Assembly (NCBI RefSeq): GCF_041468085.1
Contig: NZ_CP121015.1
Span: 310,001-374,000 of the forward strand
Length of the DNA stretch: 64,000 nt
Direction: 5' to 3'
DNA from: Tistrella mobilis
GTDB taxonomy: Bacteria; Pseudomonadota; Alphaproteobacteria; Tistrellales; Tistrellaceae
Position numbers and translations under genes: made by a program. Below the pieces are notes generated by a model that saw only the letters and a program-made list of their open reading frames with translations, did no database searches and was not told the DNA's origin. This document shows positions 1-64,000 of this stretch, piece after piece; positions within the stretch are counted from its first letter, which is position 1, and every line of letters begins with the position of its first letter.

Positions 1-130
1 GATGCACCACCACCAGCGCATCGCCCTCGGGCCAGGTTTCGGCGGTGCGGGCAAGGGCGGTGCCGATGGTCTCGTAGCGCAGCGGCACATCGCTGGTGCC
101 GCAGACATAGCTCATGGTCAGCTCGGACAT
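1..130 (-). CDS. Acyl-CoA synthetase, N-terminal part only (runs off window start)
   Basis: Only the first 43 codons are inside the window. They begin MSELTMSYVCGTSD and continue with a stretch of the type T-I-G-x-A-L-x-R-T-A-x-x-W-P, followed by A-L-V-V-V-H. This is the usual opening of AMP-forming fatty-acyl-CoA synthetases (FadD-like, ANL superfamily), where it precedes the adenylation domain. The ATP-binding and hinge motifs would lie to the left of the window, so substrate class cannot be judged. It is transcribed leftwards, 62 bp downstream of the HD-like protein gene on the same strand, and may share its transcript. The family call rests on a short stretch of sequence. Confidence 0.75.
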   Translation of the reverse strand, partial: MSELTMSYVCGTSDVPLRYETIGTALARTAETWPEGDALVVVH

Positions 131-192
131 GGGGGATGCCGTCTCGATTTCGGGAAGCGGAATGATGTGACGACGAAAGGGGCGGGCGGCGC

Positions 193-1299
193 TCAGCTCA
201 CCATGCCGAGGGCGATCATGCCGCCCAGGGTTTCGGGCCAGCTGCGCGTGCGGCCGGCCTGCAGCAGCACCCGCGCCCAGGCCACCCAGCCCGACCAGGC
301 GATGCGCTTGTCCCAGGCCGTGCCCCAGGCCGACAGAATGTCGAGCCCGATCCGGGCATGGGTGGCGGCGGTGTCGTAATCGCCCTGGGTCAGCGCGATC
401 TGCGCCAGAACCAGATGCGGTTCCGCGATGTCGGGATTGTGCGCGATGGCGGTTTTCAGCAGGGAAACCGCCGCGACCGGGGTCGAGATCGCATGGGCGC
501 GGGTGACGACCTGCCAGTAGAGCGCCACCGCCGCCATTTCGTCGGCCTGGGTCAGGATGCGGCGGCAGCGGTCGAAGACCGGCGGCACGGGCAGGCCCAG
601 ATCGGCCGGCAGGTTGCGCAGCGGCCGGGCCATGCGCGAGGCCAGGCTCCAAGCCTCGTTGCTCGGCATCAGCTGGCCGGGCCAGAGGGAGGCCGCCCAG
701 TTCTCCTTCACCGGCTGGCGGGTCTGCCAGGGGAAGCCCTGGAACACGTCGTCCACCCAGCTGTGCCACTGTTCGGTCAGATCGGCGATCGAGACGATCG
801 CGAAGATCGCCGCGTCCTTCTGCGACAGATGCAGCATGCTGCCGTCTGATTTTTCAAGATCGAGCCCCTCGGCCGGGATGGCGTCGATCTCGGTCAGCTT
901 CTGCACAAAGCGGGTGCGGGGCATCACGCAGAAGGTGTGGATCAGCCGTTCGGCTTCCTCCCCCACCGCGGCTGCCAGCTCGGCCCGTTTCGCCGAGGCG
1001 TCGAACAGCTTCAGGGCGACGAATTCATTGGAATAGACGCTGTGGAACAGGCCCAGCACCCGCACGTCGCGCGGCTGATCCCAGAGAGCCAGGGTGCGAT
1101 AGACGTCCAGCAGATGGTTTTTGAAGGTGCCGGCCTTGTGCCAGGCCTCGCCGGCGCTGCGCGAGAACAGAAGGTCGAGCAGGGCGGGCAGCTCGGCATC
1201 CACCTTCTCCCAGTCGTCGGCCAGCAGGGCCGGCAGCAGCGGGTGCAGGTCGGTGCCGGCCGGTTCAGAGGCAGGGGCGGGGGCAGTCTGGGCGGTCAT
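193..1299 (-). CDS. HD-like/DUF6817-type protein with C-terminal helical repeats
   Basis: Predicted 368-residue soluble protein with no signal peptide. Around residues 55-95 it has a metal-binding-like pattern: HKAGTF, then N-H-L-L-D-V-Y, then G-L-F-H-S-V-Y-S-N. This resembles the degenerate HD fold seen in DUF6817 proteins. Residues 280-340 (A-E-P-H-L-V-L-A-Q-I-A-L-T-Q-G-D-Y) look like tetratricopeptide-type helices. No reaction can be assigned. The start ATG is the only good in-frame one after the upstream noncoding gap. It lies between a partial acyl-CoA synthetase and a nucleotidyltransferase, all on the minus strand. The function is unknown; an HD phosphohydrolase activity would be a guess because the canonical HD pair is not obvious. 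Confidence 0.7.
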   Translation of the reverse strand: MTAQTAPAPASEPAGTDLHPLLPALLADDWEKVDAELPALLDLLFSRSAGEAWHKAGTFKNHLLDVYRTLALWDQPRDVRVLGLFHSVYSNEFVALKLFDASAKRAELAAAVGEEAERLIHTFCVMPRTRFVQKLTEIDAIPAEGLDLEKSDGSMLHLSQKDAAIFAIVSIADLTEQWHSWVDDVFQGFPWQTRQPVKENWAASLWPGQLMPSNEAWSLASRMARPLRNLPADLGLPVPPVFDRCRRILTQADEMAAVALYWQVVTRAHAISTPVAAVSLLKTAIAHNPDIAEPHLVLAQIALTQGDYDTAATHARIGLDILSAWGTAWDKRIAWSGWVAWARVLLQAGRTRSWPETLGGMIALGMVS

Positions 1300-1443
1300 C
1301 GGTCATTCCCTCCGGCGCCGCGTGCCGGCTTCGGGCCGCGGTCGTCTGTTCTTCCACCGACAGGCCCCTTCCCCAGAGACCTGTCTGCGTCGGGTATGAC
1401 ACACCCATTGGCGTTCCGCTGCAAGAGATGTTTGAAAAGGCAA

Positions 1444-2034
1444 TCAATTCACTGGTGCAGAACCCTCCCCCTGGTCGCCCGCAATCCGCAGCAACGGCCA
1501 GCGGTCGCGCCATCCCTTGTCCTTCACCCGCTGGAGATGAACCGCATGGCGTGCACCGGTCATGAAACCGGGCGTTGGCCGGGCGATGATCGCGAACAGA
1601 TCCGCCAGCCCATGCGGGGCTGCCACCCGCAGCTGCCCGCCGGCTGCCAGCTGCACCGCAACGGCGGTTGCCGTCTCGGGCCAATGGCGCATTGCATCCA
1701 CCGCCGAAGCATAGGGCGGGTCGTCATTGCGCAGATGCATACGCGCCTGATTGTCGACCGACCAGCGCACATCAGGCCGTATGGCGGACAACTGCGCCTC
1801 CAATGCCTTGTCCTGCGCGCTGTCGGGCCGTGCGGCATCAAACCAGATGACATCGATGTCATTGCGCGGCAGTTCTGGTGTCCGGCCATGCAGATGATCC
1901 CACACCAGATCCCGTACGAAGCCGGCCGCAACCCAGCAATCGGGGAGGCCGCATGCGGCAACCTCGCCCAGGATCGACAGATGGGCGGGGGATGCGGTTA
2001 CAATGGTGATCAGGCGCCGTTCCAGCGTGTCCAT
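1444..2034 (-). CDS. Nucleotidyltransferase family protein (PF06042-like)
   Basis: The 196-residue reading starting MDTLERRL contains the features of the small nucleotidyltransferase family often annotated DUF925/NTP_transf_6. There is an early A-A-G-F-V-R-D-L-V-W-D segment, then N-D-I-D-V-I-W-F-D supplying the acidic metal-binding pair, and a later pattern ending in V-K-D-K-G-W-R-D-R-W-P. The start at 2034 is preferred over an upstream ATG because it is preceded by GGAGAAAAGGGC and begins directly at the conserved region. The substrate of this family is unknown. It is followed by an 18-residue tail without homology that I recognise. It stands between the HD-like gene and the sulfotransferase locus and is not tightly linked to either. 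Confidence 0.8.
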   Translation of the reverse strand: MDTLERRLITIVTASPAHLSILGEVAACGLPDCWVAAGFVRDLVWDHLHGRTPELPRNDIDVIWFDAARPDSAQDKALEAQLSAIRPDVRWSVDNQARMHLRNDDPPYASAVDAMRHWPETATAVAVQLAAGGQLRVAAPHGLADLFAIIARPTPGFMTGARHAVHLQRVKDKGWRDRWPLLRIAGDQGEGSAPVN

Positions 2035-2192
2035 GCCGCCCTTTTCTCCGTCCGTCTCGATTTTTCGTTCCAGATCAATGTGTTGGTGGCCGAGATATGC
2101 GCGGCTGCCACACGGCCGGACTGCCCTGCCCTTGGCAACGATCATTGCATGATCGCCGGCCCTTCGACAGCCTGAAATCCCCCCAATAAAGT

Positions 2193-2211
2193 CGATAAGA
2201 TATAGTTATCG
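2193..2211. promoter_or_regulatory. Inverted repeat in AT-rich spacer
   Basis: CGATAA and TTATCG form perfect 6-bp arms around a 7-bp spacer, in the AT-rich 288-bp gap between the nucleotidyltransferase start and the sulfotransferase stop. It could be an operator for the nucleotidyltransferase gene or only a local palindrome. The rest of this gap shows no gene. Confidence 0.3.
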
Positions 2212-2322
2212 TACTTTGAGACGAAAAATTACAGAAACGCTGCCGCCTGAAGAAATTGCAGCTCCACCTCCACATAATCACCAAAGGACCAGCCTGGCCC
2301 CATTGCCAACCAGAGCAAGGGG

Positions 2323-3192
2323 TCAGCCCTCCCACCCGCCATCAGCCCGATAGTCGAAGCGCTGCATCATATCTGCCGAGCGCTCCACCAGTTCCCGCAG
2401 CAGCACCGGATCTGCGTCCTGCCAGCCGATGCCGCTCCGTCCCGCGCGGAAAAACACCGGCGAGGCGGCCGGCCGTTCGCGGAACCCGACCTCGCGTTCC
2501 TCGGCTTGCAGGCGGTCGAAGCGGCAGAACTCGACCGCCCGTGCGACCAGCCCGGCATCTTCCGACAGCCCGGCCATTGCGGCGGCCCGGGTGAAGCCGG
2601 CGATCGCATCCGCGCGCAGATCCTCGTATCGCAGGCTGATCACCGGCCAGGGCAGATCATCGGCGGTCCACGAGGCCGTATGACCGGCCCAGCTGCCGAC
2701 GGTTTCAGGCATCGGCAGTTGCAGCCGGTCCATGTCTCCGCCGATGCGGTGTGCCGGGTCCAGCAGCGCGCGGATGGTGTCGTCGATCGTCCAGCCCCGA
2801 TGATGGGCATAGGATGCCGCCACATCGAAGGGATGTCGCACCAGATGGATCACGCCGCGCACGATCTCGGGCGGATAGAGCCAGGCGCCGGCATCCGTGC
2901 GTCGGGCCGCCTCATGGGTTTTCAGAACCAGCGGCACATCCGCCGGCTGCCCCTTCGCGAAACTCCGAAACACCTCGGGCCAGTAGCGGTCGATTTCGGT
3001 GACGGTCAGATCCGATGCTTCGACCGGTCCGAAACGGTCGAAAATCATCCGGCGCTGCACATAAAGGCCGGTTTCGATGTCGTTGATCGAGATCGGCGCC
3101 CGGGCGCGGCGAATCACATGATCCAGCACCAGCCTCGTCCAGGTGTTGCCGGATTTGGGATAGCTCGCAATCAGCACCAGCGCGGCCGTCAA
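2323..3192 (-). CDS. Sulfotransferase A (PAPS-dependent, sulfotransfer_1 type)
   Basis: 289-residue cytosolic sulfotransferase. The 5'-phosphosulfate loop S-Y-P-K-S-G-N-T-W lies at about residues 10-18 and the 3'-phosphate site V-R-H-P-F-D-V-A-A-S-Y at about 112-122. Later there is W-P-V-I-S-L-R-Y-E-D-L, typical of the family. No ATG lies before the P-loop at a sensible distance; the best start is a TTG at 3192 whose last two bases are shared with the TGA of the upstream HPr-kinase-like gene (TTGA), implying translational coupling. The acceptor is unknown. Its context is two sulfotransferases, a P-loop kinase homologue and small peptides, which suggests a peptide or glycan acceptor. A remnant of a closely similar gene is present at 5457-5595. 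Confidence 0.88.
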   Translation of the reverse strand: MTAALVLIASYPKSGNTWTRLVLDHVIRRARAPISINDIETGLYVQRRMIFDRFGPVEASDLTVTEIDRYWPEVFRSFAKGQPADVPLVLKTHEAARRTDAGAWLYPPEIVRGVIHLVRHPFDVAASYAHHRGWTIDDTIRALLDPAHRIGGDMDRLQLPMPETVGSWAGHTASWTADDLPWPVISLRYEDLRADAIAGFTRAAAMAGLSEDAGLVARAVEFCRFDRLQAEEREVGFRERPAASPVFFRAGRSGIGWQDADPVLLRELVERSADMMQRFDYRADGGWEG

Positions 3193-4052
3193 CGCCCGGC
3201 CTCCGCAACCCGTTCGGCCAGGCGTTCGTAAAGTTCGTCTGGCGAAGGCCTGTGCGAAATGCCCAGGCGACACACCCGCAGCTGTGCCGCAAGCCGTGTC
3301 ATCATCGCCATATGCGTTGCCTGCCGGCCCATCGCCCGCACCTGCCCGGGGCGGAAGACCTCGGCGGCCAGGGCTTCGAGCCGGTCGACCCCGCTCAGCA
3401 TAACCGTCTCCCCGCCCCGGTGCAGATCAAGCAGCACCACATGCCCCAGCGCCACCGGCCCCGGCATTTGTATCACCCGGTGCAACACCCGGCCATGCTG
3501 CGGCCGCGCCATGGGCAGCGCCGCGGGGATGATGCCCAGCATCCGGGCGGCATCCGGCCAGAGTGCCACGACCGGCGTGCCCGGCCAGGCAAGCGGCCGT
3601 CCCTCGGCGTCCAGTGTCACCCGAACCACCTCGTCAGCCACGAACCGCCAGCCGCGCCCCAACAGCATTGCCGCCAGCGTCGACTTGCCGGCCCCCGATG
3701 CCCCGCTGATGGCCACTGCCGCCTTGCCCCCGGGCGGCAGCAGACAGGCCGCATGCAATGGCAGCTCCCCCCGCTGATGGATCAACCCGGCAAGCGGGGT
3801 GCGGACGGCGAAATAATTCAGATCCGCGTCGGACACCCCGGCCTCGCCGGCGATCAGAAGCCGCCGCCCCTCCTCGGCCAGAAACCGGCCGATGCCGGGC
3901 ATGCGGATCAGCAACCGGTCAGACGTCGCCTCGACGAACCCGTTCACCGGCACCGCCCCGGCGAGATGGTCGGGAAGGGCCGCGACGCGGTGGATGTCCA
4001 CATCCGGAAGGTCTGGACAGGATGTGATCAGCGACGTCGACGAGGCGGGCAT
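3189..4052 (-). CDS. HPr kinase-like P-loop protein (HprK-related), locus 1
   Basis: 287-residue protein related to the C-terminal catalytic half of HPr serine kinase. There is a conserved histidine in L-P-L-H-A-A (H100), Walker A G-A-S-G-A-G-K-S-T at 117-125, and an acidic V-A-D-E-V segment near residue 140. The N-terminal ~90 residues are a beta-rich region with no Hpr recognition domain. Relatives act in peptide-modification systems, including lasso peptide kinases that phosphorylate the C-terminal serine of the peptide. The start at 4052 is preceded by AGGATCGTT. A longer frame upstream crosses into the divergent gene and is rejected. It is translationally coupled to sulfotransferase A and divergent from sulfotransferase B. 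A second homologue occurs at 50939-51868. Confidence 0.85.
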   Translation of the reverse strand: MPASSTSLITSCPDLPDVDIHRVAALPDHLAGAVPVNGFVEATSDRLLIRMPGIGRFLAEEGRRLLIAGEAGVSDADLNYFAVRTPLAGLIHQRGELPLHAACLLPPGGKAAVAISGASGAGKSTLAAMLLGRGWRFVADEVVRVTLDAEGRPLAWPGTPVVALWPDAARMLGIIPAALPMARPQHGRVLHRVIQMPGPVALGHVVLLDLHRGGETVMLSGVDRLEALAAEVFRPGQVRAMGRQATHMAMMTRLAAQLRVCRLGISHRPSPDELYERLAERVAEAGR

Positions 4053-4064
4053 AACGATCCTGAG

Positions 4065-4093
4065 CTGACTGGCTGCGATTCTGCCGTTATACA
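4065..4093 (+). promoter_or_regulatory. Candidate promoter for sulfotransferase B and peptide A
   Basis: CTGACT and TATACA are separated by 17 bp in the 87-bp divergent gap between the HPr-kinase-like gene and sulfotransferase B. The -10 element matches the vegetative consensus well and the -35 element only partly. Confidence 0.35.
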
Positions 4094-4139
4094 ATGACGT
4101 CCGCCCTGTGGTACAGCCGCCGCCAGAAGCGAAGTTGCC

Positions 4140-4976
4140 ATGTTTACAATCCGCAATTTTATGCGCCCCCGGACGCTTCCTGACCTGCTGATTCTTGGTG
4201 CCCAGCGATCTGGCACGACCTGGCTGTACAGTATTCTTGCCTCGCATCCTGAGGTTGCCGTCGGCCAGGTCAAAGAGCCACAGGCTCTTACCTTGTTCTG
4301 GCCAGAGGCATATGACGTCTGGTCCCGCCTGCTGCCGCCACGCCGCGGCCGCCACGACCGGCGGTTGCGGATCGATGCCAGCCCCTACATGCTCGCCCAT
4401 CCGCTGGCCCCGGCCCGTGCGGCGCAGATCTTCCCCAAGCCGCCGAAGATGATCGTGCTCCTGCGCGATCCGGTCGCCCGCGCCTGGTCACATTACTGTC
4501 ATGAATTGGCTGCCGGCCGCGAGTTTCTGGGGTTTACGGAGGCGTTGCAGGCGGAGGCGGAGCGGCTTTCAGGCGAGGCTGAACGCTTCGACCGGATCGT
4601 TCGTGGTCTTGAGCGCGACAGGCCGGGTATGCCGCATCAATGCTGGTCCTATACCGAAAGAGGCCGCTACGCCCAGCAACTGGATCGATGGCGCCGTCAT
4701 TTCCCGCCAGCAGCCTTGCTGATCCTACGATCGGAAGATCTGTTCAAATCTCCAGGGCCTACCCTTGCCACAGTTGGCGCCTTTCTTGGTCTTGAAGGGC
4801 TTTCACTTCCCGCAACCGAACTCAGGCGCAATGCCGGACCCGCCCATTCGATGCCTGATGCAGCTCAAGCCCTGCTTCGGCAATACCTGCCCGACGGCCC
4901 GGCATGGCATGATGCCTACAATAATATGACGACGCCACTCCCTGATGGACAGGCCGGGAGCGTCCACTTACTCTGA
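4140..4976 (+). CDS. Sulfotransferase B (heparan-sulfate/NDST-like family)
   Basis: 278-residue sulfotransferase with the PAPS-binding loop G-A-Q-R-S-G-T-T-W-L at residues 20-29 and the 3'-phosphate-binding segment L-L-R-D-P-V-A-R-A-W-S-H-Y at about 107-119. A later L-I-L-R-S-E-D-L-F matches the third conserved block. It belongs to the carbohydrate/peptide sulfotransferase branch and is only distantly related to sulfotransferase A. Peptide A starts 38 bp downstream on the same strand, so the two are probably co-transcribed. The segment from codon ~123 to beyond the peptide gene is duplicated in tandem to the right. Possible acceptors include the tyrosine or serine hydroxyls of the neighbouring peptides, but a glycan acceptor is equally possible. 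Confidence 0.88.
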   Translation: MFTIRNFMRPRTLPDLLILGAQRSGTTWLYSILASHPEVAVGQVKEPQALTLFWPEAYDVWSRLLPPRRGRHDRRLRIDASPYMLAHPLAPARAAQIFPKPPKMIVLLRDPVARAWSHYCHELAAGREFLGFTEALQAEAERLSGEAERFDRIVRGLERDRPGMPHQCWSYTERGRYAQQLDRWRRHFPPAALLILRSEDLFKSPGPTLATVGAFLGLEGLSLPATELRRNAGPAHSMPDAAQALLRQYLPDGPAWHDAYNNMTTPLPDGQAGSVHLL

Positions 4977-5461
4977 CGGAGATTTGCCCATGATTTGCGA
5001 AGGAGCATAACCGAATGACTGATCAGATTTCTCCGTCCTCGCACACGAATGCCGCGGACCACACCTCACAGGGGCAAGCGGTCTGGGCGCGCCCGGTATT
5101 GCGGCCCCTGACGATCGCCTCCGAGACGCTCGGTGGCATTCGCGGTACCTCTGATGGCTATTGTGTTTCTTGATTGAAGAACAGACGCCATCGCCGCCGG
5201 AACTGTGTTCAGGCACCCTGAGATAGCCTGTACGCAGGCCGGTGCGGCCGAGGACATGCCCCCGCCTCGTTCCACCTCTCCAGCACCAAAGCCGGCAATA
5301 CGAGTCCGGGACGGCCATCGATCCGGGTAGCCGGGTTCCTGGCGCAATGCCCGGCCTCGTCGGCGCCCGGCCTCGTCGATGTCTGGCTTCCAAGGGCGCG
5401 CTGGCCTCAAACTGCATTAAAGTTTCGCTTATTCGGTGCACACCTGTACCCGTCAGCCGAT
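4507..5461 (+). repeat. Tandem duplication, left copy
   Basis: This segment and 5596-6477 are imperfect direct copies. Each contains the 3' part of the sulfotransferase B gene, a 52-codon peptide gene and about 290 bp of following sequence that ends near a shared TTTCGCTTATTCGGTG. The left copy is the intact one. The right copy lacks about 80 bp inside the sulfotransferase part and carries scattered substitutions. Bases 5174-5456 of this copy hold no gene that I recognise. Confidence 0.92.
5015..5173 (+). CDS. Candidate RiPP precursor peptide A (52 aa, lasso-like pattern)
   Basis: ATG at 5015 has AGGAG nine bases upstream and the frame closes with TGA at 5171-5173. The peptide begins MTDQISPSSH. 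A conserved W24-A-R-P27-V-L29-R-P-L block follows, then S-E-T38-L39, then the C-terminal stretch GGIRGTSDGYCVS. If cleaved after L39, the core has Gly at position 1, Asp at position 8, Cys at 11 and Ser at the C-terminus, with Thr at -2. Those spacings, and the aromatic-x-x-P-x-L leader motif, are those of lasso peptide precursors. The C-terminal Ser is the residue that lasso-peptide HprK-like kinases phosphorylate, and such a homologue lies 1 kb away. No cyclase or protease gene is in the window. Coding status is supported by its conserved paralogues B and C. Confidence 0.72.
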   Translation: MTDQISPSSHTNAADHTSQGQAVWARPVLRPLTIASETLGGIRGTSDGYCVS

Positions 5462-5595
5462 CCGTCCGGCCCGGAAGAACGCCGGTGACTTGCCCGGGCG
5501 TTCCCGAAAACCCACACGCCGTTCCTCTGCCTGCAGGCGGTCGAAGCGGCAGAACTCGACGGCCCGTGCGACCAGCCCGGCATCTTCCGTCAGCC
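5457..5595 (-). pseudogene. Remnant of a sulfotransferase A-like gene
   Basis: Read on the minus strand, this 139-bp piece encodes L-T-E-D-A-G-L-V-A-R-A-V-E-F, then C-R-F-D-R-L-Q-A-E-E-R, then V-G-F-R-E-R-P and F-F-R-A-G-R. This matches sulfotransferase A around its residues 210-255 (DNA at about 2437-2576), with a few substitutions. Nothing before or after it continues the gene. It sits exactly between the two copies of the tandem duplication, in the orientation opposite to them, so it marks a recombination joint involving a third sulfotransferase gene. Confidence 0.82.
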
Positions 5596-5939
5596 TGGCT
5601 GCCGGCCGCGAGTTTCCGGGGTTTACGGAGGCGTTGCAGGCGGAGGCAGAGCGGCTTTCAGGCGAGGCTGGACACTACGCCCAGCAACTTGATCGATGGC
5701 GCCGTCATGGTCATTTCCCGCCATCAGCCTTGCTGATCCTGCGATCGGAAGATCTATTTAAAGCTCCAGGGCCTACCCTGGCCACAGTTGGTGCCTTTCT
5801 TGGTCTTGAAGGGCTTTCACCTCCCACAACCGAACTCGGGCGCAATGCCGGGCCCGTCCATTCGATGCCTGACGCAGCTCAAGCCCTGCTTCGGCAATAC
5901 CTGCCCGACGGCCCGGCATGGCATGGCATGACGCAGTAA
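5596..5939 (+). pseudogene. Truncated copy of sulfotransferase B (3' part)
   Basis: The frame matches sulfotransferase B from L-A-A-G-R-E-F onward, including L-I-L-R-S-E-D-L-F and T-L-A-T-V-G-A-F-L-G-L-E-G-L. It lacks the first ~122 residues with the PAPS P-loop and has lost a further ~27 codons after G-E-A. It also carries a small insertion before F-P-P and ends early at a TAA at 5937-5939, so it cannot encode an active enzyme. It has been carried along by the duplication that created peptide gene B. Confidence 0.9.
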
Positions 5940-6030
5940 TATAACGACGCCCACTCCCTGATGGACAGGCCAGGAGCGTTCACCTATTCTGGCCGGGACT
6001 TGTCCATGACTTGCGCAGGAGCACAACCGA

Positions 6031-6189
6031 ATGACTGATCAGATTTCTCCGTCCTCGCACACGAATGCCGCGGACTGCACCTCAGAGGTGCGATCGGCCT
6101 GGGCGCGTCCGGTATTGCGGCCCCTGATGATCGCCTCCGAGACGCTGGGTGGCGTTCTTAATGGCTATGATGGCTATTGCGGGTCTTGA
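6031..6189 (+). CDS. Candidate RiPP precursor peptide B (52 aa, paralogue of A)
   Basis: ATG at 6031 follows AGGAGCACAACCG and the stop is TGA at 6187-6189. The first 15 residues are identical to peptide A, as is the W24-A-R-P-V-L-R-P-L block and the S-E-T38-L39 end of the leader. The predicted core is GGVLNGYDGYCGS. Gly1, Gly2, Asp8, Gly9, Tyr10, Cys11 and the C-terminal Ser13 are the same as in A, while core residues 3-7 and 12 are changed. A conserved leader with a variable core is the hallmark of RiPP precursor duplication. The region between D15 and W24 also differs (C-T-S-E-V-R-S-A). As with A, the maturation enzymes are unproven. Confidence 0.72.
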   Translation: MTDQISPSSHTNAADCTSEVRSAWARPVLRPLMIASETLGGVLNGYDGYCGS

Positions 6190-6522
6190 TGAAGAACAGG
6201 CGCCATCGCTCGCCGGAACTGTGTACAGGCACCATCAGAGTGGCTGTACGAAGGACGGTGCGGCCGAGGACGTGCCCCCGCCTCGTTCCACCTCTCCAGC
6301 ATCAAAGCCGGCAATACGCGTCCGGGACGGCCATCGATCCGGGTAGCCGGGTTCCTGGCGCAATGCCTGGCCTCGTCGGCGCCCGGCCTCGTCAATGTCT
6401 GGCCTCCAAGAGCGCGCTGGCCCCAAACTGCATTAACGTTTCGCTTATTCGGTGGACACCTGTACCCGTCCGCCGATACAGGGACATTTTATGCGGGCCC
6501 GCCCCTCAGGCATGATCTGCCC

Positions 6523-7644
6523 TCAGACGTGATGTGACTGCCCGATCGGCGCTGCCCCCGCCGCCTCGCGGTGCATGACCAGCCGTCGGACCCGTCGGCC
6601 CACCGCCTCCAGCGCCAGAACCGGCAGCAGAAGCGGCAGCACGCGCCCGAAACGGCGATCGATCCAGGCGATCCGGTCATCCGGATACCGGCTGGTTGAT
6701 CGCCGGGCGGCGTGATTGCGCAGGATGCCGCGTGCCAGCCGGCTGCGGCCAACCGCCGGTTCCGCCGGCGCTCCCGTTTCGGCCAGGCGGGTCATCAGCC
6801 GGCCGATATCCGCCGGCACCGGCCCTTTCGGTACCTCGGCATACCACCAGCCCTTGTGATGCACGCCATGGCTGCGGCACCGTTCCAGATGTCGCGGATC
6901 GGTGCTCCGGTTTGTGGCCAGATCGGCATGGGCGAACCGGCGGAATTTCCAGGCCGGACGCGCCGCCGGATCGACATACGAGAAATGCCGGCCGGCGCCC
7001 GGAATGACCGGCGCCGCGTGCAACCCCCGGCGCAGGGCCTGCATCGATCGCGGCGGCAGGCCGCGGGCCGGATCGCCCAGAATATCCATCACCCGCACGA
7101 CCACGCCCGGCGCACAGAACCAGATCGGGTCCAGCGCCTCCCAGGGCCCCGGCTTCAGGCGTGGCAGTGCCGTGGCAAAGGGTAGTGCCGGATCGGCGCA
7201 GCAGGGCGACCGCGGCCCCAGGCGCAGCGGATGTTCGTAATGCCGGGTCATGCCCAGCCGCATCGGCCGCTCCAGCCCGTCGCGCTTCAGCCGGCGCAGC
7301 AGCTCCGGATCGGGAATCTCGTCCACATCCAGGATCAGGACCAGATCATCGGGGCGGGCGTCCTGAAGCGCGAACACCGCCGCATTGCGCTGGAAGGCCT
7401 CGCGATCCCAGCCCGAACTATCGGCCGGCCCAAGCCGGGGCAGGCTGATATGTCGGATGCGGGCGGCCAGATCCGGCCGCGACGCCCGCGCCTCTGCCCA
7501 GGCGAGCGGCTTGGGCGCGCCCTGCATGGTCTGCGCGCCCTCGACCAGAACATGCTGGTCGACCACGCCATCGAGTTCCGCGATGCGATGCGCCAGCATG
7601 ACGAATTCGCCGTCGAACAGGAAGCAGTCATAGATGCGGCGCAT
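6523..7644 (-). CDS. Glycosyltransferase, GT17-like
   Basis: 373-residue protein beginning MRRIYDCFLFDGEFVMLAHRI, the characteristic opening of glycosyltransferase family 17 (beta-1,4-N-acetylglucosaminyltransferase-like). It has L-I-L-D-V-D-E-I-P-D at about residue 100 as the D-x-D nucleotide-sugar/metal site. A conserved H-K-G-W-W-Y-A motif lies near residue 270, and the tail is basic and amphipathic. The start at 7644 is preceded by GAGGG eight bases upstream; a longer frame begins in noncoding sequence. Bacterial GT17 proteins usually act on cell-surface glycans. It points towards peptide locus 1 from the right and ends 46 bp from the duplicated segment, so it may be part of that locus or an unrelated surface gene. 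Confidence 0.82.
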   Translation of the reverse strand: MRRIYDCFLFDGEFVMLAHRIAELDGVVDQHVLVEGAQTMQGAPKPLAWAEARASRPDLAARIRHISLPRLGPADSSGWDREAFQRNAAVFALQDARPDDLVLILDVDEIPDPELLRRLKRDGLERPMRLGMTRHYEHPLRLGPRSPCCADPALPFATALPRLKPGPWEALDPIWFCAPGVVVRVMDILGDPARGLPPRSMQALRRGLHAAPVIPGAGRHFSYVDPAARPAWKFRRFAHADLATNRSTDPRHLERCRSHGVHHKGWWYAEVPKGPVPADIGRLMTRLAETGAPAEPAVGRSRLARGILRNHAARRSTSRYPDDRIAWIDRRFGRVLPLLLPVLALEAVGRRVRRLVMHREAAGAAPIGQSHHV

Positions 7645-7687
7645 GGGGCGATCCCTCGCAACACGGCGGGACCCTTGGAACACGACA

Positions 7688-7714
7688 GGGCCGGCCCGTC
7701 ATCCGGGCCGGCCC
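7688..7714 (-). terminator. GC-rich hairpin after the aromatic acid transporter
   Basis: GGGCCGGCCCG and CGGGCCGGCCC form a perfect 11-bp stem with a five-base loop. It lies 27 bp past the stop of the MFS transporter, between that gene and the glycosyltransferase start. No clear T-tract follows on either strand, so termination strength is uncertain. Confidence 0.55.
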
Positions 7715-7741
7715 ATTCTTATCCGATCATCCGGCGGCCGA

Positions 7742-9094
7742 TCAATGTGCCAGCGTCGGTGCCGCCGCCGGCGCGCCTGCACGGCCATGCCGGCGCAGTG
7801 CGAAGACCGCCGCCGAGGCGAGCAGGGCCGGCACCACGGCGGCCATCACCACCCATTCGGTGCTCCAGCCCGCGCCGATCAGCAGGCCGCCGGCCACCGG
7901 GCCGATGATCGATCCGATCCGGCCGACCCCCAGCGCCCAGCCGACACCGGTGGAGCGGATCGCGGTCGGGTAGACGCCGGCCGTCAGCGCGTTCATGCCG
8001 ATCTGCGCGCCGACCACGCCATAGCCCGCCAGGAAGGTGGCCGGCATCAGGATCCAGAGATCCGAAGCACCGAGTGCGACCAGCGCGATGAAGCCGGCCG
8101 AGGCGGCATAGGCCGAACCCAGAACCAGATGCGGGTTCAGCCGGTCGATCATCCGGCCGAGGGTGATGGCGCCGACCACGCCGCCGAAATTCAGGATCGC
8201 GGTCGACAGAATGGCGATCTGGAGCGGCAGACCGGCGCCGCGCAGCAGCGAAGGCAGCCAGTTGACCAGGAAATACATCACCAGCAGGTTCATGAAGAAG
8301 GCGACCCAGAGCAGAAGGGTCACCCGGGCGCGGCCGTCCTCGAACAGCTTGCGGACCGGGAAGCCCTTGGCCTTCGGCTCGTTCAGCACATAGCTCCGGG
8401 GGCCGCCGGCCGCGATCGCGGGGTCGAGCCGGCGCATGATCCGGTCGATCTTCTCGGCCGGCGCCCCGCGCGCGACCAGATAGCGCACCGATTCCGGCAG
8501 CATCGCAATCAGCACCAGCAGCACCACCAGCGGCGCGATGCCGCCCAGGATGAACACCGACTGCCAGCCGAAAGCCGCGATCATCGGCGCCGAGAGCACG
8601 CCGCCGATGGTGGAGCCAAGCGGAAAGCCGCAGAACATCACCGTCACCAGCGTGGCGCGCAGCCGTGCCGGGGCATATTCCGAGGTCAGTGCGATGATGT
8701 TGGGCATCGCCCCGCCCAGGCCCAGCCCGGTGAGGAAACGATAGAGCAGCAGCTCGTTCATCGTGCCGGCCCAGGCGGTGATCAGCGAGAACACGCCGAA
8801 AATCGCCATCGACACCAGGATCACGCTTTTGCGCCCGAAACGGTCGGCGGCGGGGCTGAGCACGAAGGCGCCGACGGTCAGCCCGGCGAGGCCCGCCCCG
8901 AAGATCGGGCCGAAACTCGCCATGTTCATCTGCCATGCGTCAGCGATCACCGGCGCGACATAGGCGATCGCCTGAGTGTCGAAGCCGTCAAGAAGTGCGA
9001 TCAGCGCACAAAGTGCCGTGATGGCGAATTGGAACCTGCCGAACCGCGCGCGTTCGATCACCGCGGTCACGTCTATGGTCTCTGGCCGGGCCAT
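7742..9094 (-). CDS. MFS aromatic acid:H+ symporter (AAHS family, gentisate/salicylate uptake)
   Basis: 450-residue, 12-helix transporter. The first helix contains A-L-L-D-G-F-D-T-Q-A-I-A-Y, the D-G-x-D motif of the AAHS branch (PcaK, BenK, GenK). The loop after helix 2 has S-P-A-A-D-R-F-G-R-K-S, and a second copy-like loop L-G-R-M-I-D-R appears after the central loop. The start MARPETIDV at 9094 is preferred to an ATG nine codons upstream because family members begin with a similar short N-terminus before helix 1. It is the last gene of the leftward salicylate/gentisate operon, so uptake of gentisate or salicylate is the likely role. Confidence 0.9.
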   Translation of the reverse strand: MARPETIDVTAVIERARFGRFQFAITALCALIALLDGFDTQAIAYVAPVIADAWQMNMASFGPIFGAGLAGLTVGAFVLSPAADRFGRKSVILVSMAIFGVFSLITAWAGTMNELLLYRFLTGLGLGGAMPNIIALTSEYAPARLRATLVTVMFCGFPLGSTIGGVLSAPMIAAFGWQSVFILGGIAPLVVLLVLIAMLPESVRYLVARGAPAEKIDRIMRRLDPAIAAGGPRSYVLNEPKAKGFPVRKLFEDGRARVTLLLWVAFFMNLLVMYFLVNWLPSLLRGAGLPLQIAILSTAILNFGGVVGAITLGRMIDRLNPHLVLGSAYAASAGFIALVALGASDLWILMPATFLAGYGVVGAQIGMNALTAGVYPTAIRSTGVGWALGVGRIGSIIGPVAGGLLIGAGWSTEWVVMAAVVPALLASAAVFALRRHGRAGAPAAAPTLAH

Positions 9095-9191
9095 AGCCCC
9101 CCTCCTCCCATGTCTACCCACGTCTCTGATTTTTCGGCCCGGTTCCGGGGCGCCCTGGCCGGCGCCCGTCCCGGGTCTTTGCCTGTCCGTC

Positions 9192-10250
9192 TCAGGCGTT
9201 TGCGACCGCCTCGCGGTAAAGGCCGAGCTTTTCCTGCGCGGCCCGGTCGGAATAGCCGAACAGCACCAGCCGGCTGTCGGCCCTGATCGTCAGTTCGCGC
9301 CAGGACGGCACGACCAGCAGGTCGCGTTCCGCCAGCGAGAACACCTCGTCGCCCACCTTCGCCTCGCCCCGACCTTCGACCACCACATAGACCGTGCCGT
9401 CGGAAGACCGCCGCGGCCGGGTCTCGAAACCGGCCGGCAGCAGCCGGACATGGGCGGCGATGGTCGGCATCACCGGCCCGCCGGTGGCCGGATTCAGGAA
9501 TTCGAGCGCATGGCCCAGCACCGGATCCGGCGCCTCGGCCGCCGCCAGATCGGCAAGCGCCGCCGACCAGTCGGCATGGGGGTAGTGGAACAACGGCTGC
9601 GCCGCCGGCCGGCGATCGGCGCTGCTGCCGCGCAGCGGCCGCAGATTGCGGCCATAGCGGCGCGTGCTGTCGCCCGGCGCCACGGTCTCGGGGTGTTCCG
9701 CGGCCTCCAGCCGTTCGGCGAAGCTGGCATCGAAATGGCGCACGGTCGGGATGTCGAGCCCGTCGAGCCAGATCATCGGCTGACCGGAATGATTGCCGTG
9801 ATCATGCCACTGCCAGTTCGGCGTCAGCACCAGATCGAAGGGCCGCATCACCGCCTTTTCGCCGTCGACCGCGGTATAGGCGCCGTCGCCTTCCATCACG
9901 AAGCGCAGCGCCGACTGGCTGTGGCGATGACAGGGCGCCACCTCGCCCGGCAGGATCAGCTGCAACCCGGCATAGAGGCTGGGCGTGATGCCGGAAGAGC
10001 CGGGCAGGCCAGGGTTTTCCAGGATCAGCACCCGGCGTTCGGCCTGTTCGGCGCTGATCAGATCACCCGCCCGCAGCAGATGGTCGCGGGCCGAGGCATA
10101 GTCCCATTTCCAGGCCTGCGCCGGCGAGCGCGGCGTGGGTGTCACCAGCGCCGAGAGCACCTCCCACAAGGGATACAGGCTCTTCGGCCGCATCTCCTCG
10201 TAGAGCCGTTCCAGCTGGGCGCGGGCGTCATTGGGCAGGGGTGCGGACAT
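9192..10250 (-). CDS. Gentisate 1,2-dioxygenase
   Basis: 352-residue bicupin dioxygenase that opens the gentisate ring to maleylpyruvate using Fe(II) and O2. The N-terminal cupin shows P-C-H-R-H-S-Q-S-A-L-R-F, giving the iron-binding histidines at about residues 110-112, followed by E-G-D-G-A-Y-T. A third histidine lies in W-H-D-H-G-N-H. The C-terminal cupin (residues ~225-345) lacks the metal ligands, as is normal for the family. Length and start agree with known enzymes (NagI/GtdA/SdgD). It lies between the transporter gene and the ferredoxin of the ring hydroxylase, four bases from the latter, so it is co-transcribed with the enzyme that makes its substrate. Confidence 0.95.
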   Translation of the reverse strand: MSAPLPNDARAQLERLYEEMRPKSLYPLWEVLSALVTPTPRSPAQAWKWDYASARDHLLRAGDLISAEQAERRVLILENPGLPGSSGITPSLYAGLQLILPGEVAPCHRHSQSALRFVMEGDGAYTAVDGEKAVMRPFDLVLTPNWQWHDHGNHSGQPMIWLDGLDIPTVRHFDASFAERLEAAEHPETVAPGDSTRRYGRNLRPLRGSSADRRPAAQPLFHYPHADWSAALADLAAAEAPDPVLGHALEFLNPATGGPVMPTIAAHVRLLPAGFETRPRRSSDGTVYVVVEGRGEAKVGDEVFSLAERDLLVVPSWRELTIRADSRLVLFGYSDRAAQEKLGLYREAVANA

Positions 10251-10254
10251 CGGA

Positions 10255-10569
10255 TCAGCCCTCGTCGACCATCACATGGAGCACGCCGTCTTCGACCCGC
10301 ACCGGATAGGTGCGCACCGGTTCCGTACAGGGGGCGCCACACGGCGCGCCCGTGCGCACATCGAACAATCCCTGATGCAGCGGACATTCGATCAGATGTC
10401 CGTCCAGATAGCCGTCGGACAGGAAAGCGCGGCCATGGGTGCAGAGATCGTCGGTGGCGAAAAACGCGCCCTCCACCTCGTAAAAGGCGATGCGGCGACC
10501 GGCCGCTTCGGCGCAGGCCACGCCTTCATCGGCGAGGCGCGCGGTCTCGATGGTCTTGATCCAGCTCAT
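10255..10569 (-). CDS. nagAb: Rieske [2Fe-2S] ferredoxin of salicylate 5-hydroxylase
   Basis: 104-residue ferredoxin with the Rieske cluster motifs C-T-H-G and C-P-L-H-Q-G about 17 residues apart. This gives the two Cys and two His ligands. It is of the type that carries electrons from a flavin reductase to a ring-hydroxylating oxygenase. MSWIK at 10569 is the natural start for a protein of this size; the longer frame begins in the repeat-bearing gap. It lies 216 bp downstream of the oxygenase small subunit and four bases upstream of gentisate dioxygenase. Confidence 0.92.
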
Positions 10570-10672
10570 TCTGGCTCGTCCTTGTCTGCAGGCGTGGCGG
10601 GCGAGGGAGGGCCTTGGGGTACACGGCCGACGATGTCCGGCATAAGGCTGCAAGCCCTTGCCACAACAGCTA

Positions 10673-10706
10673 TACCGTCATCCCGGCCTTCGCCGGGATG
10701 ACGGTA
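10673..10706. repeat. REP-like palindrome
   Basis: TACCGTCATCCCGGC and GCCGGGATGACGGTA form perfect 15-bp arms around CTTC, in the 216-bp gap between two genes of the hydroxylase operon. The CCGTCATCCCGGC-type hairpin is widespread as an intergenic repeat in many proteobacteria. In this position it could stabilise or attenuate the transcript between the oxygenase genes and the ferredoxin. No second copy was noticed in this window. Confidence 0.85.
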
Positions 10707-10785
10707 GAATTGTTGTACAGAAATGAGCAACGACAGCCCCGGACATCGCACTCCGGCATCATTAGCGCCTCGATTACCCCTTCCC

Positions 10786-11280
10786 TTACGCCGGATAAAT
10801 CAGGCTGTTCGGGATCATCTCGCTGTCGATCACCACGATCCGCTCGGCGAAGTACAGCCGGCCGTCCTGGTCGACGATCCGGTCGTGGCAGACCGCCGAA
10901 AGCACGATTTCCGACTGCCTGTCGATCAGCGTCTGCACGATCAGCAGATTGTGGCGGGTGCGGATGCCGTCTGCCGTGGCGCTGATCCTGAGCGGCCCCG
11001 GAAAGCGCCGGTAATAGCGCGGCGCATACATCTGGGTGGTGGTCAGCCCGGTCACGCGGTCCTGAAGCATGCCGCGGCTTTCGGCCTGCATGGTCGACAG
11101 CGTATAGCCCCGCTCGAAATTTTCCCGCGGGATCACCCGGTAGAGGCAGTCGGGCAGGAAGAAATCCGGCCAATCCGCCAGCCGCACATCGTCCAGCGTG
11201 TCGTAATAGGCGTCGTAGAGGTCGCGGACCCGCCCGCGCAGGGCGGTATCGGTCTCAGCGGTTCTGATCATCGTGGTCAC
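10786..11280 (-). CDS. nagH: Salicylate 5-hydroxylase, small (beta) oxygenase subunit
   Basis: 164-residue beta subunit of a ring-hydroxylating oxygenase (SnoaL-like fold). It carries L-Y-D-A-Y-Y-D-T-L-D near the N-terminus, the block D-W-P-D-F-F-L-P-D-C-L-Y-R-V-I-P, and N-L-L-I-V in the barrel. The last part, L-Y-F-A-E-R-I-V-V-I-D-S-E, matches the conserved end of NagH-type subunits. Its start overlaps the end of the large subunit by four bases (ATGA), so the two are made in a fixed ratio. Structural support for the alpha subunit is the known role of this family. Confidence 0.92.
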   Translation of the reverse strand: MTTMIRTAETDTALRGRVRDLYDAYYDTLDDVRLADWPDFFLPDCLYRVIPRENFERGYTLSTMQAESRGMLQDRVTGLTTTQMYAPRYYRRFPGPLRISATADGIRTRHNLLIVQTLIDRQSEIVLSAVCHDRIVDQDGRLYFAERIVVIDSEMIPNSLIYPA

Positions 11281-12521
11281 AGCCCCATCACCTCCCGCCA
11301 GTAGCGGTACATCGACCGGATCGCGGTTTCAGTGACCATGTAGTCGGTGGGGGCGATCTCGCGGCCGCCCATCATCACCAGCGCCTCTTCCATGTCGGAG
11401 GGAGAGAACCCCTGCTGGCTCATCTCGATGATCTCGCCGTCATCGGCCGAGACGAAACCGGCCGGGCCGAAAAGATTGGCCTGGCGGGTCCGGCGCAGCT
11501 TCATTTCGGGCGTGTCGTCGGCATAGCACCAGTGGGTCCAGTGGAAATCGAACCCGGCCGGGCCCTTGGGCACGATCTGGCGCGAGGTCAGGGAATTGAC
11601 CTGCTGCTGCAGGATGACGCTGGGGAAGACGGTGATCATGCCCACCGTGTCCTCGCCCGGGAATTCCTTCACGACATCCAGGATGCGCGGATCGGCCAGC
11701 TTCAGATCGCCCTGGAAATTGCGCAGATCCGCGGTGACGTCGTTCACCTCCTGCTCACCCTTGCGGCTGATCAGGATGCCGTGGCGGCCGGTCTCGTCGA
11801 TATCGACCGCGGATTTCTGGTCGGCGCGGAACAGGCCGAAGGTCACGAAGAACACATGCAGCAGGCCCGCATGATACGGGTCCTTGATGTTCTCCATCAT
11901 CAGCTTCCAGTTCGCCGGAATATGCTGGCGGTTATAGCCCAGCACCTCCAGCTTGCGGCCGTCATAGACCCGGGTGTAGTGGGCCCAGAACTTCTCGCCC
12001 AGATACGCCCGGAAGGGCGGCGTTTCGTCAGAGAAGGTGGCCCAGACCACGCCGTTCACCACCTCGACCCTCAGCCGGTTCAGGCCGTGATTGCCGGGGT
12101 CGAAATCGCGCGGCATGCCGCCCTGGCGCTTCACCCCGCGGCGGAAGGGAACGCCCACCAGGTTGCCCTTCAGATCATAGGCCCATTGGTGATAGGGGCA
12201 GAGCAGATCCTTTGTGTGGCCCTGGCGCGCCTGGCAGAACTTCACGCCGCGATGCGCACAGCGGTTCTCCACCACGCTGATCTCGTCTTCGGCCGACCGC
12301 ACCACGATCACCGGGCGTTCGCCCAGCGTGGTGGTCTTGAAGTCGCCGACATTGGGGATCTCGCACTCCAGCGCGCAATAGAGCCAGTGCGGCCCGTACC
12401 AGATGCGCTGAAGTTCCCGCTGATAGACGTCCTGATCGGTATAGACCCAGTAGGGCACCTTGCCGGCATCGCCGGTTTCCCACACACGGCCATTCCGGGC
12501 GCAAGCGCTGGTCTCAGCCAT
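11277..12521 (-). CDS. nagG: Salicylate 5-hydroxylase, large (alpha) oxygenase subunit
   Basis: 414-residue Rieske non-heme iron oxygenase. The Rieske motif C-A-H-R-G...C-P-Y-H-Q-W lies at about residues 84-107. The mononuclear iron site follows the D-P-Y-H-A-G-L-L-H pattern (D-x2-H-x4-H) near residue 205. Similarity to NagG-type salicylate 5-hydroxylase is inferred from the operon: small subunit, ferredoxin, gentisate dioxygenase and divergent reductase. The start at 12521 is preceded by GGGAGGCGGGA; an ATG 18 codons upstream lies within the operator region. Activity on related benzoates such as 3-hydroxybenzoate or anthranilate cannot be excluded from sequence alone. Confidence 0.92.
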   Translation of the reverse strand: MAETSACARNGRVWETGDAGKVPYWVYTDQDVYQRELQRIWYGPHWLYCALECEIPNVGDFKTTTLGERPVIVVRSAEDEISVVENRCAHRGVKFCQARQGHTKDLLCPYHQWAYDLKGNLVGVPFRRGVKRQGGMPRDFDPGNHGLNRLRVEVVNGVVWATFSDETPPFRAYLGEKFWAHYTRVYDGRKLEVLGYNRQHIPANWKLMMENIKDPYHAGLLHVFFVTFGLFRADQKSAVDIDETGRHGILISRKGEQEVNDVTADLRNFQGDLKLADPRILDVVKEFPGEDTVGMITVFPSVILQQQVNSLTSRQIVPKGPAGFDFHWTHWCYADDTPEMKLRRTRQANLFGPAGFVSADDGEIIEMSQQGFSPSDMEEALVMMGGREIAPTDYMVTETAIRSMYRYWREVMGL

Positions 12522-12569
12522 TCCCGCCTCCCTGGGCGGCCCCTTCGCGTCCGGGTGCCGCCTGTTGTA

Positions 12570-12603
12570 TTGCATATCGTGTGAGCCTTAGTATGATATG
12601 CAA
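12570..12603. promoter_or_regulatory. Operator-like inverted repeat in the divergent hydroxylase/reductase promoter
   Basis: TTGCATATC and GATATGCAA form perfect 9-bp arms separated by 16 bp. They are centred in the 173-bp gap between the leftward oxygenase operon and the rightward ferredoxin reductase gene. The position suits a regulator acting on both promoters. The adjacent IclR-family gene is the obvious candidate, though assignment is inference. Confidence 0.65.
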
Positions 12604-12694
12604 CAACGCGACGTCAAGACGGTTCGTCGGAAATGGAATGCCGGCCATGCCGGATCGTCATGAACCGGCACCGTCCTTCAGGGAGTTGAATGGA

Positions 12695-13942
12695 ATGAGC
12701 GGAGGCGTGGTCATCATCGGTGCCGGCCAGGCCGGCGGCCGGGCGGCACTGACGCTCAGGGAAAAGGGCTATGCCGGGCCGGTAACCCTGATCGGCGACG
12801 AACCGGTCCCGCCTTACGAGCGCCCGCCCCTGTCCAAGGACATGCTGCTCGACCCGGCGACCAGCCCGACCTGGCTGGTGCCCGAGGACGCCTGGGCCGC
12901 CGGGGATATCCGGCTGATCACCGGCCGCGCCGCGGCCGCCGTCGACCGCGCGGCCCGCCGTGTCCGCCTCGATGACGGCACGGTGCTGGATTACGACCAT
13001 CTGATCTTCGCAACCGGCAGCCGGCCACGCCGCCTGCCGTTTCAGGTCTCGCGCCTGGCGGAACTGCGCCGGCTGGAGGATGTCGAGGCGCTGTCGGTGC
13101 GCGCGGTCGATGCCCGGTCGGTTCTGGTGATCGGCGGCGGGGTGATCGGGCTCGAAGTCGCGGCGACGCTGGTGCAGAAAGGGCTGGGCGTCACCGTGAT
13201 CGAAATCGGCTCACGCCTGCTGGGCCGCAACTTCCCGGCGCCGGTGGCGGCCGCCCTGGCCGAACGTCACGCAGCCGAAGGCGTCATCCTGCTCACCGGC
13301 GTGCGGATCCGCGATCTGAGCGACACGGCAGACGGCGTCAGTGCCGTGCTGTCGGACGGCCGGGTGATCACCGCCGATTTCGCCGTCGCCGGCATCGGCG
13401 TGGTGCCCGAAACCGGCCTCGCCCAGGCGGCGGGGCTGGTGATCGACGACGGCATCGTGGTCGATCACGACATGCGCACCGCCGATCCCGCCGTCTTCGC
13501 CATCGGCGACGTCGCCGCCTGGCCCGGGCCGGATGGCCGGCCGCTGCGGTGCGAAACCTGGCAGAATGCCAACATCACGGCTGAACGCGCGGTGGCGGCG
13601 ATTCTGGGCAACCCCCTGCCCGCGCCCGAGACGCCGTGGTTTTGGACCGATCAGTACAATCTGAACGTCCAGCTTGCCGGCGTCACCGGGCCGGAGGCCG
13701 ATGGCGCGCGGATCGTCAGCCAGGCCGCCGGCGCCGGCCGGCTGTTTCTGGTGCTGGACGGCGACCGGCTGATCGGGGCGGCAGGCATCAATGCCGGCCG
13801 CGACATGGCCGCCTGCCGGCGGCTGATCACCGCCGGGGCCCGGCTGCCGGCCGGGATGATCGCAGCCGGAAGCTTCGATGCGAAGGCGGCGCGCGACCTG
13901 CTCAGGCCGGCTGCGGCCAGCGCCCGCCCAGCCTATGCGTAA
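12695..13942 (+). CDS. nagAa: Ferredoxin-NAD(P)+ reductase of the salicylate 5-hydroxylase
   Basis: 415-residue FAD-dependent reductase. The FAD-binding G-A-G-Q-A-G-G is at the N-terminus, then Y-E-R-P-P-L-S-K, the F-A-T-G-S segment, a second dinucleotide fold G-G-G-V-I-G-L-E, and the FAD-binding A-I-G-D-V-A. The C-terminal interface domain has W-F-W-T-D-Q-Y, typical of oxygenase-coupled reductases. ATG at 12695 has GGGAG upstream; earlier ATGs lie before the conserved MSGGVVIIGAGQ opening. It supplies electrons from NAD(P)H to the Rieske ferredoxin. It is transcribed away from the oxygenase operon from the shared control region, and its 3' end overlaps the IclR gene convergently by 41 bp. 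Confidence 0.92.
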   Translation: MSGGVVIIGAGQAGGRAALTLREKGYAGPVTLIGDEPVPPYERPPLSKDMLLDPATSPTWLVPEDAWAAGDIRLITGRAAAAVDRAARRVRLDDGTVLDYDHLIFATGSRPRRLPFQVSRLAELRRLEDVEALSVRAVDARSVLVIGGGVIGLEVAATLVQKGLGVTVIEIGSRLLGRNFPAPVAAALAERHAAEGVILLTGVRIRDLSDTADGVSAVLSDGRVITADFAVAGIGVVPETGLAQAAGLVIDDGIVVDHDMRTADPAVFAIGDVAAWPGPDGRPLRCETWQNANITAERAVAAILGNPLPAPETPWFWTDQYNLNVQLAGVTGPEADGARIVSQAAGAGRLFLVLDGDRLIGAAGINAGRDMAACRRLITAGARLPAGMIAAGSFDAKAARDLLRPAAASARPAYA

Positions 13943-14741
13943 CCTCGCGCGCGGTGGCAATCAGCATCTCGCGGGCGGCGGCATCGCCGTCGCGGCCGAA
14001 ACCGGGCGAGGCGATGATCGACAGGGCCAGCACCAGCTGGCCCTGAAGATTGAACACCGGCGCCGCAAAGGCACGCAGCCCCGGCGCGGTGGTGCCGTCC
14101 ACCGCGGCCGACATCTCGCGCCGGATCCGGGCGCGCATCGCATCGATATCGACCGGGCCTTCGGAACGATCCTGCGCCAGTTCGCGCTGCAACAGGTCCG
14201 ATACGAAGCCCTCGTTCAGGAAGGCGAGAAAGATCCGGCCGGTGGCCGACCAGGTCAGCGACAGATGCGAGCCGATGGTGAGCATGGTGTAGACCGGCGG
14301 ATTGCCGGGATACCAGCGGATGATGGTGGGGCCGGTTTCGGCCCAGACCGCGATCAGCACGGTGCGGCCGCTGGCGGCGACCAGCTCCTGCGCGGCCCGG
14401 CTCGCCTCTTCGAACATGTCGAGCCGGCCCATGGCGGCAAGGCCGAGGCGGAGCGCACCGGTATGCAGATCATACAGCGCCGTCGCCGGGTCCTGGCGCA
14501 GGAAGCCGGTGTTCACGAAGCTCGCCAGATAGCGATGCGCCTGGCTGACCGACTGGCCGCTGGCGCGGGCGATATCGGTCAGCGAGCTGGGCCGGCCCAG
14601 CCGGACCAGGGCATCGAGCACGCCGATGCCGATCTCCACCGACTGGATGCCCTTGCGCCGCGTCTCGCTGCCGGCGCCGCGCCGGCCGCCCGCCTTCACG
14701 CTCCCCTCCGGCTTCGCGCCCCCCTCGTGCTTCGCCTCCAT
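13902..14741 (-). CDS. IclR-family transcriptional regulator of the salicylate/gentisate cluster
   Basis: 279-residue IclR regulator. After a Gly/Lys-rich unstructured N-terminus there is a winged helix (about residues 30-90) with S-L-T-D-I-A-R-A-S-G-Q-S-V-S-Q-A-H-R-Y-L. It is followed by the IclR effector domain with G-P-T-I-I-R-W-Y and a C-terminal L-V-L-A-L-S-I-I. The start at 14741 has AGGAG upstream; a much longer open frame extends through the divergent isomerase gene and is a coding shadow. It is divergent from the maleylpyruvate isomerase gene and convergent with the reductase, so it sits between the two halves of the pathway. The likely effector is salicylate or gentisate. Confidence 0.9.
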   Translation of the reverse strand: MEAKHEGGAKPEGSVKAGGRRGAGSETRRKGIQSVEIGIGVLDALVRLGRPSSLTDIARASGQSVSQAHRYLASFVNTGFLRQDPATALYDLHTGALRLGLAAMGRLDMFEEASRAAQELVAASGRTVLIAVWAETGPTIIRWYPGNPPVYTMLTIGSHLSLTWSATGRIFLAFLNEGFVSDLLQRELAQDRSEGPVDIDAMRARIRREMSAAVDGTTAPGLRAFAAPVFNLQGQLVLALSIIASPGFGRDGDAAAREMLIATAREVTHRLGGRWPQPA

Positions 14742-14858
14742 CGCCCGCCCGTTCTCCTGCTGACGGCTGCCGCCTGATGCAGCGCACCATAGCCCCCGTG
14801 CCCCTGCCCGGCAACGGGGCCCGACACACTGAGATCCGATGACATCCCGAGGTGCATC

Positions 14859-15500
14859 TTGAAGGTCTACGGCTATTTCCGCTCCTCCGCCTCGTACCGG
14901 CTGCGCATCGCCCTCAATCTGAAGGGGCTGGCGCCGGATCAGGCCTTTGTGCATCTGCGTCGGGCCGAACAGCGGGCGCCGGACTATCTGGCGCTCAACC
15001 CGGAAGGTCTGGTGCCGGCGCTGGTCACCGATGACGGCCAGGTGCTGACCCAGTCCCTGGCCATCATCGAATGGCTGGACGAGCGCTTCCCCCTGCCCCG
15101 GCTGCTGCCCGAAGATGCCGACGGCCGCGTCCGGGTGCGCTCGATCGCCCTTGCCATCGCCTGCGACATCCACCCGATCGACAATCTGCGCGTGCTGGCC
15201 TATCTCCGCGACCGGCTGGGGCTGGATCAGGCGGCGCGCGACGCCTGGTATGCCCATTGGGTGACCGAGGGGTTGACCGCGCTGGAGACCCGCCTCGCCC
15301 GCGATCCGGCAACCGGCCGCTTCTGCCATGGCGATGCCCCGACGCTTGCCGATATCTGCCTGGTGCCGCAGCTGGCCAATGCCGCCCGCATGGGCTGCCC
15401 GCTCGACGCCTACCCGACGCTCACCCGCATCACCGCCGCCGCCGACACCCTCCCCGCCTTCGCCGCTGCGGCGCCGGGGCGGCAGCCGGATGCGGAATGA
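14859..15500 (+). CDS. nagL: Maleylpyruvate isomerase (zeta-class GST fold)
   Basis: 213-residue zeta-class glutathione transferase. The active-site motif S-S-A-S-Y-R-L-R-I-A-L-N is at residues 9-20, then N-P-x-G-L-V-P-A-L and the Q-S-L-A-I-I-E-W-L-D-E glutathione site. Enzymes of this fold isomerise maleylacetoacetate or maleylpyruvate. The neighbouring gentisate dioxygenase and fumarylpyruvate hydrolase indicate maleylpyruvate to fumarylpyruvate. The hydrolase gene follows 38 bp downstream on the same strand. Confidence 0.93.
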   Translation: MKVYGYFRSSASYRLRIALNLKGLAPDQAFVHLRRAEQRAPDYLALNPEGLVPALVTDDGQVLTQSLAIIEWLDERFPLPRLLPEDADGRVRVRSIALAIACDIHPIDNLRVLAYLRDRLGLDQAARDAWYAHWVTEGLTALETRLARDPATGRFCHGDAPTLADICLVPQLANAARMGCPLDAYPTLTRITAAADTLPAFAAAAPGRQPDAE

Positions 15501-15538
15501 TGCGGCCCGGCCCGATAAACGACCCCAAGGAAACCCCG

Positions 15539-16228
15539 ATGACCACCTGCCTGTTCGACCCCGCCCCCACCCCGCTTGCCGAAGTCAAGGGCACCGGGGC
15601 GCGCTATCCCATCCGCCGGATCTTTTGCGTCGGCCGCAATTATGAAGCCCATGCCCGCGAGATGGGCGTGGTGGTCGATCGCGAGGCGCCGTTCTATTTC
15701 ACCAAATCGGCCCTCGCTTACGTGCCGTCAGGATCCACCATTCCCTACCCGCCCGGCACCGGGAATTATCACTACGAGATGGAGCTGGTGGTCGCCATCG
15801 GCAAAGCCGGTTTCGAGATTCCGGCCGGGGACGCCCTCTCCCATGTCTTCGGCTATGCCTGCGGTCTGGACATGACCCGGCGCGACCTGCAGCTGGCGGC
15901 GCGCGCGAAGCAGCGGCCCTGGGATCTGGGCAAGGATTTCGAGCAGTCGGCCGTGCTGTCGCCGATCGTGCCGGTGGCCGAAAGCGGCCATCCTGACCGG
16001 GGGCTGCTGGAATTGCGGGTGGATGGCGAGACCCGCCAGTCGACCGATCTGTCGTTGCTGGTCTGGTCGGTGGCCGAGCTGATCGCCCATCTGTCGCGCT
16101 TCTATCACCTGGAGCCGGGCGACCTGATCTATACCGGCACACCGGAAGGTGTCGGCCCGGTGGTGGCGGGCCAGACGATCGAGGGGTCGATCGCCGGCCT
16201 CGGCGGCATTTCGCTGACCATCGCCTGA
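15539..16228 (+). CDS. nagK: Fumarylpyruvate hydrolase (FAH family)
   Basis: 229-residue member of the fumarylacetoacetate hydrolase family. It shows F-C-V-G-R-N-Y-E-A-H, then P-F-Y-F-T-K-S, the metal-binding Y-E-M-E-L-V-V-A-I and the late G-D-L-I-Y-T-G-T-P-E-G-V-G-P. The reaction splits fumarylpyruvate to fumarate and pyruvate and completes the gentisate route. The true start is the ATG at 15539, inside a longer open frame that overlaps the isomerase gene. No further gene follows before the LysR gene on the other strand. The gap 16229-16464 holds only a short 14-bp palindrome (16436-16449). Confidence 0.94.
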   Translation: MTTCLFDPAPTPLAEVKGTGARYPIRRIFCVGRNYEAHAREMGVVVDREAPFYFTKSALAYVPSGSTIPYPPGTGNYHYEMELVVAIGKAGFEIPAGDALSHVFGYACGLDMTRRDLQLAARAKQRPWDLGKDFEQSAVLSPIVPVAESGHPDRGLLELRVDGETRQSTDLSLLVWSVAELIAHLSRFYHLEPGDLIYTGTPEGVGPVVAGQTIEGSIAGLGGISLTIA

Positions 16229-16464
16229 ACGCGTCGCAGGGCCTGCGGGGGTGGCACGGGGCTTGCCACCCCCCTGCGCCTGGCTGGCAGACCGGCGGTG
16301 AATGACAGGTAATGCATCAGATGCCGGGCCGTTCCCGTGGTTTGGTCTTTCCTGTCAAAGGCCGATAATGTTGCCGCAAGCTGCCGCATCGGCGGCGCTT
16401 GACCAGAAGTTCGTAATTTTTCGCCAGATTATTCTTGATTGCGCAATCAGGATATCCGACCGGC

Positions 16465-17355
16465 TCAGCCGCCGCGCACGAAGCGGTCGCGGGTTTCGCG
16501 GAAGCGCCGGACCAGAAAATCGCGGCAGACCGCGATCCGCGCCAGATGATGGGTGTCCGGATGGGTCAGCAGGTGATAGCGGCGGCGGAAGGTCAGCCCG
16601 GGCAGGATCGGCACCAGATCGGGCGCGTCGCGCACCGCGAAATCATGCAGGATGCCGACGCCCACCCCGGCGCGGATCGCCGCCATCTGCCCGACCACGC
16701 CGGCACAGCGGAACTCGCGCTGTCCATACCGCGTCAATGCCTGGCCGTAATCCAGCGACGAGGCATAGGCATAATCCTCCACCCCCGTCACCACCACATG
16801 GCCGGCCAGATCTTCGGGCGTCATGGGCACGCCCGCGCGGTCCAGATAGGACCGGGCGGCATAAACCCCCAAGGTGTAATCGCCAAGCGCCGTCACCAGC
16901 AGCCGCCCTTCGGCCGGCGGGTCCAGGCAGACCGCCAGATCCGCCTCGCGCCGCGACAGCGAGAAGGTGCGCGGCAGCGGCACCAGCTCCACCACCAGAT
17001 CCGGATGCATGGCCCCCAGCCGGCCGAGTTCCGCCGCCAGGAACCAGGTGCCGAGCCCGTCGGGCGCCCCCACCCGCACCACGCCCGAGGGCGCGGCCCC
17101 CTGGGCGCGGGTCTCTTCGGCGATGCCGAAAATCTCGGTTTCCACCCGCTCCGCCGCCGCCAGCAACCGTTCGCCGGCCTCGGTGAGCGTGGCACCCGAG
17201 GGCCGGCGTTCGAACAGCGGCTGGCCGAGCGAGGCTTCCAGCGCATCCAGCCTGCGGGCCACGGTCGCATGGTTCAGCCCCAACCCCCGTGCCGCGGCCA
17301 GAATCTGGCCACGCCGGGCGATGGCGAGGAAGACGCGGAGATGGTCCCAGTTCAT
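16465..17355 (-). CDS. LysR-family transcriptional regulator
   Basis: 296-residue regulator. The N-terminal winged helix-turn-helix runs M-N-W-D-H-L-R-V-F-L-A-I-A-R-R-G, then A-A-A-R-G-L-G-L-N-H-A-T-V-A-R-R-L-D-A-L-E, followed by the effector-binding domain with F-F-L-A-like beta strands and G-V-G-V-G-I-L-H. MNWDH at 17355 is the standard start for this family; longer frames enter the shared promoter. It is divergent from the methylmalonate-semialdehyde dehydrogenase gene and is its probable regulator. Confidence 0.9.
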   Translation of the reverse strand: MNWDHLRVFLAIARRGQILAAARGLGLNHATVARRLDALEASLGQPLFERRPSGATLTEAGERLLAAAERVETEIFGIAEETRAQGAAPSGVVRVGAPDGLGTWFLAAELGRLGAMHPDLVVELVPLPRTFSLSRREADLAVCLDPPAEGRLLVTALGDYTLGVYAARSYLDRAGVPMTPEDLAGHVVVTGVEDYAYASSLDYGQALTRYGQREFRCAGVVGQMAAIRAGVGVGILHDFAVRDAPDLVPILPGLTFRRRYHLLTHPDTHHLARIAVCRDFLVRRFRETRDRFVRGG

Positions 17356-17406
17356 CGCGTGGTGCACGTCATGGGGCATGAACCTTCTTTCAGGATCGGG
17401 CTTCAA

Positions 17407-17431
17407 ATATCGCACAACGGCTTCTCGATAT
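17407..17431. promoter_or_regulatory. Candidate LysR operator
   Basis: ATATCG and CGATAT are perfect 6-bp arms with a 13-bp spacer, in the 173-bp gap between the divergent LysR and mmsA genes. The size and location fit a LysR-type site, but there is no comparison to support it. Confidence 0.4.
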
Positions 17432-17528
17432 CTCCGGTTTCTGTGCATCGGATCGTCGACCATCATCACCGCCATCAGAGGACACCGCCGCCCCCCGGCC
17501 GGTGTCATCCTTGCGAAGGTGAGCGGAG

Positions 17529-19028
<1,500 letters not shown>

Positions 19029-19105
19029 CCGCGGCACGGCACATCCGACCCCGGGCAGCGGCCGCACCCCCCGCACCTCCCCCCTGCGGTCCGCCCGGAC
19101 CATGG

Positions 19106-19134
19106 ACGGCCCCCGGCTCCCGACCGGGGGCCGT
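19106..19134. terminator. Bidirectional terminator-like hairpin between mmsA and M20 gene
   Basis: ACGGCCCCCGG and CCGGGGGCCGT form a perfect 11-bp stem with a seven-base loop in the 113-bp convergent gap. It is followed rightwards by TCGTCGTT, a weak T-rich run. Confidence 0.7.
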
Positions 19135-19141
19135 TCGTCGT

Positions 19142-20314
19142 TCAGGCAGACCGGGGCAGCCGGCTTTCGACCAGGCGCACCAGAGTTGTTGCAACCATTG
19201 GAATCAGTCTGTCATCAAAATCGTAATTAGGGTTGTGGACCATGCAGCCCCCCTCCCCGCCCTGCCCGAAGAGCAGATAGGCGCCGGGGCGCTTCTGCAG
19301 CATGAAGGCAAAATCCTCGGCCGCCATGAGCGGCGGGAAATCGGGGCGGAAATTCGCACCGTAGAGATCGGCCAGAACCGCGGCCGCCCGCGCGGTTTCG
19401 GCCGGATCATTGACCAGCACCGGATAGCCGCGGCGATAGTCGACCGCCGCAGTCACCCCGCGCGCCGCCGCCACACCGGCAACCGTGCGGCCAAGCCCGG
19501 CCTCGACGATCGCGCGGGCCTCTTCATCCAGCGCCCGCACCGTGCCGCCCAGCCAGCCCTGATCGGCGACCACGTTATGGGTGGTGCCGACATGGATCTG
19601 GGTCACCGACAGCACGGCGGCACTGTTCGCGTTCACTTCGCGTGACACCAGGCCCTGAAGGCTGCAGGTCGCCTCGGCAAGCGCCAGGGCGGGATCACGG
19701 GTGGTATGCGGCATGCCGGCATGGCCGCCTTGCCCGGTCATCACCACCTTGAATTCATCGAACGACGCCATGGCCGGCCCCGGCCGGACGCTGGCGGTGC
19801 CGAACGGCAGCAGCGGCATGTTGTGGAAGCCGAACACCGCGTCGCAGGGAAACCGCTCGAACAGCCCCTCTTCCACCATCCTGGCACCGCCGCCCAGCCC
19901 CTCTTCGGCCGGCTGGAAAATCACGGTCAAGCTGCCCTGAAAGCTGCGGCTCCGGGCCAGATGCCGGGCCGCCGCCAACAGGCAGATGGTGTGGCCGTCA
20001 TGGCCGCAGCCATGGAACAGCCCGGGATGACGCGACGCCCAGGGCCGTTCCTCGGGTCCCGGCGCCTCGTCCATCGGCAGGGCGTCCATATCGGCCCGCA
20101 GCCCGATCGACCCGCCCTCGCCGGTGCTGATCCGGCCGACCACGCCGGTGCCGGCAATGCCGGTGGTCACCTCGAACCCCGCCTCGGCCAGACGCGCAGC
20201 CACGAAGGCCGCCGTGCGATGTTCCTCGAAGCCGATTTCGGGATGTGCGTGCAGATCGCGCCGCCATGCGGTATGCGTCTCGTTCAGGTCGGCCAGGTCG
20301 CGGATGATCTGCAT
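19142..20314 (-). CDS. M20-family amidohydrolase (hippurate/N-acyl-amino-acid hydrolase type)
   Basis: About 390-residue metallopeptidase-fold hydrolase that cleaves N-acyl amino acids or similar amides. It shows R-R-D-L-H-A-H-P-E-I-G-F-E-E, L-R-A-D-M-D-A-L-P, the metal-binding C-G-H-D-G-H, and F-Q-P-A-E-E-G-L-G-G. The dimerisation domain holds G-Q-G-G-H-A-G-M-P. A late M-A-A-E-D-F-A-F-M-L-Q completes the active site. The ATG at 20314 is used; a TTG at 20320 has better spacing from GGAGG and may be the real start. The far upstream ATG lies inside the operator. It is divergent from a MarR gene, and the same operator sequence recurs before the TRAP/CoA-ligase operon, so the released acid may feed that operon. 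Confidence 0.88.
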   Translation of the reverse strand: MQIIRDLADLNETHTAWRRDLHAHPEIGFEEHRTAAFVAARLAEAGFEVTTGIAGTGVVGRISTGEGGSIGLRADMDALPMDEAPGPEERPWASRHPGLFHGCGHDGHTICLLAAARHLARSRSFQGSLTVIFQPAEEGLGGGARMVEEGLFERFPCDAVFGFHNMPLLPFGTASVRPGPAMASFDEFKVVMTGQGGHAGMPHTTRDPALALAEATCSLQGLVSREVNANSAAVLSVTQIHVGTTHNVVADQGWLGGTVRALDEEARAIVEAGLGRTVAGVAAARGVTAAVDYRRGYPVLVNDPAETARAAAVLADLYGANFRPDFPPLMAAEDFAFMLQKRPGAYLLFGQGGEGGCMVHNPNYDFDDRLIPMVATTLVRLVESRLPRSA

Positions 20315-20364
20315 GGCCAAGGGAATGTCCTCCGTTGCGGGCTCCGTTGCGGGCATGGCATATC

Positions 20365-20386
20365 GTCAATATAGTTTACTATCTTG
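20365..20386. promoter_or_regulatory. MarR operator copy 1 (M20 / marR divergent promoter)
   Basis: This 22-bp site, read on the minus strand, matches 17 of 22 positions of the site at 20980-21001, including CAAGATAGT at one end and TTGAC at the other. It contains the palindrome ATAGTTTACTAT. It lies between the M20 gene and the MarR gene, as expected for autoregulation. Confidence 0.7.
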
Positions 20387-20409
20387 CGGCAAGGGACAAG
20401 ACGGGAAAC

Positions 20410-20943
20410 ATGGCGAGCGGACGGAATGGCGAGCGTGAAGAGCGCGTGGTGCTGCGCGGCGAAGAGCTGGAAAGCTTCCGGCAGATGAATCTGGGCCGGC
20501 TGCTCGACGAGGTGCATATGGGCTTCGACCGCCGCGCGCTGCACTATCTGCGTGAGAGCGGCTATCCGATGCTGAACGCCGCCCATACCCATGTGCTGCG
20601 CACCATGCGCTTCGAGGGATCGACCATCACCGACATGGCGGCCCGCGCCGGCATTTCCAAACAGGCGATGAGCAAGCTGGTCGCGGCTTTCGAGGAACAG
20701 GGCTTCGTCGCCCTCGCCCCCGATCCGGCCGATGCCCGCAGCCGCATCGTCACCGTCACCGAAGACGGCCGCCGGCTGCTGTCGCTGGGCATTCAGGCCC
20801 TGAAGCGGGCAGAGGCCGATATCGCCCGGGTGATCGGCGCCGCGCGCCTCGACCAGTTGATCGAGCTGCTCGCCGCTGCCCGCGAGGTCGGCTCTCCCGA
20901 CGGCGAAGCCCCGGCTTCGGCATACAGGCGCCGGCGGAGCTGA
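20410..20943 (+). CDS. MarR-family transcriptional regulator
   Basis: 177-residue MarR regulator with an N-terminal Arg/Glu-rich helix and a winged helix at about residues 55-120: T-I-T-D-M-A-A-R-A-G-I-S-K-Q-A-M-S-K-L-V as the recognition region and P-D-P-A-D-A-R-S-R-I-V-T as the wing with its conserved D-x-R. The ATG at 20410 follows GGGAAAC and excludes a longer frame that runs through the operator. Sites resembling each other flank the gene on both sides. It therefore probably represses the M20 gene, itself and the TRAP operon until an aromatic or acyl ligand binds. Confidence 0.9.
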   Translation: MASGRNGEREERVVLRGEELESFRQMNLGRLLDEVHMGFDRRALHYLRESGYPMLNAAHTHVLRTMRFEGSTITDMAARAGISKQAMSKLVAAFEEQGFVALAPDPADARSRIVTVTEDGRRLLSLGIQALKRAEADIARVIGAARLDQLIELLAAAREVGSPDGEAPASAYRRRRS

Positions 20944-20979
20944 GGCGGGCGCCGCCGCGGCACGACCGGCGCACCGTCA

Positions 20980-21001
20980 CAAGATAGTCAATATTGTTGA
21001 C
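20980..21001. promoter_or_regulatory. MarR operator copy 2 (upstream of TRAP operon)
   Basis: 22-bp site with CAAGATAGT at the left and TTGAC at the right; AGTCAA and TTGACT inside it form a perfect inverted repeat with a 5-bp spacer. It matches 17 of 22 positions of the site between the M20 and marR genes, in opposite orientation. It lies 78 bp before the TRAP binding-protein gene. Confidence 0.7.
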
Positions 21002-21078
21002 TTCCTTCCCGCACCCACGCAGACTGATCTCACGAGCCGGAGGGAACCGGCCGCTCTCCTCGACAGGGAAGATCAAAC

Positions 21079-22227
21079 ATGCGCCGACATGCATTTGCAC
21101 CGCGCAGGGCGACGCGCGCCCTGATTTCGGGCGCGACCCTGGCCGTGCTGTCCCTGGGCCTGCCCGCCGCGGGCCCCGCCACGGCCGCCACACTCACCTA
21201 CGGATCGGGCGTGCCGGAACGGTCCAGCGCCAACCAGCAGGGCGTCCTGCCGATCCTGGCCGACATCACCCGGGTGACCGATGGCCGGGTCGCCTTCACG
21301 CCGATCCTGGGTGGGCAGCTGGTCTCGATCGCCAACGGCTTCGACGGCATCCGCGACGGCGTGGTCGATGCCGGTTTCTTCATCGGTCAGCTGACCGGCA
21401 GCCAGCTGCCCTATTCCTCGCTGATCGCCGAGATGACCGGGCTTGGCGGCAACCCCTATGCCACCATGGGCGCCATCAACGAAATCTTCTTCGTCGGCTG
21501 CCAGAACTGCCGCGACGAGGTGAAGATGGCCGGGATCGTGCCGATCCTGATGCAGTCGGCCTCGCCGCTCGCCATGATGTGCACCAGACCCGCCGCCACC
21601 GCCGCCGATCTCGCCGGCCGCCGGGTCAGCGTGGTCGGCTCTCCCGAGGCACGCTGGGCGACCGCGCTCGGCATGACGCCGGTGCGCAGCACCATCACCG
21701 ACATCCTGCCGGCGCTCCAGCTGGGCCAGAGCGACTGCACCCTTCTGGGCCTTGCCTGGATCCGCAGCTACGGCCTTCAGGACACGGTGAAATCGGTGAT
21801 CGAGATGCCCCAGGGCATCATCGCCGGCGCGGTGCCGATCGCCTTCAACCGCAAATCCTGGGAGAAGATCTCGAAAGAGGACCGGGCGGCGATCGTGAAG
21901 CTGATGCCGGCCGCGGTCTGGAATTACGTCACCGATGCCTACGTCACCCCGGATACCCAGGTGAAGGCATCGCTTGCCGACAAGGTGACCTTCAGCCCCG
22001 GTGACGAGGCGATGAAGAGCCGCTGGGCCGGTTTCCAGGATGGCGAGGTCGCGGCCCTGAAGGCGCTGGCCCGCGATCGCGGCCTTGCCGACGGCGACGC
22101 GGTGGTCGACCGCATGGTTGCCACCTTCCGGATCTGGCACGAGCGGCTGCTGCCCGAGTTCCAGGGCGACCGCGCGAAATTCGAGCAGATCCTGACCGAG
22201 CGCGTCTTCTCCAAATACCCCTTCTGA
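21079..22227 (+). CDS. TRAP transporter solute-binding protein (DctP family)
   Basis: 382-residue periplasmic protein. A basic start and a hydrophobic stretch to residue ~37 (L-A-V-L-S-L-G-L-P-A-A-G-P-A-T-A-A) form a signal peptide. The mature domain has the DctP ligand-binding fold: V-V-D-A-G-F-F-I-G-Q-L-T, then I-P-I-A-F-N-R-K-S-W-E-K-I-S-K-E-D-R-A-A-I, a segment very typical of the family. The usual ligand-contact arginine lies around residue 170-200 (R-R-V-S-V-V-G-S). Its membrane partners are encoded 4 kb downstream after three enzyme genes on the same strand. Substrate is probably a carboxylate. Confidence 0.88.
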   Translation: MRRHAFAPRRATRALISGATLAVLSLGLPAAGPATAATLTYGSGVPERSSANQQGVLPILADITRVTDGRVAFTPILGGQLVSIANGFDGIRDGVVDAGFFIGQLTGSQLPYSSLIAEMTGLGGNPYATMGAINEIFFVGCQNCRDEVKMAGIVPILMQSASPLAMMCTRPAATAADLAGRRVSVVGSPEARWATALGMTPVRSTITDILPALQLGQSDCTLLGLAWIRSYGLQDTVKSVIEMPQGIIAGAVPIAFNRKSWEKISKEDRAAIVKLMPAAVWNYVTDAYVTPDTQVKASLADKVTFSPGDEAMKSRWAGFQDGEVAALKALARDRGLADGDAVVDRMVATFRIWHERLLPEFQGDRAKFEQILTERVFSKYPF

Positions 22228-22251
22228 TCACCCCCCCTTGGCGGTGCACCA

Positions 22252-22287
22252 GGCCCGGGCCATCCTCCCCTCCTGACGGCCCGGGCC
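22252..22287. terminator. Hairpin after TRAP binding-protein gene
   Basis: GGCCCGGGCC occurs twice, and because it is its own reverse complement the copies can pair as a 10-bp stem over a 16-base loop. It lies 25 bp past the stop. There is no T-tract, so it may act as attenuator or mRNA-stabilising hairpin between the abundant binding protein and the rest of the operon. Confidence 0.5.
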
Positions 22288-22475
22288 CGCCCGCCGGCGT
22301 CCGGATCCAGCACCCTGGTGGCGCTGCCGGATCCTCCTCCCCCCGTGCGACACGACCTTCTGGCCAGGTCTCCGGCATCCCCCTGCCGGCGGCGCACGGC
22401 CGGTTGTGCCCGATTGTGCGGGATCCGGACGCCTTTTTCGTTTTGCGTACAGTCCCCTGCCCGGAGTTGTCTGCC

Positions 22476-23495
22476 ATGAAAGCCGTGTATTTCGATGCCC
22501 ATGGATCGCTGGACGCCCTCACCTATGGCGAGATCGCCGATCCCGTGGTGCCCGCAGGCTGGGTCAAGGTGAAGGTGGGCGCCTGCGCGCTCAACTATCT
22601 GGATGTTTTCTCCCGCCGCGGGATGCCGGGGATCAAGGTGGAGCTGCCCGGCATCACCGGCGGCGACTGCGCCGGCACGGTGGCCGAGACCGGCGACGGC
22701 GTCACCGGCTGGGCGCCGGGCGACCGGGTGCTGATCAACCCGGCCTTCGTCGACGATCGCAACGGCCATTTCGAGATGATGGGCGAAACCCGGCGCGGGG
22801 CCATGGCCGAATACTGCATCTGCCGCGCGGATCAGCTGATCCCTGTGCCGGATCACGTCTCCGACGAGGCCGCCGCCGCCCTGCCGGTCGCCTATGGTAC
22901 GGCCTATCGCATGCTGTTCACCCGCGGCGGGCTGAAGGCGGGGGAAACCGTGCTGATCCTCGGCGCCTCGGGCGGTGTCGGCACCGCCTGCCTGCTGCTG
23001 GCGAAGATGGCCGGCGCCCATGTCGTCGCGGCCGCGGGCTCGCCCGACAAATGCCGGCGGCTGGCGGAGCTTGGCGCCGACGAGACCATCGACTATTCGG
23101 CCGAGGCGATCGACGCCTATACCCGCAAGCGCACCGGCTCTCTGTTCCGGGGCGGTGGCTGGGATGTCGTGGTCAACTTCACCGGCGGCGACAGCTGGGT
23201 GCCGTCGCTGCGCGCGGTGAAGCGCGGCGGCCGGCTGCTGACCTGCGGCGCCACGGCCGGCTTCGACCCCAAAACCGACATCCGCTTCATCTTCATGGCC
23301 GAGATGTCGATCCTGGGCTCGACCGGTTTCACCAAGGAAGACATCGCCGCCTGTCTGGATCTGGTGGCCGCGGGCCGTCTCGATCCGGTGATCGACAAGG
23401 TCCTGCCGCTGTCGGAAGGCCGCGAGGGCGTGCGTCTGCTGGAAGACCGCGAGGTCTTCGGCAAGGTGATCGTCAAGCCGGGGCTGGATGCATGA
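22476..23495 (+). CDS. Zinc-type alcohol dehydrogenase / quinone oxidoreductase family protein
   Basis: 339-residue MDR-superfamily oxidoreductase. Markers are A-L-N-Y-L-D-V-F-S-R-R-G near residue 40, G-D-C-A-G-T-V-A-E, G-D-R-V-L-I-N-P, and the NAD(P)-binding G-A-S-G-G-V-G-T-A. It keeps no clear structural zinc cysteine cluster, which fits the quinone-reductase or enoyl-reductase branch. The ATG at 22476 has CCGGAG upstream. Its stop overlaps the start of the ligase gene (ATGA). The substrate is unknown, probably an enone or alcohol in the pathway fed by the TRAP system. Confidence 0.88.
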   Translation: MKAVYFDAHGSLDALTYGEIADPVVPAGWVKVKVGACALNYLDVFSRRGMPGIKVELPGITGGDCAGTVAETGDGVTGWAPGDRVLINPAFVDDRNGHFEMMGETRRGAMAEYCICRADQLIPVPDHVSDEAAAALPVAYGTAYRMLFTRGGLKAGETVLILGASGGVGTACLLLAKMAGAHVVAAAGSPDKCRRLAELGADETIDYSAEAIDAYTRKRTGSLFRGGGWDVVVNFTGGDSWVPSLRAVKRGGRLLTCGATAGFDPKTDIRFIFMAEMSILGSTGFTKEDIAACLDLVAAGRLDPVIDKVLPLSEGREGVRLLEDREVFGKVIVKPGLDA

Positions 23496-25378
23496 CTGCC
23501 GACAGCCATGCCGGGCGGCCGCGCCATCTGCCGCCCTTCCGGACCCTCGCCGATGTCGAGGCGCTGGAACGCGACCCGATCGACGATCATCTGACCGGCC
23601 GCACCATGACCGCGGTGCTGGCCCATGCCGCCCGGACCCATGGCACGCAGGTCGCCGCCTGCCATCTGCCCGATCCCGCCGATCCGGACGGGGTGGCGGA
23701 AGAGATCGGCTTCGCCGCCTTCTTCGACCGCGCGATGCGCGCCGCCGCCCTGTTCCGCCGCCTGGGCGTGACGCGCCGGGATGCCGTCGCCTGCCTGCTG
23801 CCGGCCCTGCCGCAGACGGTGGAAATCGGCTGGGGGGCGGCCCATGCCGGCATCACCATGCCGGTGAACCCCTTTCTGGAACCGGCGATCATCGGCGCCA
23901 TGCTGAGCCGGGCGGGGGCCTGCATCCTGTGCATCGAGGGCCCGTCGGGCCACGACGGCACCTGGGAGAAGCTGCCCGCCATCCTGGCCGCCGCACCGGG
24001 CATCCGCCATGTGCTGGTGGTGGGCGAGCCGGGGCCGGTCGGGCATGACGTTCTCCATTACGAAACGCTGCGCGATGCCGCCGACCCGGCCGATGCCGGC
24101 CCCGACCCGATGCCGGGCGACATCGCCGCCTGCTTCCACACCGGCGGCACCACCGGCCTGCCCAAGATCGCCCCGCTCACCCATTACAACCTGGCCTGCA
24201 TGAGCCTGATCGCCGGCTTCGGCGCCGGGCTGCGGGCCGGCGATACGCTGACCAACGGCATGCCGCTGTTTCATGTCGGTGCGCTGGTGATGGGGGCGCT
24301 GGCCCCCTTCGCCCATGGCTGCCGGGTGGTTCAGCTGGGCCGGCGCGGCTATCGTGATCCGGCGGTGATGGCCGGGCTCTGGAACATCTTCGGCCGGGTG
24401 CGGCCGGATATCGCCATCGGCCCGCCCACGGTGGTCGCCGCCGCGACCCAGAGCTTTTCCGGTACCGCCGGCAAGACCGGGCTGCGGGCCTGGATCTCGT
24501 CGGCCTCGTCGCTGCCGGCCGAGGTTCACCGGCGCTTCACCGACCGCACCGGCGTGCCGATCAAGGAAGCCTGGGGGCTGACCGAGGCGACGCTGGTGCT
24601 GACCTATATGCCGCCCGACGGCGAAAGCCGCCCGGGCTCGGTGGGTCTGCGCCTGCCCTGGTGCGCGCTTGAGGTGGCGCGGGTGGCCGATGGCCGGGTG
24701 ATGGCATTTCTGCCCCGCGGCACCGCCGGATCGATCATCGCCCGCTCGCCCTCGGTCTTCCCCGGCTATCTCGATCCCGCCGCCAACCGGGGCGTGCTGC
24801 TCGACGACGGCTGGCTCGACACCGGCGACATCGGTGTCATGGATGCCGACGGCTTCCTGACCATCACCGGCCGGGCCAAGGATGTGATCATCCGCGGCGG
24901 CCACAATATCGACCCGGCGCTGATCGAGGAACCGCTCAACGCCCATCCCGATGTGGCGCTGGGGGCCGCGGTCGGTCTGCCCGATGCCCGGCTGGGCGAG
25001 GTGCCGGTCGCCTTCGTGATGCTCAAGCGCGGCAGCAGCCGCAGCGGTGCGGAGATTCTGGCCGAGATCGCCCCGACCATCGCCGAACGCGCCGCGGTTC
25101 CGCGCTGGATCGAGGTTCTGCCCGGCCTGCCGATGACGGCGGTGGGCAAGGTCCACAAGCCGGGGCTGCGCCGCGAAGCCTGCCGCCGCGCCGCCGCCGC
25201 CTGTCTGGGGCTCGATCCCGACCGGATCGGTGCGGAAGACCTGCCCGGCGGACGCATTGCCGTGATCCTGCCCTTCGCCGCCGGCACGACGGCGTTCGAT
25301 CAGGCGGCCGCCACCCTTGCCGGCCTCGGCCTCGACGCCCGGCCCGATGCCACCGCTTCCGGGGAACCCCGTCCTTGA
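23492..25378 (+). CDS. AMP-dependent acyl-CoA ligase
   Basis: 628-residue ANL-superfamily ligase that activates a carboxylic acid to its CoA thioester via an acyl-adenylate. The P-loop T-G-G-T-T-G-L-P-K-I is at about residue 215, the A5-type E-A-W-G-L-T-E-A near 360, then W-L-D-T-G-D-I-G and the hinge G-R-A-K-D-V-I-I-R-G-G. The catalytic lysine lies in V-G-K-V-H-K. The P-loop begins with H-T-G-G-T-T-G rather than S-S-G-T-T-G. A ~60-residue C-terminal extension follows the usual end. It is longer than typical ligases (~540 aa). Start and stop overlap the neighbours by four bases on each side (ATGA, TTGA), so it is tightly coupled. Confidence 0.9.
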   Translation: MTADSHAGRPRHLPPFRTLADVEALERDPIDDHLTGRTMTAVLAHAARTHGTQVAACHLPDPADPDGVAEEIGFAAFFDRAMRAAALFRRLGVTRRDAVACLLPALPQTVEIGWGAAHAGITMPVNPFLEPAIIGAMLSRAGACILCIEGPSGHDGTWEKLPAILAAAPGIRHVLVVGEPGPVGHDVLHYETLRDAADPADAGPDPMPGDIAACFHTGGTTGLPKIAPLTHYNLACMSLIAGFGAGLRAGDTLTNGMPLFHVGALVMGALAPFAHGCRVVQLGRRGYRDPAVMAGLWNIFGRVRPDIAIGPPTVVAAATQSFSGTAGKTGLRAWISSASSLPAEVHRRFTDRTGVPIKEAWGLTEATLVLTYMPPDGESRPGSVGLRLPWCALEVARVADGRVMAFLPRGTAGSIIARSPSVFPGYLDPAANRGVLLDDGWLDTGDIGVMDADGFLTITGRAKDVIIRGGHNIDPALIEEPLNAHPDVALGAAVGLPDARLGEVPVAFVMLKRGSSRSGAEILAEIAPTIAERAAVPRWIEVLPGLPMTAVGKVHKPGLRREACRRAAAACLGLDPDRIGAEDLPGGRIAVILPFAAGTTAFDQAAATLAGLGLDARPDATASGEPRP

Positions 25379-26229
25379 GCATTCTCGATATCGACCATCT
25401 GATGATCAGGACCGGCGATCTTGCGGTCGCCGGCGACCGCTTCGCCGAACTGGGCTTCACCGTCACCGCCCGATCCGACATGCCGGGGCTGGCCAACCGG
25501 CTGATCTGCTTCGACGCCATGATCCCGGGCGCCTGCAACTACATCGAAATCATGCAGCTGACCGACCCGGCGGCGGCACCGCCGCCGATGCCCCGGGTGC
25601 TGGATGCGCCCGACGGCCCGGTCTCCACCGTCACCGCCACCAGCGATGCCGATGCGACCGCCGCGGCGCTGAACGCCGCCGGCATCCGGGTGCCGCCGCC
25701 GGTATCGATCCGCCGCGACTGGCCGCTTGGCACGGGCGAGGTCATCTCCCCCGCCTTCCGGGTCGCCATCCCGCTGACCGGCCAGACGCCGTTCTACTGG
25801 AATGCCTGCCAGCATCACACGCCGCAGCACTACACCCGGCCGGAATTCATCCGCCATGCCAACCATGCCCGGCAGATGATCGCGGTGATTGCCCTGGCCC
25901 CCGATCCGCACGCGGTGGCCGACGCCTATCGGGGACCGTGGGCGGCGCGGATCGACGGCACCGATCCGGTCTCGGTGACCGCCGGCCCCGGCCGGGTCGC
26001 GCTCAGGATCTACACCGCCGACCGGCTGGTCCAGGCCTGCCCGGGCATGGTCGCCGGGCCGCAGGAGCGGCGCCTGGCGGGCATGGTCTTCGCCACCGCC
26101 GACATCGACGCCGCTTTCGCCCGCATCGATGCCACCGACGCCCGGCCGGTGCGCACGGCACCGGGCCGCTTCCATGTCCTGCCGCAGCATGCCAATGGCT
26201 GCCTGATGATCTTCGAGGGGATGGTATGA
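25375..26229 (+). CDS. VOC-superfamily protein (glyoxalase-like domain)
   Basis: 284-residue protein of the glyoxalase-like type (PF13468-like). The N-terminal betaalphabeta unit starts I-D-H-L-M-I-R-T-G-D-L, followed by F-A-E-L-G-F-T-V-T. It carries N-Y-I-E-I-M-Q-L, and the second half repeats the fold with P-F-Y-W-N-A-C-Q-H-H and F-A-T-A-D-I-D-A-A-F-A. Potential metal ligands are the first His and E near residue 59. The start is a TTG that overlaps the TGA of the ligase gene. Members act as dioxygenases, isomerases or epimerases, and the reaction here is unknown. Its end overlaps the next gene by four bases. Confidence 0.85.
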   Translation: MSILDIDHLMIRTGDLAVAGDRFAELGFTVTARSDMPGLANRLICFDAMIPGACNYIEIMQLTDPAAAPPPMPRVLDAPDGPVSTVTATSDADATAAALNAAGIRVPPPVSIRRDWPLGTGEVISPAFRVAIPLTGQTPFYWNACQHHTPQHYTRPEFIRHANHARQMIAVIALAPDPHAVADAYRGPWAARIDGTDPVSVTAGPGRVALRIYTADRLVQACPGMVAGPQERRLAGMVFATADIDAAFARIDATDARPVRTAPGRFHVLPQHANGCLMIFEGMV

Positions 26230-26789
26230 CAGCGACGCCCGACCGCCTGAATGATCCGCCGGCGCCGGCGGTACCGCCGCTGCACGGTCTGCGCCGTCTG
26301 GTCGACGGCATCGGCATTGCGGGCGGGATCGCCGTCGCCCTGATGGCCCTGCATGTGGTTCTGGACGTGGTGGCCCGCAATCTGGCCGGGCTGGCCTTGT
26401 CGGGCACCACGGAATTCGTCGCCGGCTGGTACATGGTGGCGATCGTGTTCTGCACGCTGGGCAGCGTTCATGCCCGCGGCGACCATATCCGGGTCGATCT
26501 GATCGACATGATCGCCGGCCCCCGGCTCGACGGGCTGCTCACCGTCTTCACCAGCCTGATCTTCCTGGCGGTGGCGGTGGCGATGGTCCTGTGGGGGATC
26601 GACGATGCGCTCAACGCCACGCTGAGGGGGGAACGGGTGGAATTCACCGCCTGGGCACTGCCGGTCTGGCCGGGCCGCTGGCTGGTGCCGCTCGGTTTCG
26701 CGCTGACCGGTCTCGTCGCCCTGCTCGATCTGGGCCGGGGGGTCGGTCGTCTGATCCAGAGCCATTCTGTTCCCGGAGATGGCGCATGA
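26226..26789 (+). CDS. TRAP transporter small permease (DctQ)
   Basis: 187-residue, four-helix membrane protein. It has the family motif G-T-T-E-F-V-A-G-W-Y-M-V, followed by H-A-R-G-D-H-I-R-V-D-L. The N-terminus is a Pro-rich cytoplasmic tail. The start overlaps the VOC gene and the end overlaps the large permease (ATGA on both sides). It forms the membrane complex with the DctM protein that follows. Confidence 0.88.
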   Translation: MTATPDRLNDPPAPAVPPLHGLRRLVDGIGIAGGIAVALMALHVVLDVVARNLAGLALSGTTEFVAGWYMVAIVFCTLGSVHARGDHIRVDLIDMIAGPRLDGLLTVFTSLIFLAVAVAMVLWGIDDALNATLRGERVEFTAWALPVWPGRWLVPLGFALTGLVALLDLGRGVGRLIQSHSVPGDGA

Positions 26790-28090
26790 GCCCGGTGCTT
26801 CAGGGATGCATCACCCTTGCCGCCATCCTGCTGCTGATCGGCCTGCGCGTGCCGGTGGGCCTGGCACTCGGTGTCGCCGCCTTCATCGGCACCACCGCCC
26901 TGCTGCCGCTGCCGGCGGCGATCAGCGTGATGGCGCGGGTGCCCTATGAATTCTCCGCCAGCTGGGAATTCTCGGCCGTGCCGCTCTTCCTGCTGATGGG
27001 CAATGTCGCCTGGCGGGCAGGCATGACCGACGGTCTGTTCCGCATGGCCGAGCTGGGCCTCGCCCGCCTGCCCGGCGGGCTGGCCGTCGCCACCAATTTC
27101 GCCGCCGCGGGCTTCGGCGCCGCCTCGGGCTCCAGCCTCGCCACCACCGTCTCCATGGGCCGGATCGCGATCCCCGAGATGCTGCGGGCGGGTTATCACC
27201 CGTCGCTCGCCACCGCGGTCTGCGCCTGCGCCGGCACGCTCGCCGCCCTGATCCCCCCCTCCATCCCGCTGATCGTCTACGGCATTCTGGCCGAACAGTC
27301 GGTGGCGAAGCTGTTCTTCGCCGGCGTCGTGCCGGGCGTGCTCACCGCCATCGCCTATACGGTGATGATCGTGCTCCGCTGCCATTTCAACCCGGCGCTG
27401 GCGCCCCGGGTCGAGGTGAAGGCCGCCCCCGGCGAATGGCGGCACCTGCTTACCACCTCGTGGCCGCTGCCGCTGCTGGCGCTGGTGGTGCTGGGCGGCA
27501 TCTATGGCGGCTGGTTCTCCCCCATCGAGGCCGGCGGCATCGGGGCGCTCGCCAGCATCGCCTTCGCCGCCCTTCAGGGCCGGATCGGGCCGCGCCGGCT
27601 GTGGCAGGTCTGTCTCGATGCCGCGCGCACCACGGCCGCGATCCTGTTCATCGCCATCGGCGCCTTCATGCTCACCCGCTACATGACCCTGACCGGCCTG
27701 CCGGCGGCGGTGGCGACGGGGGTTGCGGCGCTCGACCTGCCGCCGGTGCTGATGATGGCGGCGATGGCGGTGGTCTTCCTGGTGCTCGGCATGTTCCTCG
27801 ACCCGTTCGGGGTGATGCTGATCTCGATCTCGGTGCTGCTGCCGCTGTTCGAACGCATGGGCTACGACCTGATCTGGGTCGGCATCATCGTGGTCAAATA
27901 CATCGAAATCGGCCTGATGACCCCGCCGGTCGGGCTCAATGTCTTCGCCGTCAAATCGATCACCCCGGACATCGGCCTGCCGACCATTTTCCGCGGCGCG
28001 CTCTGGTTCCTGCTCGCCGAAGCGGTGGTGATGGTGCTGCTGCTGGCCTTCCCCGAACTCACCCTCTGGCTGCCCGCGCAGCTGCTTTGA
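26786..28090 (+). CDS. TRAP transporter large permease (DctM)
   Basis: 434-residue membrane protein with about 12 helices of the DctM family. Markers are G-L-R-V-P-V-G-L-A-L-G in helix 1, F-G-A-A-S-G-S-S-L-A-T-T, the conserved I-P-P-S-I-P-L-I-V-Y-G, and in the last third G-L-M-T-P-P-V-G-L-N-V-F. It supplies Na+-coupled uptake of the ligand captured by the binding protein at 21079. The annotated start is the ATG coupled to DctQ, not an upstream in-frame codon within that gene. Confidence 0.92.
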   Translation: MSPVLQGCITLAAILLLIGLRVPVGLALGVAAFIGTTALLPLPAAISVMARVPYEFSASWEFSAVPLFLLMGNVAWRAGMTDGLFRMAELGLARLPGGLAVATNFAAAGFGAASGSSLATTVSMGRIAIPEMLRAGYHPSLATAVCACAGTLAALIPPSIPLIVYGILAEQSVAKLFFAGVVPGVLTAIAYTVMIVLRCHFNPALAPRVEVKAAPGEWRHLLTTSWPLPLLALVVLGGIYGGWFSPIEAGGIGALASIAFAALQGRIGPRRLWQVCLDAARTTAAILFIAIGAFMLTRYMTLTGLPAAVATGVAALDLPPVLMMAAMAVVFLVLGMFLDPFGVMLISISVLLPLFERMGYDLIWVGIIVVKYIEIGLMTPPVGLNVFAVKSITPDIGLPTIFRGALWFLLAEAVVMVLLLAFPELTLWLPAQLL

Positions 28091-28105
28091 AGGATGTGAC
28101 CCCCG

Positions 28106-28543
28106 ATGACCTTCGATGATCTGAAATCCCTGGTCGCCTCGGCCGAATACCACAAATTCCTGAAGGTGGAGCCGGTGGAGGCCGACGCGGAAAAGGGCGT
28201 GGTGGTGCTGAAACTGGCCTTCGATCCGGCCTATACCATCTTCGCGAAAGCCGGCAACTATCACGGCGGCGTCACCGCGGCGCTGATCGATGTCGCCGGT
28301 GCCATGGCCTGTTCGGTGATGACCGGCTATCCGACGCCGACCATCAACCTTCGGGTGGACTATATGCAGGCACCGCGCAGGACCGGCCTGACCGCCCGCG
28401 GCGAGGTGCGCCGGCTGGGCAAGGCGATCGGCGTCGCCGACGTCACCATCACCGATGATGCGGGCGAGGTCTGCGTCATCGGTCGCGGCACCTTTTCGAC
28501 CGTCGATCCGCGACCGAAGCTGATGACCCCCGGTACAGAATGA
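28106..28543 (+). CDS. PaaI-family hotdog thioesterase
   Basis: 145-residue single hotdog domain. The active-site segment N-Y-H-G-G-V-T-A-A-L-I-D-V-A-G-A-M-A has the H-G-G and D pattern of PaaI thioesterases, followed by T-I-N-L-R-V-D-Y-M-Q-A. It hydrolyses acyl- or aryl-CoA and probably acts as a CoA-releasing safety valve in the preceding ligase operon. It lies 15 bp after the permease. Its last 68 bases overlap the convergent MFS gene. Confidence 0.9.
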   Translation: MTFDDLKSLVASAEYHKFLKVEPVEADAEKGVVVLKLAFDPAYTIFAKAGNYHGGVTAALIDVAGAMACSVMTGYPTPTINLRVDYMQAPRRTGLTARGEVRRLGKAIGVADVTITDDAGEVCVIGRGTFSTVDPRPKLMTPGTE

Positions 28544-29705
28544 CCAGCCCGGCGAGCGCCGCAATCCCGGCCACGGTGGCAAAGGCGGCGGCGAAGCCCG
28601 CCGCCTCCAGCACCAGGGCGAAGAGGCCGGGGCCGGCGACCGCGCCGGCATAGGCGACCGCGGTGGAGGCGCCGGAGATTTCCGCCGCCCGGTCCCGGGG
28701 CGCCGCCTGGGCGAGCGCCGCCAGCACCACCCCGTTCCAGCCCAGCGCCGAGGCACCGTAGAGCAGGACGACCGCGGTCACGATGATCCCCGGCCAGCCG
28801 GGGGACATCGCGGCGGTCAGCCCGGCGGCCAGCGCGATCACCAGCCCGATCAGCCCCACCATCGCCAGTCGCGACGGCAGACGATCGGATATCGTGCCCA
28901 GCACCAGCCGGGCGCCGATGCCGACCGCCTGGGCGGCGGCGAGCAGGGCCCCCGCCTCTACCGCGCCCATCCCCATCGGTCCCATCAGGAAGGCGACCAG
29001 GAAGGCCGCAAGGCAGCTCTGCGCCCCCAGATAGACCACAGAGGCGAGCGAGAGCGGGGCCACCGCCCGATCGGTCAGGACATGGACCAGATTGGCGGCC
29101 AGGCCAGAGACAAGAGACCGTCCCGTCCGCTGTCCGGAGGGGGGCGGACGGCGGATGGGACGGTCGAGGAACCGCCCTGCCCCAAGGGCCAGGGCGGCTG
29201 CCAGGGCGGTGCCGGCGATGCCGGCCAGCGACAGATGCCAGCCGAAGGCCTGGCCGGTCCGGGGGAGGATGAGACCGGCCAGCGCAATGCCGCCCGGCAC
29301 ACCGGTGCGGTTGATGGAAAAGGCGAGCCCGAAACGGCGCACGGGCACGGTGAAACTCAGCAGCAAGGATCCGGCCGGCGTGACGGGCCCGTAGCCGATG
29401 CCGATCAGCACCGCCCCGCCGATCAGCGCCGGCAGGCTGCCGATCTGGCAGAGCAGCACGCCGGCGGCACAGGCGAAGAGCGCCATCTGAATGGCGGCGA
29501 CCGGCCCGATGCGCTGGATCAGATGGCCGGTCGCAAGCGAGGTGAAGGCCGCGCTGGCATAGAGCACGGCGGTGAACGAGCCGATCGCCGCCGCGGCATC
29601 GGTGCCGGCGATCATCGGCATCAGCACCGGCACGGAAGCCGCCGACAGCGACAGCACGGTATGGGCGATCAGGGTCACCAGCAGCGGCGGCAGCAGCGCG
29701 GGCAA
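28476..29705 (-). CDS. MFS transporter
   Basis: 409-residue, 12-helix major facilitator. The loop after helix 2 is T-G-H-L-I-Q-R-I-G-P, and the second half has V-L-G-T-I-S-D-R-L-P-S-R. An N-G-V-V-L-A-A-L-A-Q segment late in the protein resembles the CynX/NimT-like carriers. The start is a TTG at 29705, three bases after the stop of the IclR gene, so its translation is probably coupled. A second carrier of similar type is at 58637. The substrate is unknown. Confidence 0.83.
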   Translation of the reverse strand: MPALLPPLLVTLIAHTVLSLSAASVPVLMPMIAGTDAAAAIGSFTAVLYASAAFTSLATGHLIQRIGPVAAIQMALFACAAGVLLCQIGSLPALIGGAVLIGIGYGPVTPAGSLLLSFTVPVRRFGLAFSINRTGVPGGIALAGLILPRTGQAFGWHLSLAGIAGTALAAALALGAGRFLDRPIRRPPPSGQRTGRSLVSGLAANLVHVLTDRAVAPLSLASVVYLGAQSCLAAFLVAFLMGPMGMGAVEAGALLAAAQAVGIGARLVLGTISDRLPSRLAMVGLIGLVIALAAGLTAAMSPGWPGIIVTAVVLLYGASALGWNGVVLAALAQAAPRDRAAEISGASTAVAYAGAVAGPGLFALVLEAAGFAAAFATVAGIAALAGLVILYRGSSASVADRRSKRCRDR

Positions 29706-29708
29706 GGC

Positions 29709-30461
29709 TCAGCCCCCCAGATACTGCGACAGCAGCCGGCGCATTTCGGCCAGGATCATCTCCCGCCCGCGCACCAGCCGGTCGGTCGGGCCGCCGATGC
29801 CGATCGCCATCGGCTTGTAGCCGGCCGGAACCGGCATCGGCAGCGCGATGACGCTGGCCCCGGACGAGATCAGGTTATGGGCGAAGGAATAGCCGTCGCG
29901 CCGGATCCCGTGCACGGCCTCCAGCGTTGCGGCGATGTCGAACCGACGATCGCCCGCCGCCGCCTCGGCATTGATCCGGCGCACGATCCGCTCAATCTCG
30001 TCATCGGGCTTGGCCGCCAGCAGCACCCGGCCCAGATTGGTCGCGGGCAAGGGCCGCCTCGTGCCCGGCCGCAGCGCATAGCGCAGGTCCTGCTCGGACT
30101 GCACCACATGGATGTATTCCGACCAGACCCCGTTCTCCACCGCCAGGATCGCCGAATCGGCCGTGGCGCGGACCATCTCGACCATCATCTCGTCGACGCT
30201 GCCTTCGGTCGCGAACTCTTCGTTCAGCCAGGCGCCGAGCAGGGCCACACGCAGGGTCGGCCGGAAGGCCTTGGCCTCGGCATCGAAGCTGACATAGCCC
30301 ATGGCGGTCAGCGTCTTCAGCAGCATCGAGGTGCTGGATTGCGGGATGCCCATGGCCTGGGCGATCTCCGACACCCGCATCGGCCGGCGATGTTCGGCGA
30401 AGACCTGAAGCAGGCCCAGCACCCGGCCCGCGGATTTGACGACACCATCGCCTTCGGCCAT
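29709..30461 (-). CDS. IclR-family transcriptional regulator
   Basis: 250-residue regulator with a winged helix at residues 8-70 (V-S-E-I-A-Q-A-M-G-I-P-Q-S-S-T-S-M-L-L-K-T-L). The effector domain contains P-L-P-A-T-N-L-G-R-V-L-L-A-A and I-A-L-P-M-P-V. It is followed at three bases by the MFS gene and preceded by the C5-dicarboxylate cluster, also on the minus strand. It could be the local regulator of that cluster, where Pseudomonas uses a LysR protein. Confidence 0.88.
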   Translation of the reverse strand: MAEGDGVVKSAGRVLGLLQVFAEHRRPMRVSEIAQAMGIPQSSTSMLLKTLTAMGYVSFDAEAKAFRPTLRVALLGAWLNEEFATEGSVDEMMVEMVRATADSAILAVENGVWSEYIHVVQSEQDLRYALRPGTRRPLPATNLGRVLLAAKPDDEIERIVRRINAEAAAGDRRFDIAATLEAVHGIRRDGYSFAHNLISSGASVIALPMPVPAGYKPMAIGIGGPTDRLVRGREMILAEMRRLLSQYLGG

Positions 30462-30531
30462 GGAGGGTTCTCCCCTTCAAGATGAGACGGCCAGGTGGCG
30501 GGGCATGCCGGCCGGCATGCCCCTGCCCGCA

Positions 30532-31455
30532 TCACATCCCGATCATTTCCGCCTTGTCGATGACGTTCTGCAGGATACGGATCGAGGCGACGTCGACCAT
30601 CACGCCGTCCACCTGCACCGCCCCCTCTCCGCGGGCCTGGGCCTCGGCATAGGCGGCGGCCAGCTTGCGCGCGCGGGAGACCGCATCGGCCGAGGGCGAG
30701 AACACCTCCAGCGCCGGCTCGATCTGGGCCGGATGGATCGCCCATTTGCCCACGCAGCCCAGGGTCATCGCCCGACGGCATTCCTCGCGATAGGCGTCCG
30801 GGTTGCGGAAATCGGCAAAGGGACCGTCGACCGCATCCAGCCCATGGGCGCGGGCCGCGATCGCCAGGCGGTAGCGCGGATAATGCCAGATGTCGCCCGG
30901 ATAACCCGACGGGCCGAAGGCGCTGCCGATGTCGATGCCCTGCGAGGCCGAATAATCGCCCATGCCGAAGATCAGGCATTCCAGCCTGGGCGAGGCAGCG
31001 GCGATGGCATCGATGTTCATCATGCCCTCCACCTCTTCGATCAGCACTTCGACACCGATGCGGCGGGCAAGGCCCAGCTTGCGCTCGATCTGGCCGAGCA
31101 GGATGTCGATCCACATCACGTCATGGGCGGTCTTCACCTTCGGCACCATGATGGTGTCGAGATGCGCGCCCGCGCCCTCGACCACGGTGATCACGTCCTC
31201 ATAGGCGTATGCGGTGCCGAGATCGTTGATCCGCACGCAGCGGGTCTTGTTCCCCCAGTCGAGTTCGCGGAGCGCGGTGACGATCTTCGACCGTGCCGCC
31301 ACCTTGGCATTCGGGGCCACCGCATCTTCCAGGTCGAGAAAGACATGGTCTGCGGCCGAGCCCGCCGCCTTGGCCATCATCTTCTCGCTACTGCCGGGCA
31401 CGCTCAGCTGGCTGCGGCGCAGGCGGCGGGGGCGGGTCGTCAGGCTGTCGGTCAT
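30532..31455 (-). CDS. CoA ester lyase, HpcH/HpaI family (citramalyl-CoA lyase-like)
   Basis: 307-residue TIM-barrel lyase of the CitE/Mcl type. It shows R-S-Q-L-S-V-P-G-S, then D-H-V-F-L-D-L-E-D-A-V-A, R-I-N-D-L, P-K-V-K-T, the metal-binding E-V-L-I-E-E-V-E-G, and G-K-W-A-I-H-P-A-Q. Such enzymes cleave citramalyl-CoA, malyl-CoA or beta-methylmalyl-CoA. The surrounding genes favour (S)-citramalyl-CoA to acetyl-CoA and pyruvate, as in itaconate breakdown. MTDSLTTRPRR at 31455 has AGGA upstream. It is the last enzyme gene of the leftward cluster. Confidence 0.87.
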   Translation of the reverse strand: MTDSLTTRPRRLRRSQLSVPGSSEKMMAKAAGSAADHVFLDLEDAVAPNAKVAARSKIVTALRELDWGNKTRCVRINDLGTAYAYEDVITVVEGAGAHLDTIMVPKVKTAHDVMWIDILLGQIERKLGLARRIGVEVLIEEVEGMMNIDAIAAASPRLECLIFGMGDYSASQGIDIGSAFGPSGYPGDIWHYPRYRLAIAARAHGLDAVDGPFADFRNPDAYREECRRAMTLGCVGKWAIHPAQIEPALEVFSPSADAVSRARKLAAAYAEAQARGEGAVQVDGVMVDVASIRILQNVIDKAEMIGM

Positions 31456-31495
31456 TGTGTCAGGTCCTGGTTCTGGGTCGTCGGAACGAAGGGCG

Positions 31496-32698
31496 TCACG
31501 ACAGGGCCGCAAGGCCGAATTCGGTGCGGATATCGCCCGCATGTTCGTCGAGCAGCGGTGCACGGGCGCGCACCCGGCCCTGGGTCAGGGTCATGCGCAG
31601 CGGCACACCGGCGATCATGCCCTGGCGGGCGGATCCCGGATGGTCGACCGGCTGGAGCATTTCGCGGACCGCCACATGCGGGTCGGCGAAGATGTCGGCG
31701 GCATCATTGACCGGGCCGAAGGGCACCAGCCCGCCGAGCGCCGCCCCAAGCTCGGCCTTGCTGCGGGTGGTGGTCCAGGCGGTCACCGCCTCGATCACCT
31801 CGGCGCGGTGAACCACCCGGTCGTTGTTCAGCGCATAGCGCGGATCGCTGCCAAGCTCCGGTCGGCCCATGGCGGTGCAGAGATCGCGCCAGAACCGGTC
31901 CTGCGGGCAGGCGATCGACACCCAGCCGTCGGCGGCGCGGAACAGGCCGAAGGGACAGAGCAGCGGATGGCCGTTGCCCTCGGGATGCGGCACCACGCCG
32001 GCATAGGAATGCTGGAAGGCGATGCGCTCGCAGAGCGCCAGGATGGCGTCGTACATGGCGATGTCGACGAACTGGCCCCGGCCGGTGCGGTCGGCATGGC
32101 GCACCGCCGCCAGGATGCCGAAGGCGAGCATGGTGGCCGGCACCGTGTCGCCGATGCCCGGCCCCACCTTCAGCGGCTGGTCGGGCGCCGGTCCCGTAAT
32201 GCCCATCACCCCGCCCATCGCCTGGGCGACCACGTCATAGGCCGGCCAGTCGACATAGGGGCTGGCGCCGGTGCGCGGATCGCCGAAACCGCGCAGGCAG
32301 GCATAGACCAGCCGGGGGTTGACGGCGGCCAGCGTCTCGTAGCCGAGGCCCAGCCGGTCCATCACGCCGGTGCGGAAATTCTCCACCACCACATCGGCGC
32401 CTGCGACCAGCTTCAGGAAATCGGCCCGGCCGGCCGCGCTCTTCAGGTCCAGCGCGATGCTGCGCTTGTTGCGGTTGACGCTCTGGAAATAGCCGCCGAA
32501 GGCGCGCAGCCCGTCATCGGGCATGAAGGGGCCGACGGTGCGGGTATGGTCGCCCTCGGGTGGTTCCACCTTGATCACATCGGCGCCCTGATCGGCCAGC
32601 AGCATGGTGCAGAACGGCCCCGCCAGCATCACCGTCAGGTCGATGACCTTGAGCCCGGCAAGCGCGCCCGCAAGGCCGGCCTCCGGAGCGGCGTTCAT
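31496..32698 (-). CDS. CaiB/BaiF family (class III) CoA-transferase
   Basis: 400-residue CoA-transferase. The opening is L-A-G-L-K-V-I-D-L-T-V-M-L-A-G-P-F-C-T-M-L-L-A-D-Q-G-A-D. V-E-N-F-R-T-G-V-M-D-R-L-G-L follows, with the nucleophilic aspartate expected in the V-D-W-P-A-Y-D block near residue 165. It transfers CoA between carboxylic acids. In this cluster the likely acceptor is itaconate or mesaconate. The start at 32698 overlaps the TGA of the preceding MaoC gene (ATGA). Confidence 0.9.
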   Translation of the reverse strand: MNAAPEAGLAGALAGLKVIDLTVMLAGPFCTMLLADQGADVIKVEPPEGDHTRTVGPFMPDDGLRAFGGYFQSVNRNKRSIALDLKSAAGRADFLKLVAGADVVVENFRTGVMDRLGLGYETLAAVNPRLVYACLRGFGDPRTGASPYVDWPAYDVVAQAMGGVMGITGPAPDQPLKVGPGIGDTVPATMLAFGILAAVRHADRTGRGQFVDIAMYDAILALCERIAFQHSYAGVVPHPEGNGHPLLCPFGLFRAADGWVSIACPQDRFWRDLCTAMGRPELGSDPRYALNNDRVVHRAEVIEAVTAWTTTRSKAELGAALGGLVPFGPVNDAADIFADPHVAVREMLQPVDHPGSARQGMIAGVPLRMTLTQGRVRARAPLLDEHAGDIRTEFGLAALS

Positions 32699-33177
32699 TT
32701 CTCCCCCCAATGGCTGCGGCGCTTGATCAGCACCCGCCGCTCCCCCTGGAAGACCAGCCTGTCGTCCTGGTTGACGCCCCAGTGGCGGAAGGTCACCACC
32801 CCGGCATCCTCGCGGTCGGCGGCGGCTTCGGCCGACAGCACCTCGCTATAGGCATAGAGCGTGTCGCCATGCACGACCGGATGGCGCAGACGGATCTTGT
32901 CCATGCCGAGTTCGGCGATGGCATTTGCGGCGGTGTCCTGGGCGGCGAGGCCGATCACCATCGAGATGTTGATGCCGCCGAACACCACCCGCTGGCCGAA
33001 GATCTCGCTGCCCTTCATCAGGTGTTCGTTGAAATGGCCCTCGGCGGTGTTCATCACCATGTTGGTGATCATCACGTTGTCCATCTCGGTGACGGTCTTG
33101 CCGCGGGCATGGCGGTAGACCTCGCCGGGGGTGAAGTCCTCGAAATATTTCGACGATGCGGTGAGCGTGCTCAACAT
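32695..33177 (-). CDS. MaoC-family hydratase 1
   Basis: 160-residue hotdog-fold protein of the MaoC dehydratase family. F-E-D-F-T-P-G-E-V-Y-R-H at the N-terminus is characteristic of mesaconyl/itaconyl-CoA hydratase relatives, and N-T-A-E-G-H-F-N-E-H-L-M-K-G occupies the active-site helix in place of the usual D-x-N-P-x-H. The late block R-H-P-V-V-H-G-D-T-L-Y-A-Y matches the family. It is coupled to the CoA-transferase (4-bp overlap) and follows the acyl-CoA dehydrogenase at 10 bp. Hydration of an unsaturated C5-dicarboxyl-CoA is inferred from context. Confidence 0.85.
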   Translation of the reverse strand: MLSTLTASSKYFEDFTPGEVYRHARGKTVTEMDNVMITNMVMNTAEGHFNEHLMKGSEIFGQRVVFGGINISMVIGLAAQDTAANAIAELGMDKIRLRHPVVHGDTLYAYSEVLSAEAAADREDAGVVTFRHWGVNQDDRLVFQGERRVLIKRRSHWGEK

Positions 33178-33187
33178 GTCCGCCTCC

Positions 33188-34363
33188 TCAGCGTCCGAGC
33201 AGATGGTCGGAAATGATGCGCTGCTGGATCTCGGAGGTGCCCTCGAAGATCTTGGTCAGCCGCGCGTCGCGCCAGTGGCGCTCCATGGCATGCAGCTTGG
33301 TGTAGCCGGCGCCGCCCAGGATCTGCAGGCCCTGGCTGGTGACCCGCTCGGCCATTTCCGAGGCGAAATACTTCACCATCGCCGCCTCCTTGTCGCAGCG
33401 CCGGCCGCTGTCGATCTCGGTGCAGACGAAATACATCAGCTGCCGGGCGGCCTCGATCTCGGTCGCCATGGTGGCGAGCTTGAAGCGGATCGCCTGAAAA
33501 TCGCCGATCGGCCGGCCGAACTGGATGCGCTCCTGCGCATAGGCGGTGGCATCCTCCAGCGCCGCGCGGGCCAGCCCGATGGCGCGGGCGGCGGTATGGG
33601 CGCGTGCCTTTTCAAGCCCGTGGGTCACGGCATAGAAGGCCTTGCCCTCTTCCCCCACCATGGCCGAGGCCGGCACCCGGCAGTCGTCGAAGGCCAGTTC
33701 CCAGGTCTTCCAGCCGAAATAGCCGATCTTCGGGATCGGGCTGCCCTGGCAGCCCGGCGGCAGCTGGCCGCGCGGCTTGTCGACCAGGAAGATCGACAAC
33801 CCCTTGTGGCGGCGCTTCGGGTCGACATCGGGGTCGGTGCGGGCGATCACGATGATGTAATCGGCACCATCGGCGAAGGTGCACCAGTATTTATTGCCGG
33901 TGATCAGCCAGTCGTCGCCGTCGCGCCGCGCCCGGCAGCTGATATTGGCGACGTCGGACCCTGCATTGGGTTCCGACATCGAGAAGGCGCCGAGATACTG
34001 CCCCGATGCGACCCGGGGCATGATCTCCGCCCGCTGGGCCTCGCTCATCGCATCGAAGCCGATCATGCCGTTGCCGCGGGCGATGATGCTGGCGACGCTC
34101 ATCCAGGCGCGCGCCAGTTCCTCGGCCACCAGGCAGTATTCAAAACAGCCGAGGCCCAGACCGCCGTATTTCTCGTCGATGGTGATGCCGAAATAGCCCA
34201 TCTCGGCCATCTTGTCGCGCAGCGCCATGGGGATGTCGCCCTGCTCGGGATCCAGCCGGTTGGCGACCGGCAGCACCTCGCGCATCGCGAAATCGCGGGC
34301 CGACTGCTGGATCATCCGGCGATCCTCGGTCATGTAGCCGCCGGTTTCGGGATGCGTGTTCAC
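33188..34363 (-). CDS. Acyl-CoA dehydrogenase
   Basis: 391-residue flavoprotein. It has Y-F-G-I-T-I-D-E-K-Y-G-G-L-G-L-G, then A-F-S-M-S-E-P-N-A-G-S-D-V for FAD/substrate contact, and the C-terminal L-Q-I-L-G-G-A-G-Y-T-K with the flavin-binding helix. The expected catalytic glutamate is in F-E-G-T-S-E-I-Q-Q. The ATG at 34363 overlaps the stop of the second MaoC gene (ATGA). In the Pseudomonas itaconate operon an acyl-CoA dehydrogenase of unproven role occupies the equivalent place; oxidation of a methylsuccinyl-CoA-like thioester is a reasonable guess. Confidence 0.92.
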   Translation of the reverse strand: MNTHPETGGYMTEDRRMIQQSARDFAMREVLPVANRLDPEQGDIPMALRDKMAEMGYFGITIDEKYGGLGLGCFEYCLVAEELARAWMSVASIIARGNGMIGFDAMSEAQRAEIMPRVASGQYLGAFSMSEPNAGSDVANISCRARRDGDDWLITGNKYWCTFADGADYIIVIARTDPDVDPKRRHKGLSIFLVDKPRGQLPPGCQGSPIPKIGYFGWKTWELAFDDCRVPASAMVGEEGKAFYAVTHGLEKARAHTAARAIGLARAALEDATAYAQERIQFGRPIGDFQAIRFKLATMATEIEAARQLMYFVCTEIDSGRRCDKEAAMVKYFASEMAERVTSQGLQILGGAGYTKLHAMERHWRDARLTKIFEGTSEIQQRIISDHLLGR

Positions 34364-34860
34364 TGCCGGTACCTCACGAGATTGGAACGCTGGAAGGTGA
34401 CGACGGTCTCGCCCTCGGGCGTGAAGCCCTCGGTCGCCCAGGTCACGATGCCGTAGCCCTTGAACTTGTCCGACTGGCGGCGGTCCAGCACGCGGCTGCG
34501 CGCAAGCAGCGTCTCGCCGACCCGGACGGGGCGCCGGAAGCTCAGCTCGTCGACGCCGAGGAACGGCCCGCCGCCCTCGCTCAGATCCTCGACCGACAGG
34601 CCGAAGACGATGTTGAAGACCAGCAGCGGGTTGGCCACCAGCCCGTCATGGCCATGGGCGCGGGCGAAGGCGTCGTTGAAATAGAGCGGGTTGTAATGAA
34701 GCGTCAGCGTGGTGAAGGCGATGTTGTCGCCCTCGGTCAGCGTGCGCCCCAGATGATGCTCGAACACCCGCCCCGGCTCGAAATCCTCGTAGCGGTTGCC
34801 GCGGGCGAGCAGGATCGCCCGCTCCCGGAAATCCCCGCTCTTGTCTTTGATGTCGCTCAT
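34360..34860 (-). CDS. MaoC-family hydratase 2
   Basis: 166-residue MaoC-type hydratase. R-Y-E-D-F-E-P-G-R-V-F-E-H-H-L-G-R-T-L-T is followed by L-H-Y-N-P-L-Y-F-N, the position of the catalytic Asp/His helix, and R-R-P-V-R-V-G-E-T-L. It is paralogous to the gene at 32695 but clearly diverged. One of the two is likely the unsaturated dicarboxyl-CoA hydratase and the other acts on a different intermediate or as partner. It begins 24 bp after the MmgE/PrpD gene and is coupled to the dehydrogenase. Confidence 0.86.
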   Translation of the reverse strand: MSDIKDKSGDFRERAILLARGNRYEDFEPGRVFEHHLGRTLTEGDNIAFTTLTLHYNPLYFNDAFARAHGHDGLVANPLLVFNIVFGLSVEDLSEGGGPFLGVDELSFRRPVRVGETLLARSRVLDRRQSDKFKGYGIVTWATEGFTPEGETVVTFQRSNLVRYRQ

Positions 34861-34884
34861 GTCGTTCGGTACTCCTTGGGGAGG

Positions 34885-36237
34885 TCAGGACGCGGCCAGA
34901 AGCCCGGCCAGTGCGGCAAGATCCGTGCGGGCATCCAGCCTCTGCACCCGGCCCAGCACCTCGCGGCTGCGGTCTTCGCCCAGCACCGGCCGGGCAAGGC
35001 CGAGGAATTTCGCGGACAGCCGCTGCCATTGCCGGTCGAGATCCGCCGCCGGCACGCCGACATCGAAAGCCGCACGGCGGATGGCCCCATCGGCAAGCTC
35101 GACCTCGACTTCGGACAATGTGCTGCTCGGGGCCGCGCGGGGCTCGACCGTCACCGCATCGCGCAGCCGGACGAGATCGGGCCGGGCGGCGGTCGCATCG
35201 GCAAACAGCGCCTCGCGCGCGGTGTCCTCGCCGGCAAGGGCGAGCGCCGCGGTCATGCGCAGCGAGAACTTCATCTCCAGCCCCGTGGTCGGGGCGGGGA
35301 TGTTGCAGACCTTCAGATGGCCGGGGTCGACCCGGACCACGACGCGGCGCACCGCATCGGGGTGGATCCGCCCCAGGCTGTGCACCGCCTCGATCGCCGA
35401 ATGGGTCAGGTAGCAGGCGGCGTGGTACTTGAAGAGCGTGTCGCGGATCATGAAGCCCGGCGCGGGGGCAAGCGCCGCCTCGGCGTTCAGCCCGTCGGAC
35501 TGGGTGTCGCCGAAGCCCTGGGCCGCGCCCAGGATATCGGGATGGCTGGTGAAGCCGCGGGCAGCGAGACGGGCCGCGGTCAGCCCGTTCGCCGCGGCGC
35601 GGCCGGCATGGAGCGGCTTGCTCATGGTGCCGAACACCGCCTTCAGCCCGGCGGCCTGGGTGCCGGCGATGCCGAAGCCATGGGCGATGCGGTCCTCGTC
35701 CAGCCCCAGCAGCAGGGCCGAAGCCGCCATGGCCCCGAAGGTGCCGACCGTGCCGGTGGCATGCCAGCCGCGGGCATAATGCGACGGCCCCACCAGCAGG
35801 CCCACCCGGCAGGCAATCTCGAACCCGCCGACGATGGCACGGATGAGGGCGGCGCCGTCCCGGCCCTCTGCCAGCGCCAGCGCCCAGGCCGCCGGAATCA
35901 CCGCCACACCCGGATGGCCCTGCATCGCCAGATGCACGTCGTCATAATCCAGCGCATGGGACATTGCACCGATCACCGTCACCGCCTGGGTCAGCGGCAG
36001 GGTCTCGGGCCGCCCGGGCAGCGGCAGACCGCCACCGCCGCCCTCCTCGCGGGCCGTCTCGACCAGGATGTCGACCAGCGGCTCGTGCCGGGCGGCCAGG
36101 GACACGCCGATCCAGTCGAGCAGGCAGTGCCGGGCCACCGTCATCGCCTCTTCGTCGATCGCCTTCGTGCCGAGCCCGGCAAGCAGGTGGGTAAACGCCC
36201 CGGTGATGCCGCCGGCACCGTCGATCGCGATCATCAT
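34885..36237 (-). CDS. MmgE/PrpD family protein
   Basis: 450-residue protein of the 2-methylcitrate dehydratase / cis-aconitate decarboxylase / iminodisuccinate epimerase superfamily. It shows D-W-I-G-V-S-L-A, then A-M-S-H-A-L-D-Y-D-D-V-H, W-H-A-T-G-T-V-G-T-F-G-A-M-A-A, and M-S-K-P-L-H-A-G-R-A-A. Those blocks form the active site in PrpD. Starts at 36237 and 36234 (ATGATG) both follow GAGGAGACGAG. A gene of this family is found in the equivalent place in the P. aeruginosa itaconate operon, where its role is unproven. It might interconvert or dehydrate a C5/C6 dicarboxylate before CoA activation. Confidence 0.9.
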   Translation of the reverse strand: MMIAIDGAGGITGAFTHLLAGLGTKAIDEEAMTVARHCLLDWIGVSLAARHEPLVDILVETAREEGGGGGLPLPGRPETLPLTQAVTVIGAMSHALDYDDVHLAMQGHPGVAVIPAAWALALAEGRDGAALIRAIVGGFEIACRVGLLVGPSHYARGWHATGTVGTFGAMAASALLLGLDEDRIAHGFGIAGTQAAGLKAVFGTMSKPLHAGRAAANGLTAARLAARGFTSHPDILGAAQGFGDTQSDGLNAEAALAPAPGFMIRDTLFKYHAACYLTHSAIEAVHSLGRIHPDAVRRVVVRVDPGHLKVCNIPAPTTGLEMKFSLRMTAALALAGEDTAREALFADATAARPDLVRLRDAVTVEPRAAPSSTLSEVEVELADGAIRRAAFDVGVPAADLDRQWQRLSAKFLGLARPVLGEDRSREVLGRVQRLDARTDLAALAGLLAAS

Positions 36238-36268
36238 CTCGTCTCCTCGACAGGGAATGGGATGGAAC

Positions 36269-37546
36269 TCAGCCGCCATAGACCAGGGCCGGCAGCCAGA
36301 GCGACAGGGCGGGCACATAGGTGATCAGCGCCAGATAGGCCGCGAACAGGGCGATGAACGGCCAGATGCCGCGGATCACCTCGCCGATCGGCACCTTGGA
36401 AATGCTGGAGAGGACGTAGAGATTGAGCCCGACTGGCGGGGTGAGCAGCGCGATCTCCATGTTCACCACGATCACGATCGCGAAATGGATCGGGTCGATG
36501 CCCAGCGCCGCCACCACCGGCATCAGGATCGGCACCGCGATCAGGATGATCGAGGCCACCTCCAGGAACATGCCCAGCACCAGCAGCAGCAGGTTGATCG
36601 CCAGCAGGAACTGCCAGGCCGAAAGGTCGTTGCGGGTGACGAAATCCACCACCGCCGCCGGCACGCCGCTTTCGGTCACCCAATGGCCGAAGGCGAGCGC
36701 CATGGCGATGATCACCATGATGCTGGCGGCAGACCGGACCGCCTGGCCCATCACGGCGGGCGCCTGGGCAAGGGTGAAGCCGCGATAGACGGTCATGCCC
36801 ACCAGCATCGCCACCAGCGCCGCCAGCACCGCCGCCTCGGTGACGGTGACGAAGCCGCCATAGATGCCGACCGCCACGATCACCGGCACCGCGAAGGCCG
36901 GCAGGGCCTTCAGATTGACCCGGACGAATTCCGCCCGGCTCATCCGCGGCTCGGGCGGGTATCCCTTGCGGCGGGCGGTCCAGATCACGAACAGGATCAG
37001 CATCAGCGCCTGAAGCAGGCCCGGCACCACGCCGGCCAGGAACAGACGCGGCACCGATTGCTCGGCGATGATCGCGAACAGGATCAGCGGCAGGCTGGGC
37101 GGGATCAGGATACCGAGCGTGCCGCCGGTGCCGATCAGCGCGGTGGAGAACGAGGCCGGATAGCCCCGCTGGATCATCGCCGGCACCAGGATCGTGCCCA
37201 TGGCGAGCGCCGTCGCCACGCTCGATCCCGCAATCGCGGCGAAGATGGTGCAACCGGCCACCGCCACCACACCCAGGCCGCCGGGCAGGCGACCCATCCA
37301 GGCGGCGGAGACGTCGATCAGGGCGCGGGCGATGCCGCCGCGCTGCATGAACACCGCCGCCATGCCGAAAAAGGGCAGCGCCATCAGCAGCTCGGAATTC
37401 AGCTCGTCCAGCACCTTCTGGGCAAGCAGCAGCAGAGAGGATCCGTCGGCCGCCAGCAGCACCGCGGCGGTCAGCCCCAGCACCACGAAGATCGGCATGC
37501 CGGCGCCGAGGAAGACGAAGAACAGTCCGAACAGCGCCTGGCTCAC
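36269..37546 (-). CDS. TRAP transporter large permease (DctM)
   Basis: 425-residue membrane protein. It has G-A-G-M-P-I-F-V-V-L-G in helix 1, S-S-V-A-T-A-L-A-M-G-T, then I-P-P-S-L-P-L-I-L-F-A-I, and the late block I-A-L-L-T-P-P-V-G-L-N-L-Y. The true start is a GTG at 37546 that overlaps the TGA of the small permease gene by two bases; a longer open frame upstream runs through that gene and is a shadow. It belongs with the next two genes and the C5-dicarboxylate cluster, so an itaconate-like diacid is a plausible ligand. Confidence 0.92.
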   Translation of the reverse strand: MSQALFGLFFVFLGAGMPIFVVLGLTAAVLLAADGSSLLLLAQKVLDELNSELLMALPFFGMAAVFMQRGGIARALIDVSAAWMGRLPGGLGVVAVAGCTIFAAIAGSSVATALAMGTILVPAMIQRGYPASFSTALIGTGGTLGILIPPSLPLILFAIIAEQSVPRLFLAGVVPGLLQALMLILFVIWTARRKGYPPEPRMSRAEFVRVNLKALPAFAVPVIVAVGIYGGFVTVTEAAVLAALVAMLVGMTVYRGFTLAQAPAVMGQAVRSAASIMVIIAMALAFGHWVTESGVPAAVVDFVTRNDLSAWQFLLAINLLLLVLGMFLEVASIILIAVPILMPVVAALGIDPIHFAIVIVVNMEIALLTPPVGLNLYVLSSISKVPIGEVIRGIWPFIALFAAYLALITYVPALSLWLPALVYGG

Positions 37547-38049
37547 AGATGGCCTCCCCCGTCGAGCACGTCCTGTCCGGCGATGCTGCCGGTGATGAGG
37601 CCGACGAAGCGGGCGAGATAGCGCAGCGCCATCAGCGCCGCCCCCACCGGCAGGGCCAGGTAGTAGATCCACATCGGGAACTGCAGTTCGCTGAGGCTGG
37701 TCTCGCCGATATCCCAGGCGTCGAACACGATCCGGCCGCCGAACCAGACCAGCAGGCCGCACAGGACCAGTGCCGCCAGCGTGTTGAAGCCCTCCACCAC
37801 CCGCTGCATCCGCGGCGGCAGCAGGCGCAGCACCAGATCGGCACGGACATGGGCATTGCTCGCCACCAGCCCGCTGAAGCTCAGGCACGAGGCCCAGATG
37901 ATCAGGTAGATGACCACCTCGTCGATCCAGTGGGTCGAGGCGGGCGGGTAGAGATAGCGGCTGAGCAGCTGCCAGGTCGCAAGCAGCATCGCGATGGTCG
38001 CGACGAGCCCGACCAGCTCGTGTTCCACGAGCTTCAGAACGCGGTTCAA
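37543..38049 (-). CDS. TRAP transporter small permease (DctQ)
   Basis: 168-residue, four-helix protein. W-I-D-E-V-V-I-Y-L-I-I-W-A and S-N-A-H-V-R-A-D-L-V are the family's helix 2 and loop motifs. Its stop overlaps the GTG of the large permease; its start lies 58 bp after the binding-protein gene. It forms the membrane part with DctM. Confidence 0.9.
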   Translation of the reverse strand: MNRVLKLVEHELVGLVATIAMLLATWQLLSRYLYPPASTHWIDEVVIYLIIWASCLSFSGLVASNAHVRADLVLRLLPPRMQRVVEGFNTLAALVLCGLLVWFGGRIVFDAWDIGETSLSELQFPMWIYYLALPVGAALMALRYLARFVGLITGSIAGQDVLDGGGHL

Positions 38050-38107
38050 GGGCGCCTCCGGGCTGACGGTCGTCTCTCGGTGCGGGTGCGGGGGCGAGAG
38101 GCGGGGG

Positions 38108-39133
38108 TCAGTCGGGCGGCAGGGTGTCCTGGACGATCTTCACGAAATCGGCCGGGATGCCGATCGATTTCGCGATCTCGTCCTGCGCCTGCATCATCTG
38201 CCGGCGGATGTCGGCGCGTTCTTCAGGGGTGGGGGTGATGAAGATCACGCCCTGGCGCTTCGCCTCTTCCCCCGCCTCTTCCTGGGCGGCAAGGGCGGCG
38301 GCGCGTTCCTCGGTCGCGACCTCGTCCCACAGCCGGGTCATCAGCTGCTGCTGATCCGGGGTCAGCGTCTTCCAGAAGCCGCCGGCCACCATCGGGATGT
38401 ACTGGCCGAAGGTCTGATAGTCCTCGAAGACGTATTTGAGGCCGGATTCCCAAAGCTTGGCGCTCTTCACGCTTTCATTGGTGGTGATCAGCCCGTCGAA
38501 ATTGCCGCGCGACATCGCCAGCGGCACATCGGGCCAGGGCACCAGAACCGGGGTGGCGCCCAGATATTCCAGCCGGGCCGACAGCCCGGCACCGCCGGGG
38601 AAGCGGATCTTGGCCCCCTTCATGTCGGCATAGGTCCCGACCTTGCGGCTGGCGAAATAGGTATGGCTGGCGCCCAGGTCGAACCACTTGCCCAGCACCT
38701 TGACGTCCAGCTTCTCCTCAAGCCCCTCGGCGATCAGCCGGCCGGGCTCGCCATCGGAAATGGCGTGATAGTCGTCAGGGCCGCGGCCATAGAGCATCGG
38801 CAGGGTGGCGGTGTCGAAACGGCGCTCGAAGCCGCCCAGCACCCAGCTGCCCGGCACGGCCATCTCGACACTGCCCTGACGCAGGGCCTTGGCCACGTTC
38901 ACGTCCTTGAACAGCTGGCCGCTGTGATAGACCGTGGCATTGAGCGTGCTGCCGGACTGCTCTTTCAGCCGCTCGGCGAATTCCTGCACCCAGACCGTGC
39001 GGACATGGGTGGGCGAGGTGTCGAGCGAAATCCGGAAGTCGACGGTATCCGCCGCATATGCGGCCCCCATGGCAACCGTCCAGGCGAGCACGGCGCCGGC
39101 ACCGGCCGCTCCCCAGCGTGAAAACGTCATCAT
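38108..39133 (-). CDS. TRAP transporter solute-binding protein (DctP)
   Basis: 341-residue periplasmic binding protein. Residues 1-27 (ending A-M-G-A-A-Y-A-A) form a signal peptide. The mature part shows F-R-I-S-L-D-T-S-P-T-H-V-R, G-S-V-E-M-A-V-P-G-S-W, and G-A-K-I-R-F-P-G-G-A, where the arginine contacts the ligand carboxylate in this family. It is the first gene of the leftward nine-gene cluster. Its sequence differs clearly from the binding protein at 21079, so the two TRAP systems take up different substrates. Confidence 0.92.
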   Translation of the reverse strand: MMTFSRWGAAGAGAVLAWTVAMGAAYAADTVDFRISLDTSPTHVRTVWVQEFAERLKEQSGSTLNATVYHSGQLFKDVNVAKALRQGSVEMAVPGSWVLGGFERRFDTATLPMLYGRGPDDYHAISDGEPGRLIAEGLEEKLDVKVLGKWFDLGASHTYFASRKVGTYADMKGAKIRFPGGAGLSARLEYLGATPVLVPWPDVPLAMSRGNFDGLITTNESVKSAKLWESGLKYVFEDYQTFGQYIPMVAGGFWKTLTPDQQQLMTRLWDEVATEERAAALAAQEEAGEEAKRQGVIFITPTPEERADIRRQMMQAQDEIAKSIGIPADFVKIVQDTLPPD

Positions 39134-39493
39134 TTCCTCCTGGCATGACCGCGCCGTGAACCGGCGTCTGGTACCGATGCGGATCGCATCCCATCATGGG
39201 TGCCTCACATGCACAGGCATGATCTCCCCCTGCCCGGCCGTTGGCGCGACCGGGTTGATATCTGTCGTATTTTCAGGGAGATGCCTGCCAGTGACGCATC
39301 GCTGCGGCACCCGCATCGTTCAGAAAGAACTGTAGGCGCCGCCATGCCGGGGCGTCCAGATGTTCATCGTGGATGTGAAGACGGTATCATATACGTGATG
39401 GAATGGCGGGCGGACGAAACGCAACGACCCGCCGCGGCAGCGCCGGGGCGGGTCGTAAGGACAGTCGGTCGGTCTCGGGTCAGAGGCGGTGGA
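39134..39493. other. Noncoding gap upstream of the C5-dicarboxylate cluster
   Basis: 360 bases between the binding-protein start and the stop of the GMC oxidoreductase gene. It should hold the cluster promoter near 39134-39280, reading left. Open frames passing through it are shadows without ribosome sites or family similarity. The AT-richer stretch near 39370-39400 includes GTAT-CAT-ATAC but nothing that I can assign. Confidence 0.6.
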
Positions 39494-41119
39494 TCACACC
39501 CCGGCGCGTATCCACTCCGCCGCCTTCTCGGCCATCATCAGGGTCGGCGAGTTGGTGTTGCCGCTGGTGATGGTCGGCATGGCGCCGGCATCCACCACGC
39601 GCAGGCCGCGCATGCCGCGGAGCTGGAAATGCGGGTCGAGCACGGCATCCGGATCGTCGGCCCGGCCCATGCGGGTGGTGCCGACGGGGTGGAAGATGGT
39701 CGAGGCGATGTCGCCGGCCAGCTTCGCCAGCTGCTCGTCGGTCTGGTACTGCACGCCCGGCTTCCATTCTTCCGGCTGGAAGCGCGCCAGCGCCGACTGG
39801 CCGCAGATCCGGCGGGTGACGCGCAGGGAATCCGCCGCCACCTTGCGGTCCTCTTCGGTCGACAGGTAATTGGGCGCGATCAGCGGCGCGTCCTCGAACC
39901 GGCCGCTGCGGATGGTGACCGAGCCGCGGCTTGTGGGGTTCAGGTTGCAGACGCTGGCGGTGAAGGCGTCGAAATCGTGCAGCGGCTCGCCGAAAGCATC
40001 CAGGCTGAGCGGCTGGACATGGAACTGGATGTTGGCGGCGTTCTTCTCAGGGGACGAGCGGGTAAAGGCGCCCAGCTGCGAAGGCGCCATGCTCATCGGC
40101 CCGGTGCGCTTCAGCGCGTATTCAAGCCCGATGCTGGCCTTGCCGATCAGATTGCCGGCGATGGTGTTGAGCGTGCGCGTGCCCTTCACCTTGAACACCG
40201 AGCGGATCTGCAGATGGTCTTGCAGATTGGCGCCGACGCCCGGCAGATCATGCACCACCTCGATGCCGTGGCGGGCCAGCAGGGCCGCAGGCCCGATGCC
40301 CGACAGCTGCAGGATCTGCGGCGAACCGATGGCCCCCGAGGACAGCACCACCTCGGATTTCGCCGTCACGGTCTTGCGCTGGCCGTCCTGGACCAGCTCC
40401 ACCCCGGTGCAGCGCAGATGGCCGTCGGCATCGCGGCCGGTCAGCAGCCGTGCCACCTGGGCCTTGGTCCAGACCGTCAGATTGGGCCGGTTCAGCGCCG
40501 GGCGCAGAAAGGCCTTGGCGGCGTTCCAGCGCCAGCCATTGCGCTGGTTGACCTCGAAATAGCCGACGCCTTCATTGTCGCCGCGATTGAAATCCCCGGT
40601 CGCCGGCAGCCCGGCCTGCACCGCCGCTTCCGCCCAGGCGTCCAGAATGTCCCAGCGCAGGCGCTGGCGTTCCACCCGCCATTCGCCGCCATGGCCGTGC
40701 AACTCGTCGCCACCCTTGTGGTGATCCTCGTGGCGCTTGAAATAGGGCAGCACCTGATCCCAGTCCCAGGCCTCCTCGCCGGTGATTTCCGACCACTGGC
40801 GATAGTCGCGGGCCTGGCCGCGCATATAGATCATGCCGTTGATGCTGGAACAGCCGCCCAGCACCTTGCCGCGCGGATAGCGCAGCACCCGGCCGTTCAG
40901 CCCGGCATCCGGCTCGGTCTGGAAGCACCAGTCGGTGCGCTTGTTGCCGATGCAGTACAGATAGCCGACCGGCACATGGATCCAGATATAGTCGTCCTTG
41001 CCGCCGGCCTCGATCAGCAGCACGCGGCGGCCGGGATCGGCGCTCAGCCGGTTGGCGAGCAGGCAGCCGGCCGTTCCGGCACCGACGATGATCGTGTCGA
41101 AGGCGGGGGTGGTGGTCAT
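39494..41119 (-). CDS. GMC-family FAD-dependent oxidoreductase
   Basis: 541-residue flavoprotein of the glucose-methanol-choline family. The ADP-binding fold I-I-V-G-A-G-T-A-G-C-L-L-A-N-R-L is at the N-terminus, then G-G-C-S-S-I-N-G-M-I-Y-M-R-G (first signature) and S-S-G-A-I-G-S-P-Q-I-L-Q-L-S-G-I-G (second signature). The C-terminus has the catalytic pair region F-H-P-V-G-T-T-R-M-G and a later N-T-N-S-P-T. It resembles alcohol dehydrogenases of the choline/AlkJ type that pass electrons to quinone; the substrate is unknown. It is monocistronic, ending 360 bp before the C5-dicarboxylate promoter. Confidence 0.92.
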   Translation of the reverse strand: MTTTPAFDTIIVGAGTAGCLLANRLSADPGRRVLLIEAGGKDDYIWIHVPVGYLYCIGNKRTDWCFQTEPDAGLNGRVLRYPRGKVLGGCSSINGMIYMRGQARDYRQWSEITGEEAWDWDQVLPYFKRHEDHHKGGDELHGHGGEWRVERQRLRWDILDAWAEAAVQAGLPATGDFNRGDNEGVGYFEVNQRNGWRWNAAKAFLRPALNRPNLTVWTKAQVARLLTGRDADGHLRCTGVELVQDGQRKTVTAKSEVVLSSGAIGSPQILQLSGIGPAALLARHGIEVVHDLPGVGANLQDHLQIRSVFKVKGTRTLNTIAGNLIGKASIGLEYALKRTGPMSMAPSQLGAFTRSSPEKNAANIQFHVQPLSLDAFGEPLHDFDAFTASVCNLNPTSRGSVTIRSGRFEDAPLIAPNYLSTEEDRKVAADSLRVTRRICGQSALARFQPEEWKPGVQYQTDEQLAKLAGDIASTIFHPVGTTRMGRADDPDAVLDPHFQLRGMRGLRVVDAGAMPTITSGNTNSPTLMMAEKAAEWIRAGV

Positions 41120-41281
41120 GCGTTTCTTTCCGGCCTGACGTTCTTAGGGGGCGTGTCACTCCTGACCCAGGAATAGTCCCCCCGGGCATGGTTTTCCAGA
41201 TGAGTATTGCAACATCCGGACCCTGCAAAGCCGCACAGCGATCGCGAAACATGCGCGGTTGGTCCTCTTCACGCACGAAAA

Positions 41282-41309
41282 CGCCCGGATGCCGCGCGAC
41301 ATCCGGGCG
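41282..41309 (-). terminator. Rho-independent terminator of the CoA-transferase gene
   Basis: CGCCCGGATG and CATCCGGGCG form a perfect 10-bp stem around an 8-base loop. Read on the minus strand it is followed by TTTTCGTG. It lies 27 bp after the stop of the CoA-transferase gene. Confidence 0.85.
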
Positions 41310-41335
41310 ATTCTTAGTCCGCCGCCCTGGCCGCG

Positions 41336-42832
41336 TCAGCCGCGCGGCGCCAGCATCCGGAAAGCCTCGTCCAGAAGATGCGGCGTGTGCTGGCCGGCGG
41401 CACCCGCCCGCGCGCGGGCGAAGTAGTCATTCAGCGCCGGGCGGAAGCCGGGATGGGCGCAGTTGTCGATGATCACCCGTGCCCGCTGCTTGGGCGACAG
41501 GCCGCGCAGATCCGCCAGCCCCTGTTCGGTGACGATCACCTGAACATCGTGTTCAGTATGGTCGACATGGGTCGCCATCGGCACGATCGCCGACAGCGTG
41601 CCGCCCTTGGCCGTGGACGGGGTCATGAAGATCGACAGATAGCCGTTGCGGGCGAAATCGCCCGAGCCGCCGATGCCGTTCATGATCCGGGTGCCGCGGA
41701 TATGGGTGGAGTTGACGTTGCCGTAGATATCGGCCTCGATCATGCCGTTCATGGCGATCACGCCCAGCCGGCGGATGACCTCGGGGTGGTTGGAGATTTC
41801 CTGCGGGCGCAGCACGACATGCCGCTTCAGCGCCTCGGCTTCGTCGTTGAAGATCCGGGTCGCCTCGGGGCTGAGCGACAGGCCGGTGGCCGAGGCCAGC
41901 GTCATCCTGCCAGATCGGATCAGCTCCAGCATGCCGTCCTGCAGCACCTCGGTATAGGCGGTCAGCCCCTCGAAGGGGCCCGATCCCAGCCCCGCCATCA
42001 CCGCATTGGCGACATTGCCCACGCCCGACTGCAACGGCAGCAGGCCGCGCGGCAGGCGGCCGCGGGCGATTTCGTGTTCGAAGAATTCCAGGATATGGCC
42101 GGCGATCGCCTGCGAGGTGGCATCGGGCGGGGAGAAGGCGGTGTTGCGGTCGGGGCCGTGGGTTTCCACCACCGCCACCACCTTGGCCGGATCCACCGAA
42201 AACACCGGCTGGCCGATCCGGTCGCCGGCGGCCAGGATCGGGATCGGCATGCGGTGCGGCGGCAGGCGGGTGCCGTAATAGATGTCGTGCATGCCCCGAA
42301 GCGCGGGGTTCTGCCAGGCATTGACCTCGATGATCACCTTGTCGGCCAGGTCGATCCAGGTCTTGTTGTTGCCGATGGAGGTGGAGGGCACCAGCGTGCC
42401 GTCCTCCAGAATTTCCGTCACCTCGATGACGGCCACATCCAGCTTGCCCAGAAAGCCGAACCAGACGAACTGGGCCACATGGCTCAGATGGATGTCGATA
42501 TACTCCATCCGCCCGCTATTGATCTCTTCCCGGCAGACCGGATCGGACTGATAGGGCAGGCGCAGCTCGATCCCCCTGGCCTTGGCCAGTGCGCCATCCA
42601 GCTCGGGCGCGGTCGAGGCACCGGTCCAGACCCCGATCCTGAACGGCCGGCCGGCGGCATGCTCGGCCTCGATCCGCCGCGCCAGTGCCTGGGGCACCGC
42701 CTTGGGATAGCCGGACCCGGTAAAACCGCTCATGCCGACATTGGCGCCGGGCGGCACCAGCGCCGCGGCATCATCGGCCGACATGATCTTCGAACGGAAG
42801 GCGGCGGCGCGGATGGTCTGCTCAGTGCTCAC
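41336..42832 (-). CDS. Acetyl-CoA hydrolase/transferase family (succinyl-CoA:acetate CoA-transferase type)
   Basis: 498-residue class I CoA-transferase of the Cat1/AarC group. It has G-M-S-G-F-T-G-S-G-Y-P-K-A-V-P near residue 33, V-I-E-V-T-E-I and P-S-T-S-I-G-N-N-K-T, the oxyanion loop L-Q-S-G-V-G-N-V-A-N-A-V, and I-E-A-D-I-Y-G-N-V-N-S-T. A catalytic glutamate is expected near residue 295 (Y-T-E-V). Succinyl-CoA with acetate is the usual pair. The length of ~500 and start MSTEQTIRAAAF agree with the family. It is a single gene with its own terminator, so its relation to the upstream diacid cluster is not established. Confidence 0.92.
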   Translation of the reverse strand: MSTEQTIRAAAFRSKIMSADDAAALVPPGANVGMSGFTGSGYPKAVPQALARRIEAEHAAGRPFRIGVWTGASTAPELDGALAKARGIELRLPYQSDPVCREEINSGRMEYIDIHLSHVAQFVWFGFLGKLDVAVIEVTEILEDGTLVPSTSIGNNKTWIDLADKVIIEVNAWQNPALRGMHDIYYGTRLPPHRMPIPILAAGDRIGQPVFSVDPAKVVAVVETHGPDRNTAFSPPDATSQAIAGHILEFFEHEIARGRLPRGLLPLQSGVGNVANAVMAGLGSGPFEGLTAYTEVLQDGMLELIRSGRMTLASATGLSLSPEATRIFNDEAEALKRHVVLRPQEISNHPEVIRRLGVIAMNGMIEADIYGNVNSTHIRGTRIMNGIGGSGDFARNGYLSIFMTPSTAKGGTLSAIVPMATHVDHTEHDVQVIVTEQGLADLRGLSPKQRARVIIDNCAHPGFRPALNDYFARARAGAAGQHTPHLLDEAFRMLAPRG

Positions 42833-42979
42833 GGGTATTGTCCGTCTGCGGGTGGGGCGAATTCCGCAGAACGGTATATCAACCGGGGGAACCCCGGTCC
42901 ATGGTCGTTATGCCGCAGGGTCGGTACGCCAGCCGCACCGCCTTCGCACCCGCCGCCCCGGTAAGACATGACACCCGGA

Positions 42980-43363
42980 TCACTCCGTCGCCCGGCATTG
43001 CACGGCCGCACGGCGGTCGGCCGTCCAGGTGGCATCACGGCCCTTGCCGCGGAGTTCGTGCCGGGGAGTGGCATACCAGATGCCCGAAGCCGCGACCTTC
43101 TGCGGCAGGACCAGAGGCGCGCCGTCGCCGGCGGACACGACCGCGCGGCTGTCCTCAAGCGTCGGCCCGTTCATGAAGCGCACGTTGAGACGGGCACCAT
43201 CATCGCACACATAAGTCGTCGTGTAGATGCTGTGTGCATCTTTAGAGGGTTCGCTCGCCACCAGCGGCAGAGGTGGCGGCAGGTCGCGTTCAGCAGCACA
43301 ACCGGCAGTCATACCGATCAGAATGACGAGCAGGGCCGAGCGGCCGCAGATCAGGGATGACAT
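42980..43363 (-). CDS. MliC-like lipoprotein 1
   Basis: 127-residue secreted lipoprotein. The signal peptide L-L-V-I-L-I-G-M ends in the lipobox T-A-G-C at about residue 22. The mature domain begins T-Y-V-C-D-D-G-A-R-L-N-V-R-F, then G-A-P-L-V-L-P, and the closing V-Q-C forms a probable disulfide with the first cysteine. This is the membrane-bound lysozyme-inhibitor (MliC) pattern, in which the beta-barrel blocks C-type lysozyme at the outer membrane. The start at 43363 is chosen because it opens the signal peptide. A second, related gene is 105 bp upstream. Confidence 0.78.
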   Translation of the reverse strand: MSSLICGRSALLVILIGMTAGCAAERDLPPPLPLVASEPSKDAHSIYTTTYVCDDGARLNVRFMNGPTLEDSRAVVSAGDGAPLVLPQKVAASGIWYATPRHELRGKGRDATWTADRRAAVQCRATE

Positions 43364-43467
43364 GAACGGAAGCCTCTTTTGCGATCCCCGGTCAGCAGAC
43401 CCGGTCCGGGGCACGGACGCAGGCGCAGCCCTGAAATGCTCACCGAGATGGATCGATCGCGGGATGA

Positions 43468-43782
43468 TCAGGCCGCAGTGCAGTCGGTCACCCGCCCCGC
43501 GACCATCCAGGCCGCCCCCTTGCCCCTGAGCAGCAGGGCGTTGCGGTTGGTCTCATAGCGGCCGGCCTCCACCGCCGGCAGGATCAGCGCTTCGCCGTCA
43601 CTGGTGCGGATGACGGCATGATCGGGTTCATAGCGAACCTTCAGAGCCGAGCCGTCGGCGCAGGTGAATTGCGCCGACCATGGGCCGGACATCTGCGCGA
43701 AAGAGGATGTGTCGGAACGGCCCCCTCCGCAGCCGGCCAGAAGAATACAGGACGTGACGGCGAAGACGGTGGTCCTGAGCAC
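43468..43782 (-). CDS. MliC-like lipoprotein 2
   Basis: 104-residue lipoprotein. The signal is V-F-A-V-T-S-C-I-L-L-A-G-C with a lipobox L-A-G-C near residue 18. The mature part has F-T-C-A-D-G-S-A-L-K-V-R-Y, D-G-E-A-L-I-L-P-A-V and a final cysteine in V-T-D-C. The GTG at 43782 is preferred because GGAGG stands six bases before it; a TTG two codons earlier overlaps that site. It appears to be a diverged tandem duplicate of the gene at 42980. Lysozyme inhibition is inferred from the family. Confidence 0.76.
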   Translation of the reverse strand: MLRTTVFAVTSCILLAGCGGGRSDTSSFAQMSGPWSAQFTCADGSALKVRYEPDHAVIRTSDGEALILPAVEAGRYETNRNALLLRGKGAAWMVAGRVTDCTAA

Positions 43783-43885
43783 GGACAACCTCCGATCAGC
43801 GGTGGGAGAAGCATAGGGACCCCACCAGCAAAACGGTTTTCCGCCGCCACCGCCAGCATCCTTTACGGGAAAGAAACGTGACAGA

Positions 43886-44989
43886 TCAATAAAGCGTGCC
43901 GAGCGCCTCCCGCGTGAAGGCCTGAAGTTCGGTCGTGCGGCCGTCGCGGATCTTGGCGACCCAGTCCGGATCCTTCAGCAGCGCCCGGCCGACCGCGACC
44001 AGATCGAACTCGTCGCGCTCGAAACGTTCGACCAGCCCGTCGAGGGAGGCAGGCTCCGAGCCCTCGCCGCGGAAGGCGGCGACGAATTCGCCCGAGAGGC
44101 CGACGGAACCCACGGTGATGGTGGGTTTGCCGGTCAGCTTGCGTGCCCAGCCGGCGAAATTCAGGTCGGAGCCTTCGAATTCCGGCTCCCAGAAACGGCG
44201 CTGCGAGCAGTGGAAGACATCGGCGCCGGCATCGGCCATCGGCTCCAGCCAGGCGGCCATCTCGTCGGGGGTGGCGGCAAGACGCGCGGTGAAATCCTGC
44301 TGCTTCCACTGCGACAGGCGGATGATCACCGGATAATCGGGGCCGACCGCGGCGCGCACCGCCTTCAGGATCTCGACCGCAAAACGGCTGCGCTCAGGCA
44401 GCGTGGCGCCGCCCCAGCCGTCGCTGCGCTCGTTGGTGCCCGACCAGAAGAACTGGTCGATCAGATAGCCATGGGCGCCGTGCAGTTCGATCGCATCGAA
44501 GCCCAGGCGCTGCGCATCGGCGGCGGCCTGCGCGAAGGCCGCGATGGTGTCGGCGATCGCCGCCTCGGTCATCGGCTCGGTGAAGCGCTTGCCGGGGGAA
44601 GACAGGCCCGAGGGGCTGTCGATCGGCCCGGGGGCCTTCCAGTCGGTCATCGGGTTGCGGGCCGAGCCCACATGCCAGAGCTGCGGCGCCATCAACCCGC
44701 CCGCGGCATGGACCTCGTCGATCACCCGCTTCCAGCCGGCCAGCTCTGCCTCACCCCAGAAGCGCGGCACGTTGGGATCGTTGAGCGAGGCCGGCCGGGC
44801 GACGCCGGTGCCTTCCGAAATGATCAACCCCACCCCGCCTTCGGCGCGACGGCGGTAATAGGCCGCCACATCCTCGTTGACGATGCCGCCCGGCGAGAAG
44901 GACCGGGTCATCGGCGCCATGACGATGCGGTTGGGCAGATGCAGGGGCCCCAGATCGAAGGGGCGGAACAGGATTTCGGTATCGGCCAT
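43886..44989 (-). CDS. Old yellow enzyme family NAD(P)H:flavin oxidoreductase
   Basis: 367-residue FMN-dependent ene-reductase. It carries N-R-I-V-M-A-P-M-T-R-S at the N-terminus, Q-L-W-H-V-G-S-A near residue 100, the catalytic pair region E-L-H-G-A-H-G-Y-L-I-D-Q-F-F at about 180, and G-S-V-G-L and V-A-V-G-R-A-L-L phosphate-binding segments. Enzymes of this family reduce activated C=C bonds. The start at 44989 is MADTEILFRPFDLG. It is followed upstream by an enoyl-CoA hydratase on the same strand, 56 bp away. Confidence 0.93.
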   Translation of the reverse strand: MADTEILFRPFDLGPLHLPNRIVMAPMTRSFSPGGIVNEDVAAYYRRRAEGGVGLIISEGTGVARPASLNDPNVPRFWGEAELAGWKRVIDEVHAAGGLMAPQLWHVGSARNPMTDWKAPGPIDSPSGLSSPGKRFTEPMTEAAIADTIAAFAQAAADAQRLGFDAIELHGAHGYLIDQFFWSGTNERSDGWGGATLPERSRFAVEILKAVRAAVGPDYPVIIRLSQWKQQDFTARLAATPDEMAAWLEPMADAGADVFHCSQRRFWEPEFEGSDLNFAGWARKLTGKPTITVGSVGLSGEFVAAFRGEGSEPASLDGLVERFERDEFDLVAVGRALLKDPDWVAKIRDGRTTELQAFTREALGTLY

Positions 44990-45045
44990 CGGGCGGGCGT
45001 CGCTCTTGTCTGAGGTGAGGCGTGAGGCGTAAGGCGGCGAGCGGA

Positions 45046-45933
45046 TCAGCGAAACCGGGGATCTGGCCACCAGGGATAGAAATCGGGCATGTCGGTGGAG
45101 ACCTTCGCCGGGAAGGCGGCGGGGCGCTTTTCCAGGAAGGCGGTCACGCCCTCGGTCACGTCTTCCGTCTTGCCGCGCGAAACGATGGCGCGGCTGTCGA
45201 CGCGGTGCGCCTCCATCGGATGATCGGCGGTGTGCAGACGCCACATCATCTGGCGGGCCAGCGCCACCGAAACCGGGGCGGTGTTGTCGGCAATCTCGCG
45301 CGCCAGCGCGCGGGCGGCGGGCATCAGATCGTCGGGCGCGTGCAGCGAGCGCACCAGCCCGCGGCTCAGCGCCTCGTCGGCACCGAAGACCCGGCCGGTA
45401 TAAACCCATTCCAGCGCGGTCTGCATGCCGACCAGCCGGGGCAGGAACCAGGACGAGCACGCCTCGGGCGTGATGCCGCGGCGGGCGAAGACGAAGCCGA
45501 AACGCGCGGCGGTCGAGGCAAGCCGGATGTCCATGGCCAGCTGCATGGTGGCGCCCACGCCCACCGCGGCGCCGTTCACCGCCGAGATGACCGGTTTCAG
45601 GCTGTCATAGATGCGCAGCGTCACCTGGCCGCCGCCATCGCGATGCACGCCGGCGATCTGGTTCTTGCGCCCGGCATGGCGATCGAAATCGAAGGTATCG
45701 CCGCCGCTGTCCAGATCGGCACCGGCACAGAAAGCCCGGCCCGATCCGGTCACGATCACCGCCCGCACATCGTCGTCGGCATCGGTCACGTCGAAGAGGT
45801 GCAGCAGGTCGTACATCATGGCCGAGGTGAAGGTGTTCATCTTCTCGGGCCGGTTAAAGGTCGCGATCGCGACCCCGTCCTCGACCGCATAATCGAGGGT
45901 CCGGAACTCGGGCAGCTTCGGCGAAGCGGACAT
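45046..45933 (-). CDS. Enoyl-CoA hydratase/isomerase family protein
   Basis: 295-residue crotonase-fold protein. It has A-I-A-T-F-N-R-P-E-K-M-N-T-F, then F-C-A-G-A-D-L-D, V-N-G-A-A-V-G-V-G-A-T-M, and G-I-T-P-E-A-C-S-S-W, where the E is one catalytic residue. The expected second glutamate appears in the conserved position before A-C-S-S. The start at 45933 is preceded by GGAGG at 10 bases; an ATG 13 codons upstream is less suitable. It faces away from the acyl-CoA ligase across a 277-bp gap and probably works on its product. Confidence 0.92.
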   Translation of the reverse strand: MSASPKLPEFRTLDYAVEDGVAIATFNRPEKMNTFTSAMMYDLLHLFDVTDADDDVRAVIVTGSGRAFCAGADLDSGGDTFDFDRHAGRKNQIAGVHRDGGGQVTLRIYDSLKPVISAVNGAAVGVGATMQLAMDIRLASTAARFGFVFARRGITPEACSSWFLPRLVGMQTALEWVYTGRVFGADEALSRGLVRSLHAPDDLMPAARALAREIADNTAPVSVALARQMMWRLHTADHPMEAHRVDSRAIVSRGKTEDVTEGVTAFLEKRPAAFPAKVSTDMPDFYPWWPDPRFR

Positions 45934-46010
45934 CGGGCGCAATCCTCCGGTCTGTTTCTTGTCGTGGCGCATATCCTCGCCCGCGACGCCGGCCGCGGCA
46001 ACATAATTCG

Positions 46011-46020
46011 AACGGTCGTT
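46011..46020. promoter_or_regulatory. Candidate TetR-type operator
   Basis: AACGGTCGTT is a short inverted repeat (AACG/CGTT, 2-bp centre) within TTCGAACGGTCGTTTCA in the divergent gap between the enoyl-CoA hydratase and the acyl-CoA ligase. TetR-family fatty-acid regulators often bind sites of this kind. No TetR gene is in the window. Confidence 0.35.
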
Positions 46021-46210
46021 TCATGGCCGCGGAGCGGAGCAGACCCCGCAGCCCGCGCCCCCCGACCAAGGTCCATATGACGCAACAGATCGCGTGGCGT
46101 GACCCGAACGGCCATTGCCGACTGGGGGCCCGGTGCATACCTTCGGCCGGAACGTCACGCTGCGGAACAAGCGGCGGACCGTCACTCGTGAACCGGGGGA
46201 GACATAACCG

Positions 46211-47857
46211 ATGACCCAGTCCTGGGCCGATGCGGCTGCGGGCTTCGATTTCGAAGCGATGCTGCGCCAGTCGCTGGCCGGCGATCTTGCCGCGATGAAT
46301 GCCTGCGTGGAATGCTGCGACGCCCATGCCGCCGCAGATCCCGACCGCGTGGCGCTGCGCTATGAAAGCCGCGATGGTCATGGCGGCACCATGACCTTCG
46401 GTGCGCTGAAGGAGGCCGCCGGCCGCTTCGCCAATCTGCTGGCGGCGCATGGCATCGGTGCCGGCGACCGGGTGGGCGGGCTGCTGCCGCGGGTGCCGGA
46501 ACTGCTGGTCACCATTCTGGGCACCTGGCGGGCGGGTGCGGTTTATCAGCCGCTGTTCACCGCCTTCGGCCCCAAGGCCATCGAGCACCGCACGGCCACC
46601 GCCGGCACGAAGCTGATCGTCACCGACGCCCAGAACCGCGACAAGCTGAACGAGCTGAGCGTGCCCGCGACCATCGCGGTCATCCGCGGCGGCGCCGGCG
46701 CCGGCGATCTGGATTTCGACGCGGAACTCGCCGCACAGAGCCCGGATTTCGCGCCGGTCATGCGCCAGGGCGAAGATCCCTTCCTGATCATGTTCACCTC
46801 GGGCACCACCGGCCCGGCCAAGCCGGTGATGGTGCCGCTGCGCGCGATCGCCGCCTTCAAGGGCTATATGCAGCTGGCGGTGGGGCTGCGCGCCGACGAC
46901 GTGTTCTGGAACATCGCCGATCCGGGCTGGGCCTATGGCCTGTATTACGCCGTCACCGGCCCGCTCTCGCTCGGCATCGCCACCACCTTCTATGACGGGC
47001 CGTTCACGGCCGAGAGCACCTATGGGCTGATCGCGAAGCTGGGCGTCACCAATCTGGCTGGCGCCCCCACCGCCTATCGCCTGCTGCTGGCGGCGGGGCC
47101 AGAGCTGGCGGCACCGGTGAAGGGCCGGCTGCGCGCCGTCTCCAGCGCCGGCGAGCCGCTGAACCCCGAGGTGATCCGCTGGTTCGCCGAACATCTGGGC
47201 ACGGTGATCCACGATCATTACGGCCAGACCGAACTCGGCATGGTGCTGTGCAACCATCATGATCTGGACCATCCGGTCCAGGCCGGCGCCGCGGGCTTCG
47301 CCGTGCCCGGCCACCGCATCGTGGTGGTGGACGAAGACACGCTGGAAGAACTGCCCGTGGGCCAGCCCGGCATCCTGGCGGTCGACCGCGAAAACTCGCC
47401 GCAATTCTGGTTCCAGGGCTATTGGAACATGCCGACCAGGTCGCTGCGCGGCCGCTATTACCTGTCAGGTGATACGGTGGAGCTGAACGAAGACGGCAGC
47501 ATCGCCTTCGTCGGCCGGTCGGACGACGTCATCACCTCGTCGGGCTATCGCATCGGGCCCTTCGATGTGGAAAGCGCGCTGATCGAGCACAAGGCGGTGG
47601 TGGAGACCGCCGTGGTCGGCAAGCCCGATCCGGAACGCACCGAGATCGTGAAAGCCTTCGTGGTGCTGAAGCCGGCTTACGAGCCGACGCCCGAGCTTGC
47701 CGAGGAACTGCGCCGCCATGTCCGCGCCCGGCTGTCGGCCCATGCCTATCCGCGCGAGATCGAATTCGTCGACGAGCTGCCCAAAACGCCGAGCGGCAAG
47801 CTGCAGCGCTTCATCCTGCGCAACCAGGAAAAGGCGAAGGCGGAGGCCGGCGCCTGA
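46211..47857 (+). CDS. AMP-dependent acyl-CoA synthetase (acetyl-CoA synthetase-like)
   Basis: 548-residue ligase. The P-loop F-T-S-G-T-T-G-P-A-K-P-V lies near residue 200, Y-G-Q-T-E-L-G at about 337, then Y-L-S-G-D-T-V, the hinge G-R-S-D-D-V-I-T-S-S-G-Y-R-I-G, and T-P-S-G-K-L-Q with the catalytic lysine. The W-N-I-A-D-P-G-W-A-Y-G motif marks acetyl/acyl-CoA synthetases of the medium-chain or propionyl group. GGGGAG stands before the ATG. It is monocistronic, bounded on the right by a strong hairpin. Confidence 0.92.
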   Translation: MTQSWADAAAGFDFEAMLRQSLAGDLAAMNACVECCDAHAAADPDRVALRYESRDGHGGTMTFGALKEAAGRFANLLAAHGIGAGDRVGGLLPRVPELLVTILGTWRAGAVYQPLFTAFGPKAIEHRTATAGTKLIVTDAQNRDKLNELSVPATIAVIRGGAGAGDLDFDAELAAQSPDFAPVMRQGEDPFLIMFTSGTTGPAKPVMVPLRAIAAFKGYMQLAVGLRADDVFWNIADPGWAYGLYYAVTGPLSLGIATTFYDGPFTAESTYGLIAKLGVTNLAGAPTAYRLLLAAGPELAAPVKGRLRAVSSAGEPLNPEVIRWFAEHLGTVIHDHYGQTELGMVLCNHHDLDHPVQAGAAGFAVPGHRIVVVDEDTLEELPVGQPGILAVDRENSPQFWFQGYWNMPTRSLRGRYYLSGDTVELNEDGSIAFVGRSDDVITSSGYRIGPFDVESALIEHKAVVETAVVGKPDPERTEIVKAFVVLKPAYEPTPELAEELRRHVRARLSAHAYPREIEFVDELPKTPSGKLQRFILRNQEKAKAEAGA

Positions 47858-47879
47858 CGGCAGCGTCGCATCCATGACC

Positions 47880-47910
47880 CGGCCCGGCTCCTTATTCAGG
47901 GGCCGGGCCG
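47880..47910. terminator. Bidirectional terminator between acyl-CoA synthetase and peroxiredoxin
   Basis: A 12-bp stem (CGGCCCGGCTCC with GGGGCCGGGCCG, one G-T pair) encloses TTATTCA in the convergent gap. It is followed by a 14-bp sequence CGCTTCCGTTCAGA that is repeated once, at 47909 and 47924. Confidence 0.8.
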
Positions 47911-47932
47911 CTTCCGTTCAGACCGCTTCCGT

Positions 47933-48472
47933 TCAGAGCGCGCCCTGATACTCGCCCCGGGCCGGATAATCGGCCTTGATCACGAAATCGAGTGCCGCCA
48001 GCAGTTCTTTCGCCGGCGGCCGGGCGAAGGGCATGGTCTGGACCGACATGTAATAGAGCGTGCCGTCGGCGCGGACCAGGAACAGGCCCGGTTCCGAGAA
48101 CAGCGCCGGTTCCTCGATGCCGATCGAGGTGGTGCCGCGGCCGGCGGAGATATAGAGCCCCCAGGCCCGGGCGGTGGCAAGGTCCAGCCCATGGCCCAGA
48201 CGCAGGGCCGAAACGCCCGCGCGTTCGGCCATCTGCCGGGCGCGATCGGCATCATCGGACGAGATCGCGATCAGCTCCACCCCGCGGGCGGCGAAATCGG
48301 GCACCAGCCGCTCCAGCTCTTTCAGCTGGGTGATGCAGATCGGGCAGTGCAGGCCGCGATAGAAGGCGATCAGGGTCATGCGCTCCGGCCGGGCGGTGGC
48401 GATGTCGAAACGGCCATGGGCCAGCGTGTCGACGGCCAGCGCCGGCACCGGCGCGCGGGGGGTGAGCGGCAT
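47933..48472 (-). CDS. Peroxiredoxin-like AhpC/TSA family protein
   Basis: 179-residue thioredoxin-fold protein. The segment L-I-A-F-Y-R-G-L-H-C-P-I-C-I-T-Q-L has a C-x-x-C in place of the single peroxidatic Cys, with the conserved Y-R-G-x-x-C-P-x-C pattern of the peroxiredoxin-like family. V-E-L-I-A-I-S-S-D-D follows. The start at 48472 is preceded by AAGGAG. It faces an AraC regulator gene across a 66-bp gap. Confidence 0.9.
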   Translation of the reverse strand: MPLTPRAPVPALAVDTLAHGRFDIATARPERMTLIAFYRGLHCPICITQLKELERLVPDFAARGVELIAISSDDADRARQMAERAGVSALRLGHGLDLATARAWGLYISAGRGTTSIGIEEPALFSEPGLFLVRADGTLYYMSVQTMPFARPPAKELLAALDFVIKADYPARGEYQGAL

Positions 48473-48538
48473 GGGGCAATCTCCTTGGATGGACAGGATG
48501 TCTTGACGAGGTGAAATCATCCTTCCAGAATTCAGGAC

Positions 48539-49342
48539 ATGAATGGTCCTGAAAATCTGACCCAAAGTCTGAAAGACACCACAGCCGCGGGCGCCCTGCG
48601 CATCGACCGGCTGTCGGCCTTTCTGCGGCGCTTTCCGCTGCGGGTCACGGCGCTGCGCGACGGTGGCCGGCCGGGCCCCGCGGCACAGTTCGCGCTGGCC
48701 GGCGACGCCGCCGCACCGGTGGCGCTGTTCGATGCCGCGGATATCGGCCCCGCCCTCGCCGATCGCCCCGCATTGCTGCTGGCCGAAATTGCCTTCGGCA
48801 GCGCCGGCAATCCGCTGCTGGCCGCCCTCGATCACACGATCGAGCTGCCGGCCGGCCATGATCCGCGGCTGGCGGCGGTTCTGGGCGCCCTGATCGCCGA
48901 ATGGCAGGACCCCCATTGCGGGGCCGTCGGCATGATCGAGCGGCTGATCGAAGCCGCGGTCATCCGGCTGCTGCGCACCGCGGTCGCCGACGGCGCCACT
49001 GCCCCGGGCCTGCTCGCCGGCCTGTCCCACCCCCGCCTGCATCGCACGCTCGCGGCCCTGCACGAGGCGCCGGAGCGGGTCTGGCGGGTGGAAGAGATGG
49101 CGGAGATCGCCGGCATGTCGCGCAGCGCCTTCATGGCGGCCTTCCGCGCCGTGCTCGGCACCAGCCCCGCCGCCTGGCTGACGGCCTGGCGGCTGGCCGA
49201 GGCCCGCCGCCATCTGGATGCCGGCCATACGGTAAAGGAAGCCGCGCGCCTGGTCGGCTTCGGCAGCGCCGAGGCTCTGGCCCATGCCCATCGCCGCCGG
49301 ATGGGACGCGCCGCGCCGCCGCTCAGCCGCCGGCCAGGCTGA
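48539..49342 (+). CDS. AraC-family transcriptional regulator (cupin_6-type N-terminus)
   Basis: 267-residue regulator. The C-terminal double helix-turn-helix (about residues 160-262) holds W-R-V-E-E-M-A-E-I-A-G-M-S-R-S-A-F and A-R-L-V-G-F-G-S-A-E-A-L-A-H-A. The N-terminal 130 residues resemble the AraC-binding cupin of stress-responsive members. ATG 48539 lies in an inverted repeat (AGGAC-ATGAATG-GTCCT) that may be its own operator. It is divergent from the peroxiredoxin gene, its likely target. The last 20 bases overlap the 3' end of the OGT-like gene. Confidence 0.9.
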   Translation: MNGPENLTQSLKDTTAAGALRIDRLSAFLRRFPLRVTALRDGGRPGPAAQFALAGDAAAPVALFDAADIGPALADRPALLLAEIAFGSAGNPLLAALDHTIELPAGHDPRLAAVLGALIAEWQDPHCGAVGMIERLIEAAVIRLLRTAVADGATAPGLLAGLSHPRLHRTLAALHEAPERVWRVEEMAEIAGMSRSAFMAAFRAVLGTSPAAWLTAWRLAEARRHLDAGHTVKEAARLVGFGSAEALAHAHRRRMGRAAPPLSRRPG

Positions 49343-50942
49343 GGAGCTGTGCCTCGACGGCACGGATGGTGGCGGGGCTGGCCGCGGCCAGCCGGGGGAT
49401 GTGGGTCGCGCGGAGTTCGGCCCTGAGCGCGCGCCGGGCCTCTGCATCGTCGATCAGGGCCAGCACACGGCCGATCCAGGCATCGCGCCCCTCTGCCACC
49501 AGACCGTCGGGGCCCAGGCAGGCAAGAATTGAGGCGGTGGTGCGCGAACAGGCCTGGCCACCGCCCATGGTGACCACCGGCACGCCCTGGGACAGCAGAT
49601 CCAGCGTCACCACCCCGCCGGAATAGGGGCTGGTGTCGAGCGCCAGATCCAGGCTGCGGATCACCGTGAGATAATCGGGCACGCCCCGCGCCAGCCGTTC
49701 GACCCGCCCGGGCGCCAGCCGATGGCGATCCTGCCAGCGGTCCAGCCGGGCGCCGATGGCCGGGTCATGGACAAGATCGTCCTGTAACACCAGCACGGTG
49801 GCGGGCCGGGCGTCGAGGATGGCTGCGAAGGCCTCCAGCAGGCTGTCGGGCAGCTTCTCCAGCCGCGCGGGACAGCCCAGACGCACGACATCGGCGCCGA
49901 TCCGCGGATCGGCATCGGGCGGGGCGGCAAGCGGGCTGCCGAGTGTCGGGCAGGGCACGTCCAGCGTGGCAAGCGACGCGGGCAGATCGGCCCGTTCGGC
50001 CGGCGGCAGCAGGACAGGGTCGGTCACCAGCCCGTCCATCACCGGCAGGCCGGTGCCCGGCAGATAGCCCCAGGCCTGGATCTGAAGGGCGGCCGGCCGG
50101 CGGGCGAAGATCCCGATGCGGTTGCCGCCGACATGGCCGTCAAGATCGACCAGGACATCGATGCCATCGGCCCGGATCAGATCCGCCGCCGCAGCATCGT
50201 CCAGCCCGGCGAGGCCCCGCCAGCCGTCGACCGCCAGGCGCAGCTGCAACAGCCGCGGATCGACGGGGGCCGGCAGGGTGGGATAGCAGGTGATGCGGAA
50301 GCGGCTGCGGTCATGGCCCATGATCATCGGCAGCACCACGCGCGCCGCGGCATGGTTGGTGAAACAGCCGCCGACATAGCCGATATGCAGCCGGCCATCG
50401 GCGGCCCGCGGCCGCGGCGCCGGCCGGCGCGGCCAGGACATGCCGGCGAAGACCGCATCCTGACGCCGGCGCAGCCCGGCGGTGGTCATGGCCGGATCGC
50501 AATTGGCGGCATAGAGGATATTGCCCGCCAGCCGCCAGTCGGCCGGATCAAGCCTTCGTCCCCGTTCCCAGGCCACCACCGCACCGGCAGGATCGGTCAG
50601 CAGCAGCCGGGCGCTGCCGGCGATGCGCCACAGATCCGCCGTCATCGCCGATGCCGCCGCGACATGGGCCGCGGCCTCGGTCGGGCGGCGCCGGCGCAGG
50701 GCCCCCTCCCCCGCCAGCGCCCGAAGGCCCGGATGATCCGGCCGGTCGGCAAGCCCCGCCGCCAGCACCGCATCGGCCTCGTCGAAGCGCCGCGACCAGC
50801 GCAGGATGCGTGTCAGCGTCTCGCGGATCTCGGGCGCCGGATCAAGCGCCAGCGCCCGATGCAGCAGATGAACGCCCTCGTCCAGCCCGCCCGACAGCGC
50901 GCGGCGCCGGCCTTCGGCCATCAACCCTGCCGCCGTGGTCAT
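49323..50942 (-). CDS. O-GlcNAc transferase-like glycosyltransferase (GT41/SPINDLY type)
   Basis: 539-residue protein. Residues ~1-130 are TPR-like helices (G-V-H-L-L-H-R-A-L-A-L-D-P and later A-L-A-G-E-G-A-L-R). The catalytic half begins H-I-G-Y-V-G-G-C-F-T-N-H and includes D-V-L-V-D-L-D-G-H, L-D-T-S-P-Y-S-G-G-V-V-T-L-D-L-L and G-V-P-V-V-T-M-G-G. These are the UDP-sugar-binding blocks of GT41. The true start is at 50942, overlapping the HPr-kinase-like gene by four bases (ATGA); a longer frame upstream is a shadow. It is the last gene of the peptide-C operon, so glycosylation of a peptide serine/threonine is possible. Confidence 0.9.
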   Translation of the reverse strand: MTTAAGLMAEGRRRALSGGLDEGVHLLHRALALDPAPEIRETLTRILRWSRRFDEADAVLAAGLADRPDHPGLRALAGEGALRRRRPTEAAAHVAAASAMTADLWRIAGSARLLLTDPAGAVVAWERGRRLDPADWRLAGNILYAANCDPAMTTAGLRRRQDAVFAGMSWPRRPAPRPRAADGRLHIGYVGGCFTNHAAARVVLPMIMGHDRSRFRITCYPTLPAPVDPRLLQLRLAVDGWRGLAGLDDAAAADLIRADGIDVLVDLDGHVGGNRIGIFARRPAALQIQAWGYLPGTGLPVMDGLVTDPVLLPPAERADLPASLATLDVPCPTLGSPLAAPPDADPRIGADVVRLGCPARLEKLPDSLLEAFAAILDARPATVLVLQDDLVHDPAIGARLDRWQDRHRLAPGRVERLARGVPDYLTVIRSLDLALDTSPYSGGVVTLDLLSQGVPVVTMGGGQACSRTTASILACLGPDGLVAEGRDAWIGRVLALIDDAEARRALRAELRATHIPRLAAASPATIRAVEAQLLSLAGG

Positions 50943-51868
50943 GACGCCTCTCCACCCCGGTCGATCATCCCCGGCAGGGCGCGGGCGACCTCGCCCAGCC
51001 GGTCGAGCCCCTGGGGAAGAGACAGGGTCAGCACCGGCATGTGGCGGGCAAGATCGAGCATCGCCTGCGAGACGGTGGCGGTCGCGCCGTAAAGCGGCAG
51101 CGTCTGGGGGCCGCCGGTGATCTGGCTGCGGATATCCTGAAGTGCCGCAAGGGCGGCGCGGCGGGTCAGCCGGGCCGGGCCGTCGGTCCGCTGGCCCAGC
51201 AGAACCATCCCGGCGACCGGCACCGGATCGGGCACCGGATCGGCCGCGGGCGCGACCAGGATCTTGCCATCCGGCGCCGGCGGCCCGGTGAAGCCCAGGG
51301 CCTGCGCCGCATCCGCCATCAGCCGCAGCCGCGGCAGAACCGGGGTGACGGTCACCCGCCCGTCGGCGACCACGGGCGAGGCCATGTCGTCGGCGATCAC
51401 CTGCCCGCCGGCCCCGACGAGTGCCGCGGCCAGGGTCGATTTCCCGCGGCCGCTGGCGCCGGCGATCAGGATCGCCCGCCCCGCCACCACCACGGCGGCG
51501 GCATGCAGCGGCAGCCGGCCGCGGACCAGCAGGGCCGCGACAAGGCCCGAACTGGCGGCGGTCGTCCAGGCCAGCTCCCGCAAGACCCGGTCGGGCGCAT
51601 AAACGTTCAGCCGGTCCGGACGCGTCATCCACACCGCCCGGCCGTCGGGCTCGCGGATCATCCAGAGCCCGCGATCCCCGCGCCAGCGGCGGATGCACCA
51701 GTTCGGCCCGGATGCATCCCCGTCGCTCCCGATATCGGGCGGATCGGCCGCATCGGCGATGACGACATCGGCGGTGGGAGGCCAGGGCACGGCCGGTGCC
51801 GCGGCCACCACCGGCAGGGGGCGGTCGGATGCGATCACCAGCCCGGCGGCGGTGTGGAACCAGGCCAT
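50939..51868 (-). CDS. HPr kinase-like P-loop protein (HprK-related), locus 2
   Basis: 309-residue homologue of the HprK catalytic half. L-P-L-H-A-A (H122), Walker A G-A-S-G-R-G-K-S-T at 137-145, and V-I-A-D-D at about 157-161 are in the same order as in the locus 1 protein at 3189, which has the same L-P-L-H-A-A and G-A-S-G-x-G-K-S-T. The remainder is diverged. The first 90 residues are not recognised. It starts 11 bp after the PqqD-like gene and overlaps the OGT-like gene. PqqD-HprK pairs are a known arrangement in peptide-modification systems. Confidence 0.86.
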   Translation of the reverse strand: MAWFHTAAGLVIASDRPLPVVAAAPAVPWPPTADVVIADAADPPDIGSDGDASGPNWCIRRWRGDRGLWMIREPDGRAVWMTRPDRLNVYAPDRVLRELAWTTAASSGLVAALLVRGRLPLHAAAVVVAGRAILIAGASGRGKSTLAAALVGAGGQVIADDMASPVVADGRVTVTPVLPRLRLMADAAQALGFTGPPAPDGKILVAPAADPVPDPVPVAGMVLLGQRTDGPARLTRRAALAALQDIRSQITGGPQTLPLYGATATVSQAMLDLARHMPVLTLSLPQGLDRLGEVARALPGMIDRGGEAS

Positions 51869-51879
51869 GCGGGGCCGGC

Positions 51880-52185
51880 TCAGCCGGCGATGTCGACCAG
51901 CCCGTCGCCGATCAGCCCTTCAAGGAAGGGGGTGACATCGGCCAGGCAGGTTTCGGGGTCGACGGCATAGATCGCGGTCAGCCGGCGGCAGAGTTCCCCC
52001 AGCGAGACCGGCTCGGCGATCATCGCCGCGATCCGGCTGCCGGTGCTGCCGAGTGCCGAATAGGCGCCGCTCTCGGCATCGAGCAGAACCGTCTCGCCAT
52101 CCATCTCGGCGGTCAGGATGCCGGGGCGGATGCGGACCAGGGTTTCGGGCGACAGAACCGACGAGGCGGGGGCAGGCTGGGTCAT
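51880..52185 (-). CDS. PqqD-like RRE protein
   Basis: 101-residue protein of the PqqD (coenzyme PQQ synthesis D) family. These form the RiPP recognition element that binds leader peptides. R-I-R-P-G-I-L-T-A-E-M-D-G-E-T-V-L-L-D lies at about residues 18-36, followed by Y-S-A-L-G-S-T-G-S-R-I-A-A and a C-terminal helical V-T-P-F-L-E-G-L-I-G-D-G-L-V. The start at 52185 is preferred to a longer frame because the PqqD opening follows directly. It lies between the TylF-like methyltransferase and the HPr-kinase-like gene. Such domains recognise the leader of a small peptide, which supports the reading of 53718-53867 as a precursor. Confidence 0.87.
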   Translation of the reverse strand: MTQPAPASSVLSPETLVRIRPGILTAEMDGETVLLDAESGAYSALGSTGSRIAAMIAEPVSLGELCRRLTAIYAVDPETCLADVTPFLEGLIGDGLVDIAG

Positions 52186-52196
52186 GATGGTTCCGT

Positions 52197-53024
52197 TCAG
52201 CTCTTGCGCCAGGCGACGCAGGTCCAGTCGACCCGGTCGAGCGGCGTGGTGATGCCGCGGACATGCCGGAACATGTCGGTGGCGATCCGGCAGCCCTGCA
52301 CGGCGCCGTAATCGTCGATGATGATCCACCCGCCCGGCACCACGCGGTCGTACAGCGCCTCCAGGGCGGCGCGGGTGGAGGTAAAGAGATCCCCATCCAG
52401 GCGCAGCAGGGCGAGCGGCCCGGTTTCCAGCCCGGGCAGCGTCTCTTCGAACAACCCCTCGACGAAGCGGACCCGATCATCGAGCAGATCGAAGCGGCGG
52501 AAGGCGTCTTCGACCAGCGGCCGCGAGATCGCGAGCAGATCATCCTGCCGGAACAGGGTATCACCGGCATCGATGGCATGCGACGGCGCCGGCACGCCGG
52601 CAAAGCTGTCGGCCAGCCAGACCCGGCGGTCGGCCATGGCATGCACCGCCAGATAGCCGCGCAAGAAGATGCCGCACCCGCCCCGCCAGACCCCGGTTTC
52701 GATCAGATCCCCCGGCACGCCCTCGGTGCGGATGTCATCCAGGCAGGCTTCCAGATGATCCAGCCGCCGACGGCCGGTCATGGTATAGGCAAGCCCCAGG
52801 CCCGGGCGATCGGCCGCCGTCCAGCGCCCGTCATCGCGCCGCGCGGCTGCCGCCGCAAAAGCCTCCGCCTCGGCGAGGCGGATGTCGCGCAGATGATACG
52901 GGTCGGGTTCGGTCCCGGCCGCATGGCAGGCCGCGACATGGGCAAGGCGCAGCTCCGCCTCAAGCCCCGTCTGATTGAGCAGCACCTGCTTCAGCAGATC
53001 CAGATACAGCCGGGTCGGGCTCAT
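52197..53024 (-). CDS. TylF/MycF-type O-methyltransferase
   Basis: 275-residue class I SAM-dependent methyltransferase. It has L-A-Y-T-M-T-G-R-R-R-L, D-L-I-E-T-G-V-W-R-G-G-C-G as the SAM-binding loop near residue 120, W-L-A-D-S-F-A-G-V-P, and metal-site acidic segments L-R-L-D-G-D-L-F and I-I-I-D-D-Y-G-A. The D-G-D and D-D-Y pattern is that of macrocin O-methyltransferase. The start at 53024 shares one base with the preceding methyltransferase's stop (TGATG). In the peptide operon it may act on a side chain or a sugar added by the OGT-like protein. Confidence 0.9.
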   Translation of the reverse strand: MSPTRLYLDLLKQVLLNQTGLEAELRLAHVAACHAAGTEPDPYHLRDIRLAEAEAFAAAAARRDDGRWTAADRPGLGLAYTMTGRRRLDHLEACLDDIRTEGVPGDLIETGVWRGGCGIFLRGYLAVHAMADRRVWLADSFAGVPAPSHAIDAGDTLFRQDDLLAISRPLVEDAFRRFDLLDDRVRFVEGLFEETLPGLETGPLALLRLDGDLFTSTRAALEALYDRVVPGGWIIIDDYGAVQGCRIATDMFRHVRGITTPLDRVDWTCVAWRKS

Positions 53025-53692
53025 CAGGCCGGGTCGTCGCGGCGGCGGAGATAGCCGCCGGGGTTGAGCGTCATCATGAAGCGCTCGCAGGCCGGGTCGA
53101 CCTCGAATTCCGGATGCCGGGGCAGGAAGAAGGCGATCGCCTCGCTCGGCCCCGGCCCGTAATCGGGCCAGTTGGGCCGGCCGTTGACATGGCCGTCCTC
53201 GACGATCAGATAGCCGCCCGGCCGGACCAGCCCGGCATAGGCCTCCAGCTCCGCCAGCACATGCAGCAGCCGGTGGTCGCTGTCCAGGATCACCATCACC
53301 TCGGCATCGGGGCCGAGGGCGGCGGCGCGGTCGTAAACCGCCCGGACCATCTCGGGCGCGGTGGAACTGCCCGACAGAAAGCTGAGGCGCGGATGAACCG
53401 GCAGATCCGCCCGCCGGTCGTCATTGCGCAGATCGATGCTGACCACCTCGCCCGCCCCGATCAGATCGCAGATCGAGGCCAGGAACAGCCCGCTGCCGCC
53501 CCTGAAACTGCCGGTCTCCACGATCAGCGCCGGCCGGCGGCGGCAGATCAGCTCCTGATACATCATCAGGTCGGTGGGGTATTTGATCGTATCATGACCC
53601 AGCCAGGACACATGATAAGTGCCCCGGCCGGCCATGAAGCCGTCGAAACTGGCGCGCATGAACTGCACGGTCGCGTCGTTGCGATCGGTCAT
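53024..53692 (-). CDS. CmcI-family methyltransferase/hydroxylase
   Basis: 222-residue class I methyltransferase-fold protein of the cephalosporin hydroxylase (CmcI) family. It has T-Y-H-V-S-W-L-G-H-D-T-I-K, then P-A-L-I-V-E-T-G-S-F-R-G-G-S-G-L-F as the SAM loop, G-E-V-V-S-I-D-L-R-N, V-M-V-I-L-D-S-D-H, and L-I-V-E-D-G-H-V-N-G. The conserved D-S-D-H and E-D-G segments fit a metal-dependent methyltransferase. ATG 53692 lies 25 bp after the peptide-C stop; a longer frame starting inside the peptide gene is rejected. Confidence 0.9.
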   Translation of the reverse strand: MTDRNDATVQFMRASFDGFMAGRGTYHVSWLGHDTIKYPTDLMMYQELICRRRPALIVETGSFRGGSGLFLASICDLIGAGEVVSIDLRNDDRRADLPVHPRLSFLSGSSTAPEMVRAVYDRAAALGPDAEVMVILDSDHRLLHVLAELEAYAGLVRPGGYLIVEDGHVNGRPNWPDYGPGPSEAIAFFLPRHPEFEVDPACERFMMTLNPGGYLRRRDDPA

Positions 53693-53717
53693 GACAGCAG
53701 TCTTAGGAATCTGTCCG

Positions 53718-53867
53718 TCAAGAACCCATACACGGACCATCGCCACTCAGGGACGGACCACTCTGCGCCGTCTCCAGATTCCGGGTCCGCGCCACCGGCC
53801 TCACCCAGATCTCGCGATCCTCGGCGGACACATCCTCGACGTCGGAAACGATCATGCGGTCGGCCAT
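53718..53867 (-). CDS. Candidate RiPP precursor peptide C (49 aa)
   Basis: ATG at 53867 follows GGGAG nine bases upstream and ends with TGA at 53718-53720. It begins MADRMIVSDV, continues to W21-V-R-P24-V-A-R, then L-E-T33-A, and ends QSGPSLSGDGPCMGS. The W-x-R-P-V-x-R leader motif, the E-T motif, D-G-x-C and the C-terminal serine are shared with peptides A and B 48 kb away, although the rest of the sequence is unrelated. Only the distance from T to the D is one residue longer. It is the first gene of an operon with two methyltransferases, a PqqD-like protein, an HPr-kinase-like protein and an OGT-like protein. This context makes it a probable precursor. A longer upstream frame exists but has no ribosome site near its ATG. 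Confidence 0.75.
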   Translation of the reverse strand: MADRMIVSDVEDVSAEDREIWVRPVARTRNLETAQSGPSLSGDGPCMGS

Positions 53868-54029
53868 CTTCGCAGTCTCCCTGCCAGGGGGGGGCCGGCA
53901 CAGATGCGGCCGGCGGGCAGCCAGCTTCAGACTGCCCGCCTCTTCATACCAAAGGACGGCACAAAGAACATAATTGTTTATCTTCGACCTTATCCGCCCG
54001 CCACGCACCCTCGTCAGGAAGGTGCCCCG

Positions 54030-55211
54030 TCACCGCCCGTAAACCGCCCCCTCCACCGCCAGATAAAGCGGCAGCGATTTCACATCCGCGAAGGGCAGGA
54101 TCTGGGTCGCATAGACCCCGGCGAGGCCGGTCTTCGGGTCGATCCAGTAATAGCTGTTGGCGAGCCCCGCCCAGGCGAGGGAGCCGGCCGGGCGGCCGGT
54201 GGGCGCGTCCTCTTCGTTGATCATGAAGCTGAGGCCCCAGCTTTTGGGCAGGCCGGGGAAGAACTCGGCATCATTGGTCAGGTCGTGGAGCACGGCCTTG
54301 AGCGGGCGGACGCGGAGATCGCCCATGGCGTTGCGGCTCATCTGCGCGACGGTTTCGGGCTTCAGAACCTGGCCCCCGCCATCGGCGCGGCCCTGGTTCA
54401 GGAACAGGCGGCAGAAGCGCAGATAGTCGCGCACCGTGCCGTAAAGCCCGCCGCCGCCCATTTCGAATTCGGGATCCTGCGGGATTTCCAGATCGGTGGC
54501 GGCGAGCCCGCCATCGATGCCGCGGGCATGGATCGGCGCCAGCCGGGCGCGCATGTCGTCGCGGATCCGGAAGGCGGTATCGGTCATGCCCAGCGGCCCC
54601 AGCACCTCTTCGGCCAGATACTCGCCCAGCCGTCGGCCGGTCACCGCCTCGATCATCCGGCCGGTATGATCGATGCCGATACCGTATTCCCAGCGCTCCC
54701 CCGGATCGAAGATCAGCGGCGTGTTCAATGCCGCCACCTGGCAGCTGACCATCGGCGGCAGGCCCATCACCTCCTGGCAGCGCACGATGTCGGCGTTCCA
54801 GAAGTCATAAGAGAAACCCGCCGTATGGGTCAGCAGCTGGCGAAGCGTGATCTGGCCGCGCGGGGCACGGAGCCGGGGATTGCCGGCCTCGTCGAAACCG
54901 TCCAGCACCTGGACCCGGCCGAGTTCGGGCAGCACCTCGGCGGCAGGCCCGTCGAGAGACAGCCGGCCGCGCTCCACCAGCTGCATGGCGGCGGTGCCGG
55001 TGATCGCCTTGGTCATGGAGGCGATCCAGACCACGGTATCGGGCGTCATCGCCTGGTCACCGCCCATGGTGCGGGTGCCGGCCGCCGCCTCGAAAATCTG
55101 GCCATCGGCGTCGCCGATCGCCACCGCCACCCCCGGCACATCGCCGGCCGCCACCGCCTGGTCCAGCAGGGCCTGCACCCTGGGGCCGAATTCCTGTGCG
55201 TTCATGCTCAT
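54030..55211 (-). CDS. Class C beta-lactamase family serine hydrolase (EstB-like esterase)
   Basis: 393-residue serine hydrolase. The nucleophile is in S-M-T-K near residue 68 (W-I-A-S-M-T-K-A), the second motif Y-x-x lies in Y-G-I-G-I-D-H, and the third is H-x-G-like. The length and opening M-S-M-N-A-Q-E-F-G-P-R-V match esterases of family VIII more than true beta-lactamases. The start at 55211 is preceded by GGAGG eight bases upstream. It is separate from the arsenic genes and from the peptide operon, although on the same strand as both. No signal peptide is visible, so it is probably cytoplasmic. Confidence 0.9.
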   Translation of the reverse strand: MSMNAQEFGPRVQALLDQAVAAGDVPGVAVAIGDADGQIFEAAAGTRTMGGDQAMTPDTVVWIASMTKAITGTAAMQLVERGRLSLDGPAAEVLPELGRVQVLDGFDEAGNPRLRAPRGQITLRQLLTHTAGFSYDFWNADIVRCQEVMGLPPMVSCQVAALNTPLIFDPGERWEYGIGIDHTGRMIEAVTGRRLGEYLAEEVLGPLGMTDTAFRIRDDMRARLAPIHARGIDGGLAATDLEIPQDPEFEMGGGGLYGTVRDYLRFCRLFLNQGRADGGGQVLKPETVAQMSRNAMGDLRVRPLKAVLHDLTNDAEFFPGLPKSWGLSFMINEEDAPTGRPAGSLAWAGLANSYYWIDPKTGLAGVYATQILPFADVKSLPLYLAVEGAVYGR

Positions 55212-55308
55212 CTGACGTTCCTCCGGTGATCCCGGCCGTGTTGCCCGGCCGTTGTCATGGCGCAAGTCTAGCACGCTGCATAACGCAACATGGAGGCCCG
55301 GTTTTGCG

Positions 55309-56559
55309 TCAGAGCCGCCGGGCGGCAAGCCAGCTGAACAGAGCCATGAGGCCTGCGGTCGCAAGGCAGAGGCCGAGCCCGCCCAGCTGATAGCTCACCC
55401 CCGAGAGCAGGGTGCCGATCAGCCGGCCGGCGGCATTGGCCATGTAATAGAAGCCGACATCGCGGGTGATCCGCCCGGCATCGCCGAAGGCCAGGATCAG
55501 ATAGGAATGGACCGAGGAATTGACTGCGAAGACGAAGCCGAAGAGCAGCAGCCCCGCGACCAGCAGAGCCGTCAGCCAGAGGGCCGGGCCGCCCGCCAGC
55601 CAGACGGCGGCGGCGAGGGCAAACGGGATCGGCACCAGCGCCCCCGCCCAGAGGATCGCCTTGCGCACCGTCGCCGCCTCGGCCTCGCCTCGGGCCTTCA
55701 GGATGCGTGGCGCCAGCGCCTGGACCAGGCCATAGGCGATGATCCAGAGCGCCATGAACCCGCCGACGATGAAAAACGCCTCGCGCCGCCCCTCGGCGGT
55801 GCCGTCGGACAGCACCGCCTGGAAATAGACCGGAATGCCGACCACGAACCAGACGTCGCGGGCGCCGAACAGGAACATCCGCGCCAGCGACAGCCGGTTC
55901 ACCCGCGCATCTTTCGACCGCCAGCCGGACCAGCTTTCGGAAGCCTTCATGCGGCCGGGCAGCCCCGCGGGCAGGAACAGGATCACGGCCGCCAGGATCA
56001 CGGCCAGGACCGCGGCCATGCCCCAGATCGCCGCCTGGAACCCCGCCAGCGCCAGCAGGGCGGCCCCCAGGAAGAAGCCCAGCCCCTTGACCGCGTTCTT
56101 CGAGCCCGTCAGCAGCGCCACCCAGCGGAACAGCCCGCCACCCGTCGCGGGTGCCAGCAGCTTGACCGCGGATTTGGACGACATCTTGGCGAGGTCCTTG
56201 GCAACCCCCGAAACCCCCTGCACCGCCATCACGAAGGCGACCGAAGCGGCCAGGCTCCAGCCCGGATCGAGCCGGGCGAGGGCTGCCAGCGCCGCGATCT
56301 GCAGGCCCAGCCCGCCATAGAGCGTCGCCGCCAGGCCGAACCGCGCCGCCAGCCAGCCAGCGGCCAGATTGGTGGCGATGCCCGCCAGTTCATAGAGCAG
56401 AAACAGCCAGGCCAGCTGCACCGGCGTGAAGCCCAGCGCGTTGAAATGCAGCAGCACCAGCATGCGCAGCGCGCCATCGGACAGCATGAAGGCCCAATAG
56501 GCGGCGGTGACGGCGGCATAGGCGCGCACGGGGTTCGCGGGGGCGGCCTGTCTCAGCAT
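55309..56559 (-). CDS. arsJ: ArsJ organoarsenical efflux transporter (MFS)
   Basis: 416-residue MFS protein matching ArsJ. It has [31 protein letters not shown], the central [16 protein letters not shown], then [12 protein letters not shown]. ArsJ exports 1-arseno-3-phosphoglycerate, made by the partner GAPDH. The GAPDH gene is directly upstream and overlaps by seven bases (ATGCTGA), which is the typical pairing. Confidence 0.93.
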
Positions 56560-57581
56560 GCCGATGCCACCATGCGCACGATATCGGCCAGACGGCAGGC
56601 ATAGGCCCATTCATTGTCGTACCAGGCATAGATCTTCACCTGGGTGCCGCCGACCACCAGGGTCGAGGGGGCATCGATGATCGCCGAGCGCGGATCGTTG
56701 ACGAAATCGGCCGAAACCAGCGGCCGGGTCTCGTAGCCCAGGATGCCGGTAAGCGGGCCTGCGGCCGCCGCCTCGAACAGGGCATTCACCTCGGCGACGC
56801 TCGTCTCCCGCGCCACCTCGAAAACGCAATCGGTGATCGAGGCGTTGAGCAGCGGTACCCGTACCGCATGACCGTTCAGCCTGCCGGCGAGTTCGGGGTA
56901 GATCAGCCCGATCGCGGTGGCGCTGCCGGTCGTGGTCGGGATCAGGTTCATCAGCGCCGATCGTGCCCGGCGCATATCCTTTGCCGGCCGGTCGACCATG
57001 GTCTGGGTGTTGGTCACGTCGTGGATGGTGGTGATGGAGCCGTGGCGGATGCCGATGCCCTCGTGGATCACCTTCACGACCGGCGCCAGGCAGTTGGTAG
57101 TGCAGGACGCGGCCGTCACCAGGCGGTGCGTGGCCGGATCATAGAGCTCGTGATTGACCCCGTAGACCAGGTTGAGCGCGCCGCCATCCTTCACCGGCGC
57201 GCTGACCACCACCGTCTTGACCCCGGCGGCGTAATAGGGGGCGAGTGCCGCCGCCGTCTTGAAGACGCCGGTGCAGTCGATCACCAGATCGATGCCGGCC
57301 TCTTCAAGCGGCAGGGCCGCGATGGTCTTCTCGCGGGTGAGACGGATATGCCGCCCGTCCAGAACCAGCCCGTCTCCGGCGGCCGCAACCGGTGTCTGCC
57401 AGCGGCCGTGGACGCTGTCGAATTCCATCAGCAGCGCATGCTGGGCGGCATCGCCCGCGGCATCGTTCAGAAGCACGATGCCGCCGCCGGCGCCGGTATC
57501 GATCAGGCGGCGGAGGACCAGCTTGCCGATCCGGCCAAGGCCGTTGAGCGCGATGCGGGGCGCGGTACCAGAGCGGGCCAT
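56553..57581 (-). CDS. ArsJ-associated glyceraldehyde-3-phosphate dehydrogenase
   Basis: 342-residue GAPDH. The NAD site is [11 protein letters not shown], the catalytic cysteine is in [11 protein letters not shown], and W-Y-D-N-E-W-A-Y lies near the C-terminus. In arsenate resistance it uses arsenate in place of phosphate, forming the unstable 1-arseno-3-phosphoglycerate that ArsJ pumps out. It is separated from the ArsR-ArsC gene by four bases and overlaps arsJ. The dedicated role is inferred from that context, since the catalytic sequence is of ordinary GAPDH type. Confidence 0.92.
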
Positions 57582-57585
57582 GCGA

Positions 57586-58434
57586 TCAGACCTCTGCCGA
57601 TGATGCGGCCTCGGTGGCGATGCGGTCGACCCGGCCCTGCAGGGCCAGGCGATCGAGCGCCGCGAAGGGCAGTTCGGTGAAGATGGCGATCCGGCGGCGC
57701 AGGGCACCATAGGTGCGGGCAAAGGCCAGCGCCTTCTCGCTCTCGGTGCCCTGAACCTTTACCGGATCGGGCAGGCCCCAATGGCCGGTGATCGGCCGGC
57801 CCGGCCAGGGCGGGCATTCTTCGGCGGCCGCGGTGTCGCAGACCGTGAAGACGAAATCCATCACCGGGGCCTCCGGCGTCTGGAATTCGGAAAGACGTTT
57901 CGACCGCAGCCCCGAAACGTCGTGGCCGTTGCGCGCCAGAACCTCCAGCGCAAAGGGGTTCAGCCGGCCGTCGCCGCCGGTGCCGGCAGAGAAGGCGTTG
58001 AACCGGCCGCCCCCCAGATCACGCAGCAGCGCCTCGGCGAAGATCGACCGGGCGGAATTGGCCGAACAGATGAACAGCACGTTGAAACCGGTGTCGCGCA
58101 TGGCGGGGGCATCCTTTTGGGGGCCGAGAACGGGGGCGAGCAGGTCGGGGCGGCCCCGGCCCAGATCGAGCGCCAGATAGCCGATCAGTCGTTCCGTCGC
58201 CTCAAGATCGACCGCATAGAGCAGCGACCGGCCCTGACGTTCGGCCGTGATCAGCCCGACACCCGCCAGATCGGCCAGGTGGTGGGAAAGCGTGTTCTGC
58301 TTCAGATCCAGCGCGGCCGCGATCTCGGTCGGCCGCACCCCCTGCGGTGCGAAGCGCATCAGCAGGCGGAAGACCGCGAGCCGTCCGGGATGGCCGAGCG
58401 TGGCGAAGGCATAGGCGGCAAGTTCGTTTTCCAT
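57586..58434 (-). CDS. ArsR-ArsC fusion (arsenic-responsive regulator with arsenate reductase-like domain)
   Basis: 282-residue fusion. Residues 1-100 are an ArsR/SmtB winged helix with [20 protein letters not shown]. Residues 115-255 are a low-molecular-weight phosphatase-type ArsC: L-F-I-C123-S-A-N-S-A-R129-S gives the C-x5-R loop, then S-A-G-T, and later H-W-G-L-P-D-P. The ArsR part contains no cysteine at all, so the usual three-Cys As(III) site is missing. Arsenate might be sensed through the ArsC part or the protein may need a partner. The start at 58434 lies in an operator-like palindrome. Confidence 0.93.
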
Positions 58435-58456
58435 ATTTCCGGAATACAGGAAATAT
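58433..58456. promoter_or_regulatory. Operator-like palindrome at the ArsR-ArsC start
   Basis: ATATTTCC and GGAAATAT form perfect 8-bp arms with an 8-bp spacer, overlapping the start codon of the ArsR-ArsC gene. It lies in the divergent gap to the MFS gene. The position is right for autorepression. Confidence 0.62.
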
Positions 58457-58636
58457 ATGGCCGCCGCTCGTGAAACCTTTGTGACAGCAGCCGCTTTGGC
58501 GGATAGCCTGACCCGGCTGCGACGGCCGCAGGGCACCCCTGCGTGGGAAGGCGGCCGGCCCGGCCGATAAGTCTTGGACCGGGGCGATAATTTGTCCGTA
58601 CAATTTGCCGCAGCGCAGTCAGAATGGAACCGTCCC

Positions 58637-59869
58637 ATGGCCCGACCCCAGGATACCCGCCTTTCCACGCCCGCCGACGCACCGGCGCAGCCGCGGCTTC
58701 TGACCGCGCTGCTGGTGACCATGGCGGTGCAGATGGTTTCAACCGGCGGGGCGCTGGCGCTGTCGACCATCGCACCGATCGCGGGTGCCGCCCTGAACGT
58801 CGCCCCATCCCTGGTCGGATTTCAGGTCAGCCTGGTCTATCTGGCCGCCGCCATCACCTCGGTCATGGCCGGGGGCATCGTGCGGCGCTTCGGCCCGGCC
58901 CGGGCGTCGCAGATCAGCATGGCCACCTTCGTGATCGCGCTGCCGGCCTTCGGGTCGGGCAGCCTGCCGCTGATGGCCGCCGCCGCGCTGGTCGCCGGTT
59001 TCGGCTACGGGCTCAACAACCCGGCCGCCTCTCAGATCCTGGTCCGGGTGACCCCCGAAGGGCGGCGCAACACGGTGTTCTCGCTCAAACAGGCGGGAGT
59101 GCCGCTGGGTGGGGTGACGGCGGGGCTCGCCTTCCCGGCGATGGCGGTGGCACTGGGCTGGCAGACGGGGCTGTGGCTGGCCACGCTGGCGCCGCTCGCG
59201 CTCATCCTGGTGCTCCAGCGCCTGCGCCCGGCCTGGGATGCCGATCGCGAGCCGGGGGCCCGGATCGCGCAGGACTGGATGCAGGGGCCGCGCCTGACGC
59301 TGCGCGAGGCGCCGCTCAGGGCGCTGGGCCTGCTGGGCCTGCTCTATTCCATGCTCCAGCTGTCGCTCTCCACCTTCACCGTGGTGATGCTGGTCACCGA
59401 ACATGGCTGGTCGCCGGTGGCGGCGGGCAGCGCGCTGGCGCTGATCCAGGCCTCGGGCGCCCTCGGCCGGGTGATCTGGGGCTTCCTGGCCGACCGGCTG
59501 GGGGCGGGGTTCCTGGTTCTGGCGATCGTGGGCGCGATCTCGGGCGCCGGCGCCCTCGCCATCGGGCCGGCGGCGGCGGCCGGCCCGGCGGTGCAGCTGG
59601 CCCTGCTCTGCCTGATCGGCAACACCACCAATGGCTGGAACGGCGTGATGCTGGCCGAAACCGCCCGCCGGGCGCCCGCCGGGCTGGTCGGCACCGTGAC
59701 CGGGGGCGTGCTGATCCTCACCTTCGGGGGCGTGGTGATCGGACCCGCCGGCTTCAGCGCGGTTCAGGGACTGGCCGGCAGCTATGCCGCCACTTTCGCC
59801 CTGTTCGGCCTGATTTCCATCGCCGGCGCGGCTTTCGCCTTTCGCGAGCATCTGCACAACCGGCGCTGA
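58637..59869 (+). CDS. MFS transporter (divergent from arsenic operon)
   Basis: 410-residue 12-helix carrier. The loop after helix 2 is G-G-I-V-R-R-F-G-P, a loop in the second half is W-G-F-L-A-D-R-L-G, and the late segment G-N-T-T-N-G-W-N-G-V-M-L-A-E is like that of the MFS gene at 28476. The two are related in pattern. The start at 58637 (M-A-R-P-Q-D-T-R-L) is used; a longer frame starts in the ars promoter. Its substrate is unknown, and the shared promoter region does not prove an arsenic role. Confidence 0.86.
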   Translation: MARPQDTRLSTPADAPAQPRLLTALLVTMAVQMVSTGGALALSTIAPIAGAALNVAPSLVGFQVSLVYLAAAITSVMAGGIVRRFGPARASQISMATFVIALPAFGSGSLPLMAAAALVAGFGYGLNNPAASQILVRVTPEGRRNTVFSLKQAGVPLGGVTAGLAFPAMAVALGWQTGLWLATLAPLALILVLQRLRPAWDADREPGARIAQDWMQGPRLTLREAPLRALGLLGLLYSMLQLSLSTFTVVMLVTEHGWSPVAAGSALALIQASGALGRVIWGFLADRLGAGFLVLAIVGAISGAGALAIGPAAAAGPAVQLALLCLIGNTTNGWNGVMLAETARRAPAGLVGTVTGGVLILTFGGVVIGPAGFSAVQGLAGSYAATFALFGLISIAGAAFAFREHLHNRR

Positions 59870-59947
59870 ATCGCCACACCCTCGACCGTCATTTTTCCAT
59901 CGCATTCTGCAATAAATAAACCACTGTTGGTTTTTCAAGAAGGGCGA

Positions 59948-59976
59948 TTGACACCCTTTCGGCTCAAATCTAACCT
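59948..59976 (+). promoter_or_regulatory. Candidate promoter of the Hint-domain gene
   Basis: TTGACA and TAACCT are separated by 17 bp, about 120 bp before the start codon of the Hint-domain gene. The -35 element is perfect and the -10 element matches four of six positions. Confidence 0.4.
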
Positions 59977-60019
59977 TTCACGCAATAATCCTATAAGTGG
60001 GAACGAGCCTGCCGACAGA

Positions 60020-60040
60020 CACGCCCGCCTTTCGGGCGTG
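60020..60040. promoter_or_regulatory. Hairpin in leader of the Hint-domain gene
   Basis: CACGCCCG and CGGGCGTG form an 8-bp stem with loop CCTTT in the predicted 5' untranslated region. It lies 53 bp before the ATG and could affect translation or be a weak terminator for the MFS gene upstream. Confidence 0.4.
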
Positions 60041-60093
60041 AACGGGTATGCTCGCTCCCGATTTCGGGACAACAGGGGGAAGGGGATCGGATC

Positions 60094-61827
60094 ATGACCA
60101 TGCGGATGGCGCCGGTCGGCGTGGACCGTTTCGGCCGCACGGCCGAAGCTATGACGGCAGAACAGGCAGATGTCTTCCAGACGGTGACGCGCGAAGCCGC
60201 GGCCACCCCCAACGGCGTCATGTCGCTGGACATGCGCAACGAAACCCACCGCCGCTTCATCCTCGACCGCTTCGGCGGCGACGAGTATCTGGAAAAGTAC
60301 TTCCCCAGCACGCGCCAGCTGATCGAGGCCACCCGCCTTGCACATGACAGCCTGGGCGGGCCGCAGCCGAAGACGCTGCTGGAAACGGGCGGCGCACAGG
60401 ACGGCGTCTGGGTGCCGGCGGTTGCGATCACCTATCTGGGTGTCGAGCCGAACAGCAACCAGGTCTCCACCCAGGGCATCGTCACCCTGACCGGGCTTGC
60501 GACGGTGACGGCGCTGAACATCGTGCTCACCGACAACCATACCGGCCAGCCGATCGGCTCCAGCACCATCCCGCAGCAGTACAACAGCACCACCCAGGTG
60601 GTGGAGCTGACCTCCGCCGCCTCGGTGGTCGACGGCAAGATCGACGTCACTGCAACCATGTCGGCGGCCTATCTGCCCGCCGGTGCCACCATGGCCGATA
60701 TGGTGGTCGCCACGGCCGATCTGACCGGTGTCGATGCCATCGACACGCTGACCGTGATCGACCCCAACCACAACGCGCATCCCACCCGCGATTACATCAA
60801 GGTCGGCCTGAACCGCACCGACAACCAGGTCGCGGATTGCGACTATTACTACCAGTACGGCAATGACGGCTCGAAGCCGATCGTGGGCCTTGCGGTCAAC
60901 GGCTCGGCGACCCTGCTTCAGGGTTATACCGTCGCCCAGAACCCGAATTTCAACGGCAACTGCATCCTGTTCCGCCGCTCGGGCCAGGGTGACGGCGCCA
61001 CCCTCGCCTTCCCGTCCTCGGACATCCCCGGCCTGTGCTCGGGCGCGGGCGGCGCCATCAGCTGGGCGATCGGCCCCGACTGGCTGAACGGCGCCCCCTG
61101 GGATCAGGGCCAGACCATCGATCTCGACTTCCTGCTGAATTTCAGCCTGTCGACCGGCGAAACCGCTTTCATCCGGGTGACCAGCGTGCCGCTGGGCGTC
61201 TCCACCCCGCCGGCCAATATCGGCATGGTCGCGCCGATCCAGTTCGTCTGGGGCTGTGTCGCCGCCGGCAGCCTGGTGCGGATGGCCGACGGCACGACCC
61301 GGCGGATCGAGACGCTGGCCGCGGGTGAACGGGTGGCCGACGGCATGGGCGGCAGCCTGCGCATCGCCGAGGTCTGGCGTGGCACCGAAGACAAGCCCAT
61401 GGTCCGGGTCGGCACCGCCAACGGGGCGGATGTGCTGCTGACCCACAACCACCCGGTGCCGACGGCGACCGGCGTGGTTCTGGCCGAAGCGCTGGAGATC
61501 GGCGCCCTGGTCACCACCGATCAGGGCCCGTCCGCGGTGACGCTGATCGAGCGGGCATCCCATGATGGCGAGGTCTTCAATCTGGACCTGCTGCCCGACG
61601 GCGCCGCAAGCCTGGCCGATATCGACGACGACGCGATCACCGGCTTCATCGCCGGCGGCATTCTGGTCGGCGACAACCGCATGCAGGCGGTCCATGCCGC
61701 GCGGGCGGCGCTGCCTGCCGACCTGCCCGACCCGGTCGAGATCCTGGGCGAAGGCTGGCGGCTGGACGTCACCAATGCCCGCCGGATCGCGGCGGGTCTG
61801 GCCCCGATCGCCCGCATCGGCGGCTGA
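60094..61827 (+). CDS. Hint-domain (hedgehog/intein-type) protein
   Basis: 577-residue protein. Residues 1-387 are a polar, beta-rich region with few recognisable motifs. The Hint module starts at C388 in W-G-C-V-A-A-G-S-L-V, then M-A-D-G-T-T-R-R-I-E-T-L, and the block B histidine in L-L-T-H-N-H-P-V (about 449-454). It closes near residues 520-528 (A-G-G-I-L-V-G-D-N), without the H-N-C end of a splicing intein. Such domains cut the N-terminal part off at the cysteine rather than splice it. There is no signal peptide. A GGGGGAAGGGG run lies before the ATG. The following gene is a large beta-repeat protein, possibly exported with it. Confidence 0.83.
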   Translation: MTMRMAPVGVDRFGRTAEAMTAEQADVFQTVTREAAATPNGVMSLDMRNETHRRFILDRFGGDEYLEKYFPSTRQLIEATRLAHDSLGGPQPKTLLETGGAQDGVWVPAVAITYLGVEPNSNQVSTQGIVTLTGLATVTALNIVLTDNHTGQPIGSSTIPQQYNSTTQVVELTSAASVVDGKIDVTATMSAAYLPAGATMADMVVATADLTGVDAIDTLTVIDPNHNAHPTRDYIKVGLNRTDNQVADCDYYYQYGNDGSKPIVGLAVNGSATLLQGYTVAQNPNFNGNCILFRRSGQGDGATLAFPSSDIPGLCSGAGGAISWAIGPDWLNGAPWDQGQTIDLDFLLNFSLSTGETAFIRVTSVPLGVSTPPANIGMVAPIQFVWGCVAAGSLVRMADGTTRRIETLAAGERVADGMGGSLRIAEVWRGTEDKPMVRVGTANGADVLLTHNHPVPTATGVVLAEALEIGALVTTDQGPSAVTLIERASHDGEVFNLDLLPDGAASLADIDDDAITGFIAGGILVGDNRMQAVHAARAALPADLPDPVEILGEGWRLDVTNARRIAAGLAPIARIGG

Positions 61828-61920
61828 TCCCAACCAACAGATCACGACGGACGACGACGCATCCCGCCGGCCCCATGGGGCCTGCGGGGTGCGCGGGCTT
61901 CTGCATCGGGGGAAGAGCGC

Positions 61921-64000
61921 ATGTCCACCGCCACCACGCCGGCCGCGCCGGTCATCTCGTCGGTTTCCTGCACCACCGGCGGCACCCGCCCGGTCTTCTC
62001 CCTGGCCTGGATCATCCAGCAGGGATACACCGGCCCGTTCACGATCATCGTGACGACCGCCGGCGGCACCGTCATCAACGGCACCGCATCGGGCATGACG
62101 CCCAATGGCGGCGTCTGGACGGCGGGCGAGGACATGAACGCCCAGACCACGATGTATTACATCCAGGTCGCCGTTCAGAGTGACCCGACCATCATCTCCG
62201 ACCGGGTGCCCCTGCTTTTCGCACCGGTCACCAACATCACCACCGCCTATGACGGCGTCACCCTGTCGGTCGGCTGGACGGCGGCCGCCTCGGCCATGCC
62301 GGCCGGCCAGACCCAGATCCGGCTGACCACCGGCGGCGGCTCGCAGGTCGCCTCGGTCACCTCGGGCACGGTCGCGCAATTCGTCGTCGCCCCCAATCTG
62401 CGCAAGGCCGGCGGCAGCTGGACCGTGAAGGTGACGCCGGTCTTCGACGTGTCGAACGGCCCGGTCAGCGACCCTGCCACGGTGCTCTACGCCCGGCCCG
62501 ACGTCACCGCGGTTGCGGTCGTCATCCCGCTTGAGACGGTCAACACCACCATCACGGTGTCGGGCACCGGCCTGCCGGACAGCGGCGATGTCTGGTTCAT
62601 CGCCAGTCTGCTGCAGGACGGGCGGACGATCACCACCACCGCGCCGATCGCCGGCACCCGGATCGGCACGCGCACCTGGCAGTTCCCCGCCGGTTTCGGC
62701 ATCGCGGCCGATCTGGCCCATGACTATGCCGTCACCGCGGCGCTGTCCTCCGCCACCGCCGGCACCGCCACCGGTCCCGACGGCAGTGCCATGGGGCTGG
62801 TGCTGCTGACGCCCATGATCGATGTCGTGACCACGGCCTCGGGCACCGACCGCACGGTCACGGTCACCGTGCTGCCACCGGCCGGCGACTGGCGGATCAG
62901 CGGCTCGGCGATCAGCGTGCTCGCCCCCGACGGCCAGCCGGTGACGGGTGGCCAGGCGTCGGGGACGGGCCTCACCCACAGCGTCACCCTGGCGGGCCTG
63001 ACCATCGGTGGCGCCTATACGGTGATCGCCGCCGCCTGCCGGGGCTCGTCCACCGGCCCCTATACCACCACCCGCCTGCCGCTGCTGACCTCAGCGCCCG
63101 CCCTTACCACCGCCAGCCTGGATGGCGGCGTGGTCACTGCCGCCTGGAACACCGTCGCCGATGCCGGTGTCACCGGCTACCGGCTCGACCTGGTCTCGGG
63201 CACCGGGGTGATGGCCTCGGGCAGCTTTAGCGGCGGATCGGGCAGCCTGACCGTGCCGCAGCTGCCGGCCGGCGACCAGGGGGCCGCCCCCTCTCTGGTG
63301 GTCACCGCGACGGGCAGCGGCACCACCGGCCGCACCACCGGCCCGGCCTCGGCCGCGCTGGCCCTGATCAGCGAGGCGGTGGCGGTAACCGGCATCGCCT
63401 TCCCGGCCGCCGGAGGCGACGTCACCGCCACCCTCAGCGCCGCCGGCCAGGGCGAGGACGGCTATGCGCTGGAACTCTGGAAGAACGGCACCCGCACGCA
63501 GGCACTGAGCAGCGCCACCACCGCCGTGACCGTGCCCGCCGCCGCCCTCACCGATCCGGCGAGCTATACCGTCCGCGGCCGGGCGACGCGGTCCAATGCC
63601 GCGGTCAAGGGGCCGTGGAGCGCGTTCACCCCGCTCGGCAACATCGCGCCGGCAGGCCTTGCCATCGCCTATGACGGCGCCACCGCCACCCTGTCCTGGC
63701 GGGCGGTGGAGGGGGCATCGGCCTATCTGGTGACCGGCATCCCGGGCTCTGGCGGCGTGCTGACCACGGCGCCGGCGCTCACCGCCGCCATCACCTATGC
63801 CAGCGACCAGAACCCGACCCTCAGCGTTCAGGCGATCACCGGCGTCACCACCGGCCCCGCCACCTCGGCCCAGGTCTTCGCCGCCGGCCTCTATCCGACC
63901 TTCGCCCAGGATACCGCCGCCGCGATCATTCCGGCGACCACGCCGGCGATGACCGCCTATCAGATCACCATCGGCCTGCCGCAGCTGTTCACCACCCCGC
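61921..64000 (+). CDS. Large repetitive beta-sandwich (fibronectin-III-like) protein, partial
   Basis: Open from ATG 61921 to the window end without a stop (at least 693 residues). It starts MSTATTPAAPVISSVSCTTG and consists of Thr/Ala/Gly/Val-rich beta-strand stretches of roughly 90-100 residues. Repeating cores of the type A-Y-D-G-V-T-L-S-V-G-W, L-D-G-G-V-V-T-A-A-W-N and A-Y-D-G-A-T-A-T-L-S-W resemble fibronectin type III or Ig-like modules. No signal peptide or catalytic motif is visible. It lies 93 bp after the Hint-domain gene on the same strand. Possible roles are adhesin or secreted structural protein; the far end would be needed to decide. Confidence 0.8.
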   Translation, partial: MSTATTPAAPVISSVSCTTGGTRPVFSLAWIIQQGYTGPFTIIVTTAGGTVINGTASGMTPNGGVWTAGEDMNAQTTMYYIQVAVQSDPTIISDRVPLLFAPVTNITTAYDGVTLSVGWTAAASAMPAGQTQIRLTTGGGSQVASVTSGTVAQFVVAPNLRKAGGSWTVKVTPVFDVSNGPVSDPATVLYARPDVTAVAVVIPLETVNTTITVSGTGLPDSGDVWFIASLLQDGRTITTTAPIAGTRIGTRTWQFPAGFGIAADLAHDYAVTAALSSATAGTATGPDGSAMGLVLLTPMIDVVTTASGTDRTVTVTVLPPAGDWRISGSAISVLAPDGQPVTGGQASGTGLTHSVTLAGLTIGGAYTVIAAACRGSSTGPYTTTRLPLLTSAPALTTASLDGGVVTAAWNTVADAGVTGYRLDLVSGTGVMASGSFSGGSGSLTVPQLPAGDQGAAPSLVVTATGSGTTGRTTGPASAALALISEAVAVTGIAFPAAGGDVTATLSAAGQGEDGYALELWKNGTRTQALSSATTAVTVPAAALTDPASYTVRGRATRSNAAVKGPWSAFTPLGNIAPAGLAIAYDGATATLSWRAVEGASAYLVTGIPGSGGVLTTAPALTAAITYASDQNPTLSVQAITGVTTGPATSAQVFAAGLYPTFAQDTAAAIIPATTPAMTAYQITIGLPQLFTTP

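Follow-up and report, generated by a model that had tools for sequence, protein, structure and literature searches.

Here we report that six minus-strand genes at positions 49323-53867 of a 64,000-nucleotide stretch of the Tistrella mobilis contig NZ_CP121015.1 (the window) form one operon, which probably encodes a lasso-derived RiPP pathway that lacks the lasso enzymes, carries glycan-type tailoring enzymes and would yield a phosphorylated, glycosylated and methylated peptide. We put the probability of this reading, judged from gene content and sequence motifs, at about 0.58; the product is most likely linear. ORF and Pfam analysis placed a 49-aa precursor peptide gene first (53718..53867), followed after 25 bases by a CmcI/rhamnosyl O-methyltransferase family gene (PF04989; 53024..53692; Pfam 3e-54) and, overlapping it by 1 base, a TylF/MycF/NovP-type O-methyltransferase gene (PF05711; 52197..53024; Pfam 9e-103). 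A stand-alone PqqD-type RRE gene (51880..52185; Pfam 3e-14) and an HprK-like kinase gene (50939..51868) come next, each after a gap of 11 bases, and a TPR plus GT41 glycosyltransferase gene (49323..50942; Pfam 8e-29) overlaps the kinase gene by 4 bases. A sequence-only reading of this DNA had proposed a single operon from the spacing of -4 to 25 bases, and the coordinates, the Pfam matches and an identical gene order in all three Tistrella genomes examined confirm it. The conserved co-occurrence which that reading had suggested looking for is therefore present, and both relatives carry a small ORF upstream of the CmcI gene.

One of the relatives (G002) has an additional precursor copy inserted between TylF and PqqD, and serine hydrolase and arsenic/MFS genes upstream of the operon. 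In the class sample of 385 genomes, CmcI, TylF and PqqD matches were co-located in three, all Tistrella, as compared by eye between several profile searches, with genes at the loci called by ORF and codon composition; several of the genome searches scored 6 to 40 candidates per genome, and absences in those are not proof. The CmcI profile had a single match in each Tistrella genome, and the HprK-like kinase used as a query against the genome contigs returned a single locus, the T. mobilis operon itself. The 5' leader of the precursor gene contains a G+C-rich hairpin (53912..53940, minus strand) that is kept in the three species according to alignment and predicted folds (55-base segments at -29 to -35 kcal/mol). 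A scan of 48000-56000 against Rfam gave no match, and a promoter and terminator scan returned no terminator and one promoter-like site, on the opposite strand.

The 49-aa peptide is judged to be a real gene rather than a chance ORF because it is conserved in both other Tistrella species (tblastn 9e-18 and 5e-14). Five copies exist across the three species, two in each of the two relatives, and all share a W-x-x-P leader motif (W21-x-x-P24 in T. mobilis) and a C-terminal Ser (Ser49), with an Asp (Asp43) at W+22 in four copies and W+23 in one. In T. mobilis the leader spans about residues 1-34 and the core about 35-49. Leader identity is 74-85% compared with 27-58% for the core, and core pN is 0.31-0.62 compared with 0.014-0.041 for CmcI, TylF and PqqD. 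Asp-Gly isoaspartate chemistry was rejected, as Gly follows the Asp in only two of the five copies.

A precursor profile run against the 385 class genomes gave strong matches only in the three Tistrella genomes. Another 50 genomes matched at E values up to 0.05, and among 17 such loci inspected one (L078, in genome G096) was a plausible precursor, with no other operon-protein match within its 3 kb; at least two (L080 and L081) lay, by eye, antisense to an apparent pseudouridine synthase gene. The C-terminal Ser is also frequent at related loci, being present in 39 of 107 motif ORFs within 3 kb of a PqqD or HprK match versus 14 of 96 farther away (Fisher p = 4e-4, with orthologues that are non-independent). 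This count took every ORF with a suitably placed [W/Y/F]xxPx[LVIAFYM], noise included, from 42 stretches (the window plus 41 loci), omitting the duplicates L047-L049 as well as L062 and L068-L070. Some ORFs that look like true precursors lack a C-terminal Ser, namely those in L046, where HprK and Asn synthase are present, and in L065, which is without HprK; a third ORF in L034 and the PqqA of PQQ clusters are likewise without a terminal Ser.

The PqqD protein is classed as a lasso-peptide-type RRE, with leader binding predicted. It matches the NCBIfam model lasso_PqqD_Bac (5e-18; 64.9 bits, below the cut-off of 80), PDB 9x90, a 'lasso peptide biosynthesis PqqD family chaperone' (1.6e-9), and TbiB1 (1.7e-7); a tree that also contributed to this assignment has low support at many nodes. 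Hpr_kinase_C matches the kinase only over the P-loop region (8e-7; 29.2 bits against a curated cut-off of 33.3), and an AlphaFold2 model made from a two-row alignment reached a pLDDT of 32. The motif H122-G137-G140-G142-K143-S144-D160-D161 is nevertheless intact, comprising all motif residues of lasso-peptide kinases (H-G-G-GK[ST]-DD) with spacing identical to that printed for BsfK. The pairing of a PqqD-like with an HprK-like protein beside a precursor, which the sequence-only reading had taken for a peptide-modification set, thus gains a lasso-type RRE and an intact lasso-kinase motif. We propose that PqqD would bind the W-x-x-P leader and present the peptide, and that the kinase would phosphorylate it once or several times, most likely on the common C-terminal Ser. 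Several lasso-peptide kinases phosphorylate a C-terminal Ser (PMC9266682); against that site, BsfK (PMC10368454) and LppK (PMC13381572) phosphorylate core Ser3 and not the C-terminal Ser.

Phosphorylation, methylation and glycosylation, the chemistry foreseen by the earlier reading, remain the predicted activities of the operon, but the nature of the sugar is revised. Like SPINDLY, OGT and PDB 5djs (TtOGT), the last enzyme combines TPRs with a GT41 domain. It resembles SPINDLY more closely than animal OGT, and its donor residues are mixed. The equivalents of SPY K665 and Y744 are kept, whereas the remaining donor residues match neither enzyme, and the acceptor would here be a RiPP precursor. 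The donor-selecting residues L866, R904 and C917 of human OGT correspond, via the SPY alignment, to Gln387, Val427 and Tyr440 (none of three matching), and other SPY positions are replaced as follows: K689 by Gln, A731 by Val, N662 by Arg, T747 by Gly, T748 by Val, E752 by Asp and I592 by Trp. An intermediate prokaryotic GT41 group with mixed residues has been described (PMC10027727). An N-acetyl group is reported to clash with a Tyr such as that of the Tistrella enzyme; XcOGT, which also has that Tyr, reportedly GlcNAcylated one plant substrate. Because none of the three OGT residues is matched and this Tyr is present, O-GlcNAc is disfavoured and the mass shift of +203 expected earlier becomes less likely, a hexose or deoxyhexose being the likelier sugar. 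GDP-fucose, the SPY donor, is only weakly kept as a candidate: gmd (GDP-mannose dehydratase) fell below cut-off in all three Tistrella genomes, so GDP-fucose is probably not made.

The GT41 enzyme would add its sugar to a core Ser or Thr, or to the phosphate. TylF (assigned by profile and PDB sequence match) and CmcI (assigned by profile) may then O-methylate that sugar, their known relatives acting on deoxyhexose hydroxyls; alternatively, they may methylate the peptide directly. What is known of the CmcI, TylF and GT41 families concerns mainly small-molecule glycans and proteins, which could be taken to mean that the role of the operon is to modify a glycan of the cell surface or a protein, with the peptide as a regulator or carrier and PqqD and HprK as mere neighbours. 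Within the class, the TylF proteins most similar to the Tistrella one (52% identity, in G164 and G036) are not beside a PqqD match, which fits that explanation. We nonetheless consider it improbable, given the tight operon in all three species, the hypervariable core behind a conserved leader, the precursor-like ORFs at many PqqD/HprK loci, and, in a genome of another family, a PqqD-TylF fusion that directly follows a W-x-x-P peptide.

A plain lasso cluster was rejected, as the B2 leader peptidase and the Asn-synthase-like lasso cyclase are missing from the operon; both are absent from the window too, where a profile search found no Asn synthase or Transglut_core3 match. Nor did Pfam identify a transporter, exporter or protease among the six genes. 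A set of six genes without cyclase, peptidase or exporter might also be a decaying lasso cluster, its essential enzymes lost and the operon on its way out. That account is very improbable: all six frames are open in all three species, dN/dS of CmcI, TylF and PqqD is 0.10-0.25, and each of the two relatives has two precursor copies.

Unlikely, although to be weighed seriously, is a true lasso or branched-cyclic pathway in which an orphan B2-like protein and one of several Asn-synthase-like cyclases from other clusters act in trans, closing a ring through the conserved Asp. In its favour, the Asp is nearly fixed in the five precursor copies, and cyclase-free sibling loci, read by eye, keep Thr(-2) and Asp8/9. 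Each Tistrella genome has one orphan B2-like gene (PF13471, Transglut_core3), syntenic in all three and far from every PqqD match (in G000 at C1:736888, on a different contig from the operon), while in G041 some 226 kb separate the only B2 match from a PqqD/Asn-synthase/HprK cluster. Asn-synthase matches number 10-13 per Tistrella genome; some of these are a single gene split into two matches, and others are ordinary asparagine synthetases. Against trans closure, if the -2 position is set at W+12, Thr occupies it in only two of the five copies and the core would start with Gln or Glu; the tail past the Asp is only 5-6 residues; and the precursors of G000 (nearest match on its contig C2 at 105 kb) and G002 have no Asn-synthase match closer than about 100 kb, while the 495-kb contig of G001 has none at all. 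The linear reading, which we prefer, must in turn accommodate the conserved Asp and the Thr seen in two copies by one parse, both of which also fit a ring closed in trans. For a linear product, leader removal at about residue 34-36 might fall to a protease whose gene lies outside the operon; the orphan lasso-B2-like protein is a speculative candidate.

The operon belongs to a wider set of loci. Each Tistrella genome has 7-10 PqqD and 7-9 HprK-like matches, and precursor-like ORFs adjoin PqqD/HprK at many loci. As a second case in support of the preferred reading, a genome of another alphaproteobacterial family (G096) encodes in a row a W-x-x-P...S peptide, then directly behind it a PqqD-TylF fusion, a glycosyltransferase, an HprK-like kinase and a PqqD. 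Its nearest cyclase-like Asn-synthase match lies 33 kb from the peptide cluster, in a locus scan that drew on all Asn-synthase matches of this genome and part of those of the others. Less in keeping with that reading, the kinase of G096 has EE in place of the Tistrella DD, and a profile search found no CmcI match in this genome.

Pathways akin to those of phosphorylated lasso peptides but free of a cyclase had not been described before 2026; the ones then reported, those of the linear polyphosphorylated peptides (LPPs; Popov et al. 2026, PMC13381572), are restricted to Bacillota. LPPs and the Tistrella system share a stand-alone lasso-type RRE, an HprK-like kinase, a [Y/W]xxP precursor with a variable core and no macrolactam cyclase. 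However, LPPs have YxxP and a phosphorylated core Ser3 where Tistrella has WxxP and a common C-terminal Ser; the Tistrella leader reads WVxPVA, with no conserved Ser at core position 3, and does not match the LPP motif YxxPxVLxHQxIxFETxxS. LPP clusters also carry an SpI-type peptidase, an NTP-transferase and an MsbA-like exporter, none of which is among the six genes by Pfam, whereas the Tistrella operon adds two O-methyltransferases and GT41.

Lasso peptides of the paeninodin/pseudomycoidin type (PadeK, ThcoK, SyanK, PsmK/PsmN) resemble the system in their lasso-type PqqD, kinase motif, C-terminal Ser, WxxP leader (in paeninodins) and acidic residue at some distance from the leader; they differ in that the Tistrella operon and window lack B2 and cyclase, with GT41 and methyltransferases in place of the NTP-transferase PsmN (PMC9266682). 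The Bsf cluster of Bradymonas, where the RRE speeds phosphorylation, has the identical kinase spacing, but is a lasso cluster with B2 whose kinase targets core Ser3 (PMC10368454). Of the sequence features of lasso systems, a [Y/W]xxPx[LVIAFY] leader and a lasso-type RRE are found in Tistrella. The picture is mixed for the lasso pattern of Thr at -2 and Asp or Glu at core 7-9: the Asp is conserved in five of five copies, but Thr stands at -2 in two of five by one parse. The methyltransferases belong to the TylF/MycF/NovP and CmcI/rhamnosyl families but stand here in a RiPP-type operon, and in G096 TylF is fused to an RRE. The statement that no described system has this content holds for the exact six-gene set, on which a literature search found no publication; the principle of an RRE and HprK without a cyclase was already known through the LPPs. 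The earlier reading was right about an operon for peptide modification, but the lasso link, the C-terminal Ser, the Asp, the missing cyclase and peptidase and the sibling loci had gone unnoticed.

We tentatively suggest that Tistrella and a second alphaproteobacterial family could hold a new RiPP branch, in which kinase-bearing lasso clusters repeatedly lost the cyclase and came to make linear phosphopeptides, an O-methylated sugar is put on the RRE-bound precursor (by GT41 in Tistrella) and one orphan leader peptidase serves scattered loci in trans. If true, this alphaproteobacterial form would make the lasso RRE and kinase a general platform for linear phosphopeptides, and would add RiPP precursors to the substrates of SPINDLY/OGT-type glycosyltransferases and TylF/CmcI methyltransferases. 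The six-gene set is compact enough for co-expression, and Tistrella, with its many PqqD/HprK-like loci, would serve as a model of enzyme sharing, or its avoidance, among scattered precursor loci.

Matches to Pfam and NCBIfam families confirm the sequence-only reading that a six-gene operon occupies 53867-49323 of the minus strand, with a precursor peptide gene followed by genes for CmcI, TylF, PqqD (the leader-binding protein, or RRE), an HprK-like protein matched over its P-loop part only, and a TPR/GT41 protein. Plasmid pTM1 of Tistrella mobilis KA081020-065, the closest named relative of the source genome (G000; four contigs, 6.3 Mb; window at C2:310001-374000), bears the same operon. No recognisable description of this gene content was found in the open-access literature searched, a scope that takes in few subscription journals. 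Our best reading is a lasso-derived pathway, probably leading to a linear phospho-glyco-methyl peptide; we assign the operon neither to the linear polyphosphorylated peptides (LPP) nor to the lasso peptides because defining features of each were looked for and not found.

Judged by sequence, the RRE and kinase are of lasso type. The PqqD protein matches the NCBIfam lasso PqqD chaperone model at 5e-18, but under the curated cut-off. Among solved structures it is closest to 9x90 chain B (a lasso PqqD chaperone; 1.6e-9), TbiB1 (1.7e-7) and TfuB1 (9.6e-5), with 9x8z, a PqqD family protein, far weaker at 0.056; 9x90 and 9x8z are presumably the structures of PbaB1 and LppB from PMC13381572. The Tistrella leader carries WxxP; according to PMC13381572, so do paeninodin leaders, whereas LPP leaders carry YxxP, and the RREs differ in preference accordingly. 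The kinase residues H122, G137, G140, G142, K143, S144, D160 and D161 have the spacing of H148-G163-G166-G168-K169-S170-D186-D187 given for BsfK in PMC10368454. As PadeK, ThcoK, SyanK and PsmK target a C-terminal Ser, called “extremely conserved” in clusters with a homologous kinase (PMC9266682), we propose that the HprK-like kinase would phosphorylate Ser49. BsfK and LppK are counter-examples, both using core Ser3.

Comparison within the genus indicates that the peptide is a real precursor. By tblastn it lies upstream of CmcI in both other Tistrella genomes, with two copies there in one (G001) and, in the other (G002), one copy there and another between TylF and PqqD; the G002 copies (WP_187297846.1 and WP_187297847.1) are annotated as hypothetical proteins in the plasmid gene table. 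Across the five-copy alignment M1, D17, R18, W21, V22, P24, V25, A26 and A34 are invariant. Four copies have an Asp 22 residues beyond the Trp and the fifth has it at 23, and a C-terminal Ser follows that Asp by 5-6 residues in all five. Identity between upstream orthologues is 74-85% in the leader and 27-58% in the core, and non-synonymous divergence (pN) is 0.31-0.62 for the core versus 0.014-0.041 for CmcI, TylF and PqqD; for HprK and GT41 it is 0.05-0.15. The peptide gene is likewise more divergent at synonymous sites, with a pS of 0.35-0.54 against 0.07-0.24 for CmcI, TylF and PqqD, a hint that precursor cassettes may have been exchanged. In its 5′ leader the precursor gene has a strong, conserved hairpin (GGCGGGCAG...CTGCCCGCC; window 53912-53940), found in the same place in the related stretches L027 and L028; between species, a G-U pair of the stem is replaced by G-C.

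The GT41 protein matches 5djs (presumably TtOGT) at 1.5e-42 and SPINDLY (SPY) at 2e-35, with animal OGTs lower at about 1e-24. When it is aligned to SPY and read at the residues named in PMC10027727, it keeps K665 as K363 and Y744 as Y440, and has Gln at K689, Val at A731, Arg at N662, Gly at T747, Val at T748, Asp at E752 and Trp at I592. Because the same paper has Y744 clashing with the N-acetyl group of GlcNAc, this sugar is less likely than the sequence-only reading supposed. PMC9715652 reports on two enzymes that also have a Tyr: TtOGT, in which no O-GlcNAc activity was seen in vitro, and XcOGT, which modified one plant substrate with GlcNAc and none in bacterial lysates. The XcOGT activity counts against downgrading GlcNAc. 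The gmd match is under its cut-off in all three Tistrella genomes, which argues against GDP-fucose as donor. Solved TylF relatives include NovP and mycinamicin III 3''-O-methyltransferase, and CmcI matches rhamnosyl O-methyltransferase at 1e-36, far under the cut-off; since these enzymes act on deoxysugars, we prefer a reading in which the product would carry a methylated sugar.

A lasso pathway requires a B2 leader peptidase (Transglut_core3, PF13471) and an Asn-synthase-like cyclase. The window has no Asn-synthase match; on its contig, the nearest one is 105 kb away from the peptide. Each Tistrella genome has a single Transglut_core3 match, with unrelated flanking genes and, in the source genome, on another contig; this orphan B2-like protein is syntenic in all three (G000:C1:736888 in L068; L069 6687-7211; L070 6953-7477), distant from any PqqD match, and is a candidate shared leader peptidase. 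Among 14 other PqqD-bearing genomes, with distances read by eye, 12 show the layout of a normal lasso cluster, with at least one B2 match about 11 kb or less from a PqqD match and an Asn-synthase match no more than about 12 kb away. The exceptions are G006, with no B2 match, and G041, in which ∼226 kb separate the sole B2 match from the PqqD/Asn-synthase/HprK cluster; one of the 12, G096, has four PqqD/Asn-synthase pairs without a nearby B2 (C1:386302, C2:180655, C6:246537 and C15:85151). The orphan Tistrella protein and these cases make supply of B2 in trans plausible; supply of the cyclase in trans is possible.

Strong matches to the precursor profile are confined to the three Tistrella genomes among 385 class genomes. 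At E up to 1e-5, CmcI occurs in 47 of these; TylF, at E up to 1e-10, occurs in 89. Matches to the two are clustered with PqqD only in Tistrella (3/385). In G096, from another family, PqqD and TylF are fused in one protein of up to 414 aa (L092 10939-12183), and a peptide ORF containing WVTPDM and a C-terminal Ser (12210-12410) lies 26 bases ahead of it. The fusion is followed by a Glyco_trans_1_2 glycosyltransferase (8-base overlap), an HprK-like frame and another PqqD, and the nearest Asn-synthase match is 33 kb off. That HprK-like frame has EE in place of the lasso-kinase DD motif. The fusion is the strongest evidence that a TylF enzyme would act on an RRE-bound peptide or its sugar. The TylF proteins of G096 and Tistrella share 42% identity, and among the proteins compared each has a better match than the other, so TylF may have been recruited independently. 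Weaker cases are G036, where a weak TylF match and a PqqD/HprK/B2 cluster that also has an Asn synthase are ∼6 kb apart, and G324, with a weak CmcI match ∼12 kb from a PqqD match.

The three Tistrella genomes hold 24 PqqD places and 7-9 HprK-like matches each, and small ORFs that carry [W/Y]xxP adjoin these loci. When all ORFs matching a relaxed version of this motif are included, a terminal Ser is present in 39 of the 107 that lie within 3 kb and in 14 of the 96 at greater distance. A second precursor/kinase locus in the window (1444-7683) encodes an NTP_transf_6 protein (1444-2145), a sulfotransferase (2323-3273), an HprK-like frame (3189-4400), two 52-aa WARPVL...S peptides on the plus strand (5015-5173 and 6031-6189) and GT17 (6523-7683), with no PqqD or Asn-synthase match nearby; G002 has two peptides of this type and G001 at least one. 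The HprK-like loci L034 (also with a sulfotransferase) and L067 have two or more W-x-K-P peptides, ending in GVS, GIS, AVS or GTS, and have no PqqD or Asn-synthase match within 60 kb; a third L034 ORF has no terminal Ser. Three PqqD loci (L052, L056 and L063) have a WxxP...S peptide but lack a nearby match to HprK or Asn synthase; by eye, L052 also has a GNAT-like protein and tail-collar-like proteins. No Asn-synthase match lies within 30 kb of the window locus at 1.4-7.7 kb or of the related L043 and L044, of L034 and L067, or of L041. Most of these cyclase-free loci, read by eye, retain Thr and Asp at lasso-like positions. The scatter of cyclase-free loci among cyclase-bearing loci in a PqqD tree, in which many nodes are weakly supported, suggests that the cyclase may have been lost repeatedly.
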